Shown: one piece after another, positions 1-43,240 of the stretch
Layout: every line of letters starts with the position of its first letter
Numbering within the stretch: the stretch's first letter is position 1
Virus record (IMG/VR): IMGVR_UViG_3300008108_000332
Span: 1 to 43,240 of that record
DNA: 43,240 nucleotides
DNA from: a virus
Reading direction: 5' to 3' (one strand)
Notes under the pieces: model-generated
Seen by the model: only the letters and a program-made list of their open reading frames with translations
The model's database searches: none
What the model was told of the DNA's origin: nothing
Made by a program: the position numbers and the translations under genes

Positions 1-108
1 ACTCAAGCTCGTCACAGGCATCAAAAAGAACATGAAAAATAAGCTGATGCCTTGGCTAGAGAAAATTTTACTTCGGAAAAGATCGATCGTTGAAACAGTT
101 TTTAGCGT
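1..108. repeat. Terminal direct repeat (circular overlap)
   Basis: Bases 1-108 are identical to 43133-43240. The repeat lies inside the transposase gene. Joining the two ends gives a 43,132-bp circle in which the transposase reads through in frame. The same IS has one end at each side of the window with matching target duplications, so this looks like the overlap of a circular molecule rather than two separate IS copies. Confidence 0.9.
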
Positions 109-250
109 TTTAAAGCATACACTTGAGCTTGAACACACAAGGCATCGATCTCCTGCAAATGCGCTCGTTCATATCCTGACAACCTTGATCGATTACTGCT
201 TTAGAACCAACAAACCAAAGGTCAAAATGAACCATCTAATCCCGAACTGA
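1..250 (+). CDS. IS982-family transposase, C-terminal part (continues from 42507)
   Basis: C-terminal part of a 291-aa DDE transposase that starts at 42507 and crosses the circular junction. This part holds the catalytic glutamate (E240 of the reconstructed protein) in SIVETVFSVLK. The two catalytic aspartates are in the other part. The enzyme cuts and joins the IS ends during transposition. Length and motif spacing are normal for IS982, and no frameshift is seen, so the element may still be active. It stops at 248-250 within the terminal inverted repeat. Confidence 0.92.
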   Translation, partial: LKLVTGIKKNMKNKLMPWLEKILLRKRSIVETVFSVLKHTLELEHTRHRSPANALVHILTTLIDYCFRTNKPKVKMNHLIPN

Positions 251-253
251 GGT

Positions 254-401
254 TTGTAAGCGGTTTAGCTGAATCTTGAGGATTAGGATAGGGAATCTCT
301 TTCAAAAGATCCTCTAAATACTCAAGAATCATATCTTTTACTGGTGGATCAAGCTTATTAAGACTTTTTCTGGCTTTTTTCTCCCATTCAATTCTCCACA
401 T
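254..401 (-). pseudogene. RelE/ParE-type toxin, 5' part, split by the IS
   Basis: The toxin start is ATG at 401-399, overlapping the antitoxin gene by 14 bases as usual in relBE-like operons. It reads MWRIEWEKKARKSLNKL, then about 32 more residues, and runs into the IS at 258. The remainder is at 42273-42420. Removing the IS and one TTGTA copy gives an unbroken 96-residue protein with the RelE-type core ([19 protein letters not shown]) and the C-terminal VGHRKEVY typical of these ribosome-dependent mRNA nucleases. As it stands the toxin is inactivated. Confidence 0.9.
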
Positions 402-621
402 GTAATTTTTCCCGTTCTTTTCTAAGGTCTTCTAATGTCCAAACCACAGACTCTTTTGGGTCATAGGTTTTTAATACTTCCTGAGCTTCGTGAATATCTT
501 CCATGTCTTCCATGAGTTCAAAGAAAAGCTTTTTAATGAGAGAATTTTCATCTTCACCAATTTCTTTGGCTAGTTCGTGGAATCTTGTCTCAAGCTTTTC
601 CGAAACATTAATCGTTAGCAT
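388..621 (-). CDS. RelB/ParD-like antitoxin of the IS-split toxin
   Basis: A 77-aa acidic protein with a ribbon-helix-helix-like N-terminus (MLTINVSEKLETRFHELAKE) followed by a charged helical tail (WTLEDLRKEREKL). Family knowledge: the N-terminal part binds operator DNA as a dimer and the tail wraps the RelE/ParE toxin. A GGAG Shine-Dalgarno lies about 8 bases before the ATG at 621. The 3' end overlaps the toxin start by 14 bases, so the pair was translationally coupled. The antitoxin is intact although its toxin is split by the IS, so it is now an antitoxin without a partner on this element. Confidence 0.8.
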   Translation of the reverse strand: MLTINVSEKLETRFHELAKEIGEDENSLIKKLFFELMEDMEDIHEAQEVLKTYDPKESVVWTLEDLRKEREKLHVEN

Positions 622-665
622 TCATTTGTCTCCTTTTCTTGCAAATCAATCATAAAAAGCGCCCA

Positions 666-944
666 TCATGCCAGAAGCTTTAATAATTCTTCATTTCTCT
701 CTATGCTCTCTATGGCATGAGATTTAGCCGATAAATTTTTCAAATCCATTTCCTGCTCCAGTTCACTTAATGTCCATCTCTTGGCAGGCTTTTCTAGCCT
801 TGAAAGCCCAATATATTTATCTTCCAACTCTTCTATCAATCGAATAATCGCTTCTCTGGCATAGTAAGTTTTCGTCCGTCCTGTTTTTTCCGCAAGAAGA
901 CCAAGTCGAGTTTCAATATTTTCTGGTAATCTAATGGCAAGCAT
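666..944 (-). CDS. Orphan ribbon-helix-helix antitoxin (RelB/StbD-like)
   Basis: A 92-aa protein from ATG 944, chosen over an upstream in-frame start because MLAIRLPENIETRLGLLAEK is the standard N-terminus of this family and AAGGGG precedes it. The segment RTKTYYAREAIIRLIEELED is the RHH DNA-binding region, followed by the usual tail (RWTLSELEQEMDL). About 22 further residues are not typical, and no toxin gene follows: the next gene downstream is another antitoxin (621). This suggests the toxin was deleted and the reading frame ran into other sequence. It may still repress its own promoter or neutralise a host toxin. Confidence 0.7.
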   Translation of the reverse strand: MLAIRLPENIETRLGLLAEKTGRTKTYYAREAIIRLIEELEDKYIGLSRLEKPAKRWTLSELEQEMDLKNLSAKSHAIESIERNEELLKLLA

Positions 945-960
945 TTCATTCCCCTTTGCT

Positions 961-977
961 ATACGTGTATATCGTAT
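961..977. promoter_or_regulatory. Operator-like inverted repeat before the RHH antitoxin
   Basis: ATACG-N7-CGTAT lies about 16 bases before the antitoxin start at 944, in the position where RHH antitoxins bind to repress their own operon. Half-sites 12 bases apart suit two RHH dimers. Inferred from sequence and position only. Confidence 0.45.
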
Positions 978-1392
978 CCTGTTTTTAGAGAAATGGAAAG
1001 AGATATTATGATGCTTAGGCGAGAGAAATATATTATAATCCCTTAATTTCACGCGACACCTGAAACAACCCCGTCTCAGATGCCGCTAACCATCAATAAG
1101 GATTCATCTTAATCATGGCTGAAGTCATCATAAAACGCACCGCGTGCAATTTTAAAGATATTTCTTCAAAGTTTTTCATTCTTCTTGTCCAAAATAGAGA
1201 TTGATTCAAGGTCTCTATCCCATGAAACTCACCAAAGAAGATAAAATACTCATTGCACAAATTCTTAAAACAGCGACAATTATCGGGGTAGCTATTGCGT
1301 GCTATCATGAAAAGAAGCATTTAGGGAGTGAGATAATGGCTTTTATAGCAAAGGAATTGGAGAATGTGCCATAGGATATTCAGCTATTTCTA
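978..1392. other. Gene-poor stretch between antitoxin and hicB
   Basis: I see no convincing gene here. The only candidate is a 50-codon plus-strand frame at 1222-1374, beginning MKLTKEDKILIAQ with a hydrophobic middle (TIIGVAIA). It has no clear Shine-Dalgarno and no recognised family. The minus strand is open for 75 codons at 1093-1320 with an atypical composition. The region may be eroded sequence left by loss of a toxin gene. Confidence 0.35.
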
Positions 1393-1614
1393 CTACTCAA
1401 ACGATACAACAAGACGTTTGCCAAAAATAGCGGCAGCCTTGTCTAACTGACGCAGAGATGTCCAATGGTGTAAGTCTTCCATTTGGGATGCACTCGGCCA
1501 TGATGTCTGAAGAGATCGGGCAATATCCGCTATTTTTCTTTCTTTTTCAGGAAAGGTTGCCAAATACTTCCCCTCTACCTCTTTTTGAATGGTGCAGGGA
1601 TACCAGATTTTCAT
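1393..1614 (-). pseudogene. hicB: HicB antitoxin with in-frame internal deletion
   Basis: A 73-aa protein. Its first ~22 residues (MKIWYPCTIQKE...YLATFPE) are the start of a HicB partial RNase-H fold. The rest (IADIARSLQ... to TSLRQLDKAAAIFGKRLVV) is the C-terminal helix-turn-helix region of HicB. The roughly 60 residues between these parts in ordinary HicB proteins (about 130 aa) are missing, with the frame kept. The lost part is the one that contacts and blocks HicA, while the DNA-binding part remains. The start overlaps the hicA stop by 4 bases (ATGA). It may be a repressor-only remnant or non-functional. Confidence 0.75.
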
Positions 1615-1796
1615 AACAGCTTTACTCCTGTTTGGCGTTCAATTGCAGCCAAGAGACCTTTACCGAGGTCTTTGCTTCCGTGAACAGGAACAGTCACTCT
1701 TAAAGAACCTTTTCCAAGTCGATAATGACTGCCTTGAGACCTTAAAATCTCCCAGCCTTCATTTTGCAGAGTCACAATCACTTTTTTCCCATTCAT
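1611..1796 (-). CDS. hicA: HicA-type mRNA interferase toxin
   Basis: A 61-aa protein of normal HicA length with a dsRBD-like fold. The catalytic histidine is H24 in QGSHYRL, and VTVPVHGSKDLGKGLL matches the conserved second half. HicA cleaves mRNA and is normally held inactive by HicB, encoded directly downstream with a 4-base overlap. It appears complete although its antitoxin is internally deleted, which raises the question of how the cell tolerates it. Weak transcription, a host HicB or a missense change could explain this. Confidence 0.85.
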   Translation of the reverse strand: MNGKKVIVTLQNEGWEILRSQGSHYRLGKGSLRVTVPVHGSKDLGKGLLAAIERQTGVKLL

Positions 1797-1812
1797 TGAT
1801 ACAGGTTATCAC

Positions 1813-1832
1813 ATATATTAAAATTAATATAT
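1813..1832. promoter_or_regulatory. 20-bp palindrome upstream of hicA
   Basis: ATATATTAA-AA-TTAATATAT has perfect 9-bp arms and ends 16 bases before the hicA start at 1796. This is a likely binding site for the HTH part of HicB, or a promoter element. The AT-only composition means chance cannot be excluded. Confidence 0.4.
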
Positions 1833-1861
1833 CATATTCTTCATATATGTTTGAGATAATT

Positions 1862-4279
1862 TTACTCTGCTTCCTGATTGCCGTAGACTACCCACGGCTC
1901 TTTACGAGCAACGAGTTCAAATACATTCCTTTGAAGGCGTTTAAAGGCGGATTCTATTTCTTTGGGATTTTTGTTTTTGATGGCTTGTCCATAGTGGATG
2001 GCAGCTTGTGTCAGATTTTCACTGGATAGCATCCTCGACAGTCCATTAACGGCTGTAATCCATGTGGCAGTCGTCCCAAGAGCAGTTAAAGCCAAACCAT
2101 GCGCTCCTGCCGCATAAGAGCCAATCCCCGTCATGGCGGATAAACCACCCAGAGCAGCCTCAAGACCTGATTCAAATCGTTTAAGGTCTGAGCTTGCAAT
2201 ACTTGTCATACTGGTATTCGTTCCGATCTCACGCCCCGATCTTGAAAGAGAATCAGCGATATTGGCAAGCCGCCTGACTCGATGAAACTGCTCCTTCCCT
2301 AAAAGCTCCATCATCAATTCCGCATTATGCGACTTTATGGAATTTGCTAACGCGCCATACCTGATCTGTCCTTTTTCAGTGATAATAGAAGAGCCGTCAA
2401 CAGCTTTGTCCATCAAGACTTCTTGCAGCTTGGCTCTTTTGAGGGATTGAAATATTTCCTGAGCTTTGGGGCTGTCTCCCAAGACTTTGCCAAGCTCTTG
2501 CACCCTGAGAGGCGTATCCATGTAGTGAATGGCTTCCTTTGGGATTTGTCCGTTCATAAGAGAATTGGCAATGTCGCTTTTTACCCTGTTTGCAACATTT
2601 AACTCATGAAATTTATCTGCTGAAAAAAGAGCTTCAATATATTTCTTATTGGTTGATGTTTTTAAACTGTCTTTCAAACCATGCGTCAACACACCAAACA
2701 TTCTAGAGAAATCGTTCTTAAGAGGATTATAAAGTTGATTCCAGTCTTTTCTTTGATTCTCAACTTTTGATGCCAGTATGTGCATATCCTGTTTTTTAGC
2801 CCTGCCGATATCTGATACCTTATCAAGGACTTCTTGGGGTATTTTGACTTCTCTCCCATCCATGACACCCACAAAAGAGGAAAGTTCATCCGCTACTTTT
2901 TTCTCTTCTTTCGAAAGAAGACCCCACTTATCGTAAATATCTAAAATCTTATTATAAACAGTCGCTCTTGCCCCAGAGGGAGAATCAGACATTGTTGTTA
3001 ATATTTTATCAGCCTTTTCAATGAAGGGCTTGATAGAAACCTTATCTGTCGGCTCTATCAAAGAATCTGAATAATCATAAAGCTCTTTTCCCTGTTTTTG
3101 AACCGCTTCTTTTTCAGCGTGTAAAAACGTTCTTGCTGTATCTGAGGCTTCCCCTCTGAGGACATGTTCAGGATGAACGCCTTCTAGGGTTTGCTTGAGG
3201 CCATTGACCATCCCCTCATCCGCCTCTTTCAAAACATTTCTGAATACTCTAGACGTAAAAATGGATTTAAAGACGTTATTGACCAAAATGTTATGAAAAG
3301 GATTATTGAGATAAACGTTATAGGGTAGCCTGATACCCTCTGCTCTCGCATCCTTCACAAGCTGCTCGTCCACCTTAGAGCCCACGGATAAAATCTTTCC
3401 GCCTGCCTTATGGAGAGGATTAAACTCTTTGGTGGCTTCTTTCTCGGCTTGTCTCATCGCCATCTTTTCTGCCTGAGTGACGCTTTCAGCCACTGTTTTG
3501 CCCAGTGCCTTAAAGAGAGAAGATTTTGACGTTCCGTAAGCCGCCTCTCCCAAAGAAGAACCGATCATCATGCCTGTTAATTCTTCCATAAATTTCAGGA
3601 CGGGGCTGTCTTTAAGCCATTCATGCTCTTGGGCAGAAGCACCTATATATCCTGCTCCAGTGGCACGAGATAATGCTTTAAGACCTTCATCCAGTGCTGT
3701 TTTTGCTAACGCTGTCCCCTGCTTAGTTTCCAAAGCGGTTTTCAGATTCTTACCGCCTTTAATGGGGAAGGGAGCCGCCATTTCACCCGTTAATTCTAAA
3801 ACATGACCCGTCTTGTCTGTTGGTTTTAAATCTCTACCCGCCAACTCATTCCATTGCTTTTGGGTGGCATCAAGGGAATTAATAGTTTTAGCTTCCTCTC
3901 CTTCTTGACGAAGACGTTTCCCTGCCCCTTCAAAGCCAAGAGCATCTGCTCCTTTCGCCATGCCTTCAGTCATATAAGGAACGGCATGGTGCTGAAAAAG
4001 GTCGCTGACAGCCGTATAAGTGTTGGTCACGCCCCTTCCAAACTGCATGAGCCTTTCAAGAGTGGAGTATTCCTGCTTCTCTGGCTCATTGGGTTTCGTG
4101 CCTTGATCTGGCTGTGCAGGTTGGTCAGCGAGGATTGCTCCATACTTCGATAAATCCCATTCATCGCTAGTAGCCGTTGATTGTTGTTGGTTTGATGATT
4201 CCTGAGGAGCTTCTACTAAAACACCGCCATATTTTGATAAATCCCATTCATCATTAGCTTGAGAGGTAGAGTTTTGCAT
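1862..4279 (-). CDS. Ejection (pilot) protein, P22 gp16 position
   Basis: An 805-aa protein, last gene of the late operon. By gene order (after portal, scaffold, coat, adaptor, hub and two ejection proteins) it takes the place of P22 gp16, a protein that leaves the capsid with the DNA and helps it cross the envelope. The N-terminus carries a duplicated DEWDLSKYG motif, about residues 10-18 and 39-47. The middle is helical and charged. Residues ~710-760 are hydrophobic and glycine/alanine-rich (GGLSAMTGIGSYAAGAHGLA), which could insert in a membrane. No lytic enzyme motif is evident. The start overlaps the previous stop by one base (TAATG). Assignment rests on position and composition. Confidence 0.6.
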   Translation of the reverse strand: MQNSTSQANDEWDLSKYGGVLVEAPQESSNQQQSTATSDEWDLSKYGAILADQPAQPDQGTKPNEPEKQEYSTLERLMQFGRGVTNTYTAVSDLFQHHAVPYMTEGMAKGADALGFEGAGKRLRQEGEEAKTINSLDATQKQWNELAGRDLKPTDKTGHVLELTGEMAAPFPIKGGKNLKTALETKQGTALAKTALDEGLKALSRATGAGYIGASAQEHEWLKDSPVLKFMEELTGMMIGSSLGEAAYGTSKSSLFKALGKTVAESVTQAEKMAMRQAEKEATKEFNPLHKAGGKILSVGSKVDEQLVKDARAEGIRLPYNVYLNNPFHNILVNNVFKSIFTSRVFRNVLKEADEGMVNGLKQTLEGVHPEHVLRGEASDTARTFLHAEKEAVQKQGKELYDYSDSLIEPTDKVSIKPFIEKADKILTTMSDSPSGARATVYNKILDIYDKWGLLSKEEKKVADELSSFVGVMDGREVKIPQEVLDKVSDIGRAKKQDMHILASKVENQRKDWNQLYNPLKNDFSRMFGVLTHGLKDSLKTSTNKKYIEALFSADKFHELNVANRVKSDIANSLMNGQIPKEAIHYMDTPLRVQELGKVLGDSPKAQEIFQSLKRAKLQEVLMDKAVDGSSIITEKGQIRYGALANSIKSHNAELMMELLGKEQFHRVRRLANIADSLSRSGREIGTNTSMTSIASSDLKRFESGLEAALGGLSAMTGIGSYAAGAHGLALTALGTTATWITAVNGLSRMLSSENLTQAAIHYGQAIKNKNPKEIESAFKRLQRNVFELVARKEPWVVYGNQEAE

Positions 4280-5769
4280 TATCGAACCATCTTTAATTTG
4301 CCACGCTTTTCTTCAGGTATGGCGTTATATTGCTCAGGAGTTAAATTCCATTCTTTAAAACCACCTTTGCCATCAGGAGCTTTATATATATGAACATTTC
4401 CACTTCCCTTATTTGGGTTTGATGTGGTTGCGCCTGTATCTACGGAATTCTTAGGCTTTCCATAGTTCTCATTAGGCTTACCTTCGGGCGTCATCTCATT
4501 ATGAGTACGCTCCCCTTCGATATATTTATCGGCATTTCGTTCGTAAAAATCAGCAAGATTGCTTTCTTCTCCTAAGATACCTTGCGTTTCTTTCAGCCTT
4601 TCAAGGTGAAGCTCAAGGCTATCCTGAGCGTGTCTATTCACATCATCTAAAGTATCAAAAAAAGCGTCTGATTGCATTTTATGGTCAGGAGAAGAAGCAG
4701 CCAATATTTTCTCAGAAAATATATTCATTCCTTTTGGTGAAAGAGTTTTAAACATATCCGCTTTTAATTCAGAAGAATACTTCACCATATTTGAAATAGC
4801 TCTTGCCGTTGCGTCATCCGTTGCCTTTTTCTTCCAAAGCGTTGCAATGCCTTCTTCTGACCCTTGAGGAGCAGCCCATACATCATGAAGAATATTTTGA
4901 AATATATCAGAATGGGATTTGGCTATTGATTTCATCCTTTCGGTCACAACAACCATTCTTTTTGAGGCTTCTATTTTAGGAGTGACTTCAGTCAATAATT
5001 TTTCATGCCTTTTTGCAGCTATTTCGATTGTTCTATAACGAGCGTTTGTAGCCTCTTGCTTCCTAATGCCTAATTCCTGTGGTCTATAGGTATGATCATC
5101 TTCAGCCCTCAACTTACTGGCTTCTGCGGACATTGTACGGGCATCAGCATTTTTCGTTTTCACAAAGTCATCAACGGCTTTATGTCCTTCTTCCGTTACA
5201 TAGGGAAGAATAGAAAAAACCCCTTCCTGACCTGTTTTGGGGTCATTGTAAATCAATTTGCGGCTTTCGCGTGAAACGCCCGTAAGCTCTGCGCCTTGAG
5301 GCGCTAATCCTTTGTCCTGAAGGGTTTTTAAGGAAAGTTGACCCGCCTTCATTAATTCACCTTCAGGGATATTCATAGCCATTGACATATAAAGATCATT
5401 TGCCAAAGGACTCACGGCTTCTTTAAATATTGTTTCCTTCTTTTTCTTTTCCAACATCTCCTTCATGGAGTTGTTTTGGGATTCCATATAGCCCGCAACA
5501 TTAGCGAATCTTTCCATCCTCTCTCTTTTTTCTTTATTTGCTGCCCCCTTCATGCCCGCGGCGAGCCCCAGAAACATTGCTTGAATACCACCCTCCATTC
5601 CACGGCGGTTCTGACCCCACCCCTGCGCCAGTTTCTCAAGTGAATCCGCAGCACTGGTATCCGCAGGCAACTCTTTTTCCATATCAAAGCGTAGTTTATT
5701 TGATTGCATATCATGTAAAGACGCATCCGAAGCTATTTTCGCATAATCAAAATAAGAATCACCTGCCAT
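4279..5769 (-). CDS. Ejection protein, P22 gp20 position
   Basis: A 496-aa protein from ATG 5769, preferred to an upstream in-frame start at 5811 because GGGAAGGA precedes it and it avoids overlap with the preceding gene. Long charged helices dominate (for example MESQNNSMKEMLEKKKKETIFKE). Residues ~80-95 are Gly/Ala-rich (MFLGLAAGMKGAAN). Position between the glycine-tailed protein (5786-6787) and the gp16-like protein matches P22 gp20, an internal virion protein injected with the DNA. Sequence alone would not identify it. Confidence 0.55.
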   Translation of the reverse strand: MAGDSYFDYAKIASDASLHDMQSNKLRFDMEKELPADTSAADSLEKLAQGWGQNRRGMEGGIQAMFLGLAAGMKGAANKEKRERMERFANVAGYMESQNNSMKEMLEKKKKETIFKEAVSPLANDLYMSMAMNIPEGELMKAGQLSLKTLQDKGLAPQGAELTGVSRESRKLIYNDPKTGQEGVFSILPYVTEEGHKAVDDFVKTKNADARTMSAEASKLRAEDDHTYRPQELGIRKQEATNARYRTIEIAAKRHEKLLTEVTPKIEASKRMVVVTERMKSIAKSHSDIFQNILHDVWAAPQGSEEGIATLWKKKATDDATARAISNMVKYSSELKADMFKTLSPKGMNIFSEKILAASSPDHKMQSDAFFDTLDDVNRHAQDSLELHLERLKETQGILGEESNLADFYERNADKYIEGERTHNEMTPEGKPNENYGKPKNSVDTGATTSNPNKGSGNVHIYKAPDGKGGFKEWNLTPEQYNAIPEEKRGKLKMVR

Positions 5770-5785
5770 TTTTAAAATCCTTCCC

Positions 5786-6787
5786 TTACCATCCAAACCC
5801 AGCACCACCAAAACCCGCGCCGATACCTCTGCCTATCAGATTCATCCCGCCCTGCAAAAGCATATCGCCTGTATCGGGCTTCTGATTCTGAAACTCCAAC
5901 ATGTCCATCTGATACTGCTTCATGCGCCTGTCATTTTCCTGCGCGTTTCGTCTGAGATTAAACTCATTGTTGAATTGCTTATCCTTAAACGCTCCCTCGG
6001 CAGCAAAGTTTCCTTTCATCAAATTATCGTCATAAGCGATAAGCTGACCTGCCTTGTTGTACATGCCCTCATTTCTCGCAAGGTTAGCATCCGCAAGCTG
6101 GCGTTCTCCTGTAATCTGCTCTTTCTCAAATCCAAGAAGTTGACCCTCCGCGCCAGAAATACCCTCACGCATCCCTTCTTTAAGCCTCATGTGTCCGCTG
6201 GTGTTTTCAAGGTAAGCCTTCTGAAGTCCCGCAGCATAAGCAGGAGATTTTCCTCTCATCTCAACCATAGCATTGGCTTTCTTGGCAGAGAGGGTCGCCA
6301 ATGCCTCATTAAGAGCCGTAGAGTCGCCATAGCCAAGCCTGTTATATCTTTCATGCAAGGCATCTGCTTGTACCCTGTATTCCTCGTCTATGGCTCTTTC
6401 CTGCATTTGCGTAAAATTCTGAACGTACTCATCAAAGTTGGGCATCCCGACAATCTGCGCCATATCCGCCTTGCGTTCCCTGTTCAAATCCCCAATCACA
6501 TTCATGACAGGCAGATAATTGGGGAGAGCTTGGGGATAATGCTGATTGAGGAATTCTATGTTCTTCAGCCCTTCCTTGAAGAGTTTAACGCCGTTATCAA
6601 ACATCATTTGACGCTCTGACGTTCTCTTCAAACGGCGGACAACAGGAATTTGTTTGCCCGTCACAGGGTCTTTTTCCATCTTCATTTCCGCGCCGAAGAT
6701 ATAGTCTATAAAGCCCCTGAAATCCTCGATGTGAGGGGCTGATTGAAGGCTTGGAGCCGAAGGAGGAGAATCTCTGCCGCCGCACAT
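5786..6787 (-). CDS. Internal virion/ejection protein with glycine-rich tail
   Basis: A 333-aa protein starting MCGGRDSPPSAPS, an opening seen in many internal virion proteins of short-tailed phages. The central part is alpha-helical with many Glu, Lys, Gln and Asn residues. The C-terminus (NLIGRGIGAGFGGAGFGW) is a glycine/aromatic stretch like those thought to interact with membranes. It sits at the P22 gp7 position at the start of the ejection cluster. The function, DNA delivery after leaving the capsid, is inferred from context and composition. Confidence 0.55.
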   Translation of the reverse strand: MCGGRDSPPSAPSLQSAPHIEDFRGFIDYIFGAEMKMEKDPVTGKQIPVVRRLKRTSERQMMFDNGVKLFKEGLKNIEFLNQHYPQALPNYLPVMNVIGDLNRERKADMAQIVGMPNFDEYVQNFTQMQERAIDEEYRVQADALHERYNRLGYGDSTALNEALATLSAKKANAMVEMRGKSPAYAAGLQKAYLENTSGHMRLKEGMREGISGAEGQLLGFEKEQITGERQLADANLARNEGMYNKAGQLIAYDDNLMKGNFAAEGAFKDKQFNNEFNLRRNAQENDRRMKQYQMDMLEFQNQKPDTGDMLLQGGMNLIGRGIGAGFGGAGFGW

Positions 6788-6792
6788 TTTGG

Positions 6793-7230
6793 TTAATCCT
6801 TATTTTTGAAACACAGGAGATTGATTTCAGCTTCTTGTATGAGATGACGCGCAATATTCTCCTGAAACCAGTCTTTGAATTGCTCTGAAAACTCTATCCA
6901 TAATGAAGAACTATATTCTGAATTTAACTGCGTTCCATTCATTTCATCTTTTAAAGAATCAAGGGCGATGGATATTGACTTTTCATTCTGCAATCCAAAA
7001 TAACCCATAAAGTAAGAAGCGGTTTGCCGAGGGTCGCTTAGATTACCATTGGATAAATGCAAACGTTTAATCTCTATTTTTTCTTCAGGCATGAGGTGGA
7101 CGGCAAGATCAATGGAGATCGTTCCATGACGCACAGGAGAAAAAATATCAACAATCATTGATTTTTTTACACATTCTCCAAGTGAGCGTGCTGCATTTTC
7201 TCTTAACTTAAAAGTATATTTCTTAGTCAT
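6793..7230 (-). CDS. Unknown virion-cluster protein
   Basis: A 145-aa protein of unknown family between the gp14-position protein and the ejection proteins. It begins MTKKYTFKLRENAARSLGEC and ends in an amphipathic stretch (IEFSEQFKDWFQENIARHL). Start ATG 7230 overlaps the preceding stop by 8 bases, implying coupled translation. No signal peptide or membrane segment is visible. It is likely a minor virion or assembly protein, from location only. Confidence 0.5.
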   Translation of the reverse strand: MTKKYTFKLRENAARSLGECVKKSMIVDIFSPVRHGTISIDLAVHLMPEEKIEIKRLHLSNGNLSDPRQTASYFMGYFGLQNEKSISIALDSLKDEMNGTQLNSEYSSSLWIEFSEQFKDWFQENIARHLIQEAEINLLCFKNKD

Positions 7231-7621
7231 TCGTTTTCTCCATTTTTTGCCTAAACCATATTTTCGTCAAATCATTGTCCCATGAAGGCGGTAAGAGTTG
7301 AGGCTCGACCCCACAGGATTCAAAACGCTTTAATAATTTTATCCAGCTTTGAAGGCGCGTCCAAGTCCAAACCTCATGGAATCCCAGAGAAAAGGGATGG
7401 TTCATCATAAAGTCAATGGTTGCTTTATTGATGATTTTATACCTGTACCCTTCAAACACAGTCATCAATGTTTCCGCCCGACTGTAACCGCGATCAATAA
7501 TACCATAAATGCCAGCCTTTTCAGCATCTTTCATGATAAAAAAGTACCGCGTATCTGTCCTGAACAGGTGAGGAAAGTCCTCTTTGATTTCTTGGAGATC
7601 AATGGCTTTAAAGGTGATCAT
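7223..7621 (-). CDS. P22 gp14-position protein, possibly GNAT-like fold
   Basis: A 132-aa protein. DTRYFFIMKDAEKAGIYGIIDRGYSRAE resembles the strand pattern of GNAT-like proteins in phages (I recall the P22 gp14 type), and MMNHPFSLGFHEVW fits a GNAT-like core. In P22 the gene after the tail needle is gp14, a minor particle-assembly protein, and this gene has the same place. The start overlaps the end of the preceding fibre/needle gene by one base. Catalytic activity is not implied. Confidence 0.45.
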   Translation of the reverse strand: MITFKAIDLQEIKEDFPHLFRTDTRYFFIMKDAEKAGIYGIIDRGYSRAETLMTVFEGYRYKIINKATIDFMMNHPFSLGFHEVWTWTRLQSWIKLLKRFESCGVEPQLLPPSWDNDLTKIWFRQKMEKTND

Positions 7622-8769
7622 TATTGATATCCTATAATCATAATGGAAAAGGGCGCTTCTCCGCCAGTGACAGTCACTCTGAACGAATATGTCGTGGTTT
7701 GCGTCACATAGTAACGAAAAGAATTGCCCGCAAAAGCGACAGAAACAATAAAATAATCGGTGCGGTAACCCGTCTTAATGGTGAAATCATAAAGCCCCAC
7801 ATCCGTTCTAACAGCCGTAAAGTTTTTAAACAGGTAAAAATCACCCCTCTGATTATTGCTGTAATACCCTGCATCAAAAAATTTCACGCCGCTTAGCTGG
7901 GTAATTTTGGCAGTATTCAGGGTATTGTCCGTGATGACATTGCCATTGATATTGTTCTGCTCTGCATTAACAAGGTCTGCTAAGGCGGCAAATGCAGGAA
8001 CGCCTCCGTTTGCAGCCACGGATAAAACACCCTTGTTGCAATCCAACTCTCCCACGCTTGTATCGGTTTTTCCCACAAGGATCGTATTCTTGTTGGAGCT
8101 TAAAAGCTTGGCAAGAGAAGTGGTCAAGTTTCTCAGCTTGCTCCCCTCATACTCAACAGGAGAGTAGTACCAAATGCTGGAAAGATTATAGAGTTTGAGA
8201 ACCCCGTCATCCCCCACGGCAGGCAGCACCAGTTTAGGCGCACCCATATAGGAGAGCTCCGTATAATGAGACCCTCCTGCCTGACCGATCACAAGGGAAA
8301 CATTCCCCGTTGATCTTATTTTACTCAGGGGCAAAGGCTGAACCTTAATGGCTGTGATCGTCCCATCGGCTATTTTTGGCGTTGTGACCGCTCCATCCTC
8401 AAGCTGATCTGTGCCGACAGCCTGCAACTGAATCTTTTCTTTCTCTACAGAAAGGTCTTTGATTTCTCTTTCCGTGATGGCGTCAGCCTCAAGATTGATG
8501 CCTGTAAGCTTCTTGAAGACGTACGTTGTGCCGTCACTGACGACAGGCTTATCCTTGTTAGCGAGATCATCCGCCCCAGGCAATAAATTGACAGTTGCCT
8601 CATCCACTATTTTTTTAAGATTATTCAAGGCATCCATGATGTAATTGGCAAGAGCGTCCAGCAATCTTGACGAGTTAGGCTTTTTCTCATGAGCGATTCT
8701 TTGAAACTCATCAACATTCGGCAGATTTCCTTGAGGCTTATAGTCCGCCTTTGGGCGTTTAAAGGTCAT
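7621..8769 (-). CDS. Tail needle-position/fibre protein
   Basis: A 382-aa protein from ATG 8769, which overlaps the previous stop as TAATG and is preceded by a strong GGGGAGAAGAGG. It occupies the place of the P22 tail needle gp26 (between hub gp10 and gp14) but is longer. Residues ~100-150 contain tail-fibre-type repeats (DGAVTTPKIADGTITAIKV). The C-terminal ~100 residues look beta-rich (YRYYVTQ/FRVTVTGGEAP-type strands) and could form a receptor-binding tip. It could be a needle with a C-terminal knob or a short tail fibre, and sequence cannot decide between them. Confidence 0.55.
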   Translation of the reverse strand: MTFKRPKADYKPQGNLPNVDEFQRIAHEKKPNSSRLLDALANYIMDALNNLKKIVDEATVNLLPGADDLANKDKPVVSDGTTYVFKKLTGINLEADAITEREIKDLSVEKEKIQLQAVGTDQLEDGAVTTPKIADGTITAIKVQPLPLSKIRSTGNVSLVIGQAGGSHYTELSYMGAPKLVLPAVGDDGVLKLYNLSSIWYYSPVEYEGSKLRNLTTSLAKLLSSNKNTILVGKTDTSVGELDCNKGVLSVAANGGVPAFAALADLVNAEQNNINGNVITDNTLNTAKITQLSGVKFFDAGYYSNNQRGDFYLFKNFTAVRTDVGLYDFTIKTGYRTDYFIVSVAFAGNSFRYYVTQTTTYSFRVTVTGGEAPFSIMIIGYQ

Positions 8770-10907
8770 TATCCTCTTCTCCCCCATCGCCCGAATAAAG
8801 CGATTTTCCTGATATTAATCTTTCCTGAATTGGTGTAGCCCCGAATAGAGATAAAAAAGGTCGAAGCGGGGAATCTCAACCGCTTGACAGGCATCAAATA
8901 GGGATAATCCATGCGTTCCCCTTCTTCAGATTCCAGCGGGTCATTATCATCGTATCGGGAAAATTCCAGCATGGGGACGGATTCTATAATATCGCCCTTC
9001 ATGGGAAGGTCATAGGAAGCATCAAGGGTAAAACTCTTGCGAATATCCCCAGAGACGGAAATAGAAAGTGTGTTGTCTTCCTTCAATAAAAAAGAGGATG
9101 GATATTCGGCGAAGAGTTGAATGTATTTATTCGACCACCTTTTTCCCGTGAAAGGGGAAAGCGTCCATGAAAAAGAGATGAGTCTTTCTCCGCCGCTGTC
9201 TCCATAAAGAGGAACGCCGGAATTTTCATCGGCATATTGAAAGATTTGATTCTCGATGGCAAGATAAAGAGAATTATCCAGAGAATCCAGAAAAGACTGA
9301 CAATACTCAAAATCACCCGAAAAGACCGCAAAGGAAGAAATTGTTCCCTCTATAACCGCCGCAATCCCTTCTCTTTGTCCAAATCTAAAAAAGAAGAAAT
9401 TCCCCTGAGGATAAAAACAGGAAATCGTGCTGTCCCATCCCTCTTTAGAGGCAAAACTCTCCGATGAATTGTTTTTGACGATCTGATTCACCTGCGGAAT
9501 GGGAGTCGCGCTGAATTGTCGGGCGATATTGTAGGTGCCTAAAGAAAATAAACCATTTTCATTGGCGATGACTGTTTCATTGGGAAGCTCTGCCATGAGA
9601 TTCCTGTGCATGAGACCCACATTGAGGGACGTAAAATACTGCAAGACGGGTTTTCCTTCCGCGCCCGCACCCCCAGCAGGTTCCGTCCCAGACCACACCT
9701 GCACTTTCTTCCTGCCCAGAAACACTGTGTAGCCGTTCACAAAGGAAATCGCCTCAAGATTGTCAGGAATACCGTGTTTATCGGACAAATCAATGGAAGG
9801 CATGGATTTGGCGACAGGAGAAAACCACCCCGTCAAGGAGTTGCTTTCATACTGAAAATAGACCTTCATGGCTTCAGAAGGCGACCTGTAATTGATGCCG
9901 CTTATTCCCTGACCTAACGCAAAGATGCGGTCATGAAGAACACGCATCCAGCTAAATCTTGGGACGTCTTTGAGATAAGAAAGCTTTGCCCCATTTTTGT
10001 CAAAAACAGGGAGATTATCGGCAACAGTTAAGGTGATAACGCCCATATTGTTTTGAATATTAGTGACAAGGCTTTCAATAATGCCTCCTTTTGTAGAAAC
10101 GACTCTCACAGTATTGTTCTGGTAATTTTCTATATTGAAAGAAATGGATGCCTTGAAAGTCAGAATCTTATCGCCCGTTTTGGTGATATCAAGGGCGGTT
10201 TCTTCAACGAACCCCTTCACGTCTGAAATCTCCTGTCCATTCCATCGCATGACCTTATTAACGCCATTGCAGATAAAAAGATGCCCCTTAAACGTGATCC
10301 CCTGAGACAAACAATGGGGATGAAGGTCAGACCTTAAAAGCGTGAGGACTTTTGTGGCGGCATCATAGAGATAAATGCGCCCCAGAGGATACCAAACCTT
10401 GTTGATGGTGGTATTGTCAGCAAAAATAAAATCAGAGGTGGTGATCACAACCTGATTATTCTCCTGATTCTTCACCACTCCTTTAATGACGATTTCTTCC
10501 TCAAAGGTTCCCTCGTCAGGAATGCTGTACTCAATCCTTATTTTGTAGTCTTGATCGTAGAAATCTTTTTTAGGCGTTGTGACACCCAATGTAACGGCAT
10601 CTAAAACCACAAGATTCGTGGCTTCGCTGTCAAAGATAAAATCCCTCACATAGAGAAGGATTTGCTTGCTGCCGTTTGCGCCATAAGAAGGGAATAAACT
10701 GATAATTTCAGCATGAGCAGGCAGCGTCTTCCCGTCATAAATAAGCCGTGTGCCATACCTGACCATTCCTTCCCCTTTGGGAAAGGGAAGAATGTTATTA
10801 AGATAAAAGGCATGTTCAGGCTTGAGCAGTAAGGCGGCAATATCCTGATTCATGCCCTTATGGGGGAATATTCTGACCTGCTTATCATATCGCTCTTCTT
10901 TAAACAT
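8769..10907 (-). CDS. Tail hub/DNA-stabilisation protein, P22 gp10 position
   Basis: A 712-aa protein from ATG 10907 (MFKEERYDKQVRIFPHKG). The open frame extends further upstream, but that part lies within the adaptor gene in another frame. The sequence is beta-rich, as in the propeller-like hub proteins that close the portal channel of podoviruses (P22 gp10 type). PHKGMNQDIAALLLKPEHAF near the N-terminus and a run of FRFGQREGIAAVIEG-like strands support this. It overlaps the adaptor stop by 8 bases and the next start by one base. It is larger than P22 gp10 (about 470 aa). Confidence 0.6.
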   Translation of the reverse strand: MFKEERYDKQVRIFPHKGMNQDIAALLLKPEHAFYLNNILPFPKGEGMVRYGTRLIYDGKTLPAHAEIISLFPSYGANGSKQILLYVRDFIFDSEATNLVVLDAVTLGVTTPKKDFYDQDYKIRIEYSIPDEGTFEEEIVIKGVVKNQENNQVVITTSDFIFADNTTINKVWYPLGRIYLYDAATKVLTLLRSDLHPHCLSQGITFKGHLFICNGVNKVMRWNGQEISDVKGFVEETALDITKTGDKILTFKASISFNIENYQNNTVRVVSTKGGIIESLVTNIQNNMGVITLTVADNLPVFDKNGAKLSYLKDVPRFSWMRVLHDRIFALGQGISGINYRSPSEAMKVYFQYESNSLTGWFSPVAKSMPSIDLSDKHGIPDNLEAISFVNGYTVFLGRKKVQVWSGTEPAGGAGAEGKPVLQYFTSLNVGLMHRNLMAELPNETVIANENGLFSLGTYNIARQFSATPIPQVNQIVKNNSSESFASKEGWDSTISCFYPQGNFFFFRFGQREGIAAVIEGTISSFAVFSGDFEYCQSFLDSLDNSLYLAIENQIFQYADENSGVPLYGDSGGERLISFSWTLSPFTGKRWSNKYIQLFAEYPSSFLLKEDNTLSISVSGDIRKSFTLDASYDLPMKGDIIESVPMLEFSRYDDNDPLESEEGERMDYPYLMPVKRLRFPASTFFISIRGYTNSGKINIRKIALFGRWGRRG

Positions 10908-11538
10908 TGCTGAATGTCCTGATAGAACGGTTTTTATTGGCAAGACGATTTGCCAAAAATTGACTTTTGGCTTTTTCCCAACGGCTCGTATAAATTTTGA
11001 TATCAACAGTTGAATTAAAGCCCTCGTCCGCCTGAATAGCGTAATAAATCGCCCCATCCACCAAGAGATTGTGCCACATACGGGGATAGGGGATTGCCGC
11101 TTCCTCATCATCCAGCTTTAAATCAACGGGCTGGGGGACATAGTGAACAATCAAGGAAACGGGAACATCTGAAGCGGGATAAAGGCCAAAAGTCCATGTA
11201 TTCGCCGATTCAGTGCAATAATATTCAGAGGGAGAGCCAACTTTTGACAGGCTGGGGTCTGTCAGGATCAACTCATGGTAAAAAGCCTTTTTCAGCGGCT
11301 TGGGCTGTCCATCAATGGCAACGCTATACACAAAAAGAACATCATTGATCGTTGCGGCATCGCTTTGAATCACTACCTTTTTTAAGAAGGCAGGAAGATT
11401 GAAAGAATAGATAAGGGTGTAAAGCTCACTATGCGCCAGATTGACATTTTCAAGATAAGCGGGAATATCAGACGCGCTCGCTTCGTCCATCCCGTTGGAC
11501 AGATTGGCGACTGTGTTGATGATTTGTCTGATATTCAC
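10900..11538 (-). CDS. Head-tail adaptor protein
   Basis: A 212-aa protein with the pattern of podovirus/siphovirus portal adaptors: a helical N-terminus with ENVNLAHSELYTLIY, a beta region ending LIVHYVPQPVDL, then a LLVDGAIYYAIQADEG helix and a basic C-terminal tail (RLANKNRSIRTF). It would bind below the portal ring and continue the DNA channel, as P22 gp4 does. It lies between the 147-aa coat-adjacent protein and the hub, consistent with this role. Confidence 0.6.
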   Translation of the reverse strand: MNIRQIINTVANLSNGMDEASASDIPAYLENVNLAHSELYTLIYSFNLPAFLKKVVIQSDAATINDVLFVYSVAIDGQPKPLKKAFYHELILTDPSLSKVGSPSEYYCTESANTWTFGLYPASDVPVSLIVHYVPQPVDLKLDDEEAAIPYPRMWHNLLVDGAIYYAIQADEGFNSTVDIKIYTSRWEKAKSQFLANRLANKNRSIRTFSNV

Positions 11539-11553
11539 CGCCTGTCATCCTGA

Positions 11554-11997
11554 TTAAGCGTTCCAGAGAAGAGTCGCCTCTTTCGCAGCGGCTTCAGTCC
11601 CTATTTTCATTTGCACAACAACATGGTCGGTGGCTGCAATACGTCCATCGGCATGTGCCGCAAAATCACGAATATACAGCTTTTTATAATCGTCAGACCT
11701 GCTGAGACCTGTGAGGGAATAAGGATTGTTTGCCGACTGAAGATTGGTGGCTTCCTTGCGCCATACGCCGTCTTTCTTGTAGAAGGCATGACTTGCTTCA
11801 ACGATATAGCCATTTTCAATACTGATCAGAAGACAGCCTGCCGCATGCTGCGTTTGTCCCGCGTTCGCACCCACATCCTCAGCGGCAAAAACACGCGCGA
11901 ATTGCTCAATACTGGCAGGATTACCCTTCAGATAATCGCTCCCCGTGCTGGTCAGAACCGCTCCTGTGGTATTTTGAATAATAAAAAATTTATACAT
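11554..11997 (-). CDS. Unknown capsid-neighbour protein
   Basis: A 147-aa protein directly downstream of the coat gene, with 11 bases between them and AAGGAG before the start. It is rich in Ala and Gly with alternating beta-like segments (GCLLISIENGYIVEASHAFYKK; HVVVQMKIGTEAAAKEATLLW). Genes here often encode capsid decoration or head proteins, but I do not recognise a family. P22 has no gene between coat and gp4, so this is an addition relative to P22. Confidence 0.5.
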   Translation of the reverse strand: MYKFFIIQNTTGAVLTSTGSDYLKGNPASIEQFARVFAAEDVGANAGQTQHAAGCLLISIENGYIVEASHAFYKKDGVWRKEATNLQSANNPYSLTGLSRSDDYKKLYIRDFAAHADGRIAATDHVVVQMKIGTEAAAKEATLLWNA

Positions 11998-12008
11998 AGC
12001 GTCACTCC

Positions 12009-13208
12009 TTATATTGATGCGGTAATATTAGCAGGGCAGAAAATGATCCCTGCCTCTACCTTTTGACCAGAACCTGTACGGCTTGGCTTCTGAAGAGCCT
12101 TATAACCACGGGTATCACACAAAGAAAATCCCTGCTGACGCTTATAGTTATAGTCCTGATGAAGCATTTCAACGCCCTTTGGCGTTTCACCAAGATAGTA
12201 AGCGTCCTGACCCATGAGCATGTTAAAGGCGAAGGTTTGTCCGTTATCTGTAATCCTGTGCATGGACAAAGCGGGATATTCATAAAAATGAATGCCGTCA
12301 ATTGTTCCCATATACAAAGAACCACGCAGGAGGTCTGGAGCATTTCTATTCTCTAAAGGCTTTAACGCAAGCTTTTGAAATTGCTCCTGTTTTTCAAAAT
12401 CACGGCGGCAAGCGGTATCCATGACAAAGACATATTCATTGGCAATCAGTTTTCGTCCTTCCGCATTCACAGTCGAAATAGCCCGAATGACGTTCTCTGT
12501 AAGAGGCGTTCCCCGCCCTCCCAATTTTGCCGTGTCTTTTGCCTTGATCGCCTGATCAAGCGTCAGCACACCCGTCACAGGATCAACGATAATCGCATTT
12601 CTCAGGATTCCGTTAGCCCCAGAAATCTGACGGAAAGCACCTCCCCCATCGTTGTATTCTGCCCTTGTAGGATAAGCTACAGCGTTCACAGGTAATGAAA
12701 TTCGATCATAAGTAGGCTTAACCCCCACAACGTTATGATTCCAGTAGTTGCCCTTTATTTTTCCTGCATTGAGGAACGTTGCCAGCCCAGCCATATGCCA
12801 TTCGTAGTTGTCCTCATACACTTGTTCAAGCTGAACAGTAACATGAGAACGAAAATCGATCGGAGACGCCAGCCTGTTTAAATCTTCGAGTTCAAACAGG
12901 ATCGGTTCGATAATCACGTCTTGATAGGTGACGGAATCCGTTCCATACGTGATGGTTCTTTCCTTGCCTTCAATGACTTCACGATCATAAAATTGAGTTT
13001 GAAAGCCACCGTTTTCCATAAAGGTAACGATATCCTGCAAACCGCTTTTAATGTTTTTAATGTGATGTTTGACCGCTCCCAACCCTGCGGATGTGGTAAA
13101 CGGCGTAAAAAAGGGATCGAAGTTTTTAAATGTCAGGACTTCCGACAGAATATCCTGACTGAGCGTATCTTCGGGACGCAAATACCAATCTGGTACATAT
13201 TTTGACAT
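12009..13208 (-). CDS. Major capsid (coat) protein, P22/N4-gp56 type
   Basis: A 399-aa protein from ATG 13208 with GAGGTG upstream. An in-frame TTG at 13223 is less likely. The position after scaffold and before adaptor, the size, and segments such as YVPDWYLRPEDTLSQDILSE, LNAGKIKGNYWNHNVVG and NEYVFVMDTACRRDFEKQ resemble the N4-gp56/P22-like coat family with the HK97 fold. It would form the icosahedral shell. An intrinsic terminator lies just upstream (13231-13261), so it may be transcribed partly apart from the terminase-portal-scaffold genes. Confidence 0.75.
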   Translation of the reverse strand: MSKYVPDWYLRPEDTLSQDILSEVLTFKNFDPFFTPFTTSAGLGAVKHHIKNIKSGLQDIVTFMENGGFQTQFYDREVIEGKERTITYGTDSVTYQDVIIEPILFELEDLNRLASPIDFRSHVTVQLEQVYEDNYEWHMAGLATFLNAGKIKGNYWNHNVVGVKPTYDRISLPVNAVAYPTRAEYNDGGGAFRQISGANGILRNAIIVDPVTGVLTLDQAIKAKDTAKLGGRGTPLTENVIRAISTVNAEGRKLIANEYVFVMDTACRRDFEKQEQFQKLALKPLENRNAPDLLRGSLYMGTIDGIHFYEYPALSMHRITDNGQTFAFNMLMGQDAYYLGETPKGVEMLHQDYNYKRQQGFSLCDTRGYKALQKPSRTGSGQKVEAGIIFCPANITASI

Positions 13209-13230
13209 TTTTTCACCTCTCAAAATTAAA

Positions 13231-13261
13231 CAATAAAAAACTTTTCGGTCGAAACCGAAAA
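13231..13261 (-). terminator. Intrinsic terminator between scaffold and coat genes
   Basis: Perfect 8-bp hairpin TTTTCGGT-CGAA-ACCGAAAA (13242-13261). On the minus strand it is followed by GTTTTTTATTG, a six-T run. It sits 23 bases before the coat start, inside what is otherwise one late operon, so it would reduce read-through into the coat gene or act as a processing hairpin. Confidence 0.65.
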
Positions 13262-13401
13262 ACCATTAATCGTTTTCTTCAAAGAGAGTGGAAAAAGGGG
13301 ATGAAAGGGAATGAACTCAATAAAAATAAGGGGAATCACGCAGAGTCCTTATTTTCACTCAGAAAGTCTTTCTCTGACCTATTTCGTGTCTTCTACAAAA
13401 A

Positions 13402-14367
13402 CTAGTACGAAGGAACATTTTTATGGGGACTGATTCTTCCTTTTTGCTTAAATCCCCCTGAATTTAAATCAGGGTCTTTACTGAAAGGAATTTTGTAGCT
13501 GCCACCATGTAAATATTCTTTCTCAGAATCATTTTTTTTGGATAGCTTGTCAAGCTTTTCCTTTAATTCTTTAATTTCTTCATTCTTTTCTCCCAGAGTC
13601 TTCTCATAATGACCCACAAGCTTGGGGAGACCGCCCGCCTCCTTCACCTGTTTGTAGAGATCATGGTAAAGTTTTTTCCCAATCGCGACCACCCTCTTCG
13701 CCTGTGCTGCGGGATCATCAAAATGCTCCATGAGACTCAATATTTCTTCTCGGTCTTTCTGCGTCCCGTCCGCCATGAGCCATCGATTAAAGGAAATAAG
13801 ATAGTCGTTTAACTGCTCATCATCCACATACTTTCTCATGTGTTCTATTTCAGGATTGACCGCAGTAAAAAACTTGGACAAGGGAGAATCGGACTCCTTC
13901 TTGTCAAATAAAGCCTCATCAGGAACATCGTGGGTTAAAATCGTTTTCAGCTTTTCCGCCTCAGCCTCGGTCATTCCTCCTTCAGATTCCATTCCTTCAA
14001 TAAGTTTCAAGGCTTCGGAAAGTTTACGGCTTGTCTTTAAAAAGCCGCTTCTTGCCGTATTGAGCCTTTCATTGATTTTCTGAGAATCATCATGGCTTTT
14101 TTTATCCTCTGACGACTCACTTTCGCGCAAAGGCGAATAAGACTCAGCATCAGGCTTGATCGCTTCTTTCTTCTGTTCGCTTGTGGGCTTTTTGAGGTCA
14201 TCTGCTTCTTTCACCTGCTCTTTTTTGGTCTGATCAACCCCTTCCTGAGATAAGTTGACCTCTTCTTTTTTTAGCTCTTCTGCCTTAAGAGGGTCTTGCT
14301 TGCCTAAAGCAGCCTTAAAGGGCGAAATCCCTCTATTTGCTTCATTTCCTTGTTCAAATTCAGACAT
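13402..14367 (-). CDS. Scaffolding protein
   Basis: A 321-aa, highly charged, mostly helical protein between portal and coat. It is rich in Glu/Lys (KKEEVNLSQEGVDQTKKEQV; EKLKTILTHDV; EEIKELKEKLDKLSKK) and ends in a basic, flexible tail (KQKGRISPHKNVPSY). P22 gp8 has the same position, size class (about 300 aa), helical nature and C-terminal coat-binding region. It would nucleate procapsid assembly and then exit. The identification is by position and composition, not direct homology. Confidence 0.65.
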   Translation of the reverse strand: MSEFEQGNEANRGISPFKAALGKQDPLKAEELKKEEVNLSQEGVDQTKKEQVKEADDLKKPTSEQKKEAIKPDAESYSPLRESESSEDKKSHDDSQKINERLNTARSGFLKTSRKLSEALKLIEGMESEGGMTEAEAEKLKTILTHDVPDEALFDKKESDSPLSKFFTAVNPEIEHMRKYVDDEQLNDYLISFNRWLMADGTQKDREEILSLMEHFDDPAAQAKRVVAIGKKLYHDLYKQVKEAGGLPKLVGHYEKTLGEKNEEIKELKEKLDKLSKKNDSEKEYLHGGSYKIPFSKDPDLNSGGFKQKGRISPHKNVPSY

Positions 14368-14374
14368 GACTTAA

Positions 14375-16204
14375 TCACCTTTCGTTATTTTGAGATGTTC
14401 CTGTAGCAACGGCGTTTTTCCCTGCATGCTCTGCCATAGATTTTTGTTGAATCGCGGAAATTGCCGCATGAACGATTTGATCGGCATTGCGATACCCAAG
14501 AGACTCCAGCAAGGGTTGGTTTTGAATGATCATATCCACTTGCGGATGGCTCAAAAGCCTTTCCAGATCGTCTCTGGTTTCAGCAAAGCTGGACTCAATA
14601 TTCGGCATTTCCTCTACATAAACGCCAAAGGGTAATCCCCTCACGTCATTGGCGATATAGCTTTCGCCGTTAATATCCTCTTCTTCAGCATTCAACATAT
14701 CAATAATCTCCAGCATGTCCTTCTTTCCCATTGCAAAAACGGGAAGATTCGCTCTTCTTTGCAAAATCGAAGCCATCATGCGTCCTACACGTTTTTTGAA
14801 CTGCACGTAAGCATCATAGGAAAAGTTTTGTCCCATCATCGAAGCGCGCTGCAAACGGGAAATAGCCACACCGCTTTGATTTGCCCCCGTGGTTTCTCCC
14901 ATAGATTCAGGATGAAAGCCTGTCTCTTTTTCAATCTCTGCATGAGCAATATTGTAAAGCTCAAGCTGGGAACGCCCGATATCTGAATTGGAGACAGGCG
15001 TGACAATCGTGCCTTTAGGCAAATAAACGCGTCCGTCCAGACTTTTGGCATTTTCCTCTATGGAATCAATGTTTTCTTCGGAAAAATTACTGCCCTCTAA
15101 AGTCAGATATTCTTTCCTTGAACCCAGAGCATAGACAGCTTTTACTCTTCTGGCGTTAATATCAATCTGACTGGAAAACATATTGGAGACCATGCCGTCA
15201 GGAAGACTGGAATTACTTGTTTTTGAGTAAACAAAAGGAATATAGGAAAAATCTTCCAAATCAGGGACTAGGGGATGAAGCGGTGCATGTTCCAGCAGTA
15301 TATTGCCACAAAAAAGCGTTCGCATGATTTGATCGGCGGGCGATTCATCAATGTCCTCTTTGGGATCAAGATATTTCTCTGCCTCATCCTCATCAAAGGT
15401 CGCATAAGAGTTTCCAGCCCTCGTCACACCCCGATAACATTTCTTGCGTTCTTTGGTTTGCACCTCGCAAATCAACACAGTGCGGCTATTGCCCATAAAA
15501 GCGTCAAGATTGGTCGTATAAGAACTTTCCTTATCCCAAAAAATTCTGCTTTTGCTGCCTTGCGTTAAAGAGGGAGATAAGTTTTTATAGAATTTATCGA
15601 AGTTTTTCCACGTCCTCTTGGCGATATCTAAATCTGTCCAATATTTCCTGCAAACAAATCTCATTTGCGTGAAGTCAGAACTCACATCGTCCATGTCTGG
15701 GATAAGATACCAGGGGTCGAGGGTTTCAAAGGAAAGAGTAGAGGTTGCAGGATCTTCAAAACACCATAGCCACCCTAATCCACAGACACTGCCGTCCTTG
15801 AGAACCATTGACATCTTTCTTTGAACGTCCAACGATTCCTGCACATATAACCCCGCCGAGGTTAAAAGCTCCGCAAGTTTCTGATTTTCAGGCGTTGAAA
15901 AATGAGACCTGTAGCCTATTCTGCTTCTATTATTAATTTCAGCACTGACAAAAGAATTGATGACCCTTTTGGTGACATTGATCACAAGAGGCATTTGTCC
16001 CCGATCTTTCAAAGCATCCAAATCGTCCTGTCTCCATTGCCCCTTGCCATAGATGCCGTCATAAAACCATTCGCCGTCATTGTCATACATGGCAAAATCA
16101 CGCCTTATTTTTTGGCGGAGTTGAATCATTTTAGGATGGCGGTCACCATAGAGGAAAATCTCACGCATGCGGTCATAAATAGATGCTTCTTTTTCAGGCG
16201 TCAT
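14375..16204 (-). CDS. Portal protein, P22 type
   Basis: A 609-aa protein beginning MTPEKEASIYDRMREIFLYG, with IRRDFAMYDNDGEWFYDGIYG and INVTKRVINSFVSAEINNRSR, typical of the P22-like portal family. It forms the dodecameric ring at one capsid vertex through which DNA is pumped. The start overlaps the large terminase stop by 4 bases (ATGA), as expected for partners in the packaging motor. It is somewhat shorter than P22 gp1 (about 725 aa), lacking part of the long C-terminal barrel. Confidence 0.85.
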   Translation of the reverse strand: MTPEKEASIYDRMREIFLYGDRHPKMIQLRQKIRRDFAMYDNDGEWFYDGIYGKGQWRQDDLDALKDRGQMPLVINVTKRVINSFVSAEINNRSRIGYRSHFSTPENQKLAELLTSAGLYVQESLDVQRKMSMVLKDGSVCGLGWLWCFEDPATSTLSFETLDPWYLIPDMDDVSSDFTQMRFVCRKYWTDLDIAKRTWKNFDKFYKNLSPSLTQGSKSRIFWDKESSYTTNLDAFMGNSRTVLICEVQTKERKKCYRGVTRAGNSYATFDEDEAEKYLDPKEDIDESPADQIMRTLFCGNILLEHAPLHPLVPDLEDFSYIPFVYSKTSNSSLPDGMVSNMFSSQIDINARRVKAVYALGSRKEYLTLEGSNFSEENIDSIEENAKSLDGRVYLPKGTIVTPVSNSDIGRSQLELYNIAHAEIEKETGFHPESMGETTGANQSGVAISRLQRASMMGQNFSYDAYVQFKKRVGRMMASILQRRANLPVFAMGKKDMLEIIDMLNAEEEDINGESYIANDVRGLPFGVYVEEMPNIESSFAETRDDLERLLSHPQVDMIIQNQPLLESLGYRNADQIVHAAISAIQQKSMAEHAGKNAVATGTSQNNER

Positions 16205-17727
16205 ATAATGGTCACTCTTGTTTTTGTGCTGCCATGTCTTTTATGGGGTTTTGTTTTGGCATATTGTAGCCCACCTACCATATAAAGCAAAGCGTCAATA
16301 TGATGGTCATTGCCGTCTTGCAACACATTATTTTTATAAGAATAGGTGCGAATTTCATTCAGAAGTCCGCGACATTCTTTTGATATTTTGAGTGTGCCAT
16401 TGGCAAGGCGTTGGTAAACGTCATGGACGCGGGCAGGCTTGTCTCTCTTTTCAGCATTCACCATCGTTATGGCGTGAATGGACGACTGCTCGTAAAGGTC
16501 TCTCAAGGAGTTGCCTGTCTCAACGCTTTTCTTGTTCCCTGACGTATCAGCCACAATCGTAGCCCACTTAAAAGCTTGTGCCTGCTTCATTTGCAGAAGG
16601 TCATAGATGATTTCATTGGGTCTTTTCTGCCTGACCGCATATTCAAAGTAAACGTACAGCGTTTCCTTTGTTCTGTCGAAAGCTCCCAGCAAAATAACAT
16701 CAAGGTCATTTCCCTCTCCAAAGTCCATTCCGCCAAGATGGGGAAAATGACTTGGAAAATCGAACGGGGCATAGGTTATAGCCTGCTCCAGCAAAGGAAA
16801 GACAAGACCTGATCCTATAATGGGAATGCCTGTACTTCTCGCCTGACGCTCATGGGCAGGCCATGAAGCAATCATCCGTTTCTTCTCTTCTTCGCTCAAG
16901 TGGGGCGCATCATCCAGTGATGCTGTAATATATACTCTCCCCTCGTAAATCTCTTTGGGAGATAAGGCGTATTGCCTGTTTTTAATAATCCTGACGCCAT
17001 CCACATCAATCTCTTCTTCTTCAATACGCTCCGTCACGTACAAAAAGAATTCTGACAACTCAACACAAGTCGAAGAAATGACCATCATAGACTTATCGCC
17101 AGCCGATGTTTGCGTAATACGGGTATTCGCTTCATTGAGAACATTCATGGGCGGTGGTTCGTCAATCCAAATGAAAGAGACGTTTTCACCCGTCCATGAG
17201 GATTGACTATTCTTTTTCTCAACACCGCCGTCACAGGTTTTCAATTCAAGGATTGTGATACCCCCTAAAGCATTCCTGATATGAAATTCATTGCTCGTAT
17301 GATTTTTGTACTCAACAAGCGAAGAATGAATAAAAGGCGGGAATCCTTTTTGGCTATGAAACAACCCACGCCTTAACCTGAGTAAATCTTTGGAAGAGCG
17401 TCCACCCACCCAAATCACCATATCCTTGCTTGTATAGCGGTAACCTTCCCACCAATCAGGATAAGTCAAAGTTGCGTGCATGGCTGTTTCTGCAAAGCAA
17501 GAGACGCTTTTTCCAATGCGGTTAGCTGCCATAAGAAAGCGAACACGAACCTCTGGGACTGCTCCCAGCTTATGAAACTCTTCAAAAACAGGATAGGGTT
17601 TATAGAATTTGAAAAGGATATTGTCTTTTTCTTCTAAATCTTCAATATAATCTCCGACCATCTGACTTCTAATCAGATGGGCAACAGATAATTTATCTAC
17701 CAATTGCTCGATATTTAACGCATTCAT
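16201..17727 (-). CDS. Terminase large subunit
   Basis: A 508-aa DNA-packaging motor. The ATPase domain has a Walker A-like AANRIGKS (K73) and Walker B FIWIDEPPP (about residue 188). The C-terminal RNase-H-like nuclease domain shows acidic motifs GGMDFGEGNDLD (about residue 333), VADTSGNKK and HHIDALLYMVGGL. It docks on the portal, translocates DNA by ATP hydrolysis and cuts at headful. It is flanked by the probable small subunit and the portal gene with 4-base overlaps on both sides. Confidence 0.93.
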   Translation of the reverse strand: MNALNIEQLVDKLSVAHLIRSQMVGDYIEDLEEKDNILFKFYKPYPVFEEFHKLGAVPEVRVRFLMAANRIGKSVSCFAETAMHATLTYPDWWEGYRYTSKDMVIWVGGRSSKDLLRLRRGLFHSQKGFPPFIHSSLVEYKNHTSNEFHIRNALGGITILELKTCDGGVEKKNSQSSWTGENVSFIWIDEPPPMNVLNEANTRITQTSAGDKSMMVISSTCVELSEFFLYVTERIEEEEIDVDGVRIIKNRQYALSPKEIYEGRVYITASLDDAPHLSEEEKKRMIASWPAHERQARSTGIPIIGSGLVFPLLEQAITYAPFDFPSHFPHLGGMDFGEGNDLDVILLGAFDRTKETLYVYFEYAVRQKRPNEIIYDLLQMKQAQAFKWATIVADTSGNKKSVETGNSLRDLYEQSSIHAITMVNAEKRDKPARVHDVYQRLANGTLKISKECRGLLNEIRTYSYKNNVLQDGNDHHIDALLYMVGGLQYAKTKPHKRHGSTKTRVTII

Positions 17728-18113
17728 TCGTTAGGTTCTACCATAGGGCTACCAGAAGAACGATTCTGGATCATTCCCTTAATAATATCTCTAATAGCGT
17801 CATTCATTCTTTTATTTAATTCATCTTCAAATTCGTAAGCCTCTTCTTTAGAAAAGTCATTTTCCTTAAGAATTTCTTTAGTATTATTATAATTAATATT
17901 TATTTCTGTTTCTGATGGAGCCTTAGTCATATAGGATTGAGCAAAGACTTTGACACAAACAGGCTCTAATTTCTCTGCGCCATCGATAATATTTTTTATG
18001 ACTCTTCTGCACTGATCTGGATCACGCTCATAAGCTTCACGGGTCAGCAAAGATCGGTACTCAGCCATCCCTTTTTTTCTTGCATTTGAAGCATTAACAA
18101 TTGATTTATTCAT
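17724..18113 (-). CDS. Probable terminase small subunit
   Basis: A 129-aa charged helical protein directly upstream of the large terminase, overlapping it by 4 bases. It starts MNKSIVNASNARKKGMAEYRSLLTREAYER and has a long acidic helical part (EILKENDFSKEEAYEFEDEL). Small terminases recognise the pac site and vary greatly in sequence. Position and size support the role, while no specific motif proves it. Confidence 0.55.
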   Translation of the reverse strand: MNKSIVNASNARKKGMAEYRSLLTREAYERDPDQCRRVIKNIIDGAEKLEPVCVKVFAQSYMTKAPSETEININYNNTKEILKENDFSKEEAYEFEDELNKRMNDAIRDIIKGMIQNRSSGSPMVEPNE

Positions 18114-18159
18114 CTTAAAAAACTATCAACAGCGAATTTTTTTTCGCAGAATTCCGCCA

Positions 18160-18342
18160 TTAGTCACTCTTCACAAGAGCTTCTGTTTCATCCACAGGCA
18201 CGACCATTTCTACCGCTTCAGCCCTTTGTTTCTTAGCCTTGATTTTCACAGGTTTTTCCTGCGGTACACACTCAGGACATTCATAATTGTGAACAAAGGC
18301 AGGATGATTGTGGTTGTGATATTCACAAACTATTTTGCTCAT
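18160..18342 (-). CDS. Small Cys/His-rich protein
   Basis: A 60-aa protein. The first 25 residues contain CEYHNHNHPAFVHNYECPEC, a possible small zinc-binding knuckle, followed by a lysine-rich stretch (KPVKIKAKKQR). It lies 2 bases after the 91-aa gene and before the terminase genes. Family and function are not recognised. Confidence 0.5.
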   Translation of the reverse strand: MSKIVCEYHNHNHPAFVHNYECPECVPQEKPVKIKAKKQRAEAVEMVVPVDETEALVKSD

Positions 18343-18344
18343 CT

Positions 18345-18620
18345 TTACTCCCCCTTCGTGATGTAGGTGTAAAAGCTCTGTGCCATCGATTTAATCGGCA
18401 AAAATCCATCCCTTTTATACACTGCTAAAGCAGCTTCAAAAGCAATTGCTCTAAAATACTCTTCACGTTGACGAAGATACAATTTTTCGGGATTAACTGG
18501 TATTGTCTCAACAGGCTCTTGACATTGAGCTTTTTCGACAGGTTGCGCCATAGCTTCTGCCCACTTACGCTGTTCTTCCTCTCTGATTGAGAATTGAGGG
18601 AAACCATAACTTTTTTGCAT
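18345..18620 (-). CDS. Hypothetical protein downstream of tRNA-Tyr
   Basis: A 91-aa protein with AAGGA before ATG 18620. The N-terminal part is charged (SIREEEQRKWAEAMAQPVEK). The C-terminal helix-rich part (RQREEYFRAIAFEAALAVYKR, then KSMAQSFYTYITKGE) is hydrophobic and amphipathic. It follows tRNA-Tyr by 18 bases and precedes the Cys/His-rich gene in the same transcription direction. Unknown function. Confidence 0.5.
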   Translation of the reverse strand: MQKSYGFPQFSIREEEQRKWAEAMAQPVEKAQCQEPVETIPVNPEKLYLRQREEYFRAIAFEAALAVYKRDGFLPIKSMAQSFYTYITKGE

Positions 18621-18638
18621 CTTCCATTCCTTTCATAT

Positions 18639-18724
18639 TGGTGGGAGCAGTAGGATTTGAACCTACGTAGACATATGTCGGCAGATTTACAGTCTGCTGC
18701 CTTTGACCACTCGACCATACTCCC
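18639..18724 (-). tRNA. tRNA-Tyr (GUA)
   Basis: An 86-nt class II tRNA with a long variable arm. Acceptor stem GGGAGTA pairs with TGCTCCC (one G-U), followed by discriminator A and encoded CCA. The anticodon loop reads CTGTAAA with anticodon GTA. The T-arm GGTTCAAATCC is intact. It lies in the late operon just downstream of a 60-nt tRNA-like structure. It may supplement host decoding or resist host tRNA cleavage. Confidence 0.93.
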
Positions 18725-18732
18725 ATTTCATT

Positions 18733-18792
18733 TGGCGGGGCGGATTAAATGTTAGTCTCTAACCTTCATTGGGAAGATTGAGATACCGCCCC
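18733..18792 (-). ncRNA. 60-nt tRNA-like element ending in CCA
   Basis: On the minus strand the ends form a perfect 7-bp acceptor-like stem GGGGCGG/CCGCCCC, followed by G and CCA. After TA, TCTCA...GGTTAGAGA resembles a tRNA D-arm, with TCTC/GAGA pairing and the GGTTAGAG motif. An internal hairpin AATCTTC/GAAGGTT (one G-T pair) could also form. There is no normal anticodon arm or T-arm. It ends 8 bases before tRNA-Tyr. It could be a decayed tRNA (acceptor closest to Asp types) or a structured RNA that uses tRNA processing enzymes. Confidence 0.55.
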
Positions 18793-18812
18793 ATAATCTA
18801 ATTTAACGTCTC

Positions 18813-18844
18813 AACTTGGAATATAAAATTTCTTATTCCAAGTT
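18813..18844. repeat. Perfect 11-bp inverted repeat
   Basis: AACTTGGAATA-N10-TATTCCAAGTT, 6 bases beyond the end of the 63-aa gene on the minus strand. It would form a stable stem at the end of that message, but no good T-run follows on either strand. It may be a processing or stabilising stem before the tRNA pair rather than a terminator. Confidence 0.6.
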
Positions 18845-18850
18845 TAATCA

Positions 18851-19042
18851 CTATTTACTAAACTCAACATCAACCCCAAAAACGTCCTTGAGGATTTCCT
18901 CATCTACTTGCTCAACGGGATTATTCGCACCCCATACAAGATGAGCTACATAACCCAAGCATAGCAAGGCTGTCACAATTAACACATGCCAAGAGAACAG
19001 TATCTTTGAAGCAACAGAGAAATATTCACTTATTAATTTCAT
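18851..19042 (-). CDS. Small membrane protein
   Basis: A 63-aa protein with one strong transmembrane segment (ILFSWHVLIVTALLCLGYVAHLVW, residues ~13-36) and an acidic tail, NNPVEQVDEEILKDVFGVDVEF. Proteins with a membrane segment followed by NPVE...GVDVDF-like tails recur in phages and plasmids, function unknown. It starts inside the end of the 43-aa gene (17-base overlap). A holin-like role is possible, since spanins lie upstream in the same operon, but is not shown. Confidence 0.55.
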   Translation of the reverse strand: MKLISEYFSVASKILFSWHVLIVTALLCLGYVAHLVWGANNPVEQVDEEILKDVFGVDVEFSK

Positions 19043-19157
19043 CTTTTAACTGTTTGAAATATTTTTGATACTCGTAATAGTATTGAATATCCTTTGTTCT
19101 CTCCCACAAGTCAAGAAAAGACTGCATTTTAGCCACAAGCTCTTGCTTGTTGATCAT
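19026..19157 (-). CDS. Small helical protein (43 aa)
   Basis: ATG 19157 overlaps the VRR-NUC stop by 4 bases (ATGA) and has AAGGAG upstream. The sequence starts MINKQELVAKMQSFLDLWER and ends YFKQLKDEINK, a charged amphipathic helix. Further upstream the frame is open only as a shadow of the nuclease gene. Function unknown. It is probably translated together with its neighbours. Confidence 0.5.
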   Translation of the reverse strand: MINKQELVAKMQSFLDLWERTKDIQYYYEYQKYFKQLKDEINK

Positions 19158-19555
19158 TTCTCCTTCAACACATTCTTCACGTCTTGCAGAGACCTGCACA
19201 GGTAGTACGGCACTCCCACATTCTCGCACCACTTTTGAACGATTTTTTGGTTCTCGCTTTGAATTCCCTTGTCTGTCTTCACCTCGATAAAGAACCCGCC
19301 CTGTCTTCCCACGAAAACGTAATCTGGTATACCGCATAGTCTCCCCATAAAAGTTAGAATGGCTCCCCCTAGCCCATTGTATTTCCCTAAAAACTGGTTG
19401 GGAACATGAAACCAGACATAGGGGAAGTTTCCTTCAAGGCTAAGACCCTTTAGATACCAAGCTATTTCAACACAGATGGCAGATTCGCCCTTGATGTTCT
19501 TAGGCTGTTTATAGTCTGGAATCATAAGGGGCAGAAGGTAGCTTTGGCTTGCCAT
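19154..19555 (-). CDS. VRR-NUC domain nuclease
   Basis: A 133-aa protein from ATG 19555. An in-frame TTG at 19579 is less likely because the preceding small gene ends at 19567. It has the VRR-NUC core of the PD-(D/E)xK superfamily: ES in KGESAICVEIAWYLKG, WFHVPN, GIPDYVFVGRQGGFFIEVKT (catalytic D and E-x-K), then SENQKIVQKWCENVGVPYYLCRS. Phage VRR-NUC proteins are thought to cut branched DNA, such as Holliday junctions, before packaging. Its place ahead of the terminase genes fits that job. Confidence 0.85.
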   Translation of the reverse strand: MASQSYLLPLMIPDYKQPKNIKGESAICVEIAWYLKGLSLEGNFPYVWFHVPNQFLGKYNGLGGAILTFMGRLCGIPDYVFVGRQGGFFIEVKTDKGIQSENQKIVQKWCENVGVPYYLCRSLQDVKNVLKEK

Positions 19556-19566
19556 TTTACGATCGC

Positions 19567-19665
19567 TTAAAGGTAACAAAAAACATATTTTACAATGAGA
19601 AGAAACGTCATGACGACAGAAGCTCCAAGAATAAAGATAAAAGCAGGGCTATCGTTTTTATGCAC
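19567..19665 (-). CDS. 32-aa single-pass membrane peptide
   Basis: GTG start at 19665 with GAGGAG seven bases upstream. The peptide is almost entirely hydrophobic after six residues (SPAFIFILGASVVMTFLLIV, then KYVFCYL). It overlaps the end of the 67-aa gene and stops 11 bases before the nuclease start, so it fits the operon packing exactly. It sits beside the spanins and could be a holin-like or regulatory membrane peptide. A non-ATG start and small size keep confidence moderate. Confidence 0.45.
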   Translation of the reverse strand: MHKNDSPAFIFILGASVVMTFLLIVKYVFCYL

Positions 19666-19861
19666 TCACATTCTCCTCAAACTTATAAGAAGCTTGAATC
19701 GCCACACATAGAACGCTTCTAATCTCTCTGGGACTCAATCCCTTCGTATCAATGCGGACATCTCCATCTTCCCGCGCAGAAAGAACAACAGATCCAATTT
19801 CCATCGCTTGCTGCTTTTTTGGGAACATGAGAATGTTGTCTTCTTGACACTCTTTAAACAT
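19658..19861 (-). CDS. Hypothetical 67-aa protein
   Basis: Starts at ATG 19861, overlapping the outer spanin stop by 8 bases. Composition is mixed, with SVVLSAREDGDVRIDTKGLSPREIRSV resembling a small beta-alpha fold and no membrane segment. It lies between the spanins and the 32-aa membrane peptide in the same operon. No family recognised. Confidence 0.5.
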   Translation of the reverse strand: MFKECQEDNILMFPKKQQAMEIGSVVLSAREDGDVRIDTKGLSPREIRSVLCVAIQASYKFEENVSA

Positions 19862-20162
19862 CCTTGAGCATTCCTTCTTTGAAGATCATCAGCTTCTTCT
19901 TAAATACCATGATTTTACCCAAATAGTCATACAAATAAACACATTTCTCGTTATCTTTTTCCCCACACATTGCCTTGAGTTCATCGACCAGTTTTGGATG
20001 GGGGCTTGGAAATTGTGGCAGTGTCATGAGGTAAATCCTTTGCATGGCTTGCTTTGGACATTGGGTCGGTACTGCTAATGTTTGACTCCTCTGACAGCCA
20101 GCGGTTAATACTGACCCGATCACAAACAGAACACTCAACATTTGTCTGTTGTGCCATGACAT
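19854..20162 (-). CDS. Outer-membrane spanin lipoprotein (Rz1-like)
   Basis: A 102-aa protein from ATG 20162, mostly nested in another frame within the inner spanin gene, the classic Rz/Rz1 arrangement. It begins MSWHNRQMLSVLFVIGSVLTAGC. A lipoprotein signal ends at Cys23 after LTAG, a slightly non-canonical lipobox. The mature protein begins QRSQTLAVPTQCPKQ and contains a proline-bearing segment (LPQFPSPHPK). It would anchor in the outer membrane and complex with the inner spanin to fuse the membranes during lysis. The frame upstream of 20162 is open but has no typical signal. Confidence 0.75.
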   Translation of the reverse strand: MSWHNRQMLSVLFVIGSVLTAGCQRSQTLAVPTQCPKQAMQRIYLMTLPQFPSPHPKLVDELKAMCGEKDNEKCVYLYDYLGKIMVFKKKLMIFKEGMLKDV

Positions 20163-20355
20163 TTTGAGCTTTTTCCACCAGCGTTTCAACCTGATCCTGA
20201 GTGGCTTTCGCTTGCAATGATACAATCTGAGCATCCCTCGCCTCCTCTTTGGCTTTGCTCTGGCTTCTTTTCAACCAGAATACATACAAACCGCCAATAA
20301 ATGCACCAATCAATAGAATCTTATCCGCAATGAAGGAGTAAAAAGTGGCAATCAT
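19981..20355 (-). CDS. Inner-membrane spanin (Rz-like)
   Basis: A 124-aa protein from ATG 20355. One N-terminal membrane anchor (FIADKILLIGAFIGGLYVFWL, residues 8-28) is followed by a periplasmic coiled coil (RSQSKAKEEARDAQIVSLQAK through EKAQNVMAQ). The upstream in-frame extension to 20475 is unlikely to be translated because it lacks a good ribosome site. The outer spanin gene lies in a different frame within it and extends 127 bases beyond its stop. Together they carry out the last step of Gram-negative lysis. Confidence 0.75.
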   Translation of the reverse strand: MIATFYSFIADKILLIGAFIGGLYVFWLKRSQSKAKEEARDAQIVSLQAKATQDQVETLVEKAQNVMAQQTNVECSVCDRVSINRWLSEESNISSTDPMSKASHAKDLPHDTATISKPPSKTGR

Positions 20356-20513
20356 GGAATTTCTTTCATAAACGATCGTAGGGCAACTTAACATACTCTG
20401 GGCTACCAAACTACCTTTTTTCTCTTTAGTGGCGTTTCTCGTTAATCCTAAGCGGCATATTGTTGATGATTCCACTCGTCTTCTGACTGAATGATCACAG
20501 TATCCTCAATAGG

Positions 20514-20987
20514 CTACTCTTCGATGCTTTGAGAGCTAAATCCTAATTTTCCTAATCCCTCATTCCCCTTGTAAACGTGGTTGGGTGTTGGCTTCGGCTT
20601 TTGGACTTCAACGATCTGCTCTTCAATACCAGCAGTAAAGATGGCTGACGATGCCTTGTAGTTCCCTGCTGATCGAGCAAATTGACCGATTTTTGAAAGG
20701 ACAGCTTGCAATTCATCCTGTTCCTCAGGATAAATCGGTGGCTCTGACCTTGGAATTTTTTCTCCAATGCTGATGATACGTGTCATTTTGTAATCCAACG
20801 ATACCGCAACATCGTGAATAGTAGACCCAAATTTTTTAATAATCTCATCTTTGTAAAATCGACTGGGAGCTTCAATCACCAAGACACCGTAAAGAGGTGA
20901 GTGGATTTTTACTGGTTTCCTCAAAAACCATGCCTCGTAAGCGTCTGCACCAATGCTTTTAATCATTTTTTCTGTAAATCTATACAT
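20514..20987 (-). CDS. DnaA domain I-like protein
   Basis: A 157-aa protein from ATG 20987, with AGGAGAG 8 bases upstream, overlapping the initiator stop by 8 bases. The first ~65 residues (FTEKMIKSIGADAYEAWFLRK, then GVLVIEAPSRFYKDEIIKKFG) match the pattern of DnaA N-terminal domains: helix, Y..WF, beta strand with A-P-S/N-x-F, helix. In DnaA this domain contacts the DnaB helicase and partner proteins. The rest is a low-complexity linker with Pro/Lys. Co-translated with the iteron-bearing initiator, it may recruit host DnaB. Resemblance is by pattern only. Confidence 0.55.
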   Translation of the reverse strand: MYRFTEKMIKSIGADAYEAWFLRKPVKIHSPLYGVLVIEAPSRFYKDEIIKKFGSTIHDVAVSLDYKMTRIISIGEKIPRSEPPIYPEEQDELQAVLSKIGQFARSAGNYKASSAIFTAGIEEQIVEVQKPKPTPNHVYKGNEGLGKLGFSSQSIEE

Positions 20988-21870
20988 AGCAATTCTCTCC
21001 TCTTGCTTCATATTCCTTGCGAATCCTTGCTAACAATTCTTCCTGCTTCTCTTCCTCGGTTTTCTGTTTTGGCTTTTTCTTACCAATCCAATCCTTCCAC
21101 GGATTAATTCTGTGATTCGTTCCCACTTGTTTCTTTGAAATGAAATTATGAGGTCTGATGATGTATTTTGGATCAGTGGGGCGATCATCAACGTAGTAAG
21201 CCCCTGCACAGTCCAAAAAATCATCAAGGGTGTGTTCTCCTAAATCTGACTGCAACTGACCGAAAAATAATGCTCTCGCTTCCTGCTGCTTTGAAAGCGG
21301 GTAATCAGGAAAATTAGCAATCTCTAAAAATTCTTGGAATTTGGAATCTAAAAATTCATTTGATAAACGAGGGGAAGAATCTCCCACTTTGTAAGGGGGT
21401 AGGGGATTTTCTTCTGAGTGTATACTGGGTGCATCTGTATCTGTATATGGAGTTGATGTTTTGCTCACTCCCTGTTTAACGTTTCGACAGAGGCTATTGA
21501 ATTTTTCGACAGAGGGTGTTGAACGTTTCGACACTCCCTCTATCTTCAAGCTATTGATTTCAAAGATGATTTTAGAGTTGCCAGTTTCAACAATTTTTTC
21601 AACGTTCAAAAAATATGGTGTTGATCCATTGAATTTTAAGTTTTCTCTTTTACCTATTTTGAAAAATCCGAGTTTGGCTAATTTAGACCTGATCCGCCGA
21701 ACAGAATGATAGTCACAATGAATTTCATCTGCCATTTCAGAATCTTTTTTATAAACAGCGCCTTTAAAATTTTTCTTCTTAGACCAAGAAAAAATGTTCG
21801 ATAAAAACATGCTCTCAGGAAGAGACAAACCATCAAAATAGTAAACCTTACCACCACAAAAACATTCCAT
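20980..21870 (-). CDS. Replication initiator with internal iterons (lambda O-like layout)
   Basis: A 296-aa protein from ATG 21870. An in-frame TTG at 21888 is less likely. The N-terminal ~90 residues look like a winged helix (KDSEMADEIHCDYHSVRRIRSKLAKLGFFKIGKREN). A low-complexity linker follows, then a helical C-terminal part (EFLEIANFPDYPLSKQQEAR) and a lysine-rich end. Four 22-bp-spaced repeats sit inside the linker-coding part (21452-21533), an arrangement known from lambda gene O, where the origin lies inside the initiator gene. The DnaA domain I-like gene follows in the same operon. It is divergent from an HTH regulator with a shared operator region. Confidence 0.6.
   Translation of the reverse strand: MECFCGGKVYYFDGLSLPESMFLSNIFSWSKKKNFKGAVYKKDSEMADEIHCDYHSVRRIRSKLAKLGFFKIGKRENLKFNGSTPYFLNVEKIVETGNSKIIFEINSLKIEGVSKRSTPSVEKFNSLCRNVKQGVSKTSTPYTDTDAPSIHSEENPLPPYKVGDSSPRLSNEFLDSKFQEFLEIANFPDYPLSKQQEARALFFGQLQSDLGEHTLDDFLDCAGAYYVDDRPTDPKYIIRPHNFISKKQVGTNHRINPWKDWIGKKKPKQKTEEEKQEELLARIRKEYEARGENCYV
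21452..21533. repeat. 22-bp-spaced iteron array (4 units)
   Basis: Units begin at 21452, 21474, 21496 and 21518, exactly 22 bp apart. The 16-bp cores are GTTGATGTTTTGCTCA (degenerate), GTTTAACGTTTCGACA, ATTGAATTTTTCGACA and GTTGAACGTTTCGACA. Because 22 is not a multiple of 3, the repeat cannot come from a protein repeat, so the DNA itself is conserved. Two helical turns per unit is typical of initiator-binding iterons. This is a candidate origin within the initiator gene. Confidence 0.75.
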
Positions 21871-21891
21871 GGCATACCCTTTATTCAATAA

Positions 21892-21951
21892 TATAATTAT
21901 ACTATTAAAAAATAGGTTTTCAATAAGTATTTAATATGATAATAGTACTAT
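21892..21951. promoter_or_regulatory. Divergent promoter/operator region
   Basis: For the initiator (minus strand) a promoter can be read as TTGAAA (21918-21923), a 16-base spacer and TATAAT (21896-21901). The spacer holds CTATT-AAAA-AATAG (21902-21915). A perfect palindrome ATAGTACTAT lies at 21942-21951 nearer the HTH gene. These are plausible operator sites for the divergently encoded XRE regulator. No clear Shine-Dalgarno precedes the HTH gene. Confidence 0.5.
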
Positions 21952-21979
21952 GGGATAATTTAATTATGATATTATCAAT

Positions 21980-22273
21980 ATGGATTTTTTGCAGAAGAAA
22001 AGAAGGCTAAACTTGCTAACGACAAAACAGCTTGCCGATGCTGTAAATATGCCTCAGCCATCCATATCTAACATAGAAAACGATAAAGAACCTTTCGGAA
22101 AAAATCGTGCGAGCCTTCTCTCTAAAGCCCTTAAAATACCTGAAGATGTGATGGCTGTGTATAGGGGACACCTCCCTCAATACGCATACAAGATTTACCG
22201 AGAGAAGCCTGACAAGCTTGAGAAAGCCATAAGGAAGATTGTCAAAAAATTAGAGAAGGAAGACGAAAAATGA
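21980..22273 (+). CDS. XRE-family HTH regulator
   Basis: A 97-aa protein. A Cro/C1-type helix-turn-helix (LTTKQLADAVNMPQPSISNIENDK) is followed by KALKIPEDVMAVYRGHLP and a charged C-terminal helix (KLEKAIRKIVKKLEKEDEK). It is divergent from the replication operon and overlaps the helicase gene by 4 bases (ATGA). The likely role is repression of the intergenic promoters, possibly the lysis-plasmid maintenance switch. No evident ribosome site, so it may be leaderless or weakly translated. Confidence 0.75.
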   Translation: MDFLQKKRRLNLLTTKQLADAVNMPQPSISNIENDKEPFGKNRASLLSKALKIPEDVMAVYRGHLPQYAYKIYREKPDKLEKAIRKIVKKLEKEDEK

Positions 22274-23763
22274 GACCAACTCAGGAGCAGGGAAATATCA
22301 TTGATGCCTTTCAAAGCGAAGCATCATTCAAGGTCAATGCGTTGGCAGGGACTGGAAAAACCAGCACCCTTGTCCTCCTTGCACAATCAGAACCCAACAA
22401 GAAAGGTCTTTATCTGGCTTACAACAAAGCCCTGAAAGAGGAGGCGATGAAGAAGTTTCCCGTTTCCGTTGAGTGTAAAACCATTCATGGGCTTGCCTAT
22501 GACAAACTCGGCAAAGAGTATCGCGCACAACTGTTTCAAAAGAACGACCCCAGAAAAGTTTCTGAAGTTTTGGGAATAGGCGGTATCGAGATCAGTTTTA
22601 GAGATTACGAGAACACATCAACGCCGAACGATATTCTGTCCCCTTACAAGGTTTATGAATTCACCAAAAGAACAGTCAATAATTTTTGTTACAGCGGAGA
22701 CGATAAAATAGATCAAAAACATGTCCCGTCCCTTAAAAAAGAAATTATTGGAAAATTCCCGTGGTTGCTTGGCATCAAGGGCGAAGAGCCGTTTGAATAT
22801 TGGAAAATGAAGGTATTTCAGAATATTCAACACAATGTTGCCCCGCAAATCTATGACAAGGCTCGGTTAATGTGGGAGAAAATGTCCTCTCTTAATGACA
22901 TGGATATTTTAGCTGAACACGACACCTATTTAAAACTATGGCAAATGAAAAAGCCTGTTTTGAAAGATTACGACTACATCCTTGTTGATGAAGCGCAGGA
23001 TGTGAATGGATGTATGTTGGATATCACAGAAAATCAAACCTGCCAGATTGTTTACGTGGGAGACCAATACCAGCAGATATATTCCTTTCGTGGTTCTATC
23101 AACGCTATGCAAACCATTGATAAGCCAACTCTCTACCTCACGCAAAGCTTCCGCTTCGGAGATCGTATTGCTGAAGAAGCCAACAAGGTTTTAAGTCTCT
23201 TGTGCGCGGAAAGACAGGTTTTTGGACTGAGCCATCTATCGTCTTACGTGAATGAAGGAAATAGCGAAAGGTACACCTACATCGCCCGAACCAATGCGTC
23301 TCTGTTGGATGAGTACATTACGTTGGCAGACAAGGGATTATCTTGTCGCGTCATCGGGACACTGAAATCTGCCGTCAAAATGATTGAAGATGTTTACAGG
23401 CTCTATTGCGGAAAGAATCACGACATTCAATCGCCCGATCTCAGAAAAATCAAGGATTTTGACGAACTCACCAAACTTGCGGCTATTTTTGATGAGCCTG
23501 AGCTTCTCGTGGCTATCTCTTTTGTCAAAAAGCATGGCAGCGATACCAAGCAACTGATTGAAAATATTATCGGACACCGAAATCCGTCAGCACAACAGGC
23601 TGATGTTATTTTAACGACCGCCCACTCTTCCAAAGGCTTGGAATTTGATAGCGTTAAGCTCGCCTCTGATTTTCCGACAAAAAATAGAGAAGATCAGCAT
23701 TTGCTCTACGTTGCCATGACGCGGGCTAAACAACATCTGCACCACGCAGTCTCGTTTGAATAA
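22270..23763 (+). CDS. UvrD-like superfamily 1 helicase
   Basis: A 497-aa protein with all main SF1A motifs: NALAGTGKTST (Walker A, K30), YILVDEAQD (Walker B), GDQYQQIYSFRG, YLTQSFRFG, TTAHSSKGLEFDSVKLA and LLYVAMTRAKQHL. The general layout is that of short UvrD/FBH1-like 3'-5' helicases. It may unwind replication forks or remove recombinase filaments in phage replication. It is translationally coupled to the XRE regulator, an unusual pairing that suggests joint control. The closest known subfamily cannot be fixed from motifs alone. Confidence 0.9.
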   Translation: MRPTQEQGNIIDAFQSEASFKVNALAGTGKTSTLVLLAQSEPNKKGLYLAYNKALKEEAMKKFPVSVECKTIHGLAYDKLGKEYRAQLFQKNDPRKVSEVLGIGGIEISFRDYENTSTPNDILSPYKVYEFTKRTVNNFCYSGDDKIDQKHVPSLKKEIIGKFPWLLGIKGEEPFEYWKMKVFQNIQHNVAPQIYDKARLMWEKMSSLNDMDILAEHDTYLKLWQMKKPVLKDYDYILVDEAQDVNGCMLDITENQTCQIVYVGDQYQQIYSFRGSINAMQTIDKPTLYLTQSFRFGDRIAEEANKVLSLLCAERQVFGLSHLSSYVNEGNSERYTYIARTNASLLDEYITLADKGLSCRVIGTLKSAVKMIEDVYRLYCGKNHDIQSPDLRKIKDFDELTKLAAIFDEPELLVAISFVKKHGSDTKQLIENIIGHRNPSAQQADVILTTAHSSKGLEFDSVKLASDFPTKNREDQHLLYVAMTRAKQHLHHAVSFE

Positions 23764-23855
23764 AAAAACACTCATAATCGATCGAGAAATTGGTTATTTG
23801 GATAAAACATAGATAGGGAGCATTGACCCCAGCGATATTGCTGTAGGCCGCTAAA

Positions 23856-25082
23856 TTATATAGCTAGCGTTGATATTTTTCTGGTGGGTTTAATCGATTG
23901 CCAAATTTCTTTCTCAAAATAGGCAAGAAGTAAACTCTCAAAAATCTTCCTTTCACTTTCAGCGTGGTATTTTTCTGGCACAAGGGCTTTCTGTTCATCC
24001 ACGCTGATCCCGTCTCTCCATTCCTGCAAGGCAAGAGCTTTACCTTCTTCTTCAAGCTTTCTAAATCTTTCTGCCTTTTTCTTCATGGCTTCATTATAGG
24101 CTTTCATCACCTGTTCTTCTGGGCTTTCGTAGTTTTCTGGCGGAAGATAAGGGCTTCCTTTCTTCATCATTCCCATAAAAACGTTAATTGGACTCAGCTT
24201 GAGAGCTTTGGCTTTATCGTTGACTTGTAAATCAAAGGCAAAAGCATGAATAGAAGCTTGCAGCATATCAGGGCTTATCTTCCCTGCTTTGTAAATTTGG
24301 TCGAGATGGGCTTTGGTAAATTTAATAAAAGCTAAGGGTTCAATGTCGATCTCTTCCCATTCGTCAGGAAACGAAAAGTTATCCACAATCTCGCGCGCGG
24401 AATCAGAAATATTAGTAGTAGTTTTATTTATATATATACTACTACTAACAGAGGGCGTGTTGCTACTAGTTTGCTCGTAGTTTGCTACTAGTTTGCTATC
24501 AACTTTTTCTTCGTTTAAAAAATGTTTTTCAAACTCATTTTTTACCTTTTTTGGAATAATTAAGACTAAAAATCCTCCACGTCCTTCCTTGCTCTTGCCT
24601 CTTATGATTAAGCCTTTGTTTATCAAGCGCAATATGGCGTTTCTAGTAGTTTCTATATGAGAGTTTATTCCCTGTTTAAGCTCTTCAGTTGTGACAACAA
24701 TAGACCCCTCAATTTGTCGGCTCATGAGGAACAAAAACACCTTTTTTTGGACTCCGCTTAGTCTCTGAATTGCTACTAGTTTGCTATCAGTTTCGCTACT
24801 AGTTTGCTCGTAGTTTGCTACTAGTTTGCTATCAGTTTCGCTACTAGTTTGCTCGTAGTTTGCTACTAGTTTGCTATCAGTTACTAGTTTGCTATCAGTT
24901 TCGCTACTAGTTTGCTCGTAGTTTGCTACTAGTTTGCTATCAGTTTCGCTACTAGTTTGCTCGTAGTTTGCTACTAGTTTTAAAGTAGAATTTTCCTTTT
25001 TGATCTCTTCCAATATATTCCAAGGTCTATACTCTTTCTTTTGAAACTTTTTGGGAGTCTTATAATCTGTAATTTGTGGCAT
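23856..25082 (-). CDS. Winged-helix replication initiator with in-frame iterons
   Basis: A 408-aa protein directly downstream of parA (3-base gap). The N-terminal part contains four near-identical 15-residue units (SKLVANYEQTSSETD) with one short unit (SKLVTD), and a fifth copy after the DNA-binding part. These mirror 45-bp DNA repeats. A winged-helix region (RLSGVQKKVFLFLMSR; VTTEELKQGINSHIETTRNA; LINKGLIIRGKSKEGRGG) follows. The C-terminal half is helical and charged. It lies where ParB would be but lacks ParB motifs. With iterons and a DnaA box in its own gene it looks like a plasmid initiator, with a centromere-binding role as the alternative. Confidence 0.65.
   Translation of the reverse strand: MPQITDYKTPKKFQKKEYRPWNILEEIKKENSTLKLVANYEQTSSETDSKLVANYEQTSSETDSKLVTDSKLVANYEQTSSETDSKLVANYEQTSSETDSKLVAIQRLSGVQKKVFLFLMSRQIEGSIVVTTEELKQGINSHIETTRNAILRLINKGLIIRGKSKEGRGGFLVLIIPKKVKNEFEKHFLNEEKVDSKLVANYEQTSSNTPSVSSSIYINKTTTNISDSAREIVDNFSFPDEWEEIDIEPLAFIKFTKAHLDQIYKAGKISPDMLQASIHAFAFDLQVNDKAKALKLSPINVFMGMMKKGSPYLPPENYESPEEQVMKAYNEAMKKKAERFRKLEEEGKALALQEWRDGISVDEQKALVPEKYHAESERKIFESLLLAYFEKEIWQSIKPTRKISTLAI
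24379..24387. promoter_or_regulatory. Perfect DnaA box
   Basis: TTATCCACA matches the consensus DnaA box exactly. It lies 25 bases from an AT-rich hairpin (24412-24448) and 75 bases from the first iteron, a typical arrangement of a plasmid origin. It is within the coding sequence of the parA-linked initiator. Confidence 0.65.
24412..24448. repeat. AT-rich inverted repeat, possible DNA-unwinding element
   Basis: TTAGTAGTAGT and ACTACTACTAA form perfect 11-bp arms around a 15-base loop of only A and T. It lies between the DnaA box and the iteron pair, as unwinding elements do at origins. It encodes part of a Ser/Thr-rich linker (SSSIYINKTTTN), so coding constraint is likely loose. Confidence 0.5.
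24462..24497. repeat. Iteron pair of the parA-linked origin
   Basis: Two copies of GCTACTAGTTTGCT start at 24462 and 24484, 22 bp apart. They match the units of the larger array at 24772-24983 and are separated from it by the winged-helix coding region. Confidence 0.75.
24772..24983. repeat. Iteron array of ten units (core GCTACTAGTTTGCT)
   Basis: Units start at 24772, 24795, 24817, 24840, 24862, 24880, 24903, 24925, 24948 and 24970. Spacing alternates 22 and 23 bp (45 bp per pair), with one 18-bp step before the sixth. The sixth unit has one mismatch, and the tenth keeps only the first 11 bases of the core. Each contains ACTAGT. The 45-bp period is also a 15-codon peptide repeat, so DNA and protein repeats coincide here. 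About two helical turns per unit fits a row of initiator molecules on one face of the DNA. Confidence 0.85.
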
Positions 25083-25085
25083 AAC

Positions 25086-26051
25086 TTATTGCCTCGTAAG
25101 GGATTTAAATGAATGTTCAGAATTTTCAGCTTTTAGCTCAAGTACTTCTCTCGTAAAAAAATCTATATCTTCTTTTGCTGAAGTTGGTCTTAAACTGTTA
25201 AAAAGAGAGGTATTATTTGCCACGCTGTTTGCAAATTCTTGGCTTGTTCTAACAAAGGTCTTGTAGAGAATTTCATTAAAAACTTCATGCTGCATAAGGG
25301 AACTTAATACCTTATGAGATAAAGAATTCCTGCTATCAAATTTGTTAATAACAACCCTTAATGGAATATTTGACGAGTATTGTTTTTCTAATTTTTTTAT
25401 TTCTGTAAAGGACAATTTTAGACCAGATACGCTAAACTCTTCTGGTGTAACAGGAGCAATTACAACGTCAGATGATAGAGCGGCAGCAGCAGTAGATTGT
25501 CCCAACGCAGGAGGGCAATCGATAATGATAATATCATAGTCATTTTTGATTGAATCAAGGCTATCTTTATATACCCTGTGTAGTGGGTGTTTGTTTAGCA
25601 TAAGCAGATTATCTAAAACAGCATTTTCAATTCTGCTGGGCAGCAGAAAAAGACCATTAGAAACTTTAATAATAGCTTCTTGGATACCCATTCCTTCATT
25701 AATCACATCAAGCATAATAGGCATTTCTAGCGGTGTTATTCCAAAAGCATGTGTAAGGTTTGCTTGTTGATCTAAGTCAATGCACAAGATCTTTAATCCA
25801 TATAAATTTGCTCTTAAAGCTAAAGCATGAGCCAAAGATGTTTTGCCTGTGCCACCTTTTACGATTTGAAATGCAAGAGTTTGTTTTTTTACTTTGAGTT
25901 TGAATAATTCTCTAGCGGTATCGTGTCCAAAATAAACCCTGTTCATACTTTTTAGAAAGGGTAAATCATCTTTTCTAAGTCGCTTATGAACAGATTGAAC
26001 AGTCATATTCAAAAAAACTGCTGCCTCTGCTGCTGTCATCTTACTAATCAT
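25086..26051 (-). CDS. parA: ParA-family partition ATPase with N-terminal HTH
   Basis: A 321-aa protein. An N-terminal helix-turn-helix (MTAAEAAVFLNMTVQSVHKRLR) precedes a deviant Walker A IVKGGTGKTS (K65, K70), CIDLDQQANLTHAFG and IIIIDCPPALG. This is the plasmid type Ia layout, where ParA both moves plasmid copies on the nucleoid and represses its operon through the HTH. It has AGGAGA before the start and a good promoter with a 9-bp inverted repeat upstream. No ParB-like gene follows; the next gene is the iteron-bearing initiator. Confidence 0.9.
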   Translation of the reverse strand: MISKMTAAEAAVFLNMTVQSVHKRLRKDDLPFLKSMNRVYFGHDTARELFKLKVKKQTLAFQIVKGGTGKTSLAHALALRANLYGLKILCIDLDQQANLTHAFGITPLEMPIMLDVINEGMGIQEAIIKVSNGLFLLPSRIENAVLDNLLMLNKHPLHRVYKDSLDSIKNDYDIIIIDCPPALGQSTAAAALSSDVVIAPVTPEEFSVSGLKLSFTEIKKLEKQYSSNIPLRVVINKFDSRNSLSHKVLSSLMQHEVFNEILYKTFVRTSQEFANSVANNTSLFNSLRPTSAKEDIDFFTREVLELKAENSEHSFKSLTRQ

Positions 26052-26066
26052 TATATCTCCTAGGTT

Positions 26067-26113
26067 AAGTTATATGTGATAAAATATAATATAACTTCAT
26101 CTATGTGTGTCAA
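26067..26113 (-). promoter_or_regulatory. parA promoter and operator
   Basis: On the minus strand TTGACA (26113-26108), a 16-base spacer, then TATTAT (26091-26086). A perfect inverted repeat AAGTTATAT-N13-ATATAACTT (26067-26097) covers the -10 region, placed for autorepression by the ParA HTH. The parA Shine-Dalgarno follows. Confidence 0.7.
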
Positions 26114-26256
26114 CAGTAATGTTTGTGATCAGTGAATAAAAAAAATAATAATATGGCAGAAGGAAAAATTAATAAAAATAAGGAACGGAAATACTTACAG
26201 GTGTTACGCTGGAGATTCGAGCGTTGGAATTTTCTTAAAATAAATAATGGACGGAC

Positions 26257-26571
26257 TTAACCTTCCATTTTTAATTGATCGCTATTCCTCTTGATCTGTG
26301 TTGACATGATGATATCGAAGTATTTCTCTAGGCGGGAGATGCGTTCTTTGCTTTCCTTGTCCTGTATGTTCATTTTTGCGTCTATGTGCGTAATTGCCGA
26401 ATCAATCTTGTCTTCAAGGTGTTTAAAGCCACGATCCATTTTTTCTTCAAGATTCTTTATCTGGCTCTGATGTGCTATTGTTCTATTAGCAAGCCATGTG
26501 AAAAAAGTGACAAGGATAGTTGTGGCAGCGATAGCTCCGCCAGAAAACAGGGTTAATGGTATATCGTTCAT
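26257..26571 (-). CDS. Membrane-anchored coiled-coil protein
   Basis: A 104-aa protein from ATG 26571. A transmembrane segment (LTLFSGGAIAATTILVTFFTWL, residues ~6-27) is followed by a heptad-rich coiled coil (QIKNLEEKMDRGFKHLEDKI through ERISRLEKYFDIIM). An upstream in-frame start (26601) would add ten residues and overlap a regulator remnant. Similar layouts occur in phage superinfection-exclusion or structural membrane proteins, but I cannot name a family. Confidence 0.55.
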   Translation of the reverse strand: MNDIPLTLFSGGAIAATTILVTFFTWLANRTIAHQSQIKNLEEKMDRGFKHLEDKIDSAITHIDAKMNIQDKESKERISRLEKYFDIIMSTQIKRNSDQLKMEG

Positions 26572-26582
26572 TTTTGCGTTCC

Positions 26583-26645
26583 TTACCTCAACTCGTCCCA
26601 AGTATAATCTGGCAATATGTCCTCTGCCTTAACCTGAACCGCCAG
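26583..26645 (-). pseudogene. C-terminal remnant of a second YdaS/Cro-like regulator
   Basis: The minus strand encodes AVQVKAEDILPDYTWDELR and then a stop at 26583. This matches the C-terminus of the regulator at 28462-28701 (GKVKARDILPDYPWDEL), and the DNA is clearly similar too. The rest of the gene is missing: the 300-aa gene ends immediately upstream at 26650. This marks a recombination junction where the 300-aa gene replaced the front of the regulator, or a decayed duplication. Confidence 0.7.
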
Positions 26646-26649
26646 TTAT

Positions 26650-27552
26650 TTACCAATATTTTTTTTCTATAGCTCTATCAAGAATTTTAGTTGCCACTAC
26701 AGGATAGAACGCCCCTTCTTTTTCTGCAATATTAATTAATTTTGTAACATAGCTAGCCGTTATCGCCCCTTCGATTTGATATAGTCTAACGCTAACCACT
26801 GTCATCTTTTCTATGAGAAGAGATAATTGCTTTTTCTCTCCAAAGGAATTTTTTAGCAGTGATGCAACAAATAATAAGAGCATTGCCAGGTCTTTGCTTT
26901 CAAAAAAGAACCACGTTAAGATATGGTAATATATTATTAGACCTACTACCTCTTTAATCGATCTTAAAACAAAGTGATTGAATTGAAGTAAACGCGGATT
27001 ATATTTTTTTTCTCTTAAATTCACTCTTAAAAAGAAAGCAATCATTTTTTCATCGAGAAAACTTGAAAATTCACAACAAATAAGATCATAAATAATAATT
27101 TTCTCAAAAGAGGATGACTGAATTTTTGAATATAAATATTCCTCACAAAACTCTTGAAAATTAACAAAATAAAACATTCCATAGGCTTGAGAAAATGGTG
27201 TAACGCTTCTACGAGTGAAGAATTCCAAGTCTTTAATTTGAATATTATTTTTTTTCTGTTCTCTAACAAAATTAGTCGCGCTTAAATAATCTCTTATTAA
27301 ATCGAAAATTCTTGATATAGTTTCTTCTTTATCTTCTATTTTTGAAGATGATAATAATTCTGATAATATTCTTTCTAGAATATGTGATTTAATCTCTTTT
27401 GATTCCTCATATTCCACCTCTCCCCAATATCCTTCTTTAAAATCCTCTTTTTCATTATATTGGTAGACCATAAAGTTTTTTACTTTATGGATTATCTTTT
27501 GCTCAATTTTTTTGATTTCTTTATACGAAGGTGGTATATTTTCTGTATCCAT
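26650..27552 (-). CDS. Unknown 300-aa protein
   Basis: Very AT-rich gene. The N-terminal third is charged (KEIKKIEQKIIHKVKNF; SHILERILSELLSSS). Residues ~215-240 are hydrophobic (VGLIIYYHILTWFFF; LAMLLLFVASLL) and could form one or two membrane helices. The C-terminus is helical. No family recognised. AAGGAAGATGCG precedes ATG 27552. Its start is overlapped by a predicted antisense RNA. Its borders coincide with a truncated regulator, so it was probably acquired, and defence or exclusion functions are worth considering. Confidence 0.55.
   Translation of the reverse strand: MDTENIPPSYKEIKKIEQKIIHKVKNFMVYQYNEKEDFKEGYWGEVEYEESKEIKSHILERILSELLSSSKIEDKEETISRIFDLIRDYLSATNFVREQKKNNIQIKDLEFFTRRSVTPFSQAYGMFYFVNFQEFCEEYLYSKIQSSSFEKIIIYDLICCEFSSFLDEKMIAFFLRVNLREKKYNPRLLQFNHFVLRSIKEVVGLIIYYHILTWFFFESKDLAMLLLFVASLLKNSFGEKKQLSLLIEKMTVVSVRLYQIEGAITASYVTKLINIAEKEGAFYPVVATKILDRAIEKKYW
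27512..27540 (+). promoter_or_regulatory. Promoter for a predicted antisense RNA
   Basis: TTGATT (27512-27517), a 17-base spacer and TATATT (27535-27540) on the plus strand, pointing out of the start of the 300-aa gene. It would start transcription near 27548, 35 bases before a strong plus-strand terminator hairpin. Confidence 0.45.
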
Positions 27553-27613
27553 CGCATCTTCCTTTCAACGTTATGCGGTGTTAGGACAGTGTTTCGCACA
27601 CTGTCCTTTTTTT
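27548..27613 (+). ncRNA. Predicted ~65-nt antisense RNA
   Basis: A plus-strand transcript between the promoter at 27512-27540 and an intrinsic terminator: 10-bp hairpin AGGACAGTGT/ACACTGTCCT (27583-27607) and a seven-T run (27607-27613). Both neighbouring genes run on the minus strand and no plus-strand gene leads into it. Its 5' part is complementary to the start codon and Shine-Dalgarno of the 300-aa gene, so it could block that gene's translation. Confidence 0.5.
27583..27613 (+). terminator. Intrinsic terminator, plus-strand orientation only
   Basis: Perfect 10-bp stem with a 5-base loop (TTCGC) followed by seven T residues. On the minus strand no T-run follows, so it does not serve the adjacent initiator gene ending at 27651. 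Confidence 0.85.
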
Positions 27614-27650
27614 ATATCAACTATTCTTTTCTTGTGTAAAGAAGATTCTC

Positions 27651-28331
27651 TCAGACTTTCACCACTTCTATGGTAAATCCATACTCTTTCATCATTTCGC
27701 TAAATTTCCTGTTCATATTCAACATTCCGCTTAGGCGACTCTGCCTGAAAGTACTCGTTGCTTTAAGCAGAATAGCCTTTGTTTCTTGGCAACACTCAAT
27801 CACGCAATCCACAAACCATGATTGGTAAGTGGCTGCTCCAAAACAATGCAGCAAAAAAGAGCGTATCCACTCTTCCGTAAGCGCGAGAGGCTCACTCAAA
27901 GAGCCGTCCTCGCGCGCGTCTTGAGGTTTATATGCGTTAATATGGTTATGCCTACCCGTTCTGTGGGTAGATACCAGACCATTCTCTGGGTAGGTATCTA
28001 CCCTTTTTATGGGTAGGTGAATTGTGGATAATTCTTCATTTTTTGTAACAACCCTAATCCAAGTAACGTTGTAATTTTTCTTTTTCTCAACCTTGCTTTC
28101 AAAGATTGTACAGTGTCCATCTTTAATAATTTCATACGCTTTTTGTGCAGTTTTCATATTAACTTCTAATTCTTCTGCCGTTTGTTTAGCACTCTTGTAG
28201 AACCAATCACCTGCTTTATGGTCTTTCCATTCGATCGTTCCCCAATGGTAAAGATTCATAAAAACTAACGCTATTGCTGGCGGATAGTTCTTTGAAAAAA
28301 AGATAAATGCCTGATGTTCTATTTTGTTCAT
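27651..28331 (-). CDS. Replication initiator: winged helix plus DnaA domain I-like module
   Basis: A 226-aa protein. The N-terminal ~95 residues (AFIFFSKNYPPAIALVFMNLYHWG; FYKSAKQTAEELEVNMKTAQKAY) resemble the winged helix of phage/plasmid initiators. The C-terminal ~75 residues (LTEEWIRSFLLHCFGAATYQ, then SWFVD; LLKATSTFRQSRL) show the same Y..WF...A.S.F pattern as the protein at 20514 and DnaA domain I. The linker between them is encoded by DNA carrying three 23-bp-spaced iterons and a DnaA box. It seems to be a fused version of the initiator pair at 20514-21870. Confidence 0.6.
   Translation of the reverse strand: MNKIEHQAFIFFSKNYPPAIALVFMNLYHWGTIEWKDHKAGDWFYKSAKQTAEELEVNMKTAQKAYEIIKDGHCTIFESKVEKKKNYNVTWIRVVTKNEELSTIHLPIKRVDTYPENGLVSTHRTGRHNHINAYKPQDAREDGSLSEPLALTEEWIRSFLLHCFGAATYQSWFVDCVIECCQETKAILLKATSTFRQSRLSGMLNMNRKFSEMMKEYGFTIEVVKV
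27964..28031. repeat. 23-bp-spaced iterons with DnaA box
   Basis: TGGGTAG occurs at 27964, 27987 and 28010, exactly 23 bp apart. The middle copy is part of the inverted repeat GGGTAG-GTAT-CTACCC (27988-28003), and a further CTACCC lies at 27952. A perfect DnaA box (TGTGGATAA, complement TTATCCACA) follows at 28023-28031. All lie within the linker-coding part of the initiator gene. The 23-bp period is not a multiple of 3, so this is a DNA-level signal. Confidence 0.7.
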
Positions 28332-28419
28332 GTCTGAATCCCTTCAGATGTCTTGACATGAACCCAACAGTGTGTGATAAGCTGATCTTATATTTTCTCT
28401 GGCTGGGAAAAATAAAAGG

Positions 28420-28455
28420 AGCTTCTCTCTCGGGTTCGAGTCAGGAGCTTTTTTT
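28420..28455. terminator. Bidirectional terminator after the HTH gene
   Basis: AGCTTCT/AGGAGCT outer stem with CTCG-GGTT-CGAG inside, flanked by seven T on the plus strand (28449-28455) and TTTTATTTTT on the minus strand. It begins 7 bases after the HTH gene stop (28462), so it probably ends that transcript. A plus-strand promoter-like TTGACA (28353-28358) with GATAAG 17 bases on could alternatively make a short RNA ending here. Confidence 0.65.
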
Positions 28456-28461
28456 ATGTCG

Positions 28462-28701
28462 TTATTTTCTTACATTGCTAAGTTCATCCCAAGGATAATC
28501 GGGAAGGATATCTCTTGCCTTTACTTTTCCTTCGGTAAGGGTTTCTATTTTTAAACAATACAAAGGTGATGGAACCCTGCGTCCGTGTTTCCAAGACATC
28601 GCCGTTTGATAGGATATGCCAACATCTAAGGAGAATTTAGTTACGCTCCCTAATAGTTCGATAGCTTTTTTTAGACTTTCCAGATTTGCTTTATATAGCA
28701 T
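28462..28701 (-). CDS. YdaS/Cro-like HTH regulator
   Basis: A 79-aa protein from ATG 28701 with a strong GGAAAGGA upstream. The upstream in-frame start at 28770 is less likely. AIELLGSVTKFSLDVGISYQTAMSWKHGRR is a Cro-type helix-turn-helix of the YdaS kind (GISYQTAMSWKHG recognition region), followed by VPSPLYCLKIETLTEGKVKA and a short tail. It is divergent from the pentapeptide gene and early operon, with palindromic sites between, so it probably represses one or both. A remnant of a second copy lies at 26583-26645. Confidence 0.75.
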   Translation of the reverse strand: MLYKANLESLKKAIELLGSVTKFSLDVGISYQTAMSWKHGRRVPSPLYCLKIETLTEGKVKARDILPDYPWDELSNVRK

Positions 28702-28789
28702 CCCATATTCCTTTCCCTCGTAAATACTGCGTTTAAACATATACGAATTTATGTTTAGAAACAATGACAAATGTAGTCATCTTTTTTTC

Positions 28790-28836
28790 TTGACACATAG
28801 TTACACCTGTAGTAACTATTATAAATATAAGTGACT
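28790..28836. promoter_or_regulatory. Early promoter/operator region
   Basis: TTGACA (28790-28795, plus strand) is followed by a perfect inverted repeat ATAGTTAC-N7-GTAACTAT (28797-28819) and then ACTACAGTAGT at about 28834, another palindrome with the same GTAGT half-site. These overlap the presumed early promoter and are likely sites for the divergent YdaS/Cro-like regulator. The -10 element is not clear-cut. Confidence 0.6.
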
Positions 28837-28871
28837 ACAGTAGTTATTAATTAACCAAAAAGGAGCCTTAA

Positions 28872-29405
28872 ATGTACCAACACCTCACAGAAGAACTTCG
28901 AGAAATTCTCTCCAATCACAACCAATGGCTAGAGTTGATGAACAAGAACCCTCGCCCTGTTCTGACGGAAAAACAAATGAGTCTTCGGGCTGATCTTGGC
29001 AACATGTCACTCCGTGATTTAGACTTGTATGGCGTTGATCTGAGCTACGCTTCAGCCATTAACACGGACTTTTCGGGATCAAGACTGACGAATGGCAATT
29101 TGAAGGGTCTTTATGCGCCTGACAGTAGATTTGAGGACTGCACGATTATCTCTGCGACCTTTCGGAACTTTTACGGCAAGGGAGCAAGTTTTTACATGTC
29201 CAATCTGAGCAAGTGTGATTTTTCACATTCGTTTATTGCGTATGTCAATTTCGATCAGACTGATTTAGCGGATGTGAAGTTTCATGGATGCCACATGGAT
29301 GGGGCTACGATGACCCATGCACCTATCAAAGGAGCAGATTTCAGATTTTTTAACATCGGCAAAGATGACCTTGTGGCAATTGAAATAATGCGAATGGCAC
29401 AGTAG
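28872..29405 (+). CDS. Pentapeptide-repeat protein
   Basis: A 177-aa protein with an AAGGAG ribosome site. After a helical N-terminus, residues ~45-165 form pentapeptide repeats (DLDLYGVDLSYASAINTDFSGSRL pattern; LADVKFHGCHMDGATM), which fold as a right-handed four-sided beta helix. It is the first gene of the early plus-strand operon. Pentapeptide proteins can mimic DNA (gyrase protection) or act as scaffolds. Which applies here is unknown. The operator upstream suggests it is expressed early. Confidence 0.75.
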   Translation: MYQHLTEELREILSNHNQWLELMNKNPRPVLTEKQMSLRADLGNMSLRDLDLYGVDLSYASAINTDFSGSRLTNGNLKGLYAPDSRFEDCTIISATFRNFYGKGASFYMSNLSKCDFSHSFIAYVNFDQTDLADVKFHGCHMDGATMTHAPIKGADFRFFNIGKDDLVAIEIMRMAQ

Positions 29406-29484
29406 TATTTTTTACCAAAAAAGTAATATTAGTTGTTGATTTTGTGGATATTTTTAATTAAAATTTAATAAATGGAGTGTTGAA

Positions 29485-29658
29485 ATGACATATCTTGATT
29501 TTGCAGAGCTTAAAAATAGAACAGTATTATTATCACTGATCAAAAATGAACCATCAAAAAAGTCTTATGACTTGTTCCATAAAAGAGCAATGGACTTATC
29601 CAGCTTTCTTGAGCGAGTGCTTTCAAAGGAAATAAGGAGTCAGGAAAATGGACGCTAA
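29485..29658 (+). CDS. Small early protein (57 aa)
   Basis: GGAGTG precedes the ATG. It begins MTYLDFAELKNRTVLLSLIK and ends in a charged helical part (SFLERVLSKEIRSQENGR). It overlaps the next gene by 11 bases, so it is part of the tightly packed early operon. No family recognised. Confidence 0.5.
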   Translation: MTYLDFAELKNRTVLLSLIKNEPSKKSYDLFHKRAMDLSSFLERVLSKEIRSQENGR

Positions 29659-29809
29659 AACAAACCTTGAAGACCTGATGTTTAAAATGGAAGATTGGCT
29701 TGAAGAGGGTCATAAAATTTTCAGAGAAATGAATGCACTAAGCGAATGCCATCAGGACAACGAGTATCGTGAAATTCAGGAGGATTATGAAAGGAGCATC
29801 GCATGTTAG
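29648..29809 (+). CDS. Small acidic early protein (53 aa)
   Basis: Starts within the end of the previous gene, with AAGGAGTCAGGAAA upstream. Acidic and helical (LEDLMFKMEDWLEEGHKIF; EYREIQEDYER). It overlaps the next gene by 7 bases. Small acidic phage proteins may bind host factors, but nothing specific is visible. Confidence 0.5.
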   Translation: MDAKTNLEDLMFKMEDWLEEGHKIFREMNALSECHQDNEYREIQEDYERSIAC

Positions 29810-30021
29810 TAAATGAGAAAAAACCAACAAAAAAATTTGTGGAAATCACAGTTAAATACTGTCTTGGAGAGTCAGAGGAACAATATTCCTTTAGCCAAGA
29901 TAAAAAGATTTTTTATGATAGTGCATCAGATTTTTTGAGTCTCATGGATGATTTTTTGCCAGCCATAAAAAAAGAATGCTTTGAGCATCTCGTTGGCTAC
30001 GACAGGAGAATCTCATGCTGA
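29803..30021 (+). CDS. Hypothetical early protein (72 aa)
   Basis: AAGGAG lies before ATG 29803. Two parts: beta-like VEITVKYCLGESEEQYSFSQ, then a helical segment (SDFLSLMDDFLPAIKKECFE). It overlaps the next start by 7 bases. Unknown function. Confidence 0.5.
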   Translation: MLVNEKKPTKKFVEITVKYCLGESEEQYSFSQDKKIFYDSASDFLSLMDDFLPAIKKECFEHLVGYDRRISC

Positions 30022-30185
30022 AAAACATTGAAATTCAATATAAGTTTGTGAATATGATTCATCAGCTTTCTTATGTGTTAAAGAATAGGTATGCGGGTCT
30101 CAACCCCACTCATAGAAAAAAACGACTCAATGACCTCAGAGCCAAAATAGATAAACTTGAATTTTTTATTGAGAATGGTGAGTAA
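30015..30185 (+). CDS. Small basic early protein (56 aa)
   Basis: Overlaps the preceding gene by 7 bases and ends one base before the exonuclease start, with AGGAGAA upstream. Sequence runs MLKNIEIQYKFVNMIHQLSY, a basic middle (NPTHRKKRLNDLRAKIDKL) and an acidic end. Its spacing suggests coupling with the exonuclease. Unknown function. Confidence 0.5.
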   Translation: MLKNIEIQYKFVNMIHQLSYVLKNRYAGLNPTHRKKRLNDLRAKIDKLEFFIENGE

Positions 30186-30186
30186 A

Positions 30187-31173
30187 ATGCTAACTCCCGA
30201 ACAACTTTATAAGCGCAAGAACCATATTTGCGGAAGCGATGCTGCGGGTTTGTGTGGTGTGTCTAAATACAAAACACCCGTGAAAGTTTACCTTGATAAG
30301 ATTTCAGACTCTATTGAGCAGGAAGAAAACCCAATCTTCGAAAGAGGTCATGTTTTAGAGCCTCTTGTCAGAGGTCAGTTTTCTCTTCTGACGGGTAAAG
30401 ATGTAAAACTTCCAAAGAACATGATTATCCATGAGAAAAACAAATTCATGGCAGCAAACATAGATGGATACCTTCCAGCAGAGAAAGCCATTGTTGAAAT
30501 CAAGACAGCTAACTATTTCACCAAAAGTGAGTGGGGTGAAGCCTTTACAGACAATATACCCAATGACTATCTCATTCAGGTTCAGCATTATCTTACTGTC
30601 AGCAAGATGCTGAAAGCTTACGTTGTTGTCCTTTTTGGGGATGAGAAGATGTTTAATCTTCTGATGACTCTTGTTAAAAGATGTGGCGTTACGGAAGTGC
30701 TGAAAGAGGCTCTATCTCTTGATGTTGTGATCTATGAAGTTAAGTCTCATGCGACTCTTTCGCAAAAGTTAATAGATATTGAAAGGTCATTCTGGTTCGA
30801 TCATGTTCAAAAGAGGATTGAACCTAAATGGGAACACTCTGATGATTTAATAGCTCTCTTTCCTCAAGCTCAGGAAGGAAAGAAAATTGTCGCACAAGAG
30901 GATGATTTTGAAGTCATCAGGGAAATTCAGGAACATGAACGGGTTTTGAAAGAAATCACAAAACCCCATGAAGAAAAGATCGAGCTTCTGAAATGCAAAC
31001 TTCAGGCACGGATAGGGGATGCTGAAGAGCTTGTAGACTTTGAAGGCAAGAAGGTTGCTTCATGGAAGAACACGGCACGGAGCTTGTTTGACGCTGCGCG
31101 TTTCAAGGCTGAAATGCCGAATTTATACCCACAGTTTCTAAAAACATCTCAATCGAGACGACTAACGTTTTAA
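30187..31173 (+). CDS. YqaJ-type recombination exonuclease
   Basis: A 328-aa protein from ATG 30187. An in-frame upstream start at 30157 lies in the preceding gene. The YqaJ/lambda-exonuclease core shows GSDAAGLCGVSKYKTP, a conserved Glu in HVLEPL (E58), NIDG (D93), VEIKT (E104, K106) and QVQHYL, the usual metal-binding set. It would resect double-strand ends 5' to 3' to leave a single strand for the annealing protein encoded 178 bases on. The C-terminal part has a helical linker and ends SQSRRLTF, as in relatives. Confidence 0.88.
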   Translation: MLTPEQLYKRKNHICGSDAAGLCGVSKYKTPVKVYLDKISDSIEQEENPIFERGHVLEPLVRGQFSLLTGKDVKLPKNMIIHEKNKFMAANIDGYLPAEKAIVEIKTANYFTKSEWGEAFTDNIPNDYLIQVQHYLTVSKMLKAYVVVLFGDEKMFNLLMTLVKRCGVTEVLKEALSLDVVIYEVKSHATLSQKLIDIERSFWFDHVQKRIEPKWEHSDDLIALFPQAQEGKKIVAQEDDFEVIREIQEHERVLKEITKPHEEKIELLKCKLQARIGDAEELVDFEGKKVASWKNTARSLFDAARFKAEMPNLYPQFLKTSQSRRLTF

Positions 31174-31186
31174 AGGAGAGAACATA

Positions 31187-31354
31187 ATGGATTCAATAGA
31201 TAACATATCATTATCAATGCTGTTTCAATCGTTAAAATATGTAGAGAATGATATCCTTAGTTTAATGGAAAATTCAAATAAATTGACAGAAAAAATTAGA
31301 CTTCAAGAAAAACGTCTTGAAAAAATCGAACAACTTTTAGGAGAAAACAAATGA
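31187..31354 (+). CDS. Small coiled-coil protein (55 aa)
   Basis: AAGGAGAG lies before ATG 31187. Mostly helical with a heptad pattern (LTEKIRLQEKRLEKIEQLLG). The stop overlaps the annealing-protein start as ATGA. Unknown function, placed between exonuclease and annealing protein. Confidence 0.5.
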   Translation: MDSIDNISLSMLFQSLKYVENDILSLMENSNKLTEKIRLQEKRLEKIEQLLGENK

Positions 31355-32163
31355 GCCAGTTACAAATATTAGAACAAGACGTTGAAATCCCTGCTTCATT
31401 TTTTGGAGAGGTGGATGCCCAGGTGAGAACGGCAAAGGCTTATCCAAGAGACGTTCGTAAAAGTCTTGAAGAGGCTGAATTTATGGCAACAATAAACGAA
31501 GATATTGCTGCTTCATGCTTCTACGCTCTTCCTCCGAGAGAAACAAAAGATAAAAATGGTCAAAAGACATATAAAGTCATACAGGGTGCCTCTATACGCC
31601 TTGCAGAAATTATCGCTTCAAGCTGGGGAAACATTTATGCAGCCACGCGTACTGTTGGTAATGATGGATTTTATGTCACGGCAGAAGCTTATTGTTGGGA
31701 TTTGGAAAAAAATGTTCGGATTGGCACGCAGGTAAAAAAGAGCATTAGGAAAACAAACGGTGTGCAGTATTCACAAGATATGCAGGCTGTTATGGAGAAT
31801 GCGGCTTGTTCAACAGCCCTAAGAAATGCCATTTTTAAGGTCATACCCAAAGCTTATACGGATGACCTATACGAAAAATGCCAGAAGAAAGCCATTGGCA
31901 ATGGAAAGACTGATGAAGGATTTATATCAAGAAGAAAGTCAGTTTTTGAAAGATTAAAAGCTCTTGGCATTGAAGAAAGCAGAATATTTTCTTTTTTCAA
32001 AAAGGAAAAAATAGAAGACTTTGACATGACAGACGTTACAAATCTTATCGGAGTAGGAACGGCGATTAAAGAAGGTCATCTGAAAGTTGAGGAAGCCTTT
32101 CAAATTGAACCCACAAGATCAGATTCTTTAGCCGAAGAGATTTTGGGAAAAATGGATCAGTAA
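31351..32163 (+). CDS. Probable single-strand annealing protein
   Basis: A 270-aa protein. The region GASIRLAEIIASSWGNIYAA ... EAYCWDLEKNVRIGTQVKKS ... NAACSTALRNAIFKVIPKAY is a conserved phage pattern found next to recombination exonucleases, in the style of RecT/Erf/Rad52-like annealing proteins. The C-terminal third (FERLKALGIEESRIFSFFKK) is helical. Paired with YqaJ, it would coat and anneal single strands during phage recombination or genome circularisation. The exact family cannot be fixed by eye. Confidence 0.65.
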   Translation: MSQLQILEQDVEIPASFFGEVDAQVRTAKAYPRDVRKSLEEAEFMATINEDIAASCFYALPPRETKDKNGQKTYKVIQGASIRLAEIIASSWGNIYAATRTVGNDGFYVTAEAYCWDLEKNVRIGTQVKKSIRKTNGVQYSQDMQAVMENAACSTALRNAIFKVIPKAYTDDLYEKCQKKAIGNGKTDEGFISRRKSVFERLKALGIEESRIFSFFKKEKIEDFDMTDVTNLIGVGTAIKEGHLKVEEAFQIEPTRSDSLAEEILGKMDQ

Positions 32164-32165
32164 AA

Positions 32166-32453
32166 ATGAGTAGACACCAAACGAGCATTTATCATGGGTT
32201 AGTCAGAAGTAAGGTTAAAGAACATGACCTTAAACCGAGACAGCTTACATCGAAGCAAATCATCTATTTGAGGTATCAGTGCGCTCTTGAAAACAAAGAA
32301 TTTGAGTCAGCCAAAGCCCTCAAATCTCTTATGGCTCTCATGGATTCCACTGATGAGCCGAAGGTCGGCGCAAGTCAAAAAGAAGATGTTTCAGACGCGA
32401 GACAAAAAGCAGAACAACTTTTTAGGAGAGACCATAATGAAGAGGCAAGCTAA
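32166..32453 (+). CDS. Hypothetical early protein (95 aa)
   Basis: Starts 2 bases after the annealing protein stop. Basic N-terminus (MSRHQTSIYHGLVRSKVKEH; PRQLTSKQIIYLRYQCAL) and acidic, polar C-terminus. No known motif. Its stop overlaps the next start by one base (TAATG). Confidence 0.5.
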   Translation: MSRHQTSIYHGLVRSKVKEHDLKPRQLTSKQIIYLRYQCALENKEFESAKALKSLMALMDSTDEPKVGASQKEDVSDARQKAEQLFRRDHNEEAS

Positions 32454-32734
32454 TGACTGAGCAAGAAAAGTTAACCTATTTATCAAGATGTCGTTGTCCG
32501 CCTTGCTCTGAACGAGAGAAAAATCAAGAAAAGAGCTTGGAACAGCTTCATCTTGATAGCGTTTTTGCAAGGACGGCAGAACAATTAGCTGATTATGTCC
32601 TTGAAAAAATCAAGACTCACAAAGAAGTGTCAGAAAAATTTGTTAATGCTGTGGAGCAAGAGACTCGGCATCTTCTTCACGAAGCGTTTGACGCAAGTTG
32701 TGAATATGGTTTTGCAAAAGAGGGTCACAAATGA
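32453..32734 (+). CDS. Hypothetical early protein with CRCPPC motif (93 aa)
   Basis: The N-terminus contains CRCPPC, a possible metal or redox pair, followed by long charged helices (SLEQLHLDSVFARTAEQLAD; EKFVNAVEQETRHLLHEAF). It overlaps both neighbours (TAATG before, ATGA after). Unknown function. Confidence 0.5.
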   Translation: MTEQEKLTYLSRCRCPPCSEREKNQEKSLEQLHLDSVFARTAEQLADYVLEKIKTHKEVSEKFVNAVEQETRHLLHEAFDASCEYGFAKEGHK

Positions 32735-32877
32735 AAGTAGCTGAATTGATTGACAGGTTGAAGTTAGCCGATAAAACCTTAGAGCTTGTTTTAGAAAATG
32801 GAAGGATTGTATCTGATGTAGAACTCAAAAAACATCCACATCTTGATAATGATGATGATGTTATATGTATTTTGTAG
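32731..32877 (+). CDS. Small protein (48 aa), paralogue of the next gene
   Basis: MKVAELIDRLKLADKTLELV is similar at its start to the next gene (MKVYELIEQLKEMPQNIEI). Phage small proteins of this MxVxELIexL type are common and uncharacterised. It ends with an acidic DNDDDV stretch. It overlaps the previous gene by 4 bases. Confidence 0.55.
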   Translation: MKVAELIDRLKLADKTLELVLENGRIVSDVELKKHPHLDNDDDVICIL

Positions 32878-32889
32878 TGGAGGGTGATA

Positions 32890-33039
32890 ATGAAAGTATA
32901 TGAACTTATCGAGCAGTTAAAAGAGATGCCTCAGAACATTGAGATCAAAATGTACAACACTTTAAGGGAAAATTATTCTGATATACAGGTCTTCAAAAGC
33001 TCGATTATGCAGTTTGCAGAAATAGAACCTGATGAATGA
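32890..33039 (+). CDS. Small protein (49 aa) overlapping tRNA-Cys
   Basis: GGAGGGTGATA precedes the start. Begins MKVYELIEQLKEMPQNIEI, then mixed strands (YSDIQVFKSSIMQFAEIEPDE). The last two codons lie inside the tRNA-Cys gene (33034), so processing of the tRNA 5' end would cut this message near its stop. Paralogue of the previous gene. Confidence 0.55.
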   Translation: MKVYELIEQLKEMPQNIEIKMYNTLRENYSDIQVFKSSIMQFAEIEPDE

Positions 33040-33107
33040 GTGGCGGAATGGTTACGCGGAGGATTGCAACCCCTCTTATATCGGTTCGATTCCGATCTCA
33101 TTCTCCA
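33034..33107 (+). tRNA. tRNA-Cys (GCA)
   Basis: A 74-nt tRNA: acceptor GAATGAG/CTCATTC (perfect 7 bp), a short D-stem GCG/CGC, anticodon loop TTGCAAC with GCA, T-arm ATCGG-TTCGATT-CCGAT, discriminator T and encoded CCA. U73 is the identity base of Cys tRNA. The anticodon stem has one A-C mismatch at its loop end. It lies within the early plus-strand operon. Confidence 0.9.
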
Positions 33108-33130
33108 AAAATTAAGAAGGAGCAATAAAA

Positions 33131-33424
33131 ATGAAAACAGTTTACGAAATTGCGTGGAATTTTCTTAATGACTTATCAAAAGATGAAATCACCTCATCAA
33201 AAGTCAGAAACTTAGTAGATATTACAGGACTCGAAATTAATGAGATTAATCTGCTCAGTGAAAAAGTGGAGATTATCTCCTTTTTATCTAGCGTTGGGTG
33301 GCTTTCTACTACCACAGGTCGCAGGCTGTCATTAGTTAAACAAGTCATTGAAGAAATTGAGCAAGGCAAGCCTCATTGGGAGATAGATATGAATGATGTC
33401 GATGCTATCGACACGTCCGTTTGA
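33131..33424 (+). CDS. Hypothetical early protein (97 aa)
   Basis: AAGGAG precedes the start, directly downstream of tRNA-Cys. The protein is helical (VYEIAWNFLNDLSKDEITSS; ISFLSSVGWLSTTTGRRLSL) with an acidic C-terminus (DMNDVDAIDTS). No family recognised. Confidence 0.5.
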   Translation: MKTVYEIAWNFLNDLSKDEITSSKVRNLVDITGLEINEINLLSEKVEIISFLSSVGWLSTTTGRRLSLVKQVIEEIEQGKPHWEIDMNDVDAIDTSV

Positions 33425-33481
33425 TATGTCGATTTTTTGGAGATTTTTAAACATGAGAGAGGAAAGGGAGGAGTATAAAAA

Positions 33482-33769
33482 ATGATTGGAGATCATAGAA
33501 AAATTTTAGACGAATTATTTGCAGAATTGGAAGAGGCTGATATTGAATATCTTCAGGCACGTAATGCAATGCAAGAGTATATAGATTATAAAAAGGCATG
33601 TGACGTTTTTGAAAAAGCCTCTCAGTCGCTTCGTGAGTATAAGAAATGCAACGATATAATCAAAAAGTTGTCTTCTATAGAAAAAGAACAGGGGGATAAA
33701 ATGCGTTATGAGGATCGTTGGAGAATACACAAAGAAATTATAAATTGGACTTATCAATTTTTTAAGTAG
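33482..33769 (+). CDS. Coiled-coil early protein (95 aa)
   Basis: Long charged helices throughout (ILDELFAELEEADIEYLQAR; KASQSLREYKKCNDIIKKLS), ending in an aromatic helix (WRIHKEIINWTYQFFK). It lies 57 bases after the previous gene and 18 before the next. Unknown function. Confidence 0.5.
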   Translation: MIGDHRKILDELFAELEEADIEYLQARNAMQEYIDYKKACDVFEKASQSLREYKKCNDIIKKLSSIEKEQGDKMRYEDRWRIHKEIINWTYQFFK

Positions 33770-33787
33770 GAGGAAAAGGATTAAAAA

Positions 33788-33985
33788 ATGACATGGAAAC
33801 TCTATCGTAAGAAACCTCTCGAGATTCGAGCGCGAGAAATGACTGAAGATTTTGTGGTTGAGACCCTTGAAGGCACCATGAAAGGCAACGCAGGAGATTA
33901 TCTGATCCGCGGTATTAAAGGTGAAGAATATCCCTGCCAAAAAGATATTTTTGAAGCAAGTTATGAATTGGTCGAGGCAATATGA
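33788..33985 (+). CDS. Small conserved phage protein (GDYLIRG type)
   Basis: A 65-aa protein with the recognisable small-phage-protein core KGNAGDYLIRGIKGEEYPCQ and KDIFEASYE, common in phage and prophage genomes and of unknown function. AGGAGG-type sequence lies upstream. The stop overlaps the lysozyme start by 4 bases (ATGA), so the two are coupled. Confidence 0.65.
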   Translation: MTWKLYRKKPLEIRAREMTEDFVVETLEGTMKGNAGDYLIRGIKGEEYPCQKDIFEASYELVEAI

Positions 33986-34437
33986 ACCTCAGCCCACAAG
34001 GAGTTGACCTGCTCAAGAAGTTTGAAGGATTCCGCTCCAAGCCTTATAAATGTTCGGCAGGTTATCCCACGATAGGCTATGGACATCAGATCAATCCCCA
34101 TGAGAAACTTGATGAGGTGACCATAGATCAGGCAAACAGCCTTTTGAAACAGGATGTTTTGTGGGCTGAAAGAGCTATTAATGCAAGATTGCCAAACCTG
34201 ACACAGAATCAATTTGATGCTTTGGTCTGCTTTGTTTTTAACATTGGTGTGAGTGCTTTTGAGAAGTCCAGTGTTCTCAGATTTGCAAGGTTAAGAGATT
34301 ATAAGAACGCTTTAGACTATTGGGCAATGTATGTGCATGATGGGAAGGTTGACCCAAATACGGGCAAGCCATTGATCTCACGAGGTCTTCAAAATCGCAG
34401 AAATGCTGAGATAGCTCTTTTTAAATCCGCCTCTTAA
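33982..34437 (+). CDS. GH24 lysozyme (endolysin)
   Basis: A 151-aa muramidase of the T4/P21 lysozyme family. Catalytic Glu15 in KKFEGFR and TIGYGH (T30) are present. The residue at the usual catalytic Asp position is Cys24 (PYKCSAGY), a variant seen in part of the family. DALVCFVFNIG and RGLQNRRNAEIALF are the conserved helices. There is no signal sequence, so export needs a holin. It is on the opposite strand and about 13.6 kb from the spanins, so the lysis genes are not in one cassette. Confidence 0.9.
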   Translation: MNLSPQGVDLLKKFEGFRSKPYKCSAGYPTIGYGHQINPHEKLDEVTIDQANSLLKQDVLWAERAINARLPNLTQNQFDALVCFVFNIGVSAFEKSSVLRFARLRDYKNALDYWAMYVHDGKVDPNTGKPLISRGLQNRRNAEIALFKSAS

Positions 34438-34506
34438 CAAGGTAGCGGAGCATGGTTGGATAGGGTAAAATGATTGTAATTCTGACACCTTAAAACGAAT
34501 AAAACC

Positions 34507-35682
34507 ATGCCCTTTATTTATCTGATTAATTTCTTCCTCGCTGTTTCAAGCAGTATGGCAATGTCGCTCGCCCCCCTGTTTATGACTCAAACTTTGGGAT
34601 TGAGCCGAGTCGTCATCGGACTGCTGGAGGGATGCTATGAGCTCTCGGCAGATGTGATGAAGCTGGTGTCAGGCAGATGGATTGACCGCACCCACAAGAA
34701 AAAAAGATGGATTACTCTGGGGATTATGTTTTCCTGTTTGTCCAAGCCGTTTCTCTTGTTGGGCATGGCTCCTTCTTTTGTGGCGTTGTGCTTTTCCCGC
34801 TTGCTGGAAAGAGTGAGCAACGGCTCGGTTGCCTCAGCCAGAGATATTTTAATTGCCGTGCAATCCCCAGACAATGCGCGAGGGAAAGCCTATGGCAAGA
34901 TCATGATGAGCAAGACGTTGGGCTGTTTTATCGGACCATTTTTACTGGCGTTCTGGTGCGTGCTGTATCCGTCACCTGATGGCAGCAGCCATTATATTTC
35001 CCTGATTCTGGTGTCTTTGCTGTTCTCTCTGTTGGCAGGCTGGTTTATGGGGTATTTACCGCAGGATCGGGGAGAGGATCACAGCAAAGCAATTTCTGCT
35101 CCTGATTGGCAAGAGATATGGAAACTGGTCACGTCTCACAAAGCGTTTCTGGGCTGTTTCAGCCTCTTTATGCTGGGACGCTTTAATGACGGGGTGCTGA
35201 TTTTGTATCTGAAAGACATTGGCTTTCCGCCTGAGTTTTATCTCTCCACCATTGGCATTTTTAACTATGTGTCGCTGATGACAGCCCATCCTGTGGGACG
35301 TTTGCTGGATAGGGGTTACCAAGCGGCTTTGGTCTATGCCACAGTGCTTGCGTTGGTGCTGTTTAACGCCTGCTTTCTCATCAAAGGAGAAATTTGGGTA
35401 CTCATGGTCGGTGTGGGCTTCTGGGGATTTCAGCGGTCATCCTTTCAGATTATCTTTACCACTTTACTCTCTCATATTGTGCCTGCATCCCATTTAGGCA
35501 CAGCATTGGGACTGGCGGCTTTGCTGAAGGGCGTGATCTTCATGGTCTCCTGCACGTTGGCAGGGATTCTGGCAGGCTTTTCTTACAAGTGGGTCTTCAT
35601 ATTCGGTCTCACTACATCCCTGTTGACCCTGCTGGCGATTCCCAGAAAAGTCTTGCGGAATGTATGGCAGCCGTCTACATAG
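34507..35682 (+). CDS. Major facilitator superfamily transporter
   Basis: A 391-aa protein with about 12 hydrophobic segments. The MFS signature is between segments 2 and 3 (ELSADVMKLVSGRWIDRTHKKKRW, loop DRxxxK/RR type), and PVGRLLDRGY matches the second half. It resembles the subfamily with LGLSxxxxGLxEG... seen in many bacteria with unknown substrate. A transporter is unusual in a phage genome. It has a poor ribosome site and no operon partner, and its GC content looks higher than that of the early genes. Probably acquired from a bacterial chromosome. Confidence 0.85.
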   Translation: MPFIYLINFFLAVSSSMAMSLAPLFMTQTLGLSRVVIGLLEGCYELSADVMKLVSGRWIDRTHKKKRWITLGIMFSCLSKPFLLLGMAPSFVALCFSRLLERVSNGSVASARDILIAVQSPDNARGKAYGKIMMSKTLGCFIGPFLLAFWCVLYPSPDGSSHYISLILVSLLFSLLAGWFMGYLPQDRGEDHSKAISAPDWQEIWKLVTSHKAFLGCFSLFMLGRFNDGVLILYLKDIGFPPEFYLSTIGIFNYVSLMTAHPVGRLLDRGYQAALVYATVLALVLFNACFLIKGEIWVLMVGVGFWGFQRSSFQIIFTTLLSHIVPASHLGTALGLAALLKGVIFMVSCTLAGILAGFSYKWVFIFGLTTSLLTLLAIPRKVLRNVWQPST

Positions 35683-35920
35683 GGGGCTGTACTTCTGCAT
35701 TTGACCAGAAGTGCAGGACAAAGGAACAAAAAGACACGCCTGTTTTACTAACATTGACTTGCTGATCTTGGGTCATGGTCAGCAAGCCCAGTGACGCCAG
35801 TGCGCTCATGGCAAAAAACCATGCTTCGGGATAAGAAAAGACTCTCAGCAGAAAATAGATAATGCTGGCAACAATTCTGCCAATCAAAAAGACTTTTTTC
35901 CATGAGAAACGAATAATCAT
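35675..35920 (-). CDS. Small membrane protein, holin candidate
   Basis: An 81-aa protein with two hydrophobic stretches (VFLIGRIVASIIYFLLRVF and EAWFFAMSALASLGLL) after a basic N-terminus. It ends the fibre operon and overlaps the MFS gene end by 8 bases, convergently. Two short membrane helices and small size would suit a holin or a superinfection protein. The evidence is topology only. Confidence 0.45.
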   Translation of the reverse strand: MIIRFSWKKVFLIGRIVASIIYFLLRVFSYPEAWFFAMSALASLGLLTMTQDQQVNVSKTGVSFCSFVLHFWSNAEVQPPM

Positions 35921-35998
35921 AATGTATTTCGCAAAAAGACTTAAATATAAGGGTTATCCTATCATTTTAAGCACTTTTTCTCATGTCTTTATTCACCT

Positions 35999-36346
35999 TC
36001 AGAGACTCTCATCTTCCAAAAACGCCCGCCATGAAATATGGCAGTCCAAAAAATTCTCTGAATGGTCAGAATTGACAAGAATTTCATCTCCCTTGAACAG
36101 ATAAAGACAGCCGTTGTCCATAAACTCTTTGGGAAAGCCCTGATCCAGCTTGAAGCCTTTCGCAAAACAGGATTCCTTCTTTTCATCCTGACGCAGAAGA
36201 GCCATGCGAATGGTCAGGCGAAGGGAAGACGATCCTGTATTGGTGAGAAAGAGGCTGTCGAGAATGATCCGCTCTTTCACTTCCAAGACACAAACGGGCG
36301 TGCTGTTAATGTTAGTGGTGCTGTGAGTTTCATATTTAAAACACAT
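35999..36346 (-). CDS. Virion-associated beta-sandwich protein, paralogue of 37229-37612
   Basis: A 115-aa protein from ATG 36346, overlapping the coiled-coil gene end by 11 bases. Segments ERIILDSLFLTNTGSSSLRL and YLFKGDEILVNSDHSENFLD align with VIAGIIIANQTENALLFSLY and LILEAGDTLYAYSDYNENLF of the other gene. The pattern (a strand with ANxT, later LxxGDxL) is common in small phage virion proteins near tail fibres. A structural role is inferred. Confidence 0.5.
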   Translation of the reverse strand: MCFKYETHSTTNINSTPVCVLEVKERIILDSLFLTNTGSSSLRLTIRMALLRQDEKKESCFAKGFKLDQGFPKEFMDNGCLYLFKGDEILVNSDHSENFLDCHISWRAFLEDESL

Positions 36347-37232
36347 AATATTTCTTCTTGTTGAGAGGGGGTTTTTGGAGATCGTGGCTCTGAAAATCAA
36401 GGTTCACTTCCACTTTGGGAATACCGCTTTTCTTTTGCTCAGGATGTTCGCTAAAATGCTGTGTCAGGCTGGACTTGACCCGTGTATGAGATGGCTTTTT
36501 CTTGTTTGCCATAAGGCTGCTGTTTTCCTTGTTCTCAGGCATAATAACAGTCTCTTTCATGGGGGATTTTTTAGAGGACAAGAGGGATTTAAGACTGATC
36601 CTCAGTTGGTCAATCGTAGAATCTTTCTCATGAAGTTTCTCATAAAGGAAGCCAAGCTCTTTCCCCATCGATTCCAAACGATCGGATAAGCTGCTGATCG
36701 TTTCCTGACAGCGCAATGATTCTTTTTCCAAAGATTCCAGCCGTAGATCACGGGTTTCTTCCCGTTTGATATCCCCGTCTAAAATCTCAATAATGCCGTC
36801 TATGCGTTGCTCAAGGTTAGAGAAATGGGGATCAGGAAGATATACCTTTTCCTGATGCTCTTTGAGGATTCTCTCAAACTTCCAAAGCTGATCCTGCTGG
36901 TCAATGAGCTTGCCGTAATTTTCGGCATTGCTTTCGTTCATATAGGCAATATAAGACTCCATGCGCCTGTCCCAATTTTCAACCTTGTACGTGAAATCAT
37001 CAAGGTCTTCCTTTTTAGTATTCAATTGCGCCAAAGCATCTTTAAGCTTTTTGTGCAGCTTCTCCATCTGCTGAAAGGAAAGGCTAGAGTATTCCTCTTT
37101 CTTTTCCAGTCTTCCTTCCACATGGGTCAGTCTCGCGTGCGCCTTTTCTAACCGAAGGTCAGCGTTAGCTAAATGCTGTTTGTGCTTCTTCAGGGCGTGC
37201 AGGCAATGAAGCTCAAGACCGAGATGTTTCAT
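36336..37232 (-). CDS. Long coiled-coil virion-region protein
   Basis: A 298-aa protein, about 200 residues of which are coiled coil (LEKKEEYSSLSFQQMEKLHK; DLRLESLEKESLRCQETISS; SDRLESMGKELGFLYEKLHE). The C-terminal ~80 residues are basic and low complexity (KKSPMKETV; NKKKPSHTRVKSS). The start overlaps the previous stop by 4 bases. It may be a rod-like fibre connector or fibre assembly chaperone. No homologue is recognised. Confidence 0.5.
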   Translation of the reverse strand: MKHLGLELHCLHALKKHKQHLANADLRLEKAHARLTHVEGRLEKKEEYSSLSFQQMEKLHKKLKDALAQLNTKKEDLDDFTYKVENWDRRMESYIAYMNESNAENYGKLIDQQDQLWKFERILKEHQEKVYLPDPHFSNLEQRIDGIIEILDGDIKREETRDLRLESLEKESLRCQETISSLSDRLESMGKELGFLYEKLHEKDSTIDQLRISLKSLLSSKKSPMKETVIMPENKENSSLMANKKKPSHTRVKSSLTQHFSEHPEQKKSGIPKVEVNLDFQSHDLQKPPLNKKKYYVF

Positions 37233-37612
37233 GTCTTACCTGCTCCCAGCTCGGTCAATTCCCGATAGGACACAAAGGTATTAAAGAGATTTTCGTTGTA
37301 ATCGGAATACGCATAGAGGGTATCGCCCGCTTCTAAAATCAGGTCTTTTCCTTCCAGCCAATCCAAACTGGCTTGAGCTTCAAGATGCCTGTCTAGGCTA
37401 AAAGGATATTCAACGGCTTCCGATGGCGTAGGCGTTCCTTCTTCTCTCAGGAGATAAAGAGAAAACAAAAGAGCATTCTCCGTTTGATTGGCAATAATAA
37501 TCCCTGCAATCACACAGGCATAAGAAGAGCCGAAAATCAGCGTTGGCGTTGACCCGATGTTTTTTGTCGGCTTCATCCTGAAATTAACAAAGGGAGGCGT
37601 GGGCGTTGTCAT
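37229..37612 (-). CDS. Virion-associated beta-sandwich protein
   Basis: A 127-aa protein. A leading TPTLIFGSSYACVIAGIIIA strand region, then NQTENALLFSLYLLREEGTP, WLEGKDLILEAGDTLYAYSD and NENLFNTFVSYREL. This resembles small phage proteins near neck or tail genes with a beta-sandwich fold. Paralogue of the 115-aa protein at 35999. It lies in the fibre operon between a 70-aa gene and the coiled-coil gene. Confidence 0.5.
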   Translation of the reverse strand: MTTPTPPFVNFRMKPTKNIGSTPTLIFGSSYACVIAGIIIANQTENALLFSLYLLREEGTPTPSEAVEYPFSLDRHLEAQASLDWLEGKDLILEAGDTLYAYSDYNENLFNTFVSYRELTELGAGKT

Positions 37613-37621
37613 GAAGAATAT

Positions 37622-37834
37622 CTATTCCTCAGAAAAAACAGGAATTTGTTTTTTAATGTTCTGCATACTGGCGATAATATCGTCAATCACAGACGTAAAT
37701 TCTCCACATATTTTCTGGTATTCAGGGGTATCTTCTCCCTGATAATTAAACACTTGCGCGCCGTATTGCTGGCACAGTTGAGCATCCACAGGGAAAGCCT
37801 GCAATACCTTGAGACATTGGCGATTGAGAATCAT
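37622..37834 (-). CDS. Hypothetical protein in fibre operon (70 aa)
   Basis: AAGGA lies 9 bases before ATG 37834. It begins MILNRQCLKVLQAFPVDAQL, with three Cys, and ends in a helix (SVIDDIIASMQNIKKQIPVF). It follows the fibre gene across a 146-base spacer that contains a long inverted repeat. Unknown function. Confidence 0.5.
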   Translation of the reverse strand: MILNRQCLKVLQAFPVDAQLCQQYGAQVFNYQGEDTPEYQKICGEFTSVIDDIIASMQNIKKQIPVFSEE

Positions 37835-37858
37835 GGTTCTTATCCTTTATGAAATATT

Positions 37859-37943
37859 AAAAAACAGGAAAGAGCCAATAGAAGATAATGGATTGGAGGC
37901 ACATTAAATTATTATTGCTGATGCAATCATAAACTATCGGCTC
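37859..37943 (-). terminator. Inverted repeat with T-run after the fibre gene
   Basis: GAGCCAATAG (37872-37881) and CTATCGGCTC (37934-37943) form 9 of 10 pairs, closing a 52-base internal region. On the minus strand a six-T run follows (37864-37859). The position is after the S74 fibre stop (37981). The large loop makes it weaker than a normal terminator. A structured RNA element is the alternative. Confidence 0.4.
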
Positions 37944-37980
37944 CAACCCTTCTGCATTCTAGGATTTTTTGCGTCAATAA

Positions 37981-39252
37981 TCAACTTTTATGAGGGTCTT
38001 TTTGCTCTAATTGTTTTAAACGCTGCGTCAATTCCTGCACTGCCAAAATGGTGTAGCACAACAGCGTATCGTAACGAATACCTGCGCTGTGACGCAGGGC
38101 ATTCTTGCGGGCAATATAATCTGGTTCTGACTCTGAGGGTCGATAATTCCCCGTGAGGGTTTTGAGGTCTTTTCGGTTCTCCCCAGTGATGTCCAAGAGC
38201 TTGACGCTATCGGTGGCATTATCAAACAAGACTTCAACTTCTTCCGCTAAAAGCCCCACATGTAGATGACGATTCTTGTAATATTTACGGCTTTTGCGTT
38301 TATGATCATCTGATGGCAGAACAGGAACTCGCAAGCCGTAGCTGTAAACATTCAACTGATTCAGGCGTTCCAAATAATTCTTATGCTGTTTAGCTCTCAG
38401 GCTATGCTTCCTTTTCTCTGAACTGGAGGTCACCAACGTCCCATTAGCGGAAATATAGGATTGATACGTGGTGGCAGGATCAAGGTCTTCATCGGTGAAG
38501 ATAAAGCCCAAATCGTCAAAAGTTTGGATTGTTTGAATGTAATCTCCATTCAGGGCGATAGAAGCTGTTTCTCCAAAGGCATTGGTTTCCAAAATGGCAG
38601 AGGCTTTTGATCCCCGCACATTTCCCCCTCTCAAATCCAGTGTATTACTGGAAGCTCGCAGATAGACCTGAAAATTGCTTTCAACACTGCTGATCTTGCC
38701 TGTAATATTGCTCAGGTTCACGATGCCATTATTCAGCATGTTCAGCGTGCCGTTATTGAGCAACTCCATGCGCTTTGTGCCATTCGTGCCAAACTTGAGG
38801 GTTGCCGTGCCAAAACCCCACATGTAGCCTTCATTGGTGCTGTTGTTAAAGCCAAATTCAACGGCATTTTCTCCATTCTTCTGAACCATGAGACCTGTTG
38901 CTGTAGCAGAAAGATTGGTATTATTCAGCACCAGAAAACTCTTCAGATCAGCGGTGGAGAGAGAAATTGGTTTGGTGAAGATGACGGGCTTCTGAAACGT
39001 AAAGGCATCGTTTCCCTGGTTATTGAAGGTCAGCAGACGGGTAGAAAGATACCCAGAGTTTTCTGCGCTTTGCTGCCAGGAGAGTTGGCTCAGATGGAAC
39101 ATTCCCGAAGGGTTCGTGGGATCAGTATAATGTCCCCATCGAAAGCCCTTCTGATTGCCATTGACCCAATCCAGTCCGCTATTAATCGGGACATCTACCT
39201 TCGGGGTAGACAATGAAACCCATTGTCCCCCGTCAAAATATTCCATCTTCAT
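37981..39252 (-). CDS. Tail fibre with C-terminal S74 chaperone domain
   Basis: A 423-aa protein. It begins MKMEYFDGGQWVSLSTPKVD, continues as a beta-rich shaft, and from about residue 275 has an intramolecular chaperone (peptidase S74): SSSEKRKHSLRAKQ at the cleavage site, LHVGLLAEEVEVLFDNATDS, then IRYDTLLCYTILAVQELTQR and a terminal coiled coil. Family knowledge: the domain trimerises the fibre, then cuts itself off before a Ser. Its first residues continue the motif left open at the end of the preceding gene. Confidence 0.85.
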   Translation of the reverse strand: MKMEYFDGGQWVSLSTPKVDVPINSGLDWVNGNQKGFRWGHYTDPTNPSGMFHLSQLSWQQSAENSGYLSTRLLTFNNQGNDAFTFQKPVIFTKPISLSTADLKSFLVLNNTNLSATATGLMVQKNGENAVEFGFNNSTNEGYMWGFGTATLKFGTNGTKRMELLNNGTLNMLNNGIVNLSNITGKISSVESNFQVYLRASSNTLDLRGGNVRGSKASAILETNAFGETASIALNGDYIQTIQTFDDLGFIFTDEDLDPATTYQSYISANGTLVTSSSEKRKHSLRAKQHKNYLERLNQLNVYSYGLRVPVLPSDDHKRKSRKYYKNRHLHVGLLAEEVEVLFDNATDSVKLLDITGENRKDLKTLTGNYRPSESEPDYIARKNALRHSAGIRYDTLLCYTILAVQELTQRLKQLEQKDPHKS

Positions 39253-39253
39253 G

Positions 39254-39577
39254 TTAAGCTGTTCCTGTATTAAAGCGCATCATTCCCGCTTGAGGCGTTG
39301 CAGGGCGTTGAGCTTCTGTTCCGACAGGAAGTTTCAGATAGCCCGTACTGTCAATGGTGGTGTCCCCAGGCAGCACAGGATTTTGAGCAATGGCAATGGT
39401 GATGGCTTTGGTTACAGGGTCTTGCGTGATGGTAATCTGGCTGGCTGTTCCTGCCAGAGAGCCGATCAGCAGAGGTAGCCAGTTGGCACCATCATAAAAC
39501 TCGACTGTGGGCGTCCCTGCGGTCACTTCCACACTGTTTTCTTCTTTTTTCAATAAGGGATCAAATTCTTTCGACAT
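39254..39577 (-). CDS. Short fibre-module protein
   Basis: A 107-aa protein. Near its start it has TVEFYDGANWLPLLIG, and near its end NPVLPGDTTIDSTGYLKLP and RPATPQAGMMRFNTGTA. The first motif matches the start of the next gene and the last matches the end of the previous gene (NPVLPGKASVTLP, RPAVPIMGMLRYTTG). It looks like a single link of a modular fibre encoded as a separate gene. One base separates its stop from the next start. Confidence 0.65.
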   Translation of the reverse strand: MSKEFDPLLKKEENSVEVTAGTPTVEFYDGANWLPLLIGSLAGTASQITITQDPVTKAITIAIAQNPVLPGDTTIDSTGYLKLPVGTEAQRPATPQAGMMRFNTGTA

Positions 39578-39609
39578 GGGGTTTCCTTCATAATTTGGTC
39601 TCCAACCCC

Positions 39610-41412
39610 TTATCTGCCTGTAGTATACCTTAACATCCCCATAATGGGAACAGCAGGACGATCTGATAGGTTGCCACCAGGCAGAGTGACTGATGCTTTC
39701 CCAGGCAAGACAGGATTGTCCTCAAACTGAGTCACGATGGGATTACGCAAGTTTCCTGACCCCTTGATCGCTCCTTCCAGCGTAATGCCTGTGTTGAGCA
39801 GGGTATTCAAAGATGTTGCCGCATCTTGCGCGCTTTGACCCGCGGCTTTTTCTGAATCATTGGCTTTTGAGGCAGAGCTTGAGGCATCGGAAGCCGAAGA
39901 TGAGGCACTGCCTGCCGAACCTGCCGCGGCTAGGGCAGAAAGGGCTGCTGCTCCTGCTGAAATCCCAGCAGCACCCGCTGAACCTGAGGCAGCCGCAGCC
40001 GCCCCTGTTGCCTCACCTGCTGCCGCCGTCGCTTCTCCTGCGGCTGTGGTTGCCTCTCCCGCAGCCGTGGTCGCTTCCTGTGCGCTTGCTGCCGCTTCTT
40101 CAGCGGAGATCGCTGCCTGATTCTTAAATTCTTCAGTTTCTGCCTTGATCTGTTCCAGTGTTTCTTTGGTGGCATAATCCTGATCCCGTATCGCAACTTC
40201 AATCGTACCATCCGCAGTCGCCTTGAGTATTTTGGGATCAACCCCCACCAGTTGATTCAAAGCCTGAGCATTGGGAAGACTGTCATGGGGCTGTTTCAGA
40301 ATGTAAGTGGCGTCCACAGAAGGCATAGTCCTGAAGGCTAGCTGTCTGTCTGTTGACAAGGGAACACTGCCGATATCCGTTAAGACCTGTCCTGTGGTGC
40401 TGAGGGTATCAGGCATGACCCATTTTAGATTTTGGGGAATCGAGGCAGGGGCTTTTAAGCTAATACCGATATTCTGGCGATGGGCAGGATCGCGATCAAA
40501 GAGAATCAACTCCGTTGTCTGTACAGTATTGCGCGAGATCATATCTGCGTCAGAGGTGACGGCATTGGTCGCTTGCAATAAAGCAGCATGAAGAGAATTA
40601 ACCCCTCGCACGTCTTCCCCATTCACAACCTGAATGTTGGTATTGATGAGCAGTTTCTGGTTATTCTGAGACCAGAGGGGCAGTCTTTCGGCAATGGGAT
40701 TCTCTGCCGTATCCACATAATCCGTTCCTGACACTGCATGTTCCAAAGTTTTGCCTGTTTTCTTGAGGATGCCGTCTTCAAGATTGATGAGAAACTGGGC
40801 TTTGGGATAGGTGGCTTGCACCAGTGCATCTCCCATGACAAATTCTCCCAAAAGGAATCTTGCATTGAGCAGCAGGATATCCGCAAGAGCTTCGGAGAGG
40901 GCATCGGATTCTTCAGGACGATTGGAGGTTGTTCCTCTCCATATCCTGCCCGCAGGCAAATCCAGTCCCTGAATAATGGCAACACCCAAATTCGGCAGAT
41001 TGTCGATGGTAATGGTTTGCTGTGGTGTGGCGAGATTCTGAGCATTCCCCCTGAAAATCTGACCTGTTGGCAGAGCAGGCATCAGATAATCGGTGTTGGG
41101 AGTGGCAATTTGAATCAATCCTGAGACATTCTTCATGATGCCATCCCCCAAAGTACTGAGAGCTTGGGCTTTGGGTAAGCTTGGGATCGGCGTATTGAGG
41201 ACAAAAGGGGCTTGGGAGAGAACGTCAAACTGTTTTTGAAGGGATTTAACGTCAATGGTCAGATCAATGAGTTTATAGCTGGGAACAGGGCGATTCTGAT
41301 CATTCCCCAGCCATACATAGCCCTTTTCCAAATCGGGCAGTGTCTGTGCAGTAGCGGACAGACCCGTCACAGGAGACATAAAGAAATCAGTAGTGCCAGT
41401 GAGGTATTTCAT
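39610..41412 (-). CDS. Tail fibre protein with repeated modules
   Basis: A 600-aa protein from ATG 41412 (MKYLTGTTDFF). Upstream the open frame runs through a terminator hairpin, so it is not used. Repeats include SLPKAQALSTLGDGIMKNVSG, PKAQFLINLEDGILKK and SLPNAQALNQLVGVDPKILK, each followed by a DY motif, and GYVWLGNDQNRPVPS, GRIWRGTTSNRPEES. Residues ~450-530 are Ala-rich (AAGEAT repeats), probably a trimeric coiled coil. It ends NPVLPGKASVTLP...GMLRYTTG. It is a receptor-binding fibre shaft, and its GC content is higher than that of the early genes. Confidence 0.75.
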   Translation of the reverse strand: MKYLTGTTDFFMSPVTGLSATAQTLPDLEKGYVWLGNDQNRPVPSYKLIDLTIDVKSLQKQFDVLSQAPFVLNTPIPSLPKAQALSTLGDGIMKNVSGLIQIATPNTDYLMPALPTGQIFRGNAQNLATPQQTITIDNLPNLGVAIIQGLDLPAGRIWRGTTSNRPEESDALSEALADILLLNARFLLGEFVMGDALVQATYPKAQFLINLEDGILKKTGKTLEHAVSGTDYVDTAENPIAERLPLWSQNNQKLLINTNIQVVNGEDVRGVNSLHAALLQATNAVTSDADMISRNTVQTTELILFDRDPAHRQNIGISLKAPASIPQNLKWVMPDTLSTTGQVLTDIGSVPLSTDRQLAFRTMPSVDATYILKQPHDSLPNAQALNQLVGVDPKILKATADGTIEVAIRDQDYATKETLEQIKAETEEFKNQAAISAEEAAASAQEATTAAGEATTAAGEATAAAGEATGAAAAASGSAGAAGISAGAAALSALAAAGSAGSASSSASDASSSASKANDSEKAAGQSAQDAATSLNTLLNTGITLEGAIKGSGNLRNPIVTQFEDNPVLPGKASVTLPGGNLSDRPAVPIMGMLRYTTGR

Positions 41413-41493
41413 GATCTTAAAACTAGCATTTTTGAGGGATTTTGGAAATTGACTTGTGAGGTTTAGATTGACAAACACATAAATATAAATCAT

Positions 41494-41571
41494 AAAAAAA
41501 GGAAGTGTTGAAGCACTTCCTCTAAAATCCATAGCCCTTGAGAAACATATGGATTTCTTGATTGGATACTA
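41494..41571 (-). ncRNA. Two-hairpin leader/sRNA with intrinsic terminator
   Basis: Minus strand: AAATCCATA/TATGGATTT (arms within 41525-41556), then GGAAGTG-N6-CACTTCC (41501-41520) and seven T (41500-41494). A weak promoter can be read upstream: TTGTTT (41594-41589), a 17-base spacer and TAGTAT (41571-41566). The element ends just before the fibre gene, so it could be an attenuator for the fibre operon or a separate ~70-nt RNA. The terminator itself is the surest part. Confidence 0.55.
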
Positions 41572-41640
41572 TCATCTCATCTCAAGTTAAACAAGTTTCT
41601 CTTACAGCAAGAATATATTAAGTCATACGAGAGGACTGCG

Positions 41641-42276
41641 ATGTTTAATAGAACCACAAAACCAGTAACGCCGACCTTCAAAAGTGAAGTCCTTCAAAGG
41701 AAGACCCTTGTTTATACAAAACCACTCTCCCTTGAACAGGAAGCACAGATTTATAAAGCCACAGGGAAAATGCCCAAGTATGAGCTTGAGGATGAACCCA
41801 AGAAACCTGAGCCTCAGATCATTCCTGCTCCTCAACCAACCCCAGTTGTTCCTAAACAGGATGTCTTGCCTTTGGGAATCAAAGATGATGTAAAAAAAGA
41901 AGAAATCTCTGCCAAGTCTGCGAAAAAGAAAAAGCCCCCTGTCAGCAGGCGTAAGACCCTTGAGCCTTATTATGGCTGGACAATCAAAGGGGTAGAGCTT
42001 TCAACGCGAAGAATCGTAGAAATTGCCTCCCGCAAGGAGGGGATGACGCAGGGCGGATGGTGCAACATTATCCTCAAAAGGGCAGGAGATGCCGTGATTA
42101 GTGGCGAAACCATGCCCGTCAGCAAAAAAGAACTCATTGACCAAGTTAAGGAAGAAATTGAGCAATTGAAGGCAGAAATCCCTAAAATTGTCAAAAAAGC
42201 CCTCCATGAAAGCATTAAAAACAAGACTATAGAGAAGAAAAGAAAGGGGCTGTTTCAGAGGATTATGAATGGTTAG
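41641..42276 (+). CDS. Protein with RHH-like C-terminal part
   Basis: A 211-aa protein with GAGAGGA upstream. The first 105 residues are low complexity with Pro and Lys ([31 protein letters not shown]). Residues ~115-145 ([20 protein letters not shown], then [12 protein letters not shown]) resemble a ribbon-helix-helix or GM(S/T)xGxWxN module found in plasmid DNA-binding proteins. The end is a charged coiled coil. It could bind DNA as a partition or packaging accessory. It overlaps the relE fragment by 4 bases, convergently. Confidence 0.5.
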
Positions 42277-42420
42277 TCGTCATAGACTTCTTTTCTATGT
42301 CCCACAGTTAAGACGATAATTACCAACCGATGATCTTTAATCTCACAAATGAGCCGATAGTCGCCCACTCTTATCTTCCATAACCCCACTTTGTCCCCTC
42401 TAAGTGGTCTGACTCTTGTA
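42273..42420 (-). pseudogene. RelE/ParE-type toxin, 3' part, split by the IS
   Basis: Second half of the toxin that starts at 401. Reading in from the target duplication (TTGTA, 42416-42420) it gives [20 protein letters not shown], then [20 protein letters not shown] and RKEVYDD before a TAA at 42275-42273. In RelE-type toxins this part carries most catalytic residues (Arg/Lys of [17 protein letters not shown] and the C-terminal HR). Cut off from its start codon and antitoxin, it should be silent. Confidence 0.9.
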
Positions 42421-43240
42421 ACCTCAGTTCGGGATTAAATAGTGGAGAAAATAAGGGAGTAGAGGTACTTTATTAAGAATTTTTCACCAACTTAAGGAGT
42501 ACCTCTATGAAGAAGGATATTACAGGATTGTTTGTAGATGATTTTTGTGCAGCCGTTGATCGCTACCTCGCTCATTTTCTGATTTCATGCGGCAAAGTTG
42601 TCAAAAAGGTGACACGTGTTATGGGAATGACATTGTCAGAAATACTCACCATTGAGCTTCTTTACCAGCTATCACCCTGTACGAATTTCAAATATTTTTA
42701 CCACAGCTATCTCCAGCTTTATCGGGAAGAATTTCCTGCTCTTGTGAGTTACAATCGTTTTGTTGAGCTAAAGCCAAGAATTTTGAGCTACTTGATGCTG
42801 CTCCTTCGTTGGTTTTGTGAGCAGTCTGACAAGACAGGCATCTCATACATTGACGCAACTTCTGTTGCTGTTTGTCACAGCAAACGTATCTCAAGAAACA
42901 AGGTTTTCAAGGGCTTGGCTCGTTTGGGAAAAACAACCAAGGGCTGGTTTTTCGGACTGAAGCTGCACATCGTCATCAACGAAAAAGGACAACTTCACAA
43001 TGTGAAAATTACCCGTGGCAACACGGATGACCGCACGCCTGTTCCTGCACTCGTTGAAGGGTTAGAGGGGCTTCTGTTTGGCGATAAGGGATACATCAAG
43101 GCAGAACTTTTTCAAGAACTGAACGCAAAAGGACTCAAGCTCGTCACAGGCATCAAAAAGAACATGAAAAATAAGCTGATGCCTTGGCTAGAGAAAATTT
43201 TACTTCGGAAAAGATCGATCGTTGAAACAGTTTTTAGCGT
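42421..43240 (+). mobile_element. IS982-type insertion sequence, left part
   Basis: Left end ACCTCAGTTCGGGATTA (42421-42437) with the target duplication TTGTA just before it. The rest of the IS is at 1-253. A promoter-like AT-rich stretch and AAGGAG (42494-42499) precede the transposase ATG at 42507. With no other copy in the window, the insertion is a single event into the relE-like gene and probably recent, because the inverted repeats and target duplication are perfect. Confidence 0.93.
42507..43240 (+). CDS. IS982-family transposase, N-terminal part (continues at 1)
   Basis: First part of the 291-aa transposase. It includes the catalytic aspartates D116 (YIDATS) and D193 (LFGDKGYI) of the DDE triad. 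E240 follows after the junction. The N-terminal ~100 residues are helical, as usual for IS982. AAGGAG lies 7 bases before the start. The coding frame is open across the circular join with no stop. Confidence 0.92.
   Translation, partial: MKKDITGLFVDDFCAAVDRYLAHFLISCGKVVKKVTRVMGMTLSEILTIELLYQLSPCTNFKYFYHSYLQLYREEFPALVSYNRFVELKPRILSYLMLLLRWFCEQSDKTGISYIDATSVAVCHSKRISRNKVFKGLARLGKTTKGWFFGLKLHIVINEKGQLHNVKITRGNTDDRTPVPALVEGLEGLLFGDKGYIKAELFQELNAKGLKLVTGIKKNMKNKLMPWLEKILLRKRSIVETVFS

Follow-up and report, generated by a model that had tools for sequence, protein, structure and literature searches.

The 43,240-bp window analyzed here, IMG/VR virus record IMGVR_UViG_3300008108_000332, is best read as a phage-plasmid in which three initiator-like genes each carry their own set of DNA repeats. 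We consider it reasonably probable that the element holds separate replicons with in-gene origins, with gene 2 serving as the plasmid replicon, gene 1 as the lytic replicon, and gene 3 probably as a third. Gene 2 belongs to a ParA-linked family also present on plasmids of several intracellular and predatory bacteria.

Genome and gene content

The window ends carry an exact 108-bp direct terminal repeat, and the genome is therefore probably complete. The window codes for terminase, portal, tail fibre, endolysin, a RecE-like exonuclease, and ParA, as well as for regulators of the YdaS/Cro and HTH_3 types. Scanning the larger ORFs and part of the small ones revealed no integrase. Virion genes thus stand together with plasmid partition and replication genes, and the phage-plasmid reading follows from the presence of ParA and the initiators and this absence of an integrase. 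The terminase was ∼31% identical to phage records, with a Megaira (Rickettsiales) phage as the top match. The terminase scan for close relatives returned only ∼30% identical terminases, the helicase scan returned no helicase relatives, and a DNA-level search of phages with positions 20.5–29.0 kb of the window gave no match. A pentapeptide-repeat protein (28872–29405) and an MFS transporter (34507–35682) are encoded amid the phage genes, and an inverted repeat just upstream of parA (26061–26103) is a candidate operator.

Table 1. Coordinates of replication-associated features in the window.
Feature	Position	Strand	Remarks
DnaA-domain-I-like protein	20514..21011	-	PF11638 DnaA_N 1.6e-5, above gathering score; overlaps gene 1 end
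Gene 1, O-like wHTH replication initiator	20980..21870	-	Start ATG at 21870; first ORF codon TTG at 21888
Gene 1 iterons, 3 x 22 bp	21472..21537	+	Core TTTCGACA; read in three codon frames
Gene 2, ParA-linked wHTH initiator	23856..25082	-	Family by tblastn/HMM; structure model
Exact DnaA box TTATCCACA	24379..24387	+	In gene 2, beside A+T element
TAGTAGTAG-(A+T)-CTACTACTA unwinding-type element	24413..24447		A+T-richest 40-mer of gene 2
Gene 2 second array	24460..24498	-	3 boxes, after wHTH-coding part
Gene 2 main iteron array	24770..24980	-	∼18 boxes, before wHTH-coding part; 4 x ∼11.25-bp boxes per 45-bp unit
ParA partition ATPase	25086..26051	-	PF13614 2e-35; phrog_164 6e-50; 3 bp upstream of gene 2
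Gene 3, HTH-type N-terminus and DnaA-domain-I-like C-terminus	27651..28331	-	PF11638, below gathering score
Gene 3 iterons	27951..28017		3 direct and 2 inverted copies of CTACCC/GGGTAG
Exact DnaA box TTATCCACA	28023..28031	-	6 bp from gene 3 iterons
YdaS/Cro-like regulator	28462..28770	-	PF15943 6e-11; phrog_35 1e-15; upstream of gene 3

Repeat sets within the three genes

A preliminary description had proposed three winged-helix initiator genes in this region, each with its own distinct set of DNA repeats. The gene coordinates were right, with all three genes on the minus strand, and repeat analysis bore out a separate repeat set in each. The proposed spacings of 22 bp in gene 1 and 23 bp in gene 3 held, whereas the 22/23 bp given for gene 2 is twice its true unit of ∼11 bp. 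The presence on one element of three initiator-like genes, each with iterons inside it, was likewise supported, although the winged-helix initiator assignment of gene 3 was confirmed weakly. The suggested separation into replicon types gained partial support, with gene 2 forming a plasmid-type ParA-Rep unit, gene 1 an O-like unit, and gene 3 a candidate for the backup origin.

In gene 1, TGTCGAAA occurs three times at exact 22-bp spacing, and in gene 3, CTACCCA/TGGGTAG occurs three times (27964, 27987, and 28010) at exact 23-bp spacing. Gene 2 has ∼21 boxes of the AAACTAGTAGC type (AAACT-type), spaced by 11, 11, 12, and 11 bp to form 45-bp units, with a mean of 11.25 bp, or about one helical turn. 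In all three genes, successive copies occupy all three reading frames, so that the repetition lies in the DNA rather than in the protein. Against a null of 1000 synonymous-codon shuffles per gene, with k-mer triples as the statistic, the observed triples (k = 8 in gene 1, 14 in gene 2, and 7 in gene 3) were reached in none of the three genes, the null maxima being 7, 12, and 6, respectively. Elsewhere, across 32 other ORFs and all 700-bp blocks of the window, k was at most 5. Frame use and the synonymous-shuffle tests led us to reject a protein-repeat explanation. A shared recent origin of the three genes was not visible in pairwise BLAST (E > 1).

The exact DnaA box TTATCCACA occurs only twice in the window (0.33 expected), once in gene 2 and once in gene 3, and none was found inside gene 1. 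Among the features of iteron-type theta origins, gene 2 has repeats, an A+T region, and a DnaA box, gene 3 has repeats and a DnaA box, and gene 1 has repeats only.

Gene 2 and its ParA-linked family

The gene 2 product has three parts: a linker coded by the array, a wHTH (aa 100–189), and a C-terminal helical domain (aa 240–401). The AlphaFold model recovered the wHTH and the helical C-terminal domain and left both array-coded linkers disordered. The candidate Rep boxes lie within the gene, in DNA coding predicted disordered linkers, as in a RepA_N-type layout. Fold searches returned generic wHTH folds (MarR, DnaD N-domain, and ORC), none at E ≤ 0.001, and searches with the C-terminal domain gave no match to a known family of replication proteins. 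The RepA_N profile matched neither gene 2 at E ≤ 1 (Pfam-A) nor three of its relatives at E ≤ 0.05. TAGTAGTAG occurs twice in the window (0.07 expected), as an inverted pair flanking the A+T core in gene 2.

Relatives of gene 2 were found by tblastn on Legionella, Piscirickettsia, Cardinium, Bdellovibrio, and Bandiella plasmids, where they adjoin ParA and are annotated as "hypothetical protein". HMM searches located the family in 31 of the 140 genomes in the order of a Legionella genome, and also in several phage contigs. ParA precedes the gene in most members. Arrays with a period of ∼11 bp lie before the wHTH-coding part, and in many members also after it, while several Legionella members had weak arrays, no clear arrays, or no A+T element. 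The boxes are lineage-specific, and in Piscirickettsia, Bdellovibrio, and the phage contigs L020 and L145 they flank the wHTH at either end: AAACTAGTAGC in the window corresponds to GGAACA in Piscirickettsia, TAGTTCA and GACAAAG in two Bdellovibrio plasmids, and GGAGTCAAA in L020. A TAGTAG-(A+T)-CTACTA element was present in 9 of 30 distinct members, as compared with 0.56 expected from synonymous shuffles, and is placed between the array and the C-terminal domain. Between L020 and L145 this element is identical over 38 bp even though the proteins and boxes differ, which argues that, judged at the DNA level, it is held constant where present while the boxes change. In most members the gene itself contains no exact DnaA box; in L020, L142, and L145, DnaA boxes lie upstream of parA. 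In the phage contig L142, seven exact DnaA boxes are clustered in ∼200 bp just upstream of parA (5283–5479).

Plasmid pPSLF89-3 is maintained at 1–2 copies per cell, and neither a rep gene nor iterons had been recognised on it (PMC6963756). We found that its gene after ParA is a member of the gene 2 family. The Piscirickettsia plasmid p2PS6, which is similar and has phage tail genes, also carries an O-like gene, and the absence of a rep gene on pPSLF89-3 is therefore not absolute. The phage contigs L019–L021 and L145 combine the ParA-linked gene with an O-like initiator holding two or three exact in-gene DnaA boxes; given that both initiators are present there, pairs of putative replicons with in-gene sites appear to be recurrent in such phages. 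Two further candidates were not counted as in-gene origins: the in-gene triple TGCCAAA in the O-like gene of G145, which came no higher than the null maximum, and the repeats close to the second initiator of p2PS6, which are located upstream of that gene.

The plasmids pBdHAGR4 and pBdHAGR5, from a single Bdellovibrio strain, are 99.7% identical over 7264 bp but differ in ParA, in the N-terminal half of the gene 2 homologue, and in the boxes. From base 795 of the pBdHAGR4 gene, which is the first base of its TAGTAGTAG, the DNA is again highly similar (91% identity). The DNA-binding domain and the boxes have thus changed together while the C-terminus was conserved, a covariation of the RepA_N kind, as in the PLE satellites of V. 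cholerae, where the RepA_N domain and the origin covary and the C-terminus is conserved (PMC8263062). The simplest reading of the two sequences is that ParA, wHTH, and boxes would form an incompatibility-determining cassette, with the element and the C-terminus as a shared module. The pair looks like a natural incompatibility escape by module swap, and lends indirect support to the earlier suggestion that origins were captured to escape incompatibility. On pBdHAGR5, no other initiator was recognised; the plasmid does have a Replic_Relax match, a weak one, next to a coupling-protein gene, as well as one protein that could not be assigned.

Gene 1 and gene 3

Gene 1 matched profiles of a replication initiation protein (phrog_428, 8e-7), a DnaD-like loader (phrog_6493, 9e-6), and O-like proteins (phrog_391, 9e-5), and together with its in-gene iterons these matches give it the character of a lambda O-like unit. 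The DnaA-domain-I-like protein that follows is its putative helicase-recruiting partner. Homologues of gene 1 or gene 3 were not found by tblastn and pattern scans in the collections searched.

For gene 3, the PF11638 match had E-values of 0.0081 for the whole protein and 0.0024 for the C-terminal part, and its 18.0 bits lie below the gathering score of 24.6; the structure model was unusable (pLDDT 33). From its sequence features, gene 3 is a plausible but weaker candidate for an initiator with an in-gene origin.

Proposed mechanism

By analogy with pSK41 RepA or RepC of repABC plasmids, we infer that gene 2 may be a plasmid initiator with an in-gene origin. The genes, repeats, DNA-level constraint, family, and module swap can be read from the sequence itself; from these we infer a scheme of how the proteins would bind, how the DNA would melt, how the replisome would be recruited, and when each origin would be used. 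In the prophage state, gene 2 and ParA would act as a plasmid replicon maintaining the plasmid. The wHTH would bind the phased 11-bp boxes coded on both of its sides, the TAGTAG-(A+T)-CTACTA element beside the array would melt with the initiator and the DnaA of the host both assisting, and the host replisome would be recruited or loaded by the conserved C-terminal domain, with wHTH, boxes, and ParA evolving together as a swappable specificity module. In the lytic state, gene 1 would act on its 22-bp iterons and the DnaA-domain-I partner would recruit the helicase, in an O/P-like replicon. Gene 3, just behind the Cro-like regulator, would be a probable third, early-region initiator that may start early replication. 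Weighing against the scheme are the ParA partnership and the short relatives considered below, the finding that the C-terminal domain of gene 2 has no match among known replication families, the weak or missing arrays and elements of several Legionella members, the negative homologue searches for genes 1 and 3 in the collections covered, and the sub-threshold DnaA_N match of gene 3.

Comparison with known systems

Origins within initiator genes are known from lambda O (cited in PMC7157519), P1 repL (PMC9948254), repC of repABC (PMC3155836), and pSK41 rep (PMC5703833). Gene 1 resembles lambda O and ori-lambda in being a wHTH initiator gene with iterons inside, followed by a loader-type gene, and differs in its three 22-bp iterons and in its DnaA-domain-I-like partner, where lambda has P. 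In lambda, O comes after cro, and gene 3 likewise comes after the YdaS/Cro-like regulator. In RepA_N initiators (pSK41 Rep; also pLS32), an N-terminal wHTH binds boxes in rep, the origin codes the linker, and a separate C-terminal domain follows (PMC5703833). Gene 2 resembles this layout of wHTH, in-gene boxes, linker, and C-terminal domain, its binding being predicted, but differs in lacking a sequence match, in having phased boxes of ∼11 bp before as well as after the wHTH, and in its ParA linkage and Gram-negative hosts. In repABC plasmids, as proposed for gene 2, ParA (RepA) shares an operon with the initiator (RepC), and oriV with a large A+T region lies in the gene; neither iterons nor DnaA boxes were found in repC (PMC3155836), whereas gene 2 has both, and RepB is absent from the gene 2 locus. 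P1 combines separate prophage and lytic origins, oriR and oriL, the latter postulated to lie inside its gene, repL, with an A+T region (PMC9948254). Like the window as we read it, P1 is a phage-plasmid with separate plasmid and lytic replicons; it has two rather than three, and its initiators are unrelated.

Gene 2 also shares with the BUS (DnaA-box and DnaA-trio) an exact DnaA box, a GC-rich spacer, and TAG repeats beside A+T DNA, although its TAG repeats form inverted pairs. A BUS is taken to have three or more NAN trios of the 3'-GAT-5' type no further than 16 bp from a DnaA box; the gene 2 spacer is 16 bp if CAG AAA TAT TAG TAG TAG (24404–24421) is counted, and the polarity of the near trio appears reversed. 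The trios of the B. subtilis BUS appear to run opposite to the near TAG copy of gene 2. In TubR/tubC and ParR/parC, a small DNA-binding protein occupies short, phased repeats next to a segregation ATPase. Gene 2 would share this arrangement, but its ATPase is of the ParA type, and full-length members add a C-terminal domain and the A+T element.

Alternative explanations

The ParA linkage invites the view that gene 2 is a ParB/TubR-like centromere-binding protein only, with its array as the centromere and gene 1 and/or gene 3 running plasmid replication. Gene 2 directly follows ParA, its conserved partner, and its helically phased ∼11-bp arrays resemble known centromeres; p2PS6 has another initiator, and its relatives include short ParA-linked wHTH proteins that lack the C-terminal domain, with separate 11–12-bp arrays at three of their loci (L128, L136, and L137). 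We nevertheless regard a purely centromeric role as unlikely, given that the C-terminal domain is conserved, that an A+T element lies in the gene beside the array, and that DnaA boxes lie nearby or, in L020, L142, and L145, upstream of parA. Moreover, an initiator in the 99.7% identical part of pBdHAGR4 and pBdHAGR5 would be expected to make the two incompatible, and pBdHAGR5 has no other recognised initiator. Because of the ParA linkage and the short relatives, three with separate arrays, gene 2 likely has a centromere role as well. A fused initiator and centromere-binding protein, with one array as both origin and centromere, is a version of our preferred explanation rather than exclusive of it, and is a genuine possibility, if just short of an even one: ParA linkage in most members occurs together with replication-type features, and partition-like short relatives exist, but contact between ParA and the gene 2 protein is a prediction from genomic linkage, and repABC plasmids use a separate RepB. 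The most far-reaching version, with three independent and compatible in-gene origins, a gene 2 array acting as origin and centromere, and a ParA-wHTH-box cassette exchanged at a fixed TAG/CTA junction, appears rather doubtful.

Gene 3 might instead be a transcription regulator or a relic, its repeats being operators and not an origin. Its position just behind the Cro-like gene, the mixture of inverted and direct short sites, which would fit an operator, and the weak domain evidence make this a tentative possibility, while the location of the repeats in the gene with an exact DnaA box adjoining, their exact 23-bp spacing, and the DnaA-domain-I-like C-terminus speak for an initiator. That the repeats of all three genes are neutral low-complexity expansions is very improbable; they do fall in linkers predicted to be disordered, and array length differs among the near-identical phages L019–L021, but all three frames are used, the phasing is helical, and distant relatives show this layout built from other sequences, all of which argues against it.

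Novelty and implications

Origins inside genes and dual replicons are already on record (PMC5703833, PMC3155836, PMC9948254), so the idea that the layout was undescribed does not extend to these or to the prophage and lytic origins of P1. As far as our searches of the open-access literature show, the combination of three in-gene origin layouts on one element is new, as are the ParA-linked family, whose phased in-gene arrays are double-sided and whose in-gene unwinding-type element stays constant, and its natural cassette swap. The third initiator-like gene sets the window apart from its relatives and is also the least certain part. Our results point to a family of plasmid replication genes that has gone unannotated in Piscirickettsia, Legionella, Rickettsiales, Cardinium, and Bdellovibrio, several of them intracellular or predatory bacteria, which includes pPSLF89-3. 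They also offer, in the Bdellovibrio pair, a natural case of apparent incompatibility escape, a testable layout for how phage-plasmids separate lytic from plasmid replication, and short candidate origins for genetics in bacteria with few tools.

Additional observations

Loci of the short ParA-linked wHTH proteins include long tandem arrays of 11 bp in L137 (3138–3360) and 12 bp in L128 (3213–3478), which are candidate centromeres of a related partition system. Related Legionella-order genes in L130–L135 have GGTTCAC boxes in a recurring 80/11/11-bp pattern and apparently lack the C-terminal domain. In L019, an extra array segment of ∼164 bp (9574–9737) breaks the frame of the gene 2 homologue relative to L020 and L021, which suggests array expansion or contraction, or misassembly. 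Finally, the terminase large subunit of L021 (IMGVR_UViG_3300029913_000145, 1–918, minus strand) has an insert resembling an intein, which L019, although near-identical, does not have.
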